DNA from: Mesostigma viride
Lineage: Eukaryota; Streptophyta; Mesostigmatophyceae; Mesostigmatales; Mesostigmataceae
Direction of reading: 5' to 3'
Length of the DNA stretch: 64,000 nucleotides
Assembly (NCBI GenBank): GCA_009746045.1
Contig: RPFO01000131.1
Location: 631,662-695,661, forward strand
Shown here in pieces: positions 1 through 64,000 of this stretch. The stretch's first letter is position 1. The number at the start of each line of letters is the position of its first letter. Made by a program: the position numbers and the translations under genes. The notes beneath the pieces were generated by a model, which had not been told where the DNA came from, ran no database searches, and worked only from the letters and a program-made list of their open reading frames with translations.

Positions 1-240
1 GGAAGGGGTATAAAGTGCGCATGACCGCATCGAAGAAGAAGAAGCAGCAGGAATCGGGCAAGACCATGATAACCGAGCCAGGATTGGCTTTCGTGCATGC
101 AGTACATGGTGCGGCGCAGGCAGTGAATGCTGCATCGATTGCAGCGGTGCAGCCTGTGGCCATGGCGGTGCAGGGCGCGGGTCCTGAAGTGTGGGCGTTG
201 GCGAAGCAGATTCACGATGCTGTCATGGCCACGTTGTGAA
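1..240 (+). CDS. Possible C-terminal exon of an unrecognised gene, cut by window edge
   Basis: An open frame enters from the left edge and ends with TGA at 237-239. It encodes a Lys-rich stretch followed by an Ala/Val/Gln-rich helical-looking tail (AVQPVAMAV, AKQIHDAVM). No family is recognised. TGTAA motifs occur downstream at about 298 and 503, the signal green algae use near poly(A) sites, which fits a gene end here. The ATG at 21 is an in-frame Met but the frame is open to the window edge, so the true start may lie outside. Confidence 0.3.
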
Positions 241-310
241 GCCAAGGAATGGGTGTTGGTTCCAGTCAGGTGCCTCGCCCGGAGGAAGCTTTTCTGCTGT
301 AAGCAGAGGT

Positions 311-402
311 GCGGCATCAAGCATTTGCAATCGCCATGAGAGCAGTGGAGATGTCAGCGGCATGAAGCATTTGCAATCGCCATGAGAGCAGTGGAGATGT
401 CT
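311..402. repeat. 46-bp tandem duplication
   Basis: Two copies of a 46-bp unit (311-356 and 357-402) differ at only two positions. It sits just downstream of the possible terminal exon, in what would be its 3' UTR. Confidence 0.85.
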
Positions 403-1024
403 GCGGCATTGGGAGATCTGCAGACAATTGCAGGAGGACATTGTGCGGTACGCTTGTAGGGTGTATGCTGTGTTGTTCCGCTCGCTAATGGACATGTGCC
501 CCTGTAACCTCTTCCAGGCTAGTATCTGCTATCCACCTCTTCAGGCTTGAAAAGTAAATTGCTGTACGGTTCACAATTGGCATGGCTTGACATGCACGCG
601 TCCTTGACTGTGGTCTGCATGGGTTTGGGGTTTAGCGGTTTACATCAGACTCTGCTGTGTATCTGCTTAATCAGCCGACGTGTCACATGGGGACAGCAAC
701 GGCGCTGGGATGCAGCCCGGTGTGAATGCGAGTAAGGTACGCGCTGTCATGCATGGCGGATGGGGCGTGGAAGCCACGACCCACGTTTTTGTGTGTGCAC
801 GGGGGGCTAGGGGGCAAGTCGTTGTGTTGCTGCCATCCATATGGCCATGGATATGCGGGAAGCTTTCCCTGTACCCATACTTAATGATGCATGGACTGGT
901 TGTGACAGCCAAGGGTTTAGCTGTCGTGGGTTTGCTGAGTGATCATGGCAGTCTGCTAGGCTGGTGCTAGAACAGCCATAGCGCGGTTACTGCTATGTCT
1001 TGCCCGTGCTAACTGATGCTGCAG

Positions 1025-1153
1025 CCATGCGTGGAGCGCGAATCGTCCCGTGAGGAGAAGGAGGAGGCGGGGCCGGTGCACCCATGGGCAGGGCCGGAGA
1101 AGAAGGACGCGGAGCACCCAGTGTGGGAGAAGGAGAAGGCGGGGAAGCACTGA
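1025..1153 (+). CDS. Possible terminal exon, Glu/Lys-rich
   Basis: A 43-codon frame follows a plausible acceptor (GATGCTGCAG at 1015-1024) and ends in TGA at 1151. The peptide is highly charged (REEKEEAG, PEKKDAEH, EKEKAGKH). No donor partner or homology could be identified. The stretch 403-1024 between this and the preceding repeat shows no convincing coding sequence. Confidence 0.18.
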   Translation, partial: PCVERESSREEKEEAGPVHPWAGPEKKDAEHPVWEKEKAGKH

Positions 1154-1194
1154 AGCTCCACCCCATGTCAGGCCTCTAGTATAGGTGCCAGTTA

Positions 1195-1315
1195 ACTAAA
1201 CCCATGCACGTGCAGGTTGTAGCTCAGAATGTATTTAAAATCATATGCCCCTTTTCAGGTATATGTGTAACAGTGACTCCCAACGGATATATGTTCCTAA
1301 TTTATTAAATTCTTA
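1195..1315 (+). repeat. Short dispersed repeat, family F2
   Basis: This shares a core (GAATGTATTTAAA..CATATGCCCCTT..ACTCCCAACGG..GTTCCTAATT) with 15,315-15,470 (minus) and 60,310-60,475 (plus). All copies end in an AATTA-rich tail. Length, copy spread and A/T tail suggest a non-autonomous retroelement; no internal Pol III B box was recognised. Confidence 0.6.
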
Positions 1316-1419
1316 CTGAATAATTGTTGTCTTTATGAACCCATGAAGAGCAAAGCCCGGTGGGGAGTACATGTAACGCATTACCACGAGAAGGGGTCCC
1401 CACACCGCATTTCTTCGCT

Positions 1420-1590
1420 CTCTGTTCCTATGCAGAACAAGAAGAGGTGGAAGACCAATGTCCCGGCTCACACGCCAGCCCATGTGGGTAAGCCCCCTCC
1501 CCCAAAGCGGAAGGGGCGCTTTGGGGAGAAGTGTAGTGAGGATTTTGTAGACTAGATAGCTTAGAGTTAGCTTATTTCGATGTCGCGGCT
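1420..1590 (+). repeat. Dispersed repeat, family F5
   Basis: It is similar in inverted orientation to 13,520-13,690. Shared blocks include ATGCAGAACAA, CACACGCCAGCCC and the terminal TTAGAGTTAGCTTA. A 70-codon ORF (1343-1555) lies across it but the other copy does not keep the frame, so it is treated as repeat DNA. Confidence 0.55.
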
Positions 1591-2020
1591 TGACCCACCT
1601 CTACCCATTCAGCAAGGAATATGCATGTGCTGCATGATCTCCCAACGGAGGCATGTTATAATTTTATTTGATTCTTTAATGTAGTGTCTTGGGGCATGAT
1701 GCAGATGAGATTTGTAACTTCCGTGTAATTATGTTTCTAAAGAGATTAGCATAGTACTCTAAACATGCCCATGCGCATGACACGCAAGTACTAACTTACT
1801 TACACCAGACCTGGCAATAAACAAGCATTGATGGGATGGACCCAGCGATACATAATGGGCGTGCATGCGTAAAAAATATACACTATGCATGGCCCAATGG
1901 GCATGCATTCAAATAATTACAAATGAAGGCCGCCATGAGAGCACTGAAGCTAAACCAGACCGGGCCACAATTAACCCTCCAGCACCAAAGTTCCACTGCA
2001 TCATGTAAGACAAGCCTGAC

Positions 2021-3114
2021 ATCCATCCATCCATCCATCCATCCATCCATCCATCCATCCATCCATCCATCCATCCATCCATCCATCCATCCATCCATCC
2101 ATCCATCCATCCATCCATCCATCCATCCATCCATCCATCCATCCATCCATCCATCCATCCATCCATCCATCCATCCATCCATCCATCCATCCATCCATCC
2201 ATCCATCCATCCATCCATCCATCCATCCATATATCCATCCATCCATCCATCCATCCATCCATCCATCCATCCATCCATCCATCCATCCATCCATCCATCC
2301 ATCCATCCATCCATCCATCCATCCATCCATCCATCCATCCATCCATCCATCCATCCATCCATCCATCCATCCATCCATCCATCCATCCATCCATCCATCC
2401 ATCCATCCATCCATCCATCCATCCATCCATCCATCCATCCATCCATCCATCCATCCATCCATCCATCCATCCATCCATCCATCCATCCATCCATCCATCC
2501 ATCCATCCATCCATCCATCCATCCATCCATCCATCCATCCATCCATCCATCCATCCATCCATCCATCCATCCATCCATCCATCCATCCATCCATCCATCC
2601 ATCCATCCATCCATCCATCCATCCATCCATCCATCCATCCATCCATCCATCCATCCATCCATCCATCCATCCATCCATCCATCCATCCATCCATCCATCC
2701 ATCCATCCATCCATCCATCCATCCATCCATCCATCCATCCATCCATCCATCCATCCATCCATCCATCCATCCATCCATCCATCCATCCATCCATCCATCC
2801 ATCCATCCATCCATCCATCCATCCATCCATCCATCCATCCATCCATCCATCCATCCATCCATCCATCCATCCATCCATCCATCCATCCATCCATCCATCC
2901 ATCCATCCATCCATCCATCCATCCATCCATCCATCCATCCATCCATCCATCCATCCATCCATCCATCCATCCATCCATCCATCCATCCATCCATCCATCC
3001 ATCCATCCATCCATCCATCCATCCATCCATCCATCCATCCATCCATCCATCCATCCATCCATCCATCCATCCATCCATCCATCCATCCATCCATCCATCC
3101 ATCCATCCATCCAT
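2021..3114. repeat. (ATCC)n tetranucleotide array, about 273 units
   Basis: 1,094 bp of uninterrupted ATCC apart from one ATAT unit near 2231. Long open frames on both strands (MDGW and IHPS repeats) are by-products of the 4-bp period. Confidence 0.98.
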
Positions 3115-3149
3115 TGATCGGGGTATAGTCCTAGTACAGCCATGCTACG

Positions 3150-3420
3150 TCCTGGCTATGATGAGATTACTTGCCCACGCTCCTAGTGTTATGCCATGCT
3201 CACATGGGTCTTATTGCACCCACAGATTGCCGGATCGTTAGCGTGTCCGTTTAGCTAGCGTTCCCGAATGCAGCTGTGGCATGCCTTAGGCATGAAGGAG
3301 ACTGGGGGTCTCTGCCCTTTCTCCTGTTGTGCACATACAGGGATTAAAAGCACTTCGGTGCTCCGTGACTCCCCAACAGGAGCACGTGTTTAATTAATTA
3401 ATTAATTAATTAATCGGGGT
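3150..3420 (+). repeat. Dispersed repeat, family F1 (full-length-like copy)
   Basis: About 270 bp matching 50,793-51,030 (minus) and 18,555-18,735 (plus). Landmarks are TTATTGCACCCACA, GGCATGA, CAGGGATTAAAAGCAC, a small hairpin (AGCACTTCGGTGCT), GTGACTCCCCAAC and a (TTAA)n tail. The tail and dispersed copies suggest a SINE-like element. Homology to the 50.8-kb region continues upstream to about 3,125. Confidence 0.65.
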
Positions 3421-4559
3421 TAGCTAATGCTCCTTGACTCCCTAATGGGGGCATGAGTTTAATAAATGAATTAAGTAGTTAGTTAATTAATCAGGTTGAT
3501 TCAGATGAGGTCTGTGCTGGTTCCTTGTGGACTGGCCAGCCAGGGAGATATCTTCTTACATGGTCAGGCCCTTGCCGACCATGTAAGAACCTGTTAGGCG
3601 ACGCAGTGGCCAACATTGGACATACCGCCATATGTTTGTCTCCGCGATATGATTTTAGCTGACATGCAGAGCACAGACACTGTTGGCGTCATCCGCTCAA
3701 CCCCTCTTATTCATACATGGGACCTCGGATATGTAGGATTAGTAGCGTTGCCCAGGCGGACATTGTCAAAGACTACGACCCCCCAGTTGTGGGTCCTAGG
3801 AAATTTAACAAGCATGATTGTCTCCTTGTTGATAGGCATTAATTCATCCTTGATGATAGGCATTGCTTGCGTGCAAGATTAGCTCGAGGCCCATATTTTA
3901 GACTACTAGCTGAGCTCTGGACATACATGTAGTTATTGACGTCTTGACGGATATTGACGTCTTGGGGGACTTCCACTATATCTTCTTTGGGGAATTCAGA
4001 GATCCCGGTCCCCCAACATGGACATGAGACTAATTAAAATCAATTAATCAATGTCATGAATAGAGCGCGTTCATGACGTTCAGTCATGAACAGAGCCCTA
4101 ACCTTAAACACATAAGAAAACAATTATGGCGGACCATGTGACCAATGTAAGAAGCTTAGCCCCCAAACATATTGTTGTCTCACGTAATGAATCACTTGCT
4201 GATCAACAAATCGATGGTTATCTCATAGGCACAATGTACCTCTGACCATCATTGCTGGCCCATGCATGCATGCACCAATGGCAGCCTACATGACACATAC
4301 ATCGCTTATTTGCCATGTAAAAAATGCGACAAAGTGTCCATATAGGTACTCATAGATTAGCACAAATTCCTTAGCACGATGTGGACAACTTTACTTAACG
4401 GTGAAAGCCTGTCTCGCCCTTATTGCCTTGAGGGTTCCCGGCGATAGGTCCTGTCTGTTGGTCGACATTTTTCTTTTGAAGCTGGCCATCGTCGGTAGGT
4501 ATGAATGATCTCGATGCTAGCAATTACGATGATGATACCCGAGGTAGTCTATACCTAGG
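3421..4559. other. Intergenic, no gene supported
   Basis: It contains a second decayed F1-like tail (3421-3500) and a perfect 13-bp inverted repeat with an 11-nt loop (3553-3565 / 3577-3589). An 88-codon ORF (3616-3882) has no recognisable domain. Otherwise A/T-rich with nothing coding seen. Confidence 0.5.
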
Positions 4560-5610
4560 ATCGAGAGCTTCTTCTTGTATGGCAATGCCGGCAGTTAACT
4601 ATTACTCCGAATAAAGAGTTAAGAGGTTGGCCCTCGGCAGTCGGCATGGCGATCACGGAGCGATGACGGGGCGATGACGGGGCGATGACGGGGCGTTGAC
4701 GCGCGTGATGAATAGGATCTGTTTGACAGGCGGCGGCTATTGGTAATATAGATTGTTGATTAAGAGAAGAGTTTAGATGTTGGCCCGTGGGCGATGACGG
4801 TGACGGCGTCACCGTCATCGCCCTCGACGGGCGTCATGAATACGACCTTTTTGATATGCGGCGGCTATTGGTAATATAGGTCGTTGACTACTACTCCGAA
4901 TACAAATGTAAAGAGTTAAGAGGTTGGCCCTCGGCTGGCTCGGCATGGCGATCACGGGGCGATGACGGGGCGATGACGGGGCGTTGACGCGCGTGATGAA
5001 TAGGATCTGTTTGATAGGCGGCGGCTATTGGTAATATAGATTGTTGATTAAGAGAAGAGTTTAGATGTTGGCCCGTCGAGGGCGATGACGGTGACGGCGT
5101 CACCGTCATCGCCCTCGACGGGCGTCATGAATACGACCTTTTTGATATGCGGCGGCTATTGGTAATATAGGTCGTTGACTACTACTCCGAATACAAATGT
5201 AAAGAGTTAAGAGGTTGGCCCTCGGCTGGCTCGGCATGGCGATCACGGGGCGATGACGGGGCGATGACGGGGCGTTGACGCGCGTGATGAATAGGATCTG
5301 TTTGATAGGCGGCGGCTATTGGTAATATAGATTGTTGATTAAGAGAAGAGTTTAGATGTTGGCCCGTCGAGGGCGATGACGGTGACGACCGTCACCGTCA
5401 TCGCCCTCGACGGGCCCGATGAAAAACCGATGTTTGAAATGCGGCAGCTATTGGTAGTATAGGTCGTTGACTATCACTCCGAATAAACAGTTAACAGGTT
5501 AAGGCCCTCGGCCGGGCGATGACGGGGCGATGACGGGGCGTTGACGCTCGTGATGAATAGGACCTGTTTAATAGGCGGCGGCTATCGCTAATATATAGGT
5601 CGGATATTTG
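4560..5610. repeat. ~290-bp tandem repeat with long perfect hairpins
   Basis: Three to four head-to-tail units share landmarks such as ATGAATAGGA (about 4708, 4996, 5287, 5552; spacing 288, 291, 265). Each carries a short GATGACGGGGC array and most carry an inverted repeat. In unit 2 the arms are 26 bp with a 1-nt spacer (5071-5096 / 5098-5123). In unit 3 they are 26 bp with a 2-nt spacer (5362-5387 / 5390-5415). ORFs here follow the repeat. Confidence 0.9.
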
Positions 5611-5611
5611 T

Positions 5612-6058
5612 GTAGCACCCCCCTCCTTCCCACGGCAGGTACGCAGCGACTCGCTGTTGTGCTGGCTGCAGTTGTGTACCACCTGTACGGTTTTTGTGTA
5701 CCACCTCCCTCCTTCCCACGGCAGGTACGCAGCGACTCGCTGTTGTGCTGGCTGCAGTTGTGTACCACCTGTACGGTATTTGTGTACCACCCCCCTCCTT
5801 CCCACGGCAGGTACGCAGCGACTCGCTGTTGTGCTGGCTGCAGTTGTGTACCACCTGTACGGTTTTTGTGTACCACCTCCCTCCTTCCCACGGGTACGCA
5901 GCGACTCGCTGTTGTGCTGGCTGCAGTTGTGTACCACCTGTACGGTACTTGTGTACCACCCCCCTCCTTCCCACGGCAGGTACGCAGCGCCCGGCTGTTG
6001 TCCTGGCTGCAGTTGTGTACCACCTGTACGGTATTTGTGTACCACCACCCTCCATGGC
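5612..6058. repeat. 88-bp minisatellite, five units
   Basis: Five copies of a unit containing CTCCTTCCCACGG, TACGCAGCGACTCGC, GGCTGCAGTTGTG and TACCACCTGTACGG. The fifth unit is the most divergent and one unit lacks three bases. Long ORFs in several frames are repeat translations. Confidence 0.92.
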
Positions 6059-7045
6059 CCATGCAGCCCGGCCCGGCATCGTGCCGTCGCCGACCCGACA
6101 ACGTTTTCTCGAACAACACGAATTTGAATTTTAGGGACTGGAGCGGGTGGCACGCTAGCGGCACGACCAACGGAACAAGAGAACCGAGAAACTGTGGCCG
6201 CCAGGAGGAGAAAGGTTTCAAGGCGCATGCGTTTGAGGCTAGCCAGAACCGAATGCGAGGTTTTAATTTATCAAACCGATGTATATCAATGTGGCCAGAA
6301 TTCTTTTCCAGTTGCGGGGTCGTGTGTCGCCAATTTGTTGTTGGGCCGGGCACTTTAATCGTGATTGCAAGAAGTCAGTTCACGACGCCGTTAGCGTGGC
6401 ATTTATGTACAGCAATTCATCGTTCGGCTTCTTTATCCTATCGGCAACTCCTCACGACGTGTGAGCGTGAGTCGGTTGTCGTGTGAATGGACACTTTCTG
6501 GGAAAGTAAGTCACTAGAGTGCCAATTTCACCGATCGCAAAACATTTACCCAGTTTGGGCAGATAGACCTGGCAAAATACGAGGGCGAGCGGAAGTAATT
6601 GTTGATGCATAGCCATCTGCTTCCTGCGCTTTGTAATTGTAATGAGTTGTTCGCAAATTGGCGTCTCTAGCGGTTACTCCTCTGTGCACAGCTGGCGACC
6701 AAGAAGACTTCATTGGCAGCCGGACTGCGGATGCGCGTCGTTGGAATATTAGCAACGTTAACATGTTTGCTGCGTTTTTTGTGAAGCTTGTCTAGCCGAC
6801 TGCATTTGGGAGACTTGGCAAGGTTGCCTCCAATCGTTGAAGTCACAACCTGGGTGTCAATTCACGTTTACTAGCCACGGTCATAGTAACATTCTAATGG
6901 CATTTGTCCCAGTTTCAACATGGGTTTTCACTCTGATCTGATGGAGTTAAGGGCCTAGCTCCGTGGTTTTGTGTCATTGTAGCAGTTTAGTCGCCTGCTA
7001 ACGTAGTGAATCTTCCATCCCACCTCTCCCACCCCCACCCGCACT

Positions 7046-7048
<3 letters not shown>
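6059..7048. other. No gene supported
   Basis: Unique-looking sequence with several short ORFs, none with a recognisable domain. Some splice-donor-like sites exist (e.g. near 6504) but no exon chain could be built. Confidence 0.4.

Positions 7049-7141
<93 letters not shown>
7049..7141. repeat. (CT)n microsatellite
   Basis: About 92 bp of CT dinucleotides. Arg-Glu or Ser-Leu ORFs across it are artefacts. Confidence 0.97.
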
Positions 7142-7143
<2 letters not shown>

Positions 7144-7209
7144 TCCCACCCCCCGCTCTCTTGTCCCTCCCGCACCCCTCCTCTCTCTTTCCCTTTTCCT
7201 TGGCTGTTG

Positions 7210-7285
7210 AGAAGGACTGGGGTGAAAACTCCAGACCGTTGGTGGCTGCCTTCAAGCAGGAAGTTTCAAGGATCAACAAGTTTTT
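7210..7285 (+). CDS. Possible internal exon after a polypyrimidine tract
   Basis: Downstream of the CT tract, one frame reads a protein-like peptide containing PLVAAFKQE and SRINKF and runs into a good donor (TTTTT then GTGAGC at 7286). A second donor-like site (AAAG then GTGAGT) lies at 7321. The peptide faintly recalls the helical part of SPX domains, but that is too short to claim. It may belong with the terminal exon at 8883-9120; no linking exon was found. Confidence 0.2.
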
Positions 7286-7863
7286 GTGAGCTGTCTGATA
7301 TGGTCACTGCTGCGACAAAGGTGAGTTATCTTGTTTTTCATGTAATTTTTTTGCTGTAGCTAGGTAAGCCGGCCATTTTGTACTCCCCTTTCTTTTGCTC
7401 TCACGATTTATTCTTGTTGTGGTTTATATGGTCCCGTTAAGTGGCATGCATTATCATTATCCACATTAGTGTGAGAAACCATCCGCAGTGTTGTAGCTTG
7501 CATCTATAACAACAGTTTTTGCTGCCGCCACTGCTATTACCAACATTAAGTCATTCTTGCTTTCTAAGCACTCTTTTTCCTCTTAGGCTGTTGGTTGGGA
7601 TACCAGCCACCCTTGCACGCATAAATTCAAGCACCGGGTGCATGTGAAAACACAACCAAGGCAAGAATGTCCCCCTCTCGCAATATCCCACCCACGCAAC
7701 GCACCCAATGCAGCAAGAATGGGACCACCTTGTTGCCATGAGCTCTAGCACCGTTGCCACCCCTAGCTTTCTACTGTTCCCGTCCATCCTTATTTACACT
7801 GGCTGCTTTGCTTGCATTTCTGGCTCAGTGCCAGTTTGCACTTGCTAGCTTGCTAAGACAATA

Positions 7864-8260
7864 ATGCAGCTTGCAAACGGCAAGGGCAAGCACCCGGGTA
7901 AGAGCAAAGGCAACCGCACGAGCAAAGGAAAGGGAAACTGGAAGAGCAAGCACAAGGCCAAGGAAAGGACAAAGGCACTTGTGCTTGCCAAAAGGGCAGG
8001 CTCAAGGGAAATGACAAGGGCAAGGGCAGGGGCAGGCACAAGGGAAGCGGATAAGGGCAAGGGCAGGCGCAAGGGAAAGAGATTAGGACAAGTCAAGCAC
8101 GAGGGAACGGACAAGGGCAAGGGCAGGCACAAGGGAAAAGATGAAGACAAGGGCAGGCACTAGGGAAAGGATGAGGGCAACGGCAAACACTGGGGATCAA
8201 AGGATAGGGGCAAGGGCAGATGCTAGGGTAACAGTTAGGGCAAAGGCAGGCACAAGAGAA
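7864..8260. repeat. AAGGGCA-type purine-rich repeat
   Basis: Irregular tandem GCAAGGGCA / CACAAGGGAA motifs. The 99-codon Lys/Gly/Arg ORF (7864-8163) is explained by the repeat, so no gene is called. Confidence 0.75.
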
Positions 8261-8494
8261 GAATAAGGGGCCGTGAAGTATAAGTGGAAATGCGGGTGGC
8301 GACATGGGTTCGATCGGGCCTGCTGATGCAAATGCAGATTTCAACGGCAGTGACAAACACAAGCGTAGACATAGGCAACGACAAATTCCTTGCATGCGTG
8401 CCTTGCTCTTCACCGGCTGGCTCGTTTGCTAGTTGTCTAACAGTTTCTACCGATAAACATCACTTGCCATTGTAAGGTCTGCCTTGCTGCCGTG

Positions 8495-8745
8495 CTAGTG
8501 GGTAGCTGGGTGATCGTGCTTGTTCCTTGTCAAGGGAGGGATGCATGTGGAGTAGGTGGGTGGGTGTGCTTGTTCCTTGCCAAGGAAGGGATGCACAAAG
8601 GTTAGATAGGTGCACGTGCTTGTTTCTTGTCAAGGGAGGGACGCACAAAGGGTAGGTGGGGGCACATGGTTGTGCCTCGTCAAGGGCGGGATGCACGAAG
8701 GGTAGGTGGGGGCATGTGGTTGGTCCTTGTCTTTTCACCGCCCAA
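8495..8745. repeat. ~55-bp minisatellite, about five units
   Basis: Repeats of a unit with GGTGGG..TGCTTGTTCCTTG..CAAGG.AGGGATGCAC. Units vary by several substitutions. Confidence 0.8.
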
Positions 8746-8882
8746 GCGATGGCGATGTAGCATGCATTATACATTTATTCGTGCATTAAAAATCACTTTC
8801 CTTACAAGCGGCCTTAGCCGACTCCATCTGCCGTTGCCATTTCTCCGTATTGCATTGTCCGGACACGGTTTTTGTGTCGCAG

Positions 8883-9120
8883 GTCTTCCCCCGTAAAGGC
8901 ACAAGCTGCCTGCGCGCGGAATTATGTGCAGACACCTCGGTTTCCAACACGACGGCTTCCCGCACATATCGAGCTCTGGATGTACAACATCTTCCCCCGG
9001 CGCACTTGCTCCCGGATGGAGCTTCTGTGCGGTGCCGACATCCCCGGAGCTGTCCTAAGCACCGCATGGAAACAGTATTTCAAGCCACGAAGAGAAGCCA
9101 CGAATTTGATATTGACTTGA
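8883..9120 (+). CDS. Possible terminal exon of an unrecognised gene
   Basis: It starts after an acceptor (TTTTTGTGTCGCAG, AG at 8881-8882). If entered in phase 2, it reads a plausible peptide (FPTRRLPAHIELWMYN, TAWKQYFKPRRE) to a TGA at 9118. TGTAA lies at 9184, about 64 nt past the stop, consistent with algal 3'-end formation. No family is recognised. A competing frame runs to 9158 but looks less protein-like. Confidence 0.33.
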
Positions 9121-9439
9121 TATTGTCGTCAGAAGACTTGATATGCTATTTTCTGTGAAGGCGTTGGATTTTTGTGCATGACATGTAATCCTGCATTTAA
9201 TAATGAAATTTTTTATGAAATAGGAACTCGTCTTGCATGAGCCTTGCTGCAAATGCCATTCATTTTTTTCCCCCGGGTAAATGGGTGTTAGGGGTTAGGT
9301 TGACCGAAATGATAAGTGAAATCAAAGTGAAATTCTGATAAGTGACATGCGTACTGCAATTCAGAACGACATAGCGACATGATTGTAGTACCGGTAGTGT
9401 ACGCGAGAAGCATACGACGTCGTAACCTACGGGACCGAG

Positions 9440-9660
9440 TACCGGGATCGTAAATTACCAACTCGTAAATTACTACCTCGCAAATTACTACCTCGTACCT
9501 TACTACCTCGTAAATTACTACCTCGTACATTACTACCTCGTACATTACTACCTCGTAAATTACTACCTCGTAAATTACTACCTCGTAAATTACTACCTCG
9601 TAAATTACGACGTCGTAAATTACTACCTCGTAAATTACGACGTCGGATCTTACCTCGGAT
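9440..9660. repeat. 15-bp minisatellite (TAAATTACTACCTCG)
   Basis: About 14 head-to-tail units with point variants (e.g. TACGACGTCG). Because 15 is a multiple of three it gives a Val-Ile-Tyr-Glu-Val ORF on the minus strand, which is rejected as a gene. Confidence 0.9.
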
Positions 9661-9787
9661 CTAACTCGTAGCTTACGAGAAAGATCCGAACTCGTATACA
9701 AACGGTAAGAGTAAAAGCGGAGTAACTTACCACCTCGTAATTTACTCCTCGGATGCCTTTTACCACCCTCGGACGAAAAGTATAGTG

Positions 9788-10130
<343 letters not shown>

Positions 10131-10189
10131 CTTGCGTGTCAGTTTTTTGGGCATCATGGGCACCACGGAGTACTATGCAAATACTACTT

Positions 10190-13100
10190 ACTGCTCCCAC
10201 CGGCTCCCAGCCCCCGCCGCCCGACTACTCGGCCAGTTGGCGTTGGCTTGACACGGTTCCCTGGGATGCATGCGCCATCAACCCGACGTCTACCCTGACC
10301 GACCTCCCCCACCGCGCGCGTAGCCTTTTCGCGCAATGTGCAATCGTTTCTCTCCGGCGCATGCACGCCGCTCCGGACGACCCGCTGGGCTTTAAACTGC
10401 ACATGGTGACCCCCGCCTGCTCCTCACCCCTCTCGGGCGTGGTGTGCGCGGCCTCCAGGGTGCGGTTATTGCCCGTTGCCGACGCTTTCTGCAGGGGGAC
10501 TGGGAGGGGCTGTTTGGCGTGCCGCCCCCGCGCACGGCCCGGCTGTCGGGGGAGGTCAACTTCGAGCGGGTGGCCGCCGACGTCATCCGCCTCGTCCGCG
10601 AGGGGCAGCTCAGCCGGGCCATGACCCGCTTGGAAATGGCCAAGCTGGCCCCCGCCAATGCGGCTACCCTGGCGGCCTTGGAGGCTCTTCACCCTGCGGA
10701 GCCCGGATTCCAGCTGCCCGTGCCGGACCCCCTGCCGGCCCCCCTCCGGCTGGACCGCGACTGCTTCCTGGAGGTGATGCGTGCGGTCCCGCGGGCTTCC
10801 TCTACCGGGCCGTCGGGCTGGCGCTACGAGCACTTGGAGGTCCTGGTGGGGCATGGGGGCGAGGACATTCTCTTTGACACCCTCATTGACCTGGCGGCTG
10901 GTCGCGTTCCTCCCGCTGCGCGCGAGTGGTTAGCGGGCGCTCGCCTCCTCGCTCTGCTCAAGGGTGTCTTGCCCCCCCCGAGGGCAAGGTGCGCCCGATC
11001 GCCTGCGGTGAGGTGCTCCGCAAGCTCGTGGGCAAAGTGATCTGCCGCCAAAAGGCGCCCGAGCTCCGTGCCTTTTTCTGCCCGCCCCTCGCAGCGGGTG
11101 AGACCTCGGTGGCGGCCCAGCTGGGGGTGACGACTCCCGGCGGGGCGGATATCCTCATCCATTCGGTGCAGGCCTACCTCGAGGCCCACCCCACCCACGC
11201 TGTCGTCAAGGTCGACTGCCACAACGCGTTCAACAGTCTGTCCCGCGCCAGCATGTTTGCGGCCGTCATGGAGTCCTTCGAGGACTTGTACGCTTGGACA
11301 GCCGTGTGCTACGGCCAGCCCGGCCAACTGGTTCACATATCATGGAGGACGGCACTCGCGGCGGCCTGCTGTCGCGGTCGGGCACCCAGCAAGGGGACCC
11401 CCTGGGACCCCTTTACTTTGCCGCCCCCCTCCAGGGTTGCCTCCAAGCGGTCCATGCTGCCCACCCGGCGGTCGCTATTCAGGCCTACTTGGATGATATC
11501 TACCTTCTGGGCCCTGTGCCGGACACCACCGCGGCTCTGCTGGCCCTGCAGACCGCGGTGGCCGACATCAACCTCCAGTTGACCCTGGCCAAGTGCGCGG
11601 TGTACTCGCCCCAAGGTGATTGCTCCGGCTTTCCGCCCCAGCTCTTGGGCCGGGACGAGCGCCTCCATGGGTTGGATGTCCTCGGCGTTCCGGTTGGCGA
11701 CCCCGCGTTTGTCATCGATGCTCTGCGGGCCGCCCTCGAGGCACGCACTGAGGTACTGCCCTTGATTGCGCGCCTTCATGATTCGCAGACCAAGGGTCTG
11801 CTTCTGTGGTTTTGCGCTCACCCTCGCGTCGTTCACTGGCTCCGGGGCGCTCTTCCGGCTCAGGTCCGGCTGGCCGCCGAGGGCCACGACGAACGCATCC
11901 AGTCGGCCTTGGCGCAGCTGGTCCCGGGGCCCCGACCTCCCGCCACATGCTATTCGCATTGCCTCCCTGCCTGCACGGATGGGTGGCTGCGGTCTGACTC
12001 GTGCCGCCCGGCTGGCCCCAGCAGCATTTTTGGGCTCCGTCGCTCAGTCGTGGGCGGAAAGCTGCCGGCTCCTGCCCCTTTTGGCAACGGCAGCGCCTGA
12101 CCTCCTGGACCCCAGCAGCCCTTTGCCCTTCGTCACCGCCATCCAGGAGGCCTATGCTGAGATCCAGCAGGCCTGTTCTCCCGTCCGTGCCGCTCAGGCG
12201 GTACAGCGCCACCCGATCCCTCGCGGCACTCCCTCGGTCGCCTCCGTTCAATCTCCCGCCGCATTCCCTGCTCGCGTCATCGATAAACACCAGAAAACCT
12301 ACGCGGGTATTCTGCACACGGCTGATTGGATTGCTCTTTTCGCGGACCTCAACGCCCAGGGACGTGCGTGGCTGTTCTCGCTTTCCTTGCGGAGTGTGGG
12401 CTCGGCGTACCTTCGTGCTCTTCCCATGGCCCCCCCATTCGCCTTGGCTCCCAGCCACTACTCGGTGGCGCTCCGGCACCAGCTATTTGCCCCGCAGCCT
12501 CTTGTTCCGGCCGGGCGGCCTTGTGGTAGCTGTGGGCAGCCGCTGGATCCCACGGGGACTCACTACCTTGCCTGCATGGGGGGCCAACAGAATCAGAATT
12601 GGTATTTGTATTTGCACACTGTCCTCCTGACGGTGGTGCTCGCCATGATTCGGTCGGTTTTCCCCCACGCGAACATCCGGTCCGAGGATGCGGATGGCGC
12701 TGCCTTCTATTCCCCCAACCACCGGCCTGACATCGTGGTGCTGGACTTTGAGGGGGGTGGCCGGCATCTGCTTATTGACGTTTCGGTGGCGCGGCCCTTG
12801 GCTCTTAGCCACGTGGCTGGGGCCTCCCTCACGGCAGGTTACACGGCGGACCGGGCGGAGCGGGCCAAGCTCCTGGCCTACGGCGACGTCGGGCACCATC
12901 GTGTGGTGCCCTTTGACCTGGAGGAGTTTGGGGCCATGGGGCCCCTGACCTCCGCCTTCTTCAAGGAGACTGTGTTGCTGGCTCCGGGAGGACCGGCTGG
13001 ACCTGGAGGGCCAGCGGGCCCCATGGTCGGCGCGGACCTGGACGTCATATTGGCGTCAGCGCTTGTCGGTGGCGCTGACTCGGGCCATGGCTGACATCAT
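10190..13100 (+). pseudogene. Non-LTR retrotransposon ORF: reverse transcriptase plus restriction-like endonuclease
   Basis: A polyprotein is readable through several frames. Order: an N-terminal region (10,190-10,440), RT fingers (SSTGPSGWRYEHL near 10,800; PPEGKVRPIACGEVL near 10,980), VKVDCHNAFNS (about 11,205), QQGDPLGP (about 11,390), the catalytic AYLDDIYLL (about 11,485), a thumb region, a CxxC..HxxxC zinc motif (CGSCGQ..THYLAC, about 12,525-12,575) and an endonuclease-like RPDIVVLDFEG / LLIDVSV (about 12,725-12,790). Zinc motif plus PD..D after RT is typical of R2/NeSL-type elements with a restriction-like endonuclease. Frame breaks occur near 10,440, at a C8 run near 10,975, near 11,335 and near 11,930 (G4C4). 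The final ORF is open from 11,930 to 13,094. It would copy RNA into DNA by target-primed reverse transcription. Confidence 0.85.
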
Positions 13101-13209
13101 GCTCCGCCGTACGCGGGCTGATTTTGCGGTGCAGCAGGGCTATTAGGTTCCTCCCGTTAGGCGTTTCCATTGGTCTTATCGTAGTATAGAGCTTTGACAT
13201 GGCTCTGTA

Positions 13210-13372
13210 TATAGGTTTATAGCTGGGCGTTTGCTTTGGTTTGAGTGATTTCACTCTGCTGTAAGTAATTTTATTTTTAATATATATTCCTAGTAGTATA
13301 GGTTTATAGCTGGGCGTTTGCTTTGGTTTGAGTGATTTCACTCTGCTGTAAGTAATTATATTTTTAAAATAT
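13210..13372 (+). repeat. 87-bp tandem duplication at the LINE 3' end
   Basis: Copies start at 13,210 and 13,297, and each ends in CTCTGCTGTAAGTAATT. They lie about 110 bp after the retrotransposon stop and probably form its 3' UTR. The TAAGTAA ends resemble the TAAG array at the element's 5' side. Confidence 0.8.
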
Positions 13373-13519
13373 ATCATTATAGAAAATAATTACACGAACG
13401 TTACAAATATCGTCTGCATTTAAATTAAATTTTAATAATAACATGACGTTCCGTGGGCCCGAGAGCATGTAGCACGTATTCCCTTGCGTGATGGATGGAG
13501 GTGAGCGAAGCCGGGAAAC

Positions 13520-13690
13520 CTAACTAAGCTAACTCTAAGCTAATCTAGAAAATCCTAACTACTCTACTCAGCAAAGTGCCCCTATCTCCTGGGGGGCGGC
13601 CGGCTTGCCCACAGGGGCTGGCGTGTGGGCCTGGACAATATGGTCTGCCACCTTTTCTTGTTCTCATCATTGTTCTGCATCATGCCCCAA
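13520..13690 (-). repeat. Dispersed repeat, family F5
   Basis: Inverted copy of 1,420-1,590. The flanks 13,373-13,519 and 13,691-14,180 show no coding sequence that could be supported. Confidence 0.5.
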
Positions 13691-14179
13691 CCATATACTG
13701 CAGTCACTAGAGGGGGATATAATCCTCATCTGAGCTGTCATCGATCTATACTGTGATGGCCGAGACGAAGCGGTAGTGTAGCTATCCTCAGGGGCGATAA
13801 CCTAGCTCCACCTGCGGGCTTCTACCCTGCATTATAGCGATGGGCCGCGGGGCGTGGGGATAAAACAGGAGCATGCCCCTCAGGAAATAATTAAGATGAT
13901 GCTTATCGCAGACGGCAGCCCATAAATTCTCCTTGCAAGCCTATCATGCGGGTGCGCCGGTGCGGAGTACAGATAGTCCCAGAAGCCCTGCATCCTCGAT
14001 CAAGCGATTGTGTCACATAGGTTCGGGTCGCGCCGCGTCGGTGCGGGGCATGCGCAAGTTTGCCAGTGGGTTGCGACGGGACAACTGGGGGACGGCCCTG
14101 CCATAGGAGGAGGTGTCCACCTGGCCGGCTGTTGGCCAGTCTTATGTGAGCCCGCCCGCAGGGGCGCCCACATCGGTAT

Positions 14180-14960
14180 TTACCTGGTCTGTGTGGGCAA
14201 GATCAGGGGCCCCGGGAAAGAGGAGGCGGCGGTGTCGGATGGTGTGGGTGACAAGAGGGAGCTCACATTAGAGCTCTCCGGGCCCGGGTGTGGTGCTCTT
14301 CGGGTGGCTATAGCGGACGCTGAGGATGTGACGGAGCATTCGAGTGACTGTGTGCTGTCAAGCTGCTTGCTCAGCTCGCCTGGTCCAGGGTCCACGCCTC
14401 GCAGCCGTCAAGGAGGATGCTGAGGACAAGGGCCTTGAACAGAATGCCGCTTGCCGCCGCTTATACTCATGCAGGTACAGCGGCGACATATGTCCAGAAC
14501 CTGCATGTCGAGGCGGCAGAGGGCCGCCCAGGCCTGGCCAATGCGAGTGTTGATGTAGTCGGCCGTGGACTGGGGAGCCGGCCACGGGCCTGCGAAGGAG
14601 CTCATGAAGCGAGTCGCCGGCCGGGGGGGCGGGGCTACTGTCCATGCAGCAGGAGTCGAGGGTGAAATCTCCTGTAAAAGCATCCTTACATGGATCGGAA
14701 AACACATGATAGCCATAGTAGCGCGGCCGCCGCGGCGCATGCAGGCTTCTGAAGCCGCCCTACTGTCTCGCCTCAACTGCCAGGTGGAGGGCTTAAGTGC
14801 GGCCTGCTCATCAAGAAGCTCGAAGCCATCACCGTGCCCAAACCGAGGCGGCTGGCAGTGGCTGTGCACGACGTCCCGGAGATCGCTCCTCAGACGGCCG
14901 GCGACCATCGCTGCCCAGCGCCCACCCAGCAGGCAGATGGCAATTACCTCTCGCCACACC
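14180..14960 (-). pseudogene. Degenerate LINE reverse-transcriptase thumb fragment
   Basis: Minus-strand frames contain INTRIGQAWAAL and, after a frameshift, FKALVLSILLDGCEAWTL. These parallel the post-catalytic segment of the LINE at 48.9-50.8 kb (TTRIGMAWAHL .. LTYGAETWAL). No catalytic motif remains. Confidence 0.5.
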
Positions 14961-14999
14961 CCTACGCGGACCTACACGGCTGCGGTCAGAGATAAATAA

Positions 15000-15213
15000 C
15001 CTCGACCAACGTACGCCACGCCGTCGCCACGAAGCTGCAGGAGATGGAAGCCAATTGCCGAGCAGAAGAGCGCGAGGACACCGACCACGCCCGCCGCCAA
15101 TGTAGAGTGGTGCTGTGTCGCTTCACCCAGCCGCCAGGGGAGACAGCAACTTCTCTTGAGGATATGAGCTCAGGAGCAAGCTCGATCCTTACCCAACTGG
15201 CCCCTCGAAGGTG
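15000..15213 (+). pseudogene. Possible LINE ORF1-like fragment
   Basis: A plus-strand frame reads a charged coiled-coil-like segment (ATKLQEMEANCRAEERED) followed by RRQCRVVLCRF and a stop near 15,213. A helical segment followed by a short basic RNA-binding-like motif is reminiscent of LINE ORF1 proteins, but there is no firm match. Confidence 0.22.
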
Positions 15214-15314
15214 AAGTAGAGCTGCGTGGGCACCGCCTTCCCCCGATTCACGGGACAAGGCGACACCCGGCCGCACCAGCCCTGCTTACCATCAGCTCCA
15301 TGATGGCCGAGCAT

Positions 15315-15470
15315 AATTAATTAGGAACATGACTCCGTTGGGAGTACATGTGCATGGCACATAGCCCTGACAAGGGGCATATGGCCTTTAATACATTCTG
15401 GGCTACTTCCTGCAGGTGGGGGAATGTAAACTGCCACCTACTCTACTAGGTGCACCAAGGGCACCTGCAC
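15315..15470 (-). repeat. Short dispersed repeat, family F2
   Basis: Inverted relative to the copy at 60,310-60,475. Shared blocks are the AATTA tail, CCGTTGGGAGT, GGGGCATATGGC, TTTAATACATTCT and the distal GGTGCACCAAGGGCACC. Confidence 0.65.
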
Positions 15471-15481
15471 CAGGTGCGTGA

Positions 15482-16273
15482 TTAGGGTTGGGTCCACGAG
15501 TACTAAGTCCACGAGTAAAAAAGGCGAGTACCGAGTAGTGAGTACTACTCACTAGTCGGTACGTACTCGCCTTCTTTTTGGAGCCCGAGTACTACTTGTT
15601 ACTCGTACTCGCCTACTTTTTTGAGCCCGAGTACTACTCGTTACTCGTACTCGCCTACATTTTTGAGCCTGAGTACTACTCGTTACTCGTACTCGCCTAC
15701 TTTTTTCAGGCCGAGTAGTACTCGGTACTCGTACTCGTGAAAGTATCAGATACTCGAGTAGTACAGGAGTAGTACTCATGAACCTGAGATGGTCGAGTAG
15801 TACTCGAGTAGTACTCATGTTCTGAGGACAATCATCATATGTTTGTCATGAATAGCCAGACATTCGACACGGGTCGACACTGGCTGCATGGCCCGGCCTC
15901 ACAAGTACTGTAAGTCCACGAGTAAAAAAGGCGAGTACCGAGTAGTGAGTACTACTCACTACTCGGTATACTCGCCTTCTTTTTGGAGCCCGAGTACTAC
16001 TTGTTACTCGTACTCGCCACCTTTTTTGAGCCCGAGTAGACGGAGTAGTACTCGGTACTCGTACTCGCCTTCTTTTTTTGAGCCCGAGTACTACGGCGTT
16101 ACTCGTACTCGCCTACATTTTTGAGCCCGAGTAGTACTCGTTACTCGTACTCGCCGACTTTTTTTTGCCTGAGTACTACTCGTTACTCGTACTCGCCGAC
16201 TTTTTTTAGCCTGAGTAGTACTCGGTACTCGTACTCGCTGCCCAAAATCCATCGTACGTGGACCCAACCCTAA
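15482..16273. mobile_element. 792-bp element with 17-bp perfect terminal inverted repeats
   Basis: The ends are TTAGGGTTGGGTCCACG (15,482-15,498) and its exact reverse complement (16,257-16,273). The interior is filled with direct and inverted copies of ACTCGTACTCGCC / GAGTACTACTCG and two large near-palindromes (about 15,521-15,573 and 15,920-15,985). A block beginning AGTCCACGAGTAAAAAAGG occurs at 15,506 and 15,910, suggesting two internal monomers. No transposase is present, so it resembles a non-autonomous TIR element. No clean target-site duplication was identified; CGTGAT occurs near both ends but offset. Confidence 0.6.
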
Positions 16274-16556
16274 CCGTGATCTATCAGACGGCACCACTCC
16301 CGGGGGGCCCGTCATGGGACGGAAGATCATCATGGCTATACAAAGGCTAGGGCATGGCTTCTCATCAGAGAGTGACTCTCGGCTTAGGCAGGGCTTGGCT
16401 AAATTCTTAATGCATCATCCATGGGGAGTCTGGGCATTATAGATAGAGCGTAGCTAAATTCTTAAGGCATCATCCATGGGGGCCATGATGGGCGCACATG
16501 CGGTGGGCCACTTGCTAGGCTAAGCCTTACTATAATCTGCACTACTGCTGTATTCC

Positions 16557-17933
16557 CTAGACTGGGGTTGCTGGGGTGGCAGGGGGTGCCTGCCAGGGCT
16601 TGTGGTCGATGTGGATGACGTCCCCCTCCAGTATACCGGTTTCCGGCCCCCTGCGCTCTGCCGGAGCTGGAGGTAGGTCGGCCATAGCTCGTGTCGTCGT
16701 ACGTTGTTGCTGGGCCAGGGTCAAGTCGTCGTCCAGCGTGAAGCGAGTCCTCGAGAGCTTCTTGCGGCATTTAAGGAACGACAGCTTGTCCGCCATGTAC
16801 AGTAAAGGTGAGGAGTAAGGGAGCCGGGCCAGCCTTACCCCGCGCGCAGGGAAGGAGAGCAGCCGACATCCGCAGCTCACCAGTGAGTTGCATCGGGGCA
16901 AGAATGTCGCGCTTAAATGCCATGAGAAGAGACTCCGAGGTCTCACCTACCGGCTGGTCGAAGTGCTTGACGATGACATTGTGGCTGCGCTGGGTGCGGT
17001 CAGCCTCCTCGCGGAGAGTCGAGGGTTTGTTGCTTGAGCTGTGCCGCGATGGTGGAGGTGGTGGAGGTGGTGTGATGCTTGAGCAAATCCGCCCAGGTCT
17101 GGATGGAAGGAGCATCACTGGCCGTGCCAGCAGATTTCGGCAGGGCAGCGATGTCCTTAATCACCGCCCATGGGCGGTGAGGCCTGCGGTGTCGTGCAAG
17201 CACTCAAGGGCGGTGGCGGTGGCTTGGAGGCACTTGTCGAGGTCGAGGAGCTGGGCCTTGATGTCGGCAGTGGAGGCGGAAATGGCAGTGGAGGTGGAGG
17301 CGACGGTGGTGGAAAGGTGAGGGAGCTCAGTAGCCAGCGTGCCTCCCATTGCTGCCTCATCGGCAGCAAGGGGGGTCACGTGCTGCTGGAAGGCTTCCGT
17401 AAGGATGGAACGGAGGGTGGATGCGGAGATGGATGGAGCCCAGATCTCGCCGTCAGAGCGCATGAGAAGGGAGCAAAGGATGAGGTGCTGAAGGCGGGGG
17501 CGTGGTTGGGGGTGATCCGTCACATATAGGTGAGGAGGCATTTGCCATCCTCTACCGGCATTTGCCATCCTCTTGAAAAGATGAGACGGTCGATGCTGTG
17601 GAGATGGATGCACAGGTCGCAAAGCGAGGCGTAGTCCCCGTAGAAGATGCAATGCAGAGCATCGATCGGGAACATGTTGAGCCATTCGTGATCGTCGACT
17701 TTGAAGGGTTGAGGCCGGAAGCGCGGTTCTGTCCAGCGCGGGGCTGGGCGGCTGCGTTTGGGATCAGGCGATGCTGAAGGCGAGGCCGCAGGAGCCGAGT
17801 GCATTACTAATGCTTGAGTAGTGTCACCGCTGCCTGGGAGGCCGGGCGGGACTGCAGCCGAAGCTGCAGGCGAATTTTCTTGGCTCATCGCAGCCGCCAG
17901 GCTGCGTTGCGTAGTCGAGCGTTTGCTCGCCAT
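16557..17933 (-). pseudogene. LINE ORF1-like protein, frameshifted (left copy)
   Basis: From ATG at 17,933 the minus strand encodes a Pro/Ala/Ser-rich N terminus, FKVDDHEWLNMFPIDALHC, a long helical Ala/Thr/Leu segment (about 17,160-17,450), then NVIVKHFDQPVGETSESLL and RTRFTLDDDLTLAQQQR, with a stop at 16,557. The DDDLT.AQQQ..R..L tail resembles the C-terminal domain of L1-type ORF1 RNA-binding proteins and recurs at 18.1 kb and 51.8 kb. At least three frame changes (near 17,560, 17,160 and 16,800) break it, unless short introns are present. This copy keeps the terminal frame (HIDHKPWQAPP). Confidence 0.5.
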
Positions 17934-18099
17934 TATATTGCGTTTTAGTTTCGGAAAAGTATATCAGCGTGTGCGTCTTAGAAAGACGAAGCGATAGTGA
18001 TATTCACGGCCGAATTTGGTGCCCAAACGTGAAAGTTATGAGCTCCGCCGTCAGCCATGGCTACCTCGTGGCTCGGATTTGTGCCTGCGGACTATGGAG

Positions 18100-18360
18100 G
18101 ATAATAAGCGGCTGTTAATTGCTCTCTCGTCGCAAGAAGTTGCACGACCTCCCCTGGAGGCCTGGACTCTAGATGACGGCCTGACGCCTGCTCAGAAGCA
18201 GCGCAGTGACACGACCTGTGGTTGGAGTACCTCCGCCACAACCAAACCGGCCCATTGAAGGTGTTTTAGCTGGAGGGGCGGGGACCCGATAGTCAACAAC
18301 CAGCTGTGGAAGCCCCCGGCTCTCAGGCTAGTAGACGTACTAGCGGTACGGTTGTCACAC
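18100..18360 (+). pseudogene. ORF1 C-terminal domain fragment
   Basis: Plus-strand LDDGLTPAQKQR, then after a frame change LWLEYLRHNQTGPLKVFW and RGGDPIVNNQLWKPP. It is clearly related to the 51.8-kb fragment (WPEYLRHKQDP, YWRGGDLMINHKMWTPP). Only the end of ORF1 is preserved. Confidence 0.5.
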
Positions 18361-18554
18361 CCGATGATGCCTGGGTGATGCAACCTGGACACTCCCAGCC
18401 ATACCATTTGCCACGCCAATATTTTGCAGGGTAGAAGGTAGCCATGCATGCCTATAGCCTAACCAGTATAGCCATTTCAAGAAGACATCCGCCAGCCTAG
18501 CTATGTGCCTCGATCGCTTAGCACTGCATGTTTGCTCACGTCAATTTGGTAATG

Positions 18555-18870
18555 CAATGATCACACGGATCATATTGCACCCACAAGGGATGCCAGATCG
18601 TTTCGACGGGTCCGATTGTGCCCCCTGTGGCATGCTTGTGGCATGAGGGAAAGGCTTCCTGTAGTGCACATACAGGGATTAAAAGCACTCCGGTGCTCGT
18701 GACTCCCCAACGGGAGCAAGAGTTTAATTTATTAATTAACTAGGGATCGAAGGGGGGGTCTCTGCCCCCTGGCCGCTGTGCCCACACTCAGGGATTAAAA
18801 GCACTCAGGTGCTCCGTGACTCCCCATGCAACGGGAGCACGTGCTTCACTAATTATTGATTAATACGAGC
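18555..18870 (+). repeat. Family F1 repeat, one long and one partial copy in tandem
   Basis: The first copy (to about 18,740) has CAGGGATTAAAAGCAC, GTGACTCCCCAACGGGAGCA and a TTAATTAA tail. The second (18,765-18,870) repeats the 3' half. It lies just downstream of the PDE stop, in the expected 3' UTR/terminator region. Confidence 0.65.
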
Positions 18871-19026
18871 GCGGAATATTATCTTGCCTTTTTCACAGTC
18901 TTATTTAACCCTTAGAACACCATCCTGGAGGCTCTCCCAATACTTTACATTTGCTGCCATTTCCTCCATGATTGGTTGTGAGTCAGGAAACACTGCCACC
19001 CACGCTTGAAACAGCGGGAGGGCGAT

Positions 19027-19250
19027 GAAGGAGAAGAAGCCAAGCTGTGGACAGGGGCGTATTATGACAACATGGGCAGAACAGGTTGAACGTGGTAGAT
19101 AGCATTAGTGTGGTGAAGGAGAAGAAGCCAAGCTGTGGACAGGGGCGTATTATGACAACATGGGCAGAACAGGTTGGACGTGGTAGATAGCATTAGTGTG
19201 GTGAAGGAGAAAATGCCAAGCTGCGTGCGAGGAGAAAAGAATCCAAATTT
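19027..19250 (-). repeat. 88-bp tandem repeat carrying duplicated exon-9 acceptor (left copy)
   Basis: GAAGGAGAA landmarks at 19,027, 19,115 and 19,203 give an exact 88-bp period. On the minus strand two upstream units repeat TGTCCACAG followed by CTTGGCTTCTTCTCC, the real acceptor and first bases of exon 9; the third carries a degenerate version. The same array is at 32,563-32,786. Confidence 0.9.
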
Positions 19251-19371
19251 TGGCGATGCAAGATAGAATGACGCAGGAATGGTAAGTGGGTCACTTAGGC
19301 ACCCGAAATCGGGGATTGTCAAGATACTACTAAAAAGATCTAACTGTCTCAGTACATCACCCAACATGCAG

Positions 19372-19545
19372 TATCTCTCACAATCCATCACCCTGTGCTG
19401 TTTTGGCATCAGTGCATCTACCAACATGCATCATCTCTCACAATCCATCACCCTGTGCTGTTTTGGCATCAGTGCATCAACCAACATGCATAATCTCTCA
19501 CAATCCATCACCCTGCGCTGTTTTGGCACTTGCTGAGGCGAGTTG
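19372..19545. repeat. 60-bp tandem repeat in PDE intron 8 (left copy)
   Basis: CAATCCATCACCCTG recurs at 19,381, 19,441 and 19,501, an exact 60-bp period. It is intronic; ORFs through it are by-products. The right-hand copy is at 32,908-33,081. Confidence 0.9.
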
Positions 19546-22275
19546 CCACTTAGATCTCTTACGTCCGGTAAACTTCTGGTATGCCTTGAATCCTCCATGG
19601 ATACTAAATCAATGGACAAGAGTCTGTCCAGGTAACACCGAGAGCATCAGTAGCAGGTGAAGAAAATGGCTGTCACCGTTGGGCTCGGGTCCAGCAACTG
19701 TCACCGTTGGGCTCGGGTCGAGCAACAGTTGTTCCCCACAAAGATCACACCAATAGGAAACACACTTGAAACCATACCACTTGTTGCATACCATTAATTT
19801 CGAGCCAGCAACCGGACTCCCACGCAGCCATGCCATGGATTACCCACGTTAAAGAGTTTCTGGCGCTTGGTAAGGTTCAAGTGTAATCTCAATCCATGTC
19901 CGTACCTGAGTCCAAGGTGCTTACAGTAAAGCTCAAAGGTACTTATTGTAGGAACGATTGTAACCACCGTACCTGGCTCTTGGCGAGGTTGTTGTCCTTT
20001 CGATCCATGAAAGGCGACACTTTGAACCCTGCCGCCCGCTCCTTGTCCCCCTGAAGGTAGAACTCCTCGGTGATCGCGGCCGTCCACCTCTTGTGGATGT
20101 CCAGCTTCTTGGCCGCGTGGCCAATGTCGGCCACCTTGAGGGCGATCTGCATCAGCAGCAGCCGGTGGCCTTCTGCATTCTTGCTCAGCGGCGACTCCTT
20201 GTCCTTGGTCCACGCCTTGAAGGCCTCGACCATTTCGAAGTGGCGCTTGCTGGGGAGCGATACAATAATTAAAGAAAGCGGCAATATAAAGGGATAGAGC
20301 GCACCAAACGGGGTATCATGCATGGGTTGCGCAGACGCAGGCAGGCAGGTATTAGACAGACATGTGTGCAGCCGGGGGCTCACCAAGAATGGCGTCGAGC
20401 ATGGTGTGGCAGCAGGGGATGCGCGATGCTTGAAAAGCTTTGTGCCCAACAGCATGAGAAACAAGACACAGCCAGGAGGAGTGGCGAACCAAATATGCCA
20501 GTAATTACAGCACGGCTGATGCCAGCCGCCACTTCAGATCCCATCTGGAGATACAGTGCATCGATCATCTTGTTAAGATACTGGGGAGAAGCCAATAGAA
20601 AGATGAGCCAGCTCGTGCATCTGCTGCAAGCACACTGAAATGTAGGGAGGAAGTATCCATGATGACCAATATACTGTATTCTTATCTTTATTCTTATTTA
20701 TATCAGAGTTTCTTGTTGACGCTGCTTTCTCTCTCCTGGTTTGACGTCACTGTTGTTAGAAGAACAAAAAAATTAGCACCGTTAGCCGTTAGCAGTTGAA
20801 ACAAACAACTTAGGGAGATTCCACCGCATTTACAGTACTCCACCGAAATAACCAAGCCCTGATGGCGTATCGAATGTAAGTATGAGGCCCTGGCAAGGTT
20901 ATTGCTTGCGATCCCATGGAAAAGTTTGATGCAAAGACAGAAAATGTCAACGTACCCATCCAGAATGCTACACAGCCGGAAAGGGAAGGAGGTAGCCACA
21001 ACCATAGGCATGGCTTTACAAGAGAAGGTTTGCTCTCACATGACTGCCAATACAAGGCACTCATAAGGGCACAAACAGGTTGGTGAGGTCCCATGATTAG
21101 CTAGTAATACTAGTTCTAGGTCCGGGCTACCGGTGCACAGCAGGTTGAACACTTGGACTACGCAGTCAGGTTTGATGCCACCATATTCCCAATGAATCAT
21201 CCGCCACTCGTCGATCTTGGTATCTGCATTAAAACTGTCATTCAGGCCAACATACAAGAACTTGGATGACTCACAGGTCGGACGCCAGCACGATCTCGAT
21301 GACCATGCGCCGCAAGTATTTGAAGTCATCCTCATCCAGGCCCTCGAATATGTTCAAGTCAGCCTCCACCATCAGCAAAAAGGCCTCTGCCACGTGGTAG
21401 TTCTCCAGTACAGTCAGGTCATTGTAGCGCAGCGCCAATGTATCGGCCGACTTGACCACAAAGTCGTTGTTCAGGCCCGGGTGCCGGAAATCATGCACCA
21501 GGGCGGCCGTGACGACTGCTAGCGTGTCCAGCCGGGTCAGGTACACGCCCACCCCCGAGCGCTTGAGCAGGTGGAACAGGCTGTTGGTCACATCAGCAAT
21601 ATGCGTGCTGTTGTGGTAGCCATTAGACAACATCCCTTCATCCAGCGCAGCCAGGAACCTAGCCAACTTGGCCCTAGGAAGCCGGAACTCCCTCATGAGT
21701 GACATGCGACGGAACACCTCCAGCCCCATCCACAGGATCGGCCGCCCCATGCTCACCTCCAGCAGCTCCCACGAGTTAAAGTTCCACTCGCCCACCCGCT
21801 CAAGGACCGCACGGAGTGGTCCCCGCACCTCCGCGGAGAGATTAAGTGCCATGTCGGACGCGGATTGCAGCGCCTGCAAGGCATACTTGCTAGCAGAGCT
21901 CCCAACGGCCCCTGGTAACCCGGTCCCTGTGCCGCCCTCCTCGTCCTCCTCGCCCCCCATGCCAGTTCTGGCTCCTGCCTCAGGTGTGCGTCCGATGCCG
22001 GGAAACCCACCATGTCCCGCACCGTGTTCAAGAAGGCGTCGTCCGACAAGTGGCTCGGCCGTAGCGGGGACACACTCGTGGTGGAGGAGTGGCCGCTGGC
22101 ATTGCCACTGCTGCGGCGGGAGAAGGTCTGCATGGAGCTGTTCATCGTGGGGAGCCGCATCACGGTGGAGCGCAGCCACGCGGTCGTGTCGTCGTCCAGC
22201 ACCTGCATGCAGGCCACGGGAGTACGCGAGGGCGCATAGCAGGGGGGCAGAAAGTAAGGGTTAGCAGGGCAACTT

Positions 22276-22410
22276 TTGCAAACAGGGCAGCCAACAGGGC
22301 AGCCAACAGGGCAGCCAACAGGGCAGCCAACAGGGCAGCCAACAGGGCAGCCAACAGGGCAGCCAACAGGGCAGCAAACAGAGCAGCAGACAGGGCAGCG
22401 AATGGGGCAG
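22276..22410. repeat. 12-bp tandem repeat (CCAACAGGGCAG) in PDE intron 6 (left copy)
   Basis: About eight perfect units followed by degenerate ones. The period is a multiple of three, so ORFs on both strands run through it. On the minus strand it lies between a decoy exon-7 start (about 22,427) and the real exon 7. The right-hand copy is at 35,813-35,947. Confidence 0.9.
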
Positions 22411-23101
22411 CAATGCCGTCGTCCAGCACCTGCACACAGTGGAGCGAATATAGACAAGTTGTGGCTTCATGGTTCAGTGTAAAGACAGAGACACATCACA
22501 GGTTGTGCGGTCGTGTCATTGTCCACCAGAATTTCACACAATGAGCGAGAGGGCGACCACGCGCGCAGACGTCACGCGAGAGGGCTGTCACGCGGGCAGA
22601 TGTCATATTGGGAGACCCCCTGAGATGCATCAGGCTATGCTGCAGAGTCCTAGTCCAGCACCTGTGCGGACAAGGGCGAGAGGACGAGGATTAGCAGAGG
22701 AGGCATGTGACACCCCATTGTGCCCTATCAGACCCCTCACCCCCACCATCTCTGCACCACGCACCCGGACCCCTCACCTGTGTGTCTTCACCAACCACCT
22801 GGCCAGGTGATTGCAAGTCCAGGGCAGTCCTGCCCATCCTCTGCTGCAGCACGATGGGCATGTGTAGCTCTGGCATACGCAACAGTCTCTGGATGGTGGC
22901 CAGCGCCTGGGACCCGGGACCCGCGCTCGCCCCGGCCAGCTCCCTGCATGCACCCCACGAAGGCAGCATGGATGACAGAAGTCGCTTGGGCAATTTACAC
23001 TCAGTGCTTTGCAAGTCGCTTACTCAAATGGGTGACGGATCGGCGGAGCTGGTTACAGCGAACGGCAGCGCGAAACAAGGGACTAGGTAATGGTGGCGCA
23101 A

Positions 23102-26100
23102 CTCCTTCAGATAAAGGCTTGTGTGAATGCCTTCACAAATAGCCCTGCATTCTGCCACATCACTGCTGACAGCCACCCGTTTGTGCAGGCGACTAAACCA
23201 GCTCACCAAACTCCCCAGGCCTTCCTGTCTGAGCACAAAGAGCCCTGCAGCCCTGCCCCTGACCTTGGAGACCTGCCTGCTGTCCATTGAGCTATCCACA
23301 TACAGCTCCATGCAAATGGGTTGTGATAAATCCACTGCAGACAACAGAATGCCAGATGAAGCCCTGACCTGATCAGCCACCTTGGCAGACCCTAGCTCCA
23401 CCAGCATGTCATCAGGCAACCTGGCTATGACCATAAGGTCTGGCCTGGAAATGCCTGCCACCCAAGCAACCATGCCCCTCACCATGGGACACAGTGCCTG
23501 TGTGATGGTTGGAGGAAGCTTGCTAATGAGGGTCTCTTGATAGTCATTGCCCCCCACCAGCAGCATACGCCACTCCCCTCCCTTCTTCACCAGTGTGGCC
23601 TCCATGCCCACAAACAGCAGAGGCTCATTCTCCACCTGCCATTGCTCCCTACCCAGAGGAAACTTGGACTTAATGATGGTGATCAGCTCCTTAAGCCACG
23701 ACGTGGGAGCTATCAGATGTAGGTCATCCCCGTGCAGCGAAGCATACACTGGCAGGCCTTCCCATTGCCCCAGAAACAGACAGGGGTCTACAGGAGAGAC
23801 CTTCAAGTTGCAATGCTCCTTCAGGAAACGGTTGAGAGTCTCCCTCCAGATTATTGGACTTGACCTCAGGCCCTCCAGGCCCTTGAGGATTTTAAGGAAC
23901 TCCGTGTGGATGTCCCTTTTCCATACAGCAGGCACCCTAACATAGAAAGGCGTCTTGCCCTCCCACTTTTCCTGTGCCACATCTGCATCACCCTCCAGAA
24001 ATGCCCTCTTGAAGTCTATCACCACTGAGCCATAGTCCAAGCCCTTGTTGAGAAGGCCTAGAAAGACACACAGCAGCAGCCTCCAAGTATCATGCAGCAT
24101 GCCAGGGGTATACAACTCCTCAGCAGTGCACTCACCAGTACCCTTGAACTCATTCAGCACTGGCCTGACATGTGGTACCTTGACCCCGTCCACCTCCTTC
24201 ATCTTGATGACAAACTTGAGCTTGAGTAGACGTCGTGCAGGAGGCAGGTCATTGACAGGTTCCACGCATTTCTTGGAGATCCAGTCCTCCCCAGATTTAA
24301 TGAGACCCAGTGTGACCTGGGGACACATAATGGGAGAGGACATGAGCTTCACCAGGCCTTGGTAGTTGATAGGGCTGTGTCCAGCAAGTGAGTGAGGACC
24401 AATGCCCAAACTGCTTGGATGACTAGCAGCTGGCAGTATGAGGTCATCAACCAAGGGCTCCTGCCCCTGGCACACTTGCACACGCTTAACCGTCCTGGTT
24501 ACTGCACGTGATAGGTGAGTGGTCCTGAAATTAATCAGTGGGACCTGACCAGCCCCTTCCTTAGTCAGGAGAGAGGACGTGATCACTACCCCATCCTGGC
24601 ATAGGAAATTCTGCCCCAGAAGAGCAGGTCCTTGATAGCCCTCCAAGACACAAAAAGCAGTGTCCTGTCCAAGGATAGGAATGAATACCTCACCCAGTAC
24701 CTTCACGTGTACCCCGCCACTGAAGTCAGACACAAACTGATAGCTGGGTTCAGACATGCTGTACCCTGCTGCAGCCCTGGTCCCAATAATGGAGACCTGA
24801 GAATTAGTGTCTACCTCTAAGGCAGTGTCCAGCCCCAGATTGCCATGCCACCTGAGCTTGGCTACCTTGGGCTGCTTCTTGGCCCTTTGTAGAGCCCCAA
24901 TCAATCCAGCCAAACTTGTCCCCCTGGGCTTGGTTAGTGCCTTGGGCTTGACAGTTGACTCCCCAGCTGTTGACCTTGCAGCCTGTTCAACAAGTACCTC
25001 TGCAACCTGGCCAGGGCTGACAGATTCCCCTGCAACAGATGTGGTCGTTGCGTCAGTGATGTCACCTGGGACCTGAAAATCCTGCAGATCCTGTGAGCCT
25101 TGTGCCTGACTGCCCTCATTCATCAGGTTAGGCTTGACATATGACCAACTCAGCCGGTGTACATGCTTTGGTTCGTCCTCCATGCTGACCAAGCATGCGT
25201 GGCTAGCTTCATCAACCTGGGTAACCACCCCAGGACTCCAGCTACCACGTTTGCCATAAAGGCTAGGTTCCTTCCAAGCTAGGACCTTCTGACCCACTTG
25301 TGGCTCCAGCATCTTCCAACCCCGGTCCTTCTCCCTCAGCTTGGCAAAGGTGACATGTGCAGCATGTTTCCAGCCCTCCAGCACATGTGGTGGGCACAGG
25401 CCATGATATAGACCCATTGGGCTGACAGCAACTCCATCATAGTAGAAGTTAACCCTGCTGTTCAGCTGCTGCTCCACGTTCCTCAGCCATGCACTCCTGA
25501 CAAGTGCAGGTGCAGACAAGGGTACCCAGTCTTCAGAGATGATCAATTTCTTGACCTCCTGGATTGCCCTCTCGATAGCACCCTGCTGCCCATGAGCCTC
25601 CCTAGGTGTAACCAGCAACTCAGGAAGGGTAGGATCACCCTTGAGATGCTGAAACTGCATGTCCACCTGGATCCTTGTGGTAGGAAACTTGGCTCTTACA
25701 TTCTGCAGGGCAGCCAGCAAGTACCTGTTCTTCATAGAAGGTAAATGCTCTAGCACCTTGTATTTCGTGTACCTGTCCACGCACACCAACAGTTGCATGC
25801 CCCTGATGTGTTGGATATCACACTGCAGATCACCAATGCTCTGAGGTAGAGCTTTGGCATGTGATTTCCTGGGCTTGTTGGAGGACAACTGGCACTTACA
25901 CCGTGAGGCAGCTTGCTGACACGCCTTAAGAAGGGGTGCCCTGCCCATACGGAAGGCAAAGTTGTTTGACAGAGAAGTGGCATGCCCAAACATGTTGTGG
26001 ATTCGGGCACCCAACTCCTGGTACACAGAGGAAGCAGTCCCTGGCACAGTCAGGACTGTGCTGTCAGGTTGTCCAGCATCACCATGCTGACTTCCATCCT

Positions 26101-26308
26101 GTTCTGACTCAGAGCCTGAGTCACCCTGCTCATGCCCAACACCTGGACCGCCAGCAGGGACCACATGCATACCACCAGAGGCCTTCACACCCCTCTGTGG
26201 TTGTACATTGGTTTCTCTCAAAATGAGAGGTCCACCCTCGTGCCCAGCACGAGGATGCATAGGGTCAGACATACTTACAGCTGCATCAGCTGTCAAGGAC
26301 GTCTTCAT
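23102..26308 (-). CDS. Copia-type pol polyprotein, 3'-truncated
   Basis: One open frame from ATG at 26,308. Residues 104-140 hold the integrase HHCC-like zinc site (IHNMFGH .. ACQQAASRCKC). The integrase core has acidic candidates D164, D216 and E246. Residues 497-568 look like a retropepsin (LEVDTNSQVSIIG .. GPALLGQNFL). RT of the Copia class follows at about 700-900 (IDFKRAFLEG, LRSSPIIW, catalytic SLHGDD at 857-862). RNase H begins near 1003 (YVDSS) and reaches AECRAICEGIHTSLYLKE. The coding match stops at about codon 1069, where the frame runs into duplicated PDE-intron DNA. The end of RNase H and the 3' LTR are missing. RT follows integrase, as in Ty1/Copia. Oddities: protease-like domain after integrase with DTN instead of DTG, and HGDD instead of YVDD. 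Confidence 0.85.
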
Positions 26309-26449
26309 AGGAACCTGTACCTCTCCAGGTGACCTGGGGCCACACTGAACCTGGAGATCACCCTCTTGTTGCCCAGATATAAAATCTGCATTGGAGCACC
26401 TGGCCTCCCCCTTGGGTGAATTAAGGTGTGTAGGGGTTGCCTCAGACAG

Positions 26450-27562
26450 TCACTGCTCCTTGTTGTCTTCTTGCTGACTGCCCTTTGAAGGCTGGCCTGC
26501 CTGGGACTTGTTGTTGTTCTTCTTGTTGTTGTTGTTATTCTTGTTGCTGCCCTGGCCCTGGGACTTCTTGAAGCTGGGACACTCCTTCTTGATGTGCCCC
26601 CACCCCTTGCACAGGTAGCATTGTATCTTGGACTTGCCCTGGCCACTGCCCCCATTGTCAGACGCGTTGCCCTGCTTGGGCTGACCACCCACCCGCCTGA
26701 ACACCGACTTGGAGTGTGACCTCCTGTCAGAATCAGGTGAATGATCTCCCTTGCGCTTGTGATGGTTGCCCCTACGCCCTCCTTGGCTTCGGTCAGCCTC
26801 AGACGTCTTGGAGCCACCCTGGGTACGCCCGCCTGCCTGGGTAGCCTTCACTGCTGGCACTCCACCCTCAAACAGCTCCTCTGCCTCGAGTGCTTGTTTG
26901 ATTATGACCTTGTAGGCCTTCAGGGTTGAGTGTGGGGCACACATGACTTTAAGGAGCCACGTGTCGCCTTATCCAGCCCAGAAACCTTGAGCCAGTTGGT
27001 TAGGGCTATGTTATCAGCGACATTAAAGCCGTGAGCCCTGCCCTCCTCAACCATCTTACAATAGTTGAGAAAGTTCTGGATCAGGTCCCCCTTGACCTCC
27101 CACCCTTGGTATTTGTCCTGCCAATGGATCCCACTTCTTCCTCTGATCCTCCAGCAGCTCCTTCAGCTCAGCCACGTACAGTGCCCAGGCCTTATTGGCC
27201 TTTTTGCACTCCCTGGTTAGGTCCTTAATCTGGTCAGTACACTTGCCAAAAGTGCTACTGCCTATCCAGATTTGATAGTAATTTGTACCACCGTACAAGC
27301 TAGGGAACCCTTCCAATCCCTCCACAAACTCTTCAGCCTGCTTAGGCTTGGAGTCTGAGGTTACAGGCTGCAACTGATTGACAATTAAAAGACCCTGTGT
27401 GGTAAGATCAAAGCCATGAATAGCTTGTGCATTATTATTATTGTGAGGAAGGTTGGTAATCTCTCCGGTAAGCCCCACGTCATCTACGTGAGCGGTTCCA
27501 CTACCAGCACCCCCATTATTATTCCCACTGGCTGGACCCTTGCTACGGCGTCCCTCAGCCAT
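26450..27562 (-). pseudogene. Copia-type gag with CCHC zinc knuckle, frameshifted
   Basis: It starts MAEGRRSKG at 27,562. The first frame runs to about 27,130 (FPSLYGGTNYYQIWIG, LYVAELKELLED). A second frame continues with WQDKYQGWEVKGDLIQNFL to about 26,970, and a third (LKAYKVIIKQALEAEEL) leads to a CCHC knuckle (CYLCKGWGHIKKEC, about 26,600) and an Asn/Lys-rich tail ending at 26,450. Two frame changes are needed, so this copy would not make full Gag as written. It lies just upstream of pol on the same strand, as expected for a Gag-Pol element. Confidence 0.75.
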
Positions 27563-27731
27563 CCTGCACTACCAGCTATTCAAAGAACACCTTAACGAAG
27601 CAGCAGAAAATATGTACAAAATTTTTGTGTCGCCTCTGCCGCCTGCGCCGGTGTCGCTGCCGCCCCGCGAATTGCCGCCGAAATTCGACAAAAAAAATGT
27701 CGACAAGTACTGCAGAAGAAAATTAGGCCGA

Positions 27732-28442
27732 CTAGTAGTCAAGGCCCCTGAAGTCGCAGTACGTGTATACGAACTCACGATCCTCCATATCCAGCTCCGG
27801 ACCTGCACCGGTATGAATTAAAACCGGCGTGCTCCCCGCCGCGTAAGTTGCGACGCGCCGACGCGCGACGAGGCGCAGAGGATGTGTAAAGATCGTCAAT
27901 AATTCCCACCCCGCGGGAATCCACTCTCGCACAGAGGCGAGAAATGCCACCAGGTTAATTAAAACCTGGCGCTCGCGACTGCGTACGCCGCGAGTGAGCA
28001 GCGATAACAGCGCGAGATCCTGAAACAAATTTGTTGACACCGCCGGCGCGCCCCCCGTGCGAAGCGATGCCCAGTTTTGCAGGTTTCTCTGGTAACCGGT
28101 GAGTGAAGAGAGGACGTTGTCCAACTCCTCAATGGCAGTCGTGACTTCGGTCACCGACCGCAAACCTCCCCGCACCTGGACCGTAAATGTCGATAAAATG
28201 TTTCGAATCTGGTCCAACAGGTTGCGGATTGCCGGCACCAGTGCTGGCAAATCGGGGTCCTCGGGGTTATCCCCGAGCAATGCGTGAGCTGCACGCTGCT
28301 GACGATGAAGCTCGTCGAGCGAAACTGTAACTTCGTCGAGCAATTGTTGCCACGACGGCACAGTTGGTCTTGACGAAGAACCAGCCGGCGGAGCGGCTAT
28401 TTCCTCATCGTCCGGAATCCGAAATTCTTCCGAATTTGGCAT
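27732..28442 (-). CDS. Unrecognised 236-residue protein upstream of the Copia gag
   Basis: ATG at 28,442 (MPNSEEFRIPDDEE); the frame is open further upstream but without a better Met. The product has an acidic, Pro/Ser-rich start, then helices rich in Leu, Glu and Arg (LDEVTVSLDELHRQQRAAH, IRNLLDQIRNIL), a basic RLVARRRVATYA segment and a Tyr-rich end (FVYTYCDF). No zinc knuckle or enzyme motif is visible. An AATAAA (minus strand; plus 28,522-28,527) and a possible LTR lie just upstream, and gag starts 170 nt downstream. It could be a first ORF of this element or a Gag-like protein of another element into which the Copia inserted. Confidence 0.5.
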   Translation of the reverse strand: MPNSEEFRIPDDEEIAAPPAGSSSRPTVPSWQQLLDEVTVSLDELHRQQRAAHALLGDNPEDPDLPALVPAIRNLLDQIRNILSTFTVQVRGGLRSVTEVTTAIEELDNVLSSLTGYQRNLQNWASLRTGGAPAVSTNLFQDLALLSLLTRGVRSRERQVLINLVAFLASVREWIPAGWELLTIFTHPLRLVARRRVATYAAGSTPVLIHTGAGPELDMEDREFVYTYCDFRGLDY

Positions 28443-28509
28443 CTTTTTGACAGAGCGTGTAATACGAGTTGTGAGGGTAAGAATGCCACGAATTCCGCCA
28501 TGGTTCTTG

Positions 28510-29083
28510 CAGGAAGTTGCCTTTATTAACAATCAGGAAACACAGACGTAAGTCACGTCACTTCCAAGACTGCACGCAGCACAGACGACAGGGTCGCAGT
28601 GCCAAGAGAACGTGCACGCAAGAACTAGCGTCCCGGTGTGACCAAGTCACTCATATAGCTTACTAGGGACGCGTCCAAGTATTCAGCTGCACTGTCACAG
28701 CTGAACTGTCAATCAATTGATTACACAGACTCTGGCACGCCTTTGGCGCGCAGATCTATCAATTGTCCATACGGCTAGTCCTGTGGACCTATCCGTACAC
28801 TAGTCAGCATCAATTGTCTCATAGGTCCTGGCGCGCTACAGTGCGCCTACCTATCAATTGACCATCAAGTCCTGTACAAGTCCTGTCAACGTCCTGCGGA
28901 CTATCAAAGTGACACTTGTACATCCTGTGTCCGTACGCGCCCACAGTGGCGCGCCGGGTACTGTCGGCACAGCCTAGGAAACGTCATAACTTTTACGTTC
29001 CTTAACCAAATGAGGCGTTCAAGGTGCCGTTGGAAAGAGCGTAACAATCTCTATCCATCTAACGTAAATCCTTTACGTTAACT
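28510..29083 (-). mobile_element. Possible LTR or 5' region of the 23-29 kb retroelement
   Basis: A non-coding block upstream of the 236-residue ORF. It contains four ATCAATTG motifs at 28,712, 28,758, 28,809 and 28,853 (spacing 46, 51, 44), interspersed with GGCGCGC, and an AATAAA near its downstream end. No second copy exists because the element's 3' end is missing, so LTR identity cannot be shown. Its outer end is the join to the right-hand duplicate at 29,084. Confidence 0.3.
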
Positions 29084-30092
29084 TCACTACTCGGTACGTA
29101 CTCGCCTTCTTTTTGGAGCCCGAGTACTACTTGTTACTCGTACTCGCCTACTTTTTTGAGCCCGAGTACTACTCGTTACTCGTACTCGCCTACATTTTTG
29201 AGCCTGAGTACTACTCGTTACTCGTACTCGCCTACTTTTTTCAGGCCGAGTAGTACTCGGTACTCGTACTCGTGAAAGTATCAGATACTCGAGTAGTACA
29301 GGAGTAGTACTCATGAACCTGAGATGGTCGAGTAGTACTCGAGTAGTACTCATGTTCTGAGGACAATCATCATATGTTTGTCATGAATAGCCAGACATTC
29401 GACACGGGTCGACACTGGCTGCATGGCCCGGCCTCACAAGTACTGTAAGTCCACGAGTAAAAAAGGCGAGTACCGAGTAGTGAGTACTACTCACTACTCG
29501 GTATACTCGCCTTCTTTTTGGAGCCCGAGTACTACTTGTTACTCGTACTCGCCACCTTTTTTGAGCCCGAGTAGACGGAGTAGTACTCGGTACTCGTACT
29601 CGCCTTCTTTTTTTGAGCCCGAGTACTACGGCGTTACTCGTACTCGCCTACATTTTTGAGCCCGAGTAGTACTCGTTACTCGTACTCGCCGACTTTTTTT
29701 TGCCTGAGTACTACTCGTTACTCGTACTCGCCGACTTTTTTTAGCCTGAGTAGTACTCGGTACTCGTACTCGCTGCCCAAAATCCATCGTACGTGGACCC
29801 AACCCTAACCGTGATCTATCAGACGGCACCACTCCCGGGGGGCCCGTCATGGGACGGAAGATCATCATGGCTATACAAAGGCTAGGGCATGGCTTCTCAT
29901 CAGAGAGTGACTCTCGGCTTAGGCAGGGCTTGGCTAAATTCTTAATGCATCATCCATGGGGAGTCTGGGCATTATAGATAGAGCGTAGCTAAATTCTTAA
30001 GGCATCATCCATGGGGGCCATGATGGGCGCACATGCGGTGGGCCACTTGCTAGGCTAAGCCTTACTATAATCTGCACTACTGCTGTATTCCC

Positions 30093-31469
30093 TAGACTGG
30101 GGTTGCTGGGGTGGCAGGGGGTGCCTGCCAGGGCTTGTGGTCGATGTGGATGACGTCCCCCCTCCAGTATACCGGTTTCCGGCCCCCTGCGCTCTGCCGG
30201 AGCTGGAGGTAGGTCGGCCATAGCTCGTGTCGTCGTACGTTGTTGCTGGGCCAGGGTCAAGTCGTCGTCCAGCGTGAAGCGAGTCCTCGAGAGCTTCTTG
30301 CGGCATTTAAGGAACGACAGCTTGTCCGCCATGTACAGTAAAGGTGAGGAGTAAGGGAGCCGGGCCAGCCTTACCCCGCGCGCAGGGAAGGAGAGCAGCC
30401 GACATCCGCAGCTCACCAGTGAGTTGCATCGGGGCAAGAATGTCGCGCTTAAATGCCATGAGAAGAGACTCCGAGGTCTCACCTACCGGCTGGTCGAAGT
30501 GCTTGACGATGACATTGTGGCTGCGCTGGGTGCGGTCAGCCTCCTCGCGGAGAGTCGAGGGTTTGTTGCTTGAGCTGTGCCGCGATGGTGGAGGTGGTGG
30601 AGGTGGTGTGATGCTTGAGCAAATCCGCCCAGGTCTGGATGGAAGGAGCATCACTGGCCGTGCCAGCAGATTTCGGCAGGGCAGCGATGTCCTTAATCAC
30701 CGCCCATGGGCGGTGAGGCCTGCGGTGTCGTGCAAGCACTCAAGGGCGGTGGCGGTGGCTTGGAGGCACTTGTCGAGGTCGAGGAGCTGGGCCTTGATGT
30801 CGGCAGTGGAGGCGGAAATGGCAGTGGAGGTGGAGGCGACGGTGGTGGAAAGGTGAGGGAGCTCAGTAGCCAGCGTGCCTCCCATTGCTGCCTCATCGGC
30901 AGCAAGGGGGGTCACGTGCTGCTGGAAGGCTTCCGTAAGGATGGAACGGAGGGTGGATGCGGAGATGGATGGAGCCCAGATCTCGCCGTCAGAGCGCATG
31001 AGAAGGGAGCAAAGGATGAGGTGCTGAAGGCGGGGGCGTGGTTGGGGGTGATCCGTCACATATAGGTGAGGAGGCATTTGCCATCCTCTACCGGCATTTG
31101 CCATCCTCTTGAAAAGATGAGACGGTCGATGCTGTGGAGATGGATGCACAGGTCGCAAAGCGAGGCGTAGTCCCCGTAGAAGATGCAATGCAGAGCATCG
31201 ATCGGGAACATGTTGAGCCATTCGTGATCGTCGACTTTGAAGGGTTGAGGCCGGAAGCGCGGTTCTGTCCAGCGCGGGGCTGGGCGGCTGCGTTTGGGAT
31301 CAGGCGATGCTGAAGGCGAGGCCGCAGGAGCCGAGTGCATTACTAATGCTTGAGTAGTGTCACCGCTGCCTGGGAGGCCGGGCGGGACTGCAGCCGAAGC
31401 TGCAGGCGAATTTTCTTGGCTCATCGCAGCCGCCAGGCTGCGTTGCGTAGTCGAGCGTTTGCTCGCCAT
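30093..31469 (-). pseudogene. LINE ORF1-like protein, frameshifted (right copy)
   Basis: Counterpart of 16,557-17,933 with the same frame breaks plus one more: an extra C in a C run near 30,160 diverts the last codons (EGGRHPHRPQ instead of EGDVIHIDHK). Confidence 0.5.
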
Positions 31470-31635
31470 TATATTGCGTTTTAGTTTCGGAAAAGTATAT
31501 CAGCGTGTGCGTCTTAGAAAGACGAAGCGATAGTGATATTCACGGCCGAATTTGGTGCCCAAACGTGAAAGTTATGAGCTCCGCCGTCAGCCATGGCTAC
31601 CTCGTGGCTCGGATTTGTGCCTGCGGACTATGGAG

Positions 31636-31896
31636 GATAATAAGCGGCTGTTAATTGCTCTCTCGTCGCAAGAAGTTGCACGACCTCCCCTGGAGGCCTG
31701 GACTCTAGATGACGGCCTGACGCCTGCTCAGAAGCAGCGCAGTGACACGACCTGTGGTTGGAGTACCTCCGCCACAACCAAACCGGCCCATTGAAGGTGT
31801 TTTAGCTGGAGGGGCGGGGACCCGATAGTCAACAACCAGCTGTGGAAGCCCCCGGCTCTCAGGCTAGTAGACGTACTAGCGGTACGGTTGTCACAC
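31636..31896 (+). pseudogene. ORF1 C-terminal domain fragment (right copy)
   Basis: Identical counterpart of 18,100-18,360. Confidence 0.5.
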
Positions 31897-32090
31897 CCGA
31901 TGATGCCTGGGTGATGCAACCTGGACACTCCCAGCCATACCATTTGCCACGCCAATATTTTGCAGGGTAGAAGGTAGCCATGCATGCCTATAGCCTAACC
32001 AGTATAGCCATTTCAAGAAGACATCCGCCAGCCTAGCTATGTGCCTCGATCGCTTAGCACTGCATGTTTGCTCACGTCAATTTGGTAATG

Positions 32091-32406
32091 CAATGATCAC
32101 ACGGATCATATTGCACCCACAAGGGATGCCAGATCGTTTCGACGGGTCCGATTGTGCCCCCTGTGGCATGCTTGTGGCATGAGGGAAAGGCTTCCTGTAG
32201 TGCACATACAGGGATTAAAAGCACTCCGGTGCTCGTGACTCCCCAACGGGAGCAAGAGTTTAATTTATTAATTAACTAGGGATCGAAGGGGGGGTCTCTG
32301 CCCCCTGGCCGCTGTGCCCACACTCAGGGATTAAAAGCACTCAGGTGCTCCGTGACTCCCCATGCAACGGGAGCACGTGCTTCACTAATTATTGATTAAT
32401 ACGAGC
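32091..32406 (+). repeat. Family F1 repeats (right copy)
   Basis: Counterpart of 18,555-18,870. It begins 31 bp beyond the PDE stop codon at 32,437, so it probably supplies part of the native gene's 3' UTR. Confidence 0.65.
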
Positions 32407-32436
32407 GCGGAATATTATCTTGCCTTTTTCACAGTC

Positions 32437-43310
<10,874 letters not shown>

Positions 43311-45389
43311 AGCTGTAATTGCGTTTGACCTGCCAGGCACATCACCACACACAACAAAGGAAGCGGCATGTTCATCAGCTGCTTACTTAGCCAATCAGGG
43401 GGGCCTTGGTTCTATTGTTATAGCTATGGTCAGTTTGTCAATAATATATAAAGTATGCCTGCATGGTTTCCAGTTACAAACACAGGGCCAAACACACTCG
43501 TCCGTGCCAACTAGCCGATCTCAAGTAGTAGTACATCCTGTGGAGTGCGGCGACCGCGTCGTGCTACGCATGGCCAGCTACGTAAGAATGTCGTTAGTGC
43601 CAACAAATCAGTCGAAAGCATGCACCTTTTCGTATATTACTGGTCAAAAGACTGCAAATATCAATATAATTGGGCGATGCAGCTATGGCTAAGATGTGGA
43701 CTCTCGGGGAGCTAGGTTGCACGACGGTAGGTGCCCAGTATTAGTGGAATACTGCAGGCCGCCGAATAAGGTTACGCACATCGTCCAGATACGATATAGC
43801 GGATCGATGCACTGGGATGCAGGCCCTCACATGATCAATATATATATATGTGCGATTGACGACCAGTCTGTGCACCAGTTTCCGTTACGATGAAATGTGA
43901 TGAAAGCCCGGTGGCGCTAGACGCGACCGCAATAAGTAGGTTCATCCAGCTGGTCATCGTTTTACTAGCTATGGCGCCCAAGTCATCGATGCTCAGTGCA
44001 ACTATCACGGCCTGATTCCGAGACATCGAGCCAGTACAGCTATTAATTACGTCTATAAATTGCATTGATTGAAAAATTTTCATTTCTGCTCCATGAAAAG
44101 TGCATTAAACTATATATATATTACCTGCACTAGTAGGCTTAATGCGGACCGGCCGGGGTACCAAGCCGGAAATGGCCGTCGGACCCAGAAATCATTGAGC
44201 ACCCCTCTGCTTTTGCGTACAGTCTGCTTCATTATGCGGAAGAATTGTATCCATGATGTGCTACAGATATTGCTAATTGTGATATTATTGTGGAAGTCAC
44301 GAGGGATCAAGTATACAAATATATAATTGTGGAATGAAACGAGGAAATTTGAAAACAGGGAATCGAGACAAATGTTTTAGTTAGGTAATAATGTGCAACG
44401 TTGAGCTAGCTTATAACTACTTACGTACTAAATACTACCTGGCGTAATATGGCCGTTTAACCCAGTAGTGATCGAATATAGCTCTAAACGCAAGCGCTAA
44501 GTGGCCGTAACACGACTTTCTCCCATGCGTTAATTGAATTAATTAAAACGTTGTAATAATATTTCAACAACTGATCTATGTTGGCCGTATCCATGCCGCA
44601 AATCATATGGACGTCGAACGAAGACGAATTTATCCAACTCCTCAGTCGTCATGAATTTTCACAGACGCACGGACGAATCAGGATTTAGGGGATAGGCTGA
44701 ACTCACAAGGTAGATATTATTATTTAGATTGCAGCCGTACTGATATCACTTGAAACTTCTCACGATCCTCAGCAAATCTTTGCTTGTGTGGCAAATGGCA
44801 ATTATTAGCTGTTGTTTCCTGTTGTTTGTCAGCTTTAGTCAGTCAGTTGGCTCCCACGCGGCACATACCACCCCATAAAAGGCAGGACCAGCCTTTGGAT
44901 CCACTCCATACTTAATAACCCTGTCGGTACACTGGCGCGGAAATAAACTCAACTGAACTCAACGCCGCACATGGCAGCAGTCAGTCAGTCAGTCAGTCAG
45001 TCTGTCTGTCAGTCAGTTGTATGACTGGGATCCCACGCCAGTCATCAGGCGGAGCCAATTTTCGGAAGAACCGTTAGGTTAGCCAGAAAGAATCCTCCGC
45101 TCGCCGTAGAGTTTCAACGGGCAAGTTGCAAACACGCACGTTAGTTGATAGCCACACAGAGATTTCAATAACGGCCGGCGCCCTCCCTCCTCGCTGTGTA
45201 TATAGGGTTGAAGGTTCCTTTACTCTGTATTGGCACCCACGTGATGCAGTCACGTGCTTATTAATTATTTTATTTTATTTCTTTTTTTTTTTCGGAACGA
45301 TTCGTGCGCGTGGAGCAAACAACCGACTTGGGCAACATCATGGCTTGACGTATTGGAATGAAATTTGTAGGCATCATCATGACGCCATA
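43311..45389. other. PDE upstream region and intergenic DNA
   Basis: It holds the possible PDE promoter, several ORFs without domains, a (CAGT)n run at about 44,981-45,017 and an F3 repeat at 45,178-45,275 (GGCGCCCTCCCTCC, TTGGCACCCACGTG, ATTA-rich tail). No gene is supported. Confidence 0.5.
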
Positions 45390-46976
45390 GTGGTCTACCT
45401 GCCGAGTTGGAACGCCGGAAGTTCTTCGAGGACTTGCATAGCCTTGAGGGGGCCACCCCGGCCCGTGACTTTTTGGTTATGCTGCTCGACGCGAATGCCA
45501 CGCTCCCCGTGGGCACTGCTGGCAGTCGCTTTGCGAATGCTGACACGACAACACAGTCCCCTGTTTTCTGCCTTTTTGCGGGATACTCTATGATAGCGGG
45601 ATACTCTATGATAGCGGGACAGTGGTTGAGCACTGTCATTAACTGTCCGCACTTCCAACGTCCCGAGGTCATAGGACTTGGTCACTTCTCCGGTGGCCCT
45701 AACGGTCGTCAGGCCTGTCTGGACTACGTGGTGGTACGCCGGAAGCCCTGGTGCACCTCGGTTCTGGACACCCGAGTGTTTGACACGCCCACGGTGTGCT
45801 CTGACCACCGGTTCGTGCGCGCGACCATTCGGCTCCGGTTCCACGTCCCCGAGCGCCGCGCCCCAGTGGCCCGCCCTGACTGGTCTGCCCTACGCCCGCG
45901 GTCCGGGGAGATCCTGAGGACTGGACGGACGCCGAGCACGCGCGGAACCGGTGCCGACTGGGTACCTGTTGGCCCTGGACGGCCGGGCGGATGTCGACAA
46001 GAAGGGTGTTCCCAACGCCACCATTTTTGCGGGCTTCAGTTTGTGGCCCGTGCCCCGTTGCTGGCGACCCGGCACCTGCCGGTCATGCCCCGCCGCCGCC
46101 CCGGCCCGCTCTACCGCCAGGACCTCGTGGTCTTGGCCGCCCGGCACCGCCTCATGCAAGCGCAACCGGGACCCGCTGCAGCAACCAGTGCTCAAGGCCG
46201 CCCTCGTGGAGGCCTACGAGCACGCTCAGGACGCGGAGGCGGCCCAGTGCATCGCATCGATGCCAAGGCCTGCCAAGCTCGCAAGCAGGGCAAGGACATG
46301 TGGTACCACCTCGACTGGCTCGGCGGCCGGCGGCAGCGCACCCCGGTGGAGCACACGGGGGACGGCATGCACGGCGCCGGAAAGCCTTGACCGCTGTTTG
46401 GCCCACAATTTTTCCTTGACAGGTGGGGCTCGCGCCCCCCCCCCCGCCACTTCACCCCGAGACGGGCGGCCGTCTCGGGGTCGCCAGACCCCCGCCGCCG
46501 CCGGCGCCCCCCTCCTCGGCCGCGGACTACCAAGTCTGCACCTTGCAGGAGGGCTGCATTGCCACCAACAACGTCGTCCACCCCTTCACTTTGAAAGAAT
46601 TGGACGGCGCCCTTGCTCGCCTGCGGTTATACACGACGCGGCGGTCGGTGCCGACCTGGTGGCACCTTGGACCGGCTGAGCTGCTGAAGACTCCTGACCC
46701 GGCCGTGAGGGATCTTCTGCTGGCGTTCTGCAACCGTGTCTTGCTCTCTGACGAGCCTGCGCCTGCTGAGTGGCAGACGGCCATCCGCGGCATGCTGTAC
46801 AAGAAGGGCTCTGCTGCTGACCCCGCGGTAACTACCGGCCGGGGTGTCTGCATGCATGCCTCCAGAGCGCCGCGCTGAAGGTCTTCATGCGCATGATGCT
46901 GCACCGGCTCCGCGCCGCGCTGGACCCACACCTGGGTGAGTCTCAGATGGGTTTCCGTCGTGGTCATAACCAGTAA
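45390..46976 (+). pseudogene. LINE fragment: endonuclease C-terminus to RT fingers, 3'-truncated
   Basis: It begins in an APE-type endonuclease (AELERRKFFEDLHSL, LLDANAT, LDYVVVRRK, and the SDHRFVRA histidine motif near 45,800). Frame changes follow through a linker. RT fingers come next (LKELDGALARLRL, PAPAEWQTAIRGMLYKKG, RGVCMHASRA) ending at GESQMGFRRGHN near 46,970, before the catalytic domain. An 18-bp duplication (GGGATACTCTATGATAGC) interrupts the endonuclease at 45,581-45,616. A C12 run sits near 46,435. It is the same clade as the minus-strand LINE at 48.9-50.8 kb (LGESQMGFR in both). It cannot be functional. Confidence 0.8.
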
Positions 46977-47256
46977 TAGACACGTGACTGCGTCACGTGA
47001 GCATAAGTCCTCAGTGGGAGGGGAACATGGGATGGAATGGATGGTATATAAGCTATCTAGGTCCTAGTTAGTAACAGGGGTGTGGGCACCGCGGCCGGAA
47101 TCGCTATGAATGCCATACTTGGTCACACGCGGAGCCCCCACAGGCTTGGGGGTGGTCTCCGTCATCACTACTTGCCGAATTCTATCCTTGCGCACCATCT
47201 GCCTCCATATTACAGACAAACCAACTAGGAGGCTGCCCGGGGGTCAGTGTGAGCCA

Positions 47257-48942
47257 GTACGGCAATACGGCAATACGGCAAAACCTCGGCGTATTGCGTA
47301 TTGCCGTATTATACGCGTATTATACGCGTATTATACGCCAAAAAAAAAAAAGTGGTTTTTTGACCGGAAAAGTGGATTTTCAATTAGGATAAAATATTCT
47401 AAGGTGTTTATCCCATGGGCGTGCCTCTCAAAAACTCTAGCTTATGTCTCAATCTTGATGAAAAACAATACAATGCACGTAGAGGTCGCCGGTAGCCGTT
47501 TGACACTCACTTGGTTGTCTCATCAATTGTATGAAGTGTAATTAATTAATTAATTAGTTAATTATCACGTGACTGCGTCACGTGGGTGCCAATACAAAGT
47601 AGAGGAACCTTCAACCCCTGTACACAATGAGAGGGAGGGAGGGCGCCCTAGCTTCCCCCACTGCCACCGCCCACCAGTCGGTGGGCAGGCCACATCGAGC
47701 GCTCTATCCACATCACGGGGCCGGGGCGCATCACTGTGGGACAACCATTATTAACGATACCAGAGGTAGGCTGAAGCATAGCTGATGCTGTACAAGAAAG
47801 GTGAAGTGGGCTCAACGGGCGTCTGCTAAGGCATAAGCAAATGGCCACGCTGAGCCATGGCTGGGCTAATGTGATTGCGTTCATGCCACTCTAAACCGTT
47901 GGGGCTACTCTAAGCCGTTGGGGCTAGATCAGTATACTATGCTCGAGAAATACATGGCAAGTCATGCTATAATGTAAAAGCTATGTCGATTGCCCTCTTC
48001 TAGACAGCTGGCTAGTATCTATTCTGGGGGAGCCCTAGGGGGTGTCGACAGGTTGTTGTTTACATAAAGGTCATGAAGTGTGATACTCATCCACTGCATG
48101 GTATATAGATTGCTAATTGAACTAATTCCTTATTACAACCATGAACTTATTGATAGGTATACGATTCGACCCAAAACCTTGATACAGTATGCAATAAAAC
48201 GTGAACAGGATAGCACATACCAGATCAAAACCGCAGATTAATTACCTTCCTTGCTGGAGCTAGCCGGATGCCCACCTCATCGATGTAGCTGCGAGCCGCT
48301 TTCCTGGCCGTCGTCGCCAATAAAACATGTCAGCAATATATTTTACACATCTATCCGCGTACAAACGTATCGACTTATTTCCCGCCTAGTAACAGTTAGC
48401 ACATGCACGGCGACCGACCTGCCTGGTCGCTGATCAAACGAGGTTGCTGCACCGAGCATAGGGTCGAGACATATCTGCGCACACCCAGGCGTTGCCTGCC
48501 AATGATATACGCTGTTTAGGACCTATGGATCATGCCTGCAAAATTGCAGTTCAAAATGTCAAGCCATGCTCCCATACCAGTCAGATTTCTGCACCTCCAT
48601 GGCCGCGGAGGTCAACTAACATATTTATGCAAGTCGGTCTCGTTTTGCCATCGTTTACCCACGCCGTCAACTGGCAGAGATGACAAGCGGGACCAACCGT
48701 AGGCCCGTACTCCCCAAGTACGGTTCAGGCTGCGTACCTGCCTAGGTCAGCAACGCCAAAACTAGCTCTGGCGCCAAATTCCGGAGCCGGGCGCCGTATA
48801 ATACGCGAAAAATACGTATTATGCGCCGTATTTGCGTTGAGAACGCAATACGGCGTATTTCTAGTACGTTAGTACGCCAAACCTCGCCGTATTGTATAAT
48901 ACGGCGTATTTACCGTATTATACGGCGTATTGGCGTACGCTG
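47257..48942. mobile_element. Possible 1.7-kb TIR element with GTATTATAC-rich ends
   Basis: The left end (47,257-47,345) and the reverse complement of the right end (48,790-48,942) both start GTACGsCAATACGsC and are packed with palindromic GTATTATAC / CCGTATT repeats; the left ends in an A12 run. The interior carries an F3 copy (47,543-47,652) and unremarkable ORFs; no transposase is seen. Alternatively these are two independent copies of one satellite. At 46,977-47,256 there is a CACGTGACTGCGTCACGTG palindrome (46,981) and a TATATAAG, but no gene. Confidence 0.35.
47543..47652 (-). repeat. Family F3 repeat
   Basis: Inverted relative to 45,178-45,275: ATTA-rich tail, CACGTGACTGCGTCACGTG, GGTGCCAATACA, GAACCTTCAACCC, GAGGGAGGGCGCC. 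Confidence 0.65.
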
Positions 48943-50790
48943 CCGGGGGTGAGCCCGTCACGTCTAGTGTAGCACATGTCCATGCCGAGTCTATCACGAA
49001 ATGTCCACGGGTGGCGGCCCTGCCGCGCGCGGCCGGGGGCACGCCAGGTTAGGACATATCGCCCACGCTGGGCGGGCTTGGTGCCAGCTAGTCTATCTGA
49101 GGTATCTACCTGATCTGTGCGGGCCAGGTGCCCGGCTAGGCCCAGGCGCCTGTGCCTAATAATGTGGGAAACACAGGGCAAATCAGCGTACAAATTCTCA
49201 TTACTAATGTGCAAACCAAAGGGGATGTTAAGGGCCTTGCGCAGCATCTTGGTGACGGCGCCGACGAGTCGTTGCTCCAGCTCCTGCGTCAGTGCCCACG
49301 TCTCGGCGCCGTAGGTCAGGATCGTCAGAATGACGACCTTGTTGAAGAGGTCACGCTTGACGATCCGGGGTAGGGCGGGGTTGCTCCACCAGCGGCGGTG
49401 GTCATGGAGGTGCGCCCACGCCATGCCGATCCGTGTCGTCATGTCGTCCTCGCAGTCGGGAAGCCAACTGCCGAGCAGCTTGAAGCGGCCTGAAGGAGGG
49501 TAGTTGACCTCGGCATCGTCTAAGAGGCGGAGTGTGGGTGGGGGCCCTGCCACTCATGCCGAGGGCCAGGGCCTCCGTTTTGGGGCTGATTTCTAGACCA
49601 ACCGCCCGAGCCTCGAGCGCCAGGCAGTCCAGCCAAAGTTGGGCAGACTCCGGCTTCTCGATGAGCGTGATGTCGTCGGCATAAATGAGGTCAGCTAGTA
49701 AATTCTGCTTGTTAGTCGGCCCCCCTTCCCCAAGCTCGTTCGTGATCGCTAGGCCAGGGGCACGGCCTGCAATGCTAGCAAAGCGAGCACGTGCCTGGTG
49801 CATAACATAATCCACTACAATAATAAACAGGTACGGCGATAGGACGCAACCCTGCCAGACGCCGGTCTGCAGTGGGCATGGCGGGGTAATGCCGTGTTGC
49901 ATGAGTGCGCACCGAAGTGGTCGACCCCTCATACAGCGTGCGGATGACGGTAATCAGGGGAGTGGGGACGCGAGCGCGAGCAAGTACAGCCCATAGAGCG
50001 TCCCAGAGGACAGAATCAAAAGCCTTGATGAAGTCGACGAAGATCAGGATGGCGGGAAACTCACCAGGTTGCAGGAGAGCAATTTCCTCGAAGAGGCGAC
50101 GCGCGACGAAGATGGCCATGACGGCCGTGTTGCGCCCAGGACGGAAGCCCATTTGACTTTCCCCAAGGTGACAGTCGAGAGCAGAACGAAGGCGGTTGAG
50201 GATCATGCGCATGAACAACTTGAGTGCGGCGCTCTGGATGCACACTCCTCTGTAGTTGGCGGGGTCGTCAGGGGAACCTTTGTTTTTGTACAGCATAATA
50301 CGGTAGCTGTGCTGCCACTCAGGAATCGGCGGCGCGTCGGCAAGCAGGATCCGGTTGCAGACGTCAAGCAGGAACCCCGTGAGCGCTGTCAGCTTAATCA
50401 CCGGGGCTGGGAGCTGGTCAGGTCCAACGGCGGCAGAGAAGCGGAGTTGCTTCCAAGGCGCCGGTGCTCAGCTCGAGCTCGGTGAACGGCGGGAGCTGGT
50501 TGGGGTCGGCCAGGGGTTCCGTCAGGGCTGGGTACGTGTAGTCCTGCTCAGCGGCGGGCGGCGTGGGCGGCGCAGGGACGTCCGCAGGCGCTACTGCCAG
50601 GCGTGCAGCCGCCAGATCGAGGGCCAAGCGGCGGAGGCGGCGGGGGGGCGCCGAGCAGCCGGGACTGGGACGAATACCACTGGTCGAGCTGCTGCTGCGG
50701 TGAGCCAGAGAGCGTCCGCGGCGCCGGCTGCGTGCCGCCGGCGGGCCGTTGGGCGTGACGCAGGCGGGTCCAGGCGTACTATGCCCTCCA
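48918..50790 (-). pseudogene. 5'-truncated LINE reverse transcriptase
   Basis: Minus strand: PPFTELELSTGALEATPL then LTALTGFLLDVCNRILLAD, NYRGVCIQSAALKLF, GESQMGFRPGRNT, FVDFIKAFDSV (palm A), after a frame change near 49,930 LQTGVWQGCVLSPYLF and catalytic IYADDITLI (about 49,680), and after another near 49,560 LLGSWLPDCEDD, LTYGAETWAL and RRLGLAGHLAR. The order and motifs are those of an L1-like RT and thumb; no endonuclease remains at the 5' end. The ORF reads into the GTATTATAC repeat at 48,945. Two frame breaks make it inactive as written. Confidence 0.85.
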
Positions 50791-50792
50791 TT

Positions 50793-51030
50793 AATTAATT
50801 AATTAATTAAACTCGTGCTCCCGTTGGGGAGTCACGGAGCACCGAAGTGCTTTTAATCCCTGTGTGTGCACTACAGGAGAAAGGGCAGAGACCCCCAGTC
50901 TCCTTCATGCCAAAGGCATATGCCACAGCTGCAATCGGGCGCGGCTAGCTAAAAGGACAGGCTAACGATCCGGCAAACTGTGGGTGCAATAAGACCCATG
51001 TGAGCATATCATAGCAAGGAGCTATGATAT
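50793..51030 (-). repeat. Family F1 repeat abutting the LINE 5' end
   Basis: Inverted match to 3,150-3,420 including the (TTAA)n tail at 50,791-50,811. Further F1-like sequence continues to about 51,590, where GTGGGCAAGTAATCT..CATAGCCAGG matches 3,130-3,180 in inverse. Confidence 0.7.
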
Positions 51031-51349
51031 GCTCACATCCTATTCTGGCATCCGCGGGCTTTTGGTTCCCGCCGCACATTTGAAAGTGCTGTCCTCCGGC
51101 TTTTTGCCTTTGCACCGTGTGCAGTTCTTGGACGTTTGGAATCATGGCATGGCTAACGTGATGACTGACTAGCTAGACCTTTTCAGTGGTTTTCCATTTG
51201 CGGGTATTTCCTCGTAAATGGTGGGAGAGCGATCGCAGCAATGGTGCTCACCACTAGACACTCCCGGCCAGTTAGGCTAGAAACACACGCCCTGATCAAG
51301 CATGCTGTTTCCGGCCCCACCGTCTAGGTCATCTAGTCGCTCCACACGT

Positions 51350-51515
51350 AAGCCAGCCATAATTTCAATGCACAAGGATACACATTTCCATCACCATTCA
51401 TCTTCATCATCCTGAACGACTCGAAAACGCGGAAAAGATAACGGCAGGCTCGAGCTACCATGGTCCGGATTCTCCCGATTTCTGGCCTGCGCTGGTTGTC
51501 TCTTTGATATCATAG
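51350..51515 (-). repeat. Dispersed repeat, family F4
   Basis: Matches 41,206-41,302 (inverted) and, with its 5' part (AGCCATAA..CACATTTCCA..CATTCATCT), 60,665-60,888. Confidence 0.7.
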
Positions 51516-51734
51516 CAAGGAGCGTGGGCAAGTAATCTGAACATAGCCAGGGCGTAGCATGGCTGTACTAGGACTAGGCTAAGGCTATGGCTGGTTGTGT
51601 ACCGTGCGGTGGCGGCACGTGACTAGGTGTGTTGGCACAGCTAGGCAACATTCTAGGCATGGCTGCCTTAGCGGCAGTGACGCCAATGGGTACAAGCTAG
51701 GGCTATGGCTACTCTAGCCCGCTGGGGGCGTCCA

Positions 51735-52075
51735 CATCTTGTGGTTGATCATCAGGTCCCCGCCCCTCCAGTACACCTTGGGCTTCTGGGGGTCCTGCTT
51801 ATGGCGGAGGTATTCCGGCCACAGGTCGCGTCGCTGCTGTTGCTGAGCGGGGGTGAGGTCGTCATCCAGCGTCCAGGTGAGGTCGTGCAACCGCTGCCCT
51901 CCATGGATGATGCTTTCGGCATTTAGTCACGCCCTGCCTATAATGGGACCCCTTGGCCATGGATGATGCATTAAGAATTTAGCTCAGCCCTGCCTATACA
52001 GAGAGTCACTCTCTGATGAGAAGCCATGCCCTAGCTCTTGTATATAGCCATGGTGATCTTCCCCCCCATGACAGG
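51735..52075 (-). pseudogene. Third ORF1 C-terminal fragment with flank
   Basis: The minus strand encodes LDDDLTPAQQQQRRDLWPEY and WRGGDLMINHKMWTPPAG to a stop near 51,718. The adjoining 51,900-52,075 matches 16,300-16,500 in inverse (CATCATCCATGG, AGAGAGTGACTCTC, GGGCATGGCTTCTCATCAG). It is therefore another copy of the element family in the duplicated segment. Confidence 0.55.
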
Positions 52076-52079
52076 CTTG

Positions 52080-52222
52080 TCGCGTCTGCGTGCCACAATC
52101 TCCGGCGCCACCATGGCGGCTGGCCACTCAGCTTAATTTGGTAAAACCCAAATGAGCTGAGCTGACGTGCCTGCCTTAACTGCATGCCCTGTGGGGTGGG
52201 CGAGGACCTGTCCCATGAATGA
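52080..52222. repeat. Detached copy of the Gypsy 3' internal end
   Basis: About 140 bp nearly identical to 53,470-53,610, the stretch next to the Gypsy 3' LTR (CTCCGGCGCCACCATGGCGG, GGTAAAACCCAAATGAGCTG). It implies a second, rearranged copy of the same family just outside the element. Confidence 0.85.
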
Positions 52223-52503
52223 AAAGAGGGCTCTCAGCCGAGGACAAGGAACTGTCCCTCGTGCCTGATGACCACCTTCTTGATCCCCTTGTGTACCGTC
52301 GCGTGCCGCGTTTGAATATCCTTGCTGGGGCGTTAGCTAGACGCTCCAACTACTCTAATTGCGACAATATGATGGTGCAAGAGGGTGCTTTTGCCTCCCC
52401 TGCTATAGAACAATGCTTTCACAACACACACTTTGCACAGTCTGATGATGAAGCCGCACATGCGGAATTTATTGAGAAAGTTAATACAATTACAACACGT
52501 TGA
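52219..52503 (+). CDS. Unrecognised 94-codon ORF
   Basis: ATG at 52,219 to TGA at 52,501. The product is mixed-charge (LSAEDKELSLVPDD, HFAQSDDEAAHAEFIEKV) with two Cys and no known motif. It lies between a Gypsy fragment and the Gypsy LTR, so it could be remnant retroelement coding sequence. Confidence 0.2.
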   Translation: MKRGLSAEDKELSLVPDDHLLDPLVYRRVPRLNILAGALARRSNYSNCDNMMVQEGAFASPAIEQCFHNTHFAQSDDEAAHAEFIEKVNTITTR

Positions 52504-52638
52504 TAGTCTCAATATCGATGCACTCCATGCTCACGAGCCCGCAGTTAGGCAGCGCTCCATGACATGCTACCGGCCTTGCTCCCAAGGAAAGGGAGAAACA
52601 CGAAGGCCACTAACGAGAGACTCGAAGAGACTACACGC

Positions 52639-53466
52639 TGCGTGAGAGTCCTCTTCGACTATGAACCAAACCATTCGTCATGCCACACGCATGACACACG
52701 CCACACTTGTCAGTCCAGCCAGGAATGCCAAAACTATCTTGCTGCCTGAACCATGCAAATAGAAACCGCATTCCAGTTGCCGTCCTGGCTTTCTACCACA
52801 CATGCCAACAAAAGCAGGAAGGCATCCCGACAAATCTAAATTGCTACCCTGTTGCCGATCTCATCTCCTAGAGGCTCCGGCATTTCTGTCCCTGGGAATG
52901 TCCGACATTGAGTCACGTCCAGCAAGGTCGAAGCATAATATCCTTCAGACAATCTGCACGCTCACACCTTGCGTGTGAGTGGCCCAGCAAACATTGCGTC
53001 TAATCGTTCCTTTCTAGAAGAAATCCCTTTGTAGGGCTGCCAGCGATTTCGCATTCATTCCAGCGATCTGGCTCCGCACCGCAAATTGTCCTTTTCCATT
53101 TTCTGTCCAGTCCTCATAACGTTGACCCGCTATTCTACACCACAAAGACACCTGGCCTGTCAATAGCCTCGGCGCTGTTGAAGTCCAGCAGTCCAGCTTC
53201 AGCTCCAGCTGTCCACTAACACGCGTATGATCCTCTCGACGCTGCGCACTTGTGCTGCCGTCCGCTCAAGTCAGTGCTGCGCGCCCAGCTGTGCCTGGCC
53301 CGGCGCGCGTGCACGTACACTTTCGTCCGCTCTTATGCTGCAAGTGCTAGTGTCCCCCCCGGTCACTAGCCTTTGTCGAAAATGCGTAGAAAACAAATTC
53401 CTTGCGCACGTCACCGGTCTTGTGCATAGTGGGCGCGCCCGGATGACATAGCTCGCGTCCGTGACA
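52639..53466 (-). repeat. Gypsy 3' LTR (828 bp)
   Basis: It matches 59,440-60,273. The LTRs differ by two substitutions and three indels (4, 1 and 1 nt); the two single-base indels are in or next to C/G runs. Confidence 0.93.
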
Positions 53467-53637
53467 GCTGTCGCGTCTGCGTGCCACAATCTCCGGCGCC
53501 ACCATGGCGGCTGGCCACTCAGCTTAATTTGGTAAAACCCAAATGAGCTGAGCTGACGTGCCTGCCTTAACTGCATGCCCTGTGGGGTGGGCGAGGACCT
53601 GTCCCATGATTCCCCCCCTCGCTGGCGACCGGCCCCA

Positions 53638-55959
53638 TCACGAAGACAGCGATCGTACCAAGACAAGGGCAGCGGTGACCGCAGTCAAGCTGCGGGAGGT
53701 AAACTGCGCAGCGGTGCACACTGGACAAAACCAATCCCCCTCCGGAATGCTGGTGACCACTGGCTGCAAGCACTGCATGTGCCAACCACAGTTACACTGA
53801 TCACACAATAACATGGACTCCGCCTGATCGACCCGGTGACAAACCTGACACTGGGCGTCCTTGACTCGGCGAGACGTGTGCGGTTGGAGGTCGTGGACCA
53901 AATTGGGCAGCGAGCAGGGACTGAGATTGCTGAGGTTGTCAGTCGTACGGCTCCCGTCGGCGCCCTCCAAAATTGCCACTCCCGATGGTTTGATAGCCAC
54001 AATGCGCAAAATGGTGGGCCCCGCCTCCACATCCAAAGTGTGCTTCAGCTGAGTGCGCAGGAAAACATACTGCCCTGGCCTAAACCGCAGCTGGCGAGCC
54101 ATGTATGCGCCCCCCCGGCGCTGAGCGTAACGCAGGGAGTCCCTGTGCTGAGCAATGAACAAGTTGTTCATCGCGATGGGCATGACCTTCTTAAAAGTCT
54201 CTGCCCTGGCCAGCACCTCAACCAAAAATTGCTGAGCGTTGTCGAAGGCCATGGGTTCGGGGTGCGCAACCTGTGCCTCCGTAGGCAAAAGAGGATTACG
54301 CCCGAACAGAAGGAAATACGGGGAGAAGGTAGCGAGAGACTCCTGGGGAGACATGCGATAACCCATGGCAATCCATGCCAACTCGCGATCCCACCTGGCC
54401 GACTCCGGCACCTGCAGGCTCCACTTGCGCAGCGCCTGCTTGACGGTCTGCACCAATCTCTCAGCCAAACCATTGGCCTGAGGATGCTCCCGAGAAGTGC
54501 GACGGTGATCAATAAGACATCCATCCAGCAACTCCTGGAACTCACCCCTGAACTCACCACCCTGGTCCGTGACTACCTCCGCGGGAGCCCCAAACCTGGT
54601 GATGATGTCTGCAAAATGCTTCGCTGTGGTAGCGGCATGCTTGTCAGCAATGGGGATCAACTCAACCCATTTGCTAAAGCTCTCCACGCATACCATGACA
54701 TAGAGGTTGCCGTCAGGGCTCTCCTGAAACGGCCCGCACAGATCGACGTGCCAGCGATAAAACAAGCCCTTGATGGGAAGCGACATCAGCTCCTTGGCAC
54801 CATGATCTGCGCTAAAGTTAGCCTTGGTTCGAGCACACGGGACACAGCTGGCCACTACCTGGGCCACTGTGTGTCGCATGTTATTCCACCAATAGCTGGT
54901 CCGTACGAGGCTGAGCGTGCGATTGCCACCCAAGTGACCATACCGCTCGTGGTACGCCTGCACTATAGCAACGCGCTTGTCAGGCGGTGGGACGACCACC
55001 CTACGCTTGCCCAACAGCTTGTACAAAACCCCATCTTCCCAACCATAGGTTGCAGCCCTGTGCTGCACCCTGTTCAACTCCGTCGCCTTCTGAGCAGGAG
55101 TCCAATCGACTGGAGTAGGAGTCAAGACAGCACCCTGCACTTGCTCCAAAACTCGACCATCTAGCCAGATATCAGCGGTGTAGCAATCAGCAAGAGAGCT
55201 ACGCGCTAAGAGAGCCTGCACAGCGATCAGCTGCTGCAGAGAAGGATCAATGTCAAAGGACAGAGACCTACCCTCTTCCATAGCGCACACAGCTTTGGAT
55301 GGCGTGAATGGCGACGGCCGCACCGGGTCGTCGCTGATGCCGAAGTCCGCCACAGAGTACTCGACACTGCGCCACCACGCCTCCTCCTCATCGTCGGCCG
55401 CATACCCAGCAGCGTTCACAAAGACCACAGAACCCGACGAGCCCTCGGCACCCATGGCCCGGGCTCCAGTGTGGTCAACAGTGGTAGGCATGGCGTATCG
55501 GGATAGCACATCGGCGTTGACATGGTCCTTGCCGGCCCGATGCACAATGGTCATGTGGTACTCCTGGATAATCATGGCCCATCGGGCGAGCTTACCCGTC
55601 AGGTTGGTGTTGGTCATTAGCCACTGAAGCGGCTGGTGGTCTGTCACCAGAGTAAACACGCGCCCAACTAAATACGGGCGAAAGTGCTTGATGGCCCACA
55701 CCACAGCCAGTGCCTCCCCCTCATAGGAAGAATACCGGCTCTCCGCTGGGTTGTTGCTGCGACTAGCATAAGCAATAACGTGCTCGCGCCCATCACCATC
55801 CTTTTGCGCCAAGACCGCACCCAGTCCTACCTTGGACCAGTCGGTATATAACACAAATGGCAAAGCATAGTCAGGGGCGCGCAGAATCGGGCCGACGTGA
55901 GCTCCTGCTTGATTGTCTCGATGGCGCGTTGCTGTGCGGGACCCCACGCCCACACGCAC
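53638..55959 (-). CDS. Gypsy pol, third frame: RNase H, integrase, PHD finger
   Basis: True reading enters near residue 24 (PILRAPDYALPFVLYTD) from the RT frame. Residues 38-120 are RNase H (YTDWSKVGLGAVLAQ, YEGEALAVVWAI, LVTDHQPLQWL). The integrase zinc site is H337/H342/C372/C375; the core has D406, D465 and E500 (HVDLCGP, VTDQGGEF, NGLAERLVQTVK). A GPY/F-like segment follows (RPGQYVFLR .. ILRIVAIKPSG). Residues 704-748 form a C4HC3 PHD finger (CQVC .. CDQC .. HMQC .. WFCPVC). PHD fingers often read histone-tail marks, so it may steer integration, taking the place of the chromodomain of other Gypsy elements. The start to RNase H is separated from RT by a one-base break in a C run near 55,892. 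Confidence 0.92.
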   Translation of the reverse strand: MRVGVGSRTATRHRDNQAGAHVGPILRAPDYALPFVLYTDWSKVGLGAVLAQKDGDGREHVIAYASRSNNPAESRYSSYEGEALAVVWAIKHFRPYLVGRVFTLVTDHQPLQWLMTNTNLTGKLARWAMIIQEYHMTIVHRAGKDHVNADVLSRYAMPTTVDHTGARAMGAEGSSGSVVFVNAAGYAADDEEEAWWRSVEYSVADFGISDDPVRPSPFTPSKAVCAMEEGRSLSFDIDPSLQQLIAVQALLARSSLADCYTADIWLDGRVLEQVQGAVLTPTPVDWTPAQKATELNRVQHRAATYGWEDGVLYKLLGKRRVVVPPPDKRVAIVQAYHERYGHLGGNRTLSLVRTSYWWNNMRHTVAQVVASCVPCARTKANFSADHGAKELMSLPIKGLFYRWHVDLCGPFQESPDGNLYVMVCVESFSKWVELIPIADKHAATTAKHFADIITRFGAPAEVVTDQGGEFRGEFQELLDGCLIDHRRTSREHPQANGLAERLVQTVKQALRKWSLQVPESARWDRELAWIAMGYRMSPQESLATFSPYFLLFGRNPLLPTEAQVAHPEPMAFDNAQQFLVEVLARAETFKKVMPIAMNNLFIAQHRDSLRYAQRRGGAYMARQLRFRPGQYVFLRTQLKHTLDVEAGPTILRIVAIKPSGVAILEGADGSRTTDNLSNLSPCSLPNLVHDLQPHTSRRVKDAQCQVCHRVDQAESMLLCDQCNCGWHMQCLQPVVTSIPEGDWFCPVCTAAQFTSRSLTAVTAALVLVRSLSS

Positions 55960-57665
55960 CCCTTCTTGAGTAACTCGGTCAAGGGCTTCACCTTGCTGCT
56001 GAAGTTCTCAATGTAACCTCGGTAATAGCCAGCCAAACCCAAATACGCCCGCACCCCTGAGACATCCGTGGGTACGGCGGCCTGCGCAATGGATTCGACC
56101 TTGGCGGCATCAGGCGTCCGGCCACCCGGCACAATCTGATGACCAAGGAATGAGAGGGTCCGCTGGGCGAACTTGCACTTCTCAGGGTGCAGCCGCATAT
56201 TATGCTCCTCGAGAGCCAAGCGAACCTGCTCCAAGTGCGCCAGGTGCTCCTCAAATGTCGCGCTAAAGACGATTACATCATCAATGTAACAAGCGGCGAA
56301 AGGAAGACCTGCAAGCACTTTGTCCATAGCTCGTTGGAAAACAGCACTAGCGTTGCGGTGCCCAAAGGGCATGCGCACCCACTCATACAAATTGCCGCCC
56401 CCCCAGAATGCAAGCTTCCGCTGATCCTCCGGCGCAACTGCGATCTGATGAAAGCCGCTACGCAGGTCCAGCGAGGACACAAACTTCACATGAGGAGATA
56501 TCTTATCCAGGACATCATCCACACGTGGCATGGGGTAACGGTCCACGGGTGTGTGTGCATTCAGCAACCGCAGATCGGTGGCCATGCGCATACCCGTCCA
56601 TGCCCCGGTGATAGCGTCCTTCTTGGGCGCAACGACAACGGCAGCAGCATAGCTGGAGGAAGATTGCCTGATGATACCGGCATCCTCTAACTCCTTGCAT
56701 TGCTCGGCTACAAAATCCAACTCGGCCTGACTCAGGCGATGCTGGCGTCGGAACAAAGGAGTGTCAGTGTCCAATGGAACACGCATGGTCCCACCATTGA
56801 AACACCCCAGTTCATCACTTGTGAAAGCGAAGGCCCCCCTTGCAGTGCCTAGCCACTTTAGCATGGCTGAGCGCTGCGCATCAGAAAGGTGTTCGCCAAT
56901 AGCCCAGGGGTGCGTATCCGCGGGATCACCCACAGCTACCGCATGTGCCTCAAGATGCGGCGCCCTAGCCGCATCGTCGTGGAACAAGGAAAAGGCTGCC
57001 ACACCTGGTGTGACACCCACCGCCGGAGCCTCGCGTGCCGCACGGTGTATTACCCGATGCAGCGTGGGCTCGCCGGCCAGCACGGTGCTGGTCAGCAGGG
57101 CGGTCATGAGAATGATAGTCCACACCTGTCGCAGACGCCACCCCCATGCTGATGAAGTCCCCGTCGCTGCAGGGCGCTTCAGTTTGGCTGCGCGCGCCTC
57201 AACCTGCTGAGGCGGATTGGCTGGGGACGCCCCCCCAGACTGGCGCACGGCAACCGATGCAAGCAGCACATACCCGACCTGCAACACCGACATAGCCTGG
57301 CCTATCAAAGACCAGCGCTCACTCTCGAGCACGCCCGGCAGCGCCGAGGCCCCGACATGAAAACCCATGCTGGCCTCACGAAATTCTGCGGGTGGCTGCA
57401 CCAACAGACCGGTGGTAGTGTCCCAAACGAGACCCTTACCCCGATCACGGTATGCTGTCGACCCTTGGTAACTGACCAGGGTCGGCAGTGCACACATGGG
57501 GCTCCCGACCCGGTTGACGCGTGCATACGGTGGGCGATCCTCGCTATCCACCTTCTGCGTGACTAGGTGGGAAGGCAATGCTACCTCCGCAGACACACTC
57601 GGATGCTGCCTTGCTACGGCCCCCAAGACCGCCTGCACACGGTCGCACACGCCACGTTGGTCCAA
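55827..57665 (-). CDS. Gypsy pol, second frame: methyltransferase C-terminus and reverse transcriptase
   Basis: Opens around 57,650 without ATG. Residues 1-135 complete the methyltransferase (DRPPYARVNRVGSPMCALPT, GLVWD, REASMGFHVG, and SERWSLIGQAMSV, matching motifs IX-X). A linker with a hydrophobic patch (182-197) follows. RT spans about 310-560: AQAELDF-type start LSQAELDFVAEQCKELEDAG, MATDLRLLNA, SSLDLRSGFHQI, FGHRNASAVFQRAMD, catalytic YIDD at 460-463 and FLGHQIVPGG. It ends out of frame at 55,827; adding one C in the run near 55,892 would rejoin it to RNase H. Confidence 0.92.
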   Translation of the reverse strand: MDQRGVCDRVQAVLGAVARQHPSVSAEVALPSHLVTQKVDSEDRPPYARVNRVGSPMCALPTLVSYQGSTAYRDRGKGLVWDTTTGLLVQPPAEFREASMGFHVGASALPGVLESERWSLIGQAMSVLQVGYVLLASVAVRQSGGASPANPPQQVEARAAKLKRPAATGTSSAWGWRLRQVWTIILMTALLTSTVLAGEPTLHRVIHRAAREAPAVGVTPGVAAFSLFHDDAARAPHLEAHAVAVGDPADTHPWAIGEHLSDAQRSAMLKWLGTARGAFAFTSDELGCFNGGTMRVPLDTDTPLFRRQHRLSQAELDFVAEQCKELEDAGIIRQSSSSYAAAVVVAPKKDAITGAWTGMRMATDLRLLNAHTPVDRYPMPRVDDVLDKISPHVKFVSSLDLRSGFHQIAVAPEDQRKLAFWGGGNLYEWVRMPFGHRNASAVFQRAMDKVLAGLPFAACYIDDVIVFSATFEEHLAHLEQVRLALEEHNMRLHPEKCKFAQRTLSFLGHQIVPGGRTPDAAKVESIAQAAVPTDVSGVRAYLGLAGYYRGYIENFSSKVKPLTELLKKGCVWAWGPAQQRAIETIKQELTSARFCAPLTMLCHLCYIPTGPR

Positions 57666-59439
57666 TAGGCACGCAAACGATGCGTGAGCCCACCCAGCCC
57701 TGCGTTGTCACACACGATGGGCTCCCCCAGGAGTGCCACGATTGTAGCCCAGTCCTCCCGCACCGCCTGATGTGGGCTGTCACCCGCCACAACGTTCTCA
57801 AACAGATACGCAGGCGGATGGGGCTGACGCGACTGCAACAGTCCCACCACACGCAACAGTTCCCAGAACAGCGCGCTACGCGGATCGGCTAGCCCCCGCC
57901 CTTGCCCTGCCTGGCTCAGGCCCTGGCACTCCCAACCCGCAATTACCAAGTCGATGGCATGATGCCTGCGCAACAACTGCTGCACCTGCACCTCACCGAT
58001 GGCTCGGATATCTTGAGGACATTCCCCAAACGGGTCACGCCATGCTGATGGCGGAAACTGCGCGGGATACTCTCGCGACAACACGCCACAGTGACTGAAG
58101 TACACCTGACGCGCCTTGTGCGATGGCTCTACCGCGATGAGTTTACGGCACACGCCGCCTGCGGCCAAAAAGCCTGCAATGCCCCCTCCGATCCCCGCAA
58201 ACAGTTCCAACACTACCGCACCCTTGGCAAAATCAGGGGCCTGCGGTAAGATTGCAGCAGAAAAATTACCTTGGGCCTCCGAGACACCCGGTTGCACCAA
58301 AGTGAGGCCATGGCTGGCCATCTGAGGAATGGTGATGACGGCTTCAGTCACCCGCTTGCGCATAGCCAGCTGCCGCGTGGACGTCACAGCATCCAGCGAC
58401 CACTGCGTGCGCATCTTGGCAATGCTCGCCGTTGGCTGAGGCAGCACCGTCCGATGCTTGTCCCACGCCGATGAGCCCGCCGCCCGTACCTCCACCATGC
58501 TGACCTCCACCACGCCCGCAGCCGCGGAAGGGTTGAGGCGTGCAGCCCCGGCTGAAGAACTGAAGCATGAGACCGGCACACTGGCCCGCTTCAGGCCAGC
58601 CCCATCCCAATCAGGGATGTAAGATGCCTCCTCCGCCCTATAGTCCACCTGAACCATGGCGCGAGCAAGGACATCCACCCCGAGTAGTGCGGAATATCCA
58701 CACTTGTTGACCACCAGCGCATACGCGGACACGGTGGTCATGCTAGAGGCGCGCAACGGATTGAAAATCACGTTGACTTTAACCGCCGTCATAGCGTACG
58801 GCTTACTAGCCGGACCCTGCCAACCTGACACAGACACGGGGCTTTCCACTAAGCCACCGTTCTCGTAGGTCAGGTTCAGCATGGTGGCCAAGTCCGTGCT
58901 GATGACTAGCGGCTGAGCACCGCTATCAAGCTTGACTGCGCCAACCAACGGACATGTCACCATGTCGCTCCATACATCTCCACAGGCTCCAACTGCTTGT
59001 AACGCTATGGACGGCTCACCATTGGGGTATGGAACTACCGTGGGAACCTGGGGAACTGCCCTAGTGCGCTGCTGGCTACTTGTGCTGACCACTCCCGCTT
59101 GCACCACGGGCACTGCGGCTTCTACCGGCTGACGCCCGTAGGTGACGGACTCAGAATTGCGCAAGGTGCGCACATCATGCCCATCTGCGAACAACTGGAT
59201 CTCGGACACAACCGACCCCAGCCACTCAACCCCCTTCTGCCCGAAGGTGTCGACCACCTGCCGTGCTGAAAACATGGGTACGTCCACAATGAACGGCATT
59301 GGGTACACAGGCGCCAATCGCCTACGCTGCTCCAGCCCAGCAGGGTTCGCATGCTCAAAAGCAGATTGCACCCCAGCCAGCGGCATGGAAAAGGACGCGG
59401 GCAACTGCCCGTGAGAGTCCTCTTCGACTATGACGAATG
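57614..59439 (-). CDS. Gypsy first frame: retropepsin-like domain fused to DNMT3-like cytosine methyltransferase
   Basis: The frame is open from inside the 5' LTR; internal sequence starts at 59,439. Numbering from 59,638: residues 1-66 are LTR-derived. A retropepsin-like domain has LDSGAQPLVI (237-246) and YSALLGVDVL (315-324). In the same frame follows a C5 methyltransferase: LELFAGIGGG (477-486, AdoMet site), IAVEP, PQDIRAI, DLVIAGWECQGLS with likely catalytic C571, DPRSALFWELLR, LFENVVAG (612-619) and THRLRAYWTN (652-661). FENVVA and HRxRxxW.N point to the DNMT3/DRM side of the family rather than DNMT1. Pro before the catalytic Cys is replaced by Glu. The frame ends at 57,614; motifs IX-X continue in the next frame after a one-base break near 57,650. 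No Gag is present. Confidence 0.9.
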
Positions 59440-60273
59440 TGCGTGAGAGTCCTCTTCGACTATGAACCAAACCATTCGTCATGCATGCCACACGCATGAC
59501 ACACGCCACACTTGTCAGTCCAGCCAGGAATGCCAAAACTATCTTGCTGCCTGAACCATGCAAATAGAAACCGCATTCCAGTTGCCGTCCTGGCTTTCTA
59601 CCACACATGCCAACAAAAGCAGGAAGGCATCCCGACAAATCTAAATTGCTACCCTGTTGCCGATCTCATCTCCTAGAGGCTCCGGCATTTCTGTCCCTGG
59701 GAATGTCCGACATTGAGTCACGTCCAGCAAGGTCGAAGCATAATATCCTTCAGACAATCTGCACGCTCACACCTTGCGTGTGAGTGGCCCAGCAAACATT
59801 GCGTCTAATCGTTCCTTTCTAGAAGAAATCCCTTTGTAGGGCTGCCAGCGATTTCGCATTCATTCCAGCGATCTGGCTCCGCACCGCAAATTGTCCTTTT
59901 TCATTTTCTGTCCAGTCCTCATAACGTTGACCCGCTATTCTACACCACAAAGACACCTGGCCTGTCAATAGCCTCGGCGCTGTTGAAGTCCAGCAGTCCA
60001 GCTTCAGCTCCAGCTGTCCACTAACACGCGTATGATCCTCTCGACGCTGCGCACTTGTGCTGCCGTCCGCTCAAGTCAGTGCTGCGCGCCCAGCTGTGCC
60101 TGGCCCGGCGCGCATGCACGTACACTTTCGTCCGCTCTTATGCTGCAAGTGCTAGTGTCCCCCCCCGGTCACTAGCCTTTGTCGAAAATGCGTAGAAAAC
60201 AAATTCCTTGCGCACGTCACCGGTCTTGTGCATAGTGGGCGCCGCCCGGATGACATAGCTCGCGTCCGTGACA
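59440..60273 (-). repeat. Gypsy 5' LTR (834 bp)
   Basis: See the 3' LTR. At its inner edge the last ~24 bp (CGTGAGAGTCCTCTTCGACT..ATGA on plus) is repeated 32 bp inside the element (59,410 and 59,442), so the normal primer-binding site is displaced or lost. Confidence 0.93.
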
Positions 60274-60309
60274 GGCTCCCCTTAGTTGGGTTGAGCTTGA
60301 TACTCTGGT

Positions 60310-60475
60310 GGTGTGCAGGTGCCCTTGGTGCACCTAGAGCAAGTGTCGTTTACATTCCCACCCTTGCAAGAAGTAGCTTAGAATGTATTAAAAGCCATAT
60401 GCCCCTTCTCTGGGCTATGTGCTACATTTACTCCCAACGGAGTTAAGTTCCTAATTAATTAATTAATTCATTAAT
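60310..60475 (+). repeat. Short dispersed repeat, family F2
   Basis: The best-preserved copy: GGTGCCCTTGGTGCACC, TAGAATGTATTAAAAGCC, CCCAACGGAGTTAAGTTCC and an (ATTA)n tail. Confidence 0.65.
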
Positions 60476-60664
60476 TAATTAGTTGACTCCTGGAGAATAC
60501 AAGGGGTTCACCTGTCTCTCGGGATGTGATAAGTCCGTTCTGTCTTCAATGACAGGAGGTAAAAGATCTGTATATTAAGAGGAGCAGAGGCCACCATTTT
60601 ATTCTGTTACACCGCATGCACGATTCCTGGAATCTCCCTCTCGACAGGGCGCAGCTGACTCTGA

Positions 60665-60888
60665 ACAAAACCAGCCATAACTTCAACTTACACGGCCATC
60701 TGCACATTTCCACCTCCATTCATCTCCATCAAATTAATTAATTAATTAATTAATTAATTAATTAAACTCATGCTCCCGTTGGGGAGTCACGGAGCATTAA
60801 CCCTGATGGATGGATGGATGGGGGGGTACACGCAATGATGGTCCAGATTCTCCAGTTTTCTGGCGCTGGTTGCCTCATTGATATCTCT
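60665..60888 (-). repeat. Family F4 repeat with an F1 tail nested inside
   Basis: F4 sequence (CACATTTCCACCTCCATTCA; later GATTCTCCAG..CGCTGGTTGCCTC) is split by an F1 3' end with its long TTAA tail (60,733-60,800). This gives a relative age: F4 older than this F1 insertion. The stretch 60,476-60,664 holds nothing recognisable. Confidence 0.6.
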
Positions 60889-61062
60889 GACGCTAACGCA
60901 GCCCTCCTACGTCACTTCTAATACAAAATATTAAGGTTGCCCCAAGTACGGCTGACGTGACTTGCTGATGCATCGGCTGCTCCGACGGTGGTGGGCAACG
61001 ACATATCCAGTCTCCAGAAAAAGCCATCATCCGCTTCCACGCTCCTTTTCCAATCGCCGCAC

Positions 61063-63606
61063 CTGGGTGGAGCTGAGCTTGCCCTCGTCATCCGCGTTCT
61101 CCACCAAGCTTATGACCACCACCTGGTAGAGAAAGAAAGCCGGATGGAATAGACTGAGTCAACAAGCCATTCAGCAATAAGACAACAACTTCCATTTCCA
61201 CGCCAGAGGAAAGTGGTGGGGGGAACAGAAAGGTGGTGGTGGTGGTGGTGGTGGTGGTGGTGGTGGTGGTGGTGGTGGTGGTGGTGGTGGTGGTGGTGGT
61301 GGTGGTGGTGGTGGTGGTGGTGGTGGTGGTGGTGGCGAGGTAGGATCTTGGGACATAAGCCGCTGGGTAGATTCCCAACCAGTGATGCGTGAGTTGCTTC
61401 AAAGAAACATGTCAGGTGGTGGCTGAAAGGGACCTGTAGTTCACGAAGCAAACATTTGTGGCAACGGGATGCTGCTATGGGAGGGCACTAAATGTGCCGA
61501 AATGTGATGACATCATCAGGTGACATATGCAGCTCTTCCTCCGGCTAGTCCAAGCTGCTGTGCGCTCGACTCGTCGGCTCGACCTAAGACAAGCCGCAGC
61601 TGCTCAGCCTGTCTTTGCAACCAGTTGCTAACGACAATCTCGCGGTAAGGAAAAAAAATACCAAACATCAAATTGTCCGCGGAAAGACATTACATGTTGC
61701 ACATGTGGATAAAATGAGAAAACATCAGAGAGTGTGTCTTAGTCTTATGGAGGGGCCGTGGCCCTCAAATAAGAAAGGTGCACCGAAGCCATCGGTTATC
61801 CCAACGCACCGCCAGCGGAGGCAGCCCGTTCTCCTGTCGTCGGCGGTTTACTTCAATACCACCCGCTTCAGTCTCCTCGCTGCACCACGCAAAGTAGGAA
61901 AACAGTTGCCAATCCATGTGCCAGGTGGGCAAAAAGTGACGTCATCATGAAGTAGTGTCGACACACCCAAAACAGGCACGATGGGGCGGATGCCACTCAA
62001 GCAACCTAAGGTGAGATAGAAACCCAAGCCTCCATCATCGCATCGAGAAGGTTCCAGGGTTGAGAAGCAGAAACATGCATGACTCCTAAGAGGGATATCT
62101 TCCAAGCAAACAACAGGCAAGGCAGCGCAACCACCGTCCCAGGACGCCAGTCACCAAAGTGATGTCCCTCTGCACACATAGCGCACCTGGCCCTTGTACA
62201 CTCATGTGGACACGTACAGTGCCCACATCTCAACAGCTACACAATGAACTGCAACATGCCATACTAGCAAAATGAGAAGGCTGGCATATCCAACACCATT
62301 CGCAAACTGGCCATTGGCTCCTGTTTTTTCAGAACATCCTCCTTCAGCATAGCCCGTGATGGCCCGCAACTAAAAAGGATGACATGGAATGGTGACGTGG
62401 CCTCTGTTTATAATGAGGCATGGACCTTCCCGCCATATGCACGCACCTGACTACAATGGCGTCCATGGCAGAATCAGTGGCGGCGGGGCCGTAGGCGTCG
62501 AAGATCTCTACCAGCTCAACTTTAAGCGTGCTCTTGACAGACTGCCACGGCATCGGGTGGTTGGACACAGGGCACAAGGATCCACGAGGGCGCGATTCCA
62601 TGATCCATGAGACCATCCGCCAGGAGGACAGGGCACCCGCATGCACGAAACGCATGCGCTGTTATTGGAGGGCAGCATGGCAGCAACGGCAGTGACAGAA
62701 TGAAGCGGATGGAGTGATTCTGATGGAGATCCCCCTCACGAGGCGAAACCCGTGTCCAGCTGGGCAGCTCTACAGCGGCGTCCCAGCTGCGGACGCGGGT
62801 GCTGTACCATCATCCCCAGCACTGCCCCATATATAGCCCATGTGTAGCACCGCGAATGTGCCAAGCAACCTGTCTGTCCTCCAAGATGTGGCCTGGCGTT
62901 ACCGCAGGAGTGATTGGACTCCACTTTGCTAGCCATAATCAGAAGAAGTCACGGCCTTTTTTTTGTGTGTGTGTGGGGGGGGGGGGGGCCTTGACCACCA
63001 CACCCAACAGAGCACCCCGTGGCCTTTTCTTTTTTTGGGGGGGGGAGGGCCTTGACCACCACACCCAATAGAGCACCCCGTGCTTCACTTTACATAAGCC
63101 GCATCACCTTGCACTAAAGGACAGCCCCCCAACCTCTCGACCACTAAGCCCAAGTGCACGACCTGTCTGAATGGCAGCAAACGGCGGATGCCAATGATGG
63201 CCCCAGGACCATCGAGCCAGCCCATACACCAGTAGAGCCAGCCCATACAGTAGAGCCAGGGGACACAGTACCCCAGCCCATACAGTAGAGCCAGCGGACA
63301 CAGTACCCCAGCCCATACAGTAGAGCCAGCGGACACAGTACCCCAGCCCATACAGTAGAGCCAGCGGACACAGTACCCCAGCCCATACAGTAGAGCCAGC
63401 GGACACAGTAGAACCAGCCCACGCTACGCATGCTCCCCATGCGTTAGCTACAAAGGGGAGGGCATGATGCGCATGACCCAAAAGGGAGGACCATGCCCAA
63501 ATCCCTGGCGTGCGCACATCCACACCTCTGGAGGTAGACTGCCCACCTTGATAAAGTCCTCCACTGCCTTCATGCGCACGTCCAATGGTTGGATCATCTC
63601 GGCCAG
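61063..63606 (-). CDS. Putative multi-exon gene, product unrecognised
   Basis: Three minus-strand exon candidates with good splice sites: 63,606-63,547 (CCCAG acceptor, AAG/GTGGGC donor; 20 codons, LAEMIQPLDVRMKAVED), 62,658-62,447 (212 nt; MRFVHAGALSSWRMVSW, PMPWQSVKSTLKVELVEIF, DSAMDAIVV; donor CAG/GTGCGT) and 61,122-61,063 (20 codons, VVVISLVENADDEGKLSSTQ; donor CAG/GTGCGG). The phases do not join directly between the last two, so at least one exon is missing between 62,447 and 61,122. Exons outside the window are also likely. No domain is recognised. Confidence 0.45.
61231..61335. repeat. (GGT)n trinucleotide array
   Basis: About 35 GGT units. Poly-His, poly-Pro and poly-Thr ORFs on the minus strand are by-products. 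Confidence 0.97.
62950..63082. repeat. ~66-bp tandem duplication with long G runs
   Basis: Two copies of GGCCTTTT..GGGG..GGCCTTGACCACCACACCCAA.AGAGCACCCCGT. The first has a (GT)n then a run of about 14 G. Within an intron of the putative gene above. Confidence 0.85.
63240..63420. repeat. 35-bp minisatellite, five to six units
   Basis: Unit CCCATACAGTAGAGCCAGCG plus GACACAGTACCCCAG, with truncated units at both ends. Intronic; ORFs through it are repeat translations. Confidence 0.9.
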
Positions 63607-64000
63607 CTGGGCGTGTGGGATGTGTGCACGCACAGGAGCACGGATGGGGTAGGGGTAAGCGCATCGGATAGGCTGGATCAACTCGGCCAGCTGGGGGGGG
63701 GGGGGGAGGACCACATGAGATGTCTACTGACAAACCACATCCATGGGAAAAGGGACGGCATGTGTGCGCAGAAACAGAGAGTGTGCCCATGGGCGCCGGA
63801 AGCGATACCAATTTACTCAGCAGACAAATGCACACAGTACAACATGCGAGTAGGTGATGGGAAGGCACACAGGATGCCATACCGATGTACTCCGTTCAAC
63901 GCGTGGGCGGACGATGGGAACACAGCGACGAGAAACAAGGCCGGATGCCTGGGGCACAGCAGCAGGTGGGAAACCAGGGCCATGAGCGGCAGGGTGGGGT

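Follow-up and report, generated by a model that had tools for sequence, protein, structure and literature searches.

A Ty3/Gypsy-type retrotransposon lineage with a DNMT3-like methyltransferase domain between protease and reverse transcriptase

Introduction

Does the cytosine methyltransferase encoded next to a Gypsy reverse transcriptase in this DNA belong to the retrotransposon, and if so, what kind of enzyme is it? An enzyme that normally silences transposons and is encoded by a transposon poses a puzzle: the element might restrain itself, mask itself or manipulate the epigenome of its host. We analysed a stretch of 64,000 nucleotides (hereafter the window) assigned to Mesostigma viride, whose genome was described as 441,847,188 bp long, with 66% repeats and CG methylation (extracts of PMC6947507).

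Ty3/Gypsy and DIRS elements that encode DAM and DCM occur in green algae and charophytes according to extracts of PMC6338049, so a methyltransferase-bearing Gypsy element in green algae is not new as such. Extracts of PMC12344493 also mention retrotransposons with DNMT3, in streptophytes and in dinoflagellates. The initial annotation referred to a 2018 report of methyltransferases captured by retrotransposons, which we traced to de Mendoza et al. 2018 (PMC5890265) and which holds a very close precedent for this rare arrangement: KnitGypsy-Dnmt3 of Klebsormidium nitens, a Gypsy element whose Pol frame includes an unpermuted Dnmt3. This element is described there as intronless and multi-copy, with the methyltransferase under purifying selection and with DIRS-like repeats combined with Gypsy-type enzymes. 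In the same extracts, CG methylation was shown for the SymbioDIRS enzymes, and KnitGypsy-Dnmt3 gave no methylation in yeast, a result that its authors call inconclusive. Among the titles and opening lines of abstracts in the literature results, none named a methyltransferase-bearing retroelement from Mesostigma, and none a Gypsy pol with a PHD finger.

Domain architecture of the window element

We found three long open frames on the minus strand, running from position 59638 down to 53638 (Table 1). The first (59638-57614, 674 aa) combines a retropepsin-like region, weakly matched, with a DNA_methylase domain (PF00145, residues 476-616, scoring 45.5 bits where the cut-off is 22); the sharing of one frame by these two domains, claimed from the sequence at the outset, was thus confirmed. 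The next frame (57665-55827) contains the stretch with methyltransferase motifs IX-X, followed by RVT_1. The PR-RT-RNaseH-IN order and the H2C2/DDE integrase of Ty3/Gypsy elements were both present, with the protease match below the cut-off, and the solved structures closest to the window RT were 4ol8 (RT/RNase H; E 4.8e-42) and then Ty3 Gag-Pol 7q5b (E 5.2e-41). The tyrosine recombinase that is the hallmark of DIRS elements was absent from the Pfam scan of the three window ORFs, which returned no phage_integrase domain and a DDE integrase instead. The window copy also lacks a Gag with a CCHC knuckle.

The reading frame of the window copy changes once after methyltransferase motif VIII and again between RT and RNase H. 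The comparison of the window copy with an intact copy covers 5,771 bases and contains 2 gap positions; both frame breaks are specific to the window copy. A programmed frameshift inside the window methyltransferase was rejected, since three intact copies are uninterrupted across the site.

Table 1. Positions of the insertion, its repeat segments and its coding domains in the window.
Feature	Positions	Strand	Evidence
Whole insertion, ends TGTC...GACA	52078..60273	-	GGCT flanking duplication (4 bp, + strand) on both sides
Target-site duplication left, GGCT	52074..52077	.	Read from sequence
Target-site duplication right, GGCT	60274..60277	.	Read from sequence
Terminal repeat segment B, 5' copy	59440..60273	-	827/829 aligned bases identical to 3' copy, plus 6 gap bases
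Terminal repeat segment B, 3' copy	52639..53466	-	Alignment with 5' copy
Terminal repeat segment A, internal copy, after G-rich purine run	53469..53609	-	150/151 aligned bases as in outer copy, 2 gaps
Terminal repeat segment A, outer copy	52078..52218	-	Alignment with internal copy
Repeat segment X	52219..52638	-	Flanks the coding part on either side in C111 and C133; missing at the 5' side of the window copy
Retropepsin-like domain	58673..58933	-	PF13650 residues 236-322, E 0.026, below cut-off; motif LDSGAQP; aligns with L081 protease region
Methyltransferase motifs I to VIII, DNMT3-like, motif IV ECQ	57650..58231	-	PF00145 E 8.6e-12; 46% identical to L081
Methyltransferase target-recognition part and motifs IX-X, next frame	57255..57665	-	L081 38% over 144 aa; intact copies 100% over 120 aa
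Reverse transcriptase, Ty3 type	56133..56627	-	PF00078 E 6.4e-28
RNase H	55558..55872	-	PF17917 E 5.7e-39
Integrase, H2C2 zinc part and DDE core	54481..54990	-	PF17921 E 7.6e-17; PF00665 E 2.1e-11
PHD finger, pol C terminus	53716..53850	-	PF00628 E 3.4e-9

The element is not bounded by plain LTRs: its minus-strand order is B - coding - A - GC - B - X - A, and an ordinary-LTR model (52639-53467 / 59440-60274) was replaced after reading the flanking duplications and the intact copies. The copy C224 has the same ends as the window element and is flanked by its own 4-bp duplication, which reads AACC in the direction of the element; TG..CA ends with 4-bp duplications were therefore read in two copies, with the repeats split or permuted. 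In C111 and C133 the A-B-X block flanks the coding part on both sides, and C224 has the order B-X-coding-A. C133 has its outer ends at other points, before A and after X, and a clear duplication was not seen there. A stretch matching approximately C133:15642-18318, which comprises X, the leader, gag and the start of pol, is missing from the window copy. The DIRS-like order of the KnitGypsy-Dnmt3 kind (A-coding-B-A-B) is present in the window as B(X lost)-coding-A-BX-A, and varies in other copies. The internal and outer copies of segment A differ only at the junction; the repeats are nearly identical, which indicates that the insertion is recent or recently converted.

Copies in the genome and a distant relative

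We searched 439.9 Mb of the genome (2,243 contigs) and recovered at least 127 matches with PF00145 (123 of 415 candidates scored) and at least 150 with the N-terminal piece of the window methyltransferase (150 of 419 candidates scored). All 150 copies scored in the second search were free of internal stops, and 31 of them had an open frame of exactly 2,074 aa (hand count). The exact 45-mer of the catalytic loop occurred 93 times per strand, 186 in total, against 0 in a backward-read control.

Domains were assigned in 20 loci by tblastn with pieces of the window and of the relative L081 (see below), not by Pfam; these loci were taken for having a methyltransferase match and are thus not a measure of elements without one. 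In family A, the window type, three intact copies (L158-L160) have PR-MTase-RT-RNaseH-IN-PHD in the 2,074-aa frame, which is identical in L158 and L159 and differs in L160. It is overlapped, in a different reading frame, by a 615-aa frame that is Gag-like by eye. L161 and L162 are damaged copies of the window type. In family B (L148-L153) a 1,642-aa frame comprises MTase-RT-RNaseH-IN-PHD, and an upstream Gag-PR frame lies in a different reading frame except in L151; a small length difference in L151 and L155 brings Gag-PR and MTase-pol into the same frame, separated by a stop. Of family C we read a single locus, L157, which includes PR, MTase and a portion of RT. The remaining loci, L154-L156 and L163-L167, are damaged to varying degree. 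The PHD finger was also found in family B (tblastn, 69% identity) and was not seen in the single family C locus, where the frame ends in RT. The window copy is a damaged member of a family with many near-identical copies.

A scan of prokaryote species genomes returned 59 loci, with L081 at the top (46% identity, E 2e-44; the next at 31%, 5e-18). L081 is filed under a cyanobacterial MAG, yet contains a complete Gypsy pol, and for this reason we infer that a eukaryotic contig was most likely misbinned. One 1,162-aa frame holds a Gag-like part, PR (PF13650 E 7.8e-4, below the cut-off) and a complete methyltransferase; a single stop codon follows, and then RT-RNaseH-IN-PHD (PHD E 4.3e-10) in the same frame. 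The context of this stop, TAG CAATCA, fits the CARYYA readthrough motif. The frame is interrupted at different points: upstream of PR in family A, after PR and ahead of MTase in family B, and between MTase and RT in L081. CCHC knuckles were recognised by eye in the intact copies and in L081, in which Pfam matched no Gag, and the L081 Gag gave no tblastn match in the 20 loci. Scans of IMG/VR with the RT piece and with the RNaseH-IN-PHD piece found no relative. The expectation that other copies would carry the domain in the same place was borne out by the catalytic 45-mers and by families B, C and L081, all with the same domain order.

Motifs, selection and methylation marks

We read motifs I (LFAGIGGG), IV (WECQGLS), VI (FENVVA) and VIII (THRLRAYWTN) in the window methyltransferase, in agreement with the initial annotation, which also placed motifs IX-X before RT in the next frame. 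Taken alone, this last stretch matched weakly although in the correct register (hhalign E 0.15) and gave only unrelated weak matches against the PDB; its alignments with L081 (E 4e-23) and with the three intact copies of the same genome (Table 1) establish its identity with certainty, as read from uninterrupted relatives.

Families A, B and C and L081, four divergent lineages across which the domain is conserved, all keep the catalytic Cys, the Glu of ENV, the loop of motif I and the arginines of motif VIII. Motif IV, PC[NQ] in the DNMT3 family, has this form only in L081 (PCQ); in families A, B and C it is ECQ, with Glu in place of Pro, and methyltransferase activity is consequently not assured. 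The domain might have lost its methylating function and serve to bind DNA or RNA or as a protein scaffold, or it might perform other chemistry. The Glu shared by the three families read in the genome speaks for this possibility, as does the lack of CpG depletion in the elements (below); the retained catalytic residues and the selection acting on the domain speak against it, and we consider it unlikely, though it deserves serious weight.

The dN/dS of the methyltransferase was 0.10 between families A and B, the sole pair of six with a finite dS; synonymous changes were saturated in most pairs, and in the other five methyltransferase pairs, all with saturated dS, pN was below pS. Among families A, B and C, pN was 0.17-0.25 in the methyltransferase, 0.14-0.17 in RT and IN, and 0.30-0.44 in the spacer between MTase and RT. 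For the spacer after RNase H the A-B value of dN/dS, 0.195, was likewise less than one, so methyltransferase and spacers differ in degree. The whole methyltransferase domain, judged from these substitution patterns, is under purifying selection that appears somewhat weaker than that on RT and IN.

Changes of the C-to-T type affected 48 of 6,371 CpG positions and 48 of 20,114 other C/G positions, an approximately threefold higher rate in CpG (8 of 18 copies, pooled by hand); the other 10 copies had 0 to 3 differences each and would add 3 CpG and 5 other changes of this type. Since the direction of change is unpolarized and the copies are not independent, this excess is merely consistent with some CpG methylation. 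The observed/expected CpG ratio of the elements was 0.78-0.84, compared with 0.75 for the remainder of the window; as the elements do not fall below their surroundings, heavy long-term CpG methylation of them is not evident.

Kinship of the methyltransferase domain

The DNMT3-like character assigned at first sight stood in part. It was supported by the sequence ranking of the L081 methyltransferase, with DNMT3A first (E 2e-8), and by the predicted fold of the L081 domain, with DNMT3 nearest; the N-terminal piece of the window methyltransferase ranked the DRM-type structure 4onj first (E 3.2e-5) and DNMT3B only at 0.0093, and tree tests left the placement open. The AlphaFold model of the window piece, built from 4 sequences, had low confidence (pLDDT 33.7), and the fold result rests on the L081 domain. 

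A derivation from a phage or bacterial DNMT3-like methyltransferase, and not from eukaryotic DNMT3, is about as improbable as a loss of methylating function, and it too retains some force. Such proteins (for instance L007 and those of Pelagibacter and Roseobacter phages) resemble the element domain in DPRSALFWE and RxRxYWTN-type motifs and are 36-39% identical to it over about 100 residues; they differ in being phage or bacterial proteins with PCQ and mostly QNRxR, where the element motif VIII has HRxR as in DNMT3A. We know of no Gypsy pol that carries a methyltransferase of this group. In a tree in which DNMT3A was entered as two pieces and DRM, DNMT1 and algal DNMT3 were left out, the elements grouped with DNMT3A with a UFBoot of 100 under two models. 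The AU test nevertheless did not reject two trees in which the elements leave the DNMT3-like clade (p 0.431 and 0.577). It rejected the topology that nests the elements in the bacterial DNMT3-like set with DNMT3A outside (p 0.015), which KH and SH did not reject.

Discussion

The window very probably contains a recent, damaged copy of a Ty3/Gypsy-type element, from a lineage with a DNMT3-like C5-cytosine methyltransferase between protease and RT and a PHD finger after the integrase. An independent capture of the domain, unrelated to KnitGypsy-Dnmt3, seems a little less probable than either of the alternatives above: motif IV differs from the canonical form and KnitGypsy-Dnmt3 was compared by description only, but the two elements share an unpermuted Dnmt3 within a Gypsy pol as well as a DIRS-like repeat order, a double coincidence that is unlikely, and L081 links divergent members. 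A chlorophyte host, implied by the initial annotation, found no support. Viewed by itself, the split of the window methyltransferase into two frames would favour a host or bacterial methyltransferase gene that adjoins the Gypsy insertion or was broken by it. This reading can be dismissed: the intact copies and L081 hold the domain inside the polyprotein frame, as the initial annotation had proposed, and the insertion ends with the 4-bp duplication fall outside the domain.

For the lineage as we read it, with the methyltransferase as part of pol, the enzyme would be made together with the other pol products and either cut free by the protease or kept as a fusion. It could be packaged in the particle with RT, integrase and cDNA, and might methylate cytosines, most likely in CG, in the DNA of the element itself or where it inserts. 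Integration may be steered by the PHD finger, through reading of histone H3 tails. By methylating itself, a high-copy element could limit its expression and hence its cost to the host; self-methylation of the retrotransposon was also proposed by the authors of PMC5890265, according to the extracts used here. A more speculative and rather improbable version is that this old Gypsy lineage pairs a DNMT3-like writer with a PHD histone reader, and that the Pro-to-Glu change in the active site of every family read would confer altered chemistry or an altered substrate, for example an RNA:DNA hybrid or single-stranded cDNA in the particle, with insertions marked by integration-coupled methylation. 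The question of what such an enzyme does for a transposon is now testable, given many near-identical open copies in at least three families, an intact relative with PCQ and a natural active-site change. If the host is indeed Mesostigma viride, the distribution of the lineage would extend to the base of the streptophytes.

Comparison with known systems

The catalytic domains of DNMT3A and DNMT3B are 23-25% identical to the element domain in structural alignments, and their motif IV proline is replaced in three of the four element lineages; ADD and PWWP had no match among the Pfam results for the window ORFs and L081. SymbioDIRS-Dnmt3 and SymbioLINE-Dnmt of Symbiodinium are similar in having a DNMT in the coding region of a retrotransposon, with Dnmt3 in frame with RT in the DIRS type, but they rely on a tyrosine recombinase or on a LINE endonuclease (extracts of PMC5890265), in contrast to the Gypsy-type DDE integrase and 4-bp duplications of the window element. 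KnitGypsy-Dnmt3, as described in those extracts, shares with the window lineage the LTR Gypsy type, the Dnmt3-type methyltransferase in the Pol frame, the lack of introns, multiple copies, purifying selection on the methyltransferase and the DIRS-like repeat order. It differs in motif IV, which is ECQ in three families of the window lineage, while the extracts state that key residues are conserved in KnitGypsy-Dnmt3, and in the PHD finger that ends the window-lineage pol, a term absent from the main text of PMC5890265. Based on the Gypsy enzymes, the Dnmt3 in Pol and the DIRS-like repeats, and likened by description, the window element is best classed with the KnitGypsy-Dnmt3 kind; relative to it, and again by description, the PHD finger and the changed motif IV are features of the window lineage's own.

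Organisation of the element and its genomic surroundings

The 40.9-kb contig C111 of the M. viride genome carried two copies of the methyltransferase, and at position 21667 an inner end immediately preceded segment A, one of the element's terminal repeat segments, which suggests that elements are arranged as head-to-tail arrays. A PF00145 search of the same genome also recovered a distinct, Dcm-like methyltransferase (364-aa frame, E-value 6.6e-45), found with equal score at 10 places among the matches listed. The frames adjoining it were unusual at the four loci opened, and these loci perhaps represent an endogenous large DNA virus. In the window, each of two near-identical stretches contained a phosphodiesterase-like gene, as read by eye, and a Copia-like element lay within the interval separating them.

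Features of the window and Dcm-like methyltransferase loci
Feature	Location	Strand	Remarks
Near-identical stretches (n = 2)	window 16300-22400 and 29840-36000		~13.5 kb apart
Copia-like pol	window 23024-26968	minus	1,141-aa frame; CCHC knuckle frame upstream; by eye
CATC tetramer array	window 2020-3114		1.1 kb
Dcm-like methyltransferase	L141-L147: C35, C47, C64, C79, C340, C389, C815

Junctions between coding frames

The frame overlaps of element families A and B enclosed homopolymer runs: G7 in that of family A, the window type (overlap at L158:7288-7471), and G9 in that of family B (overlap at L150:3595-3781). Such runs could reflect either programmed slippage or homopolymer errors in the assembly. 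In the distant relative L081, the methyltransferase and RT frames were separated by a stop codon, read as TAG CAATCA (3489-3497). UAG-CARYYA is a readthrough context, which this stop fits by its sequence.
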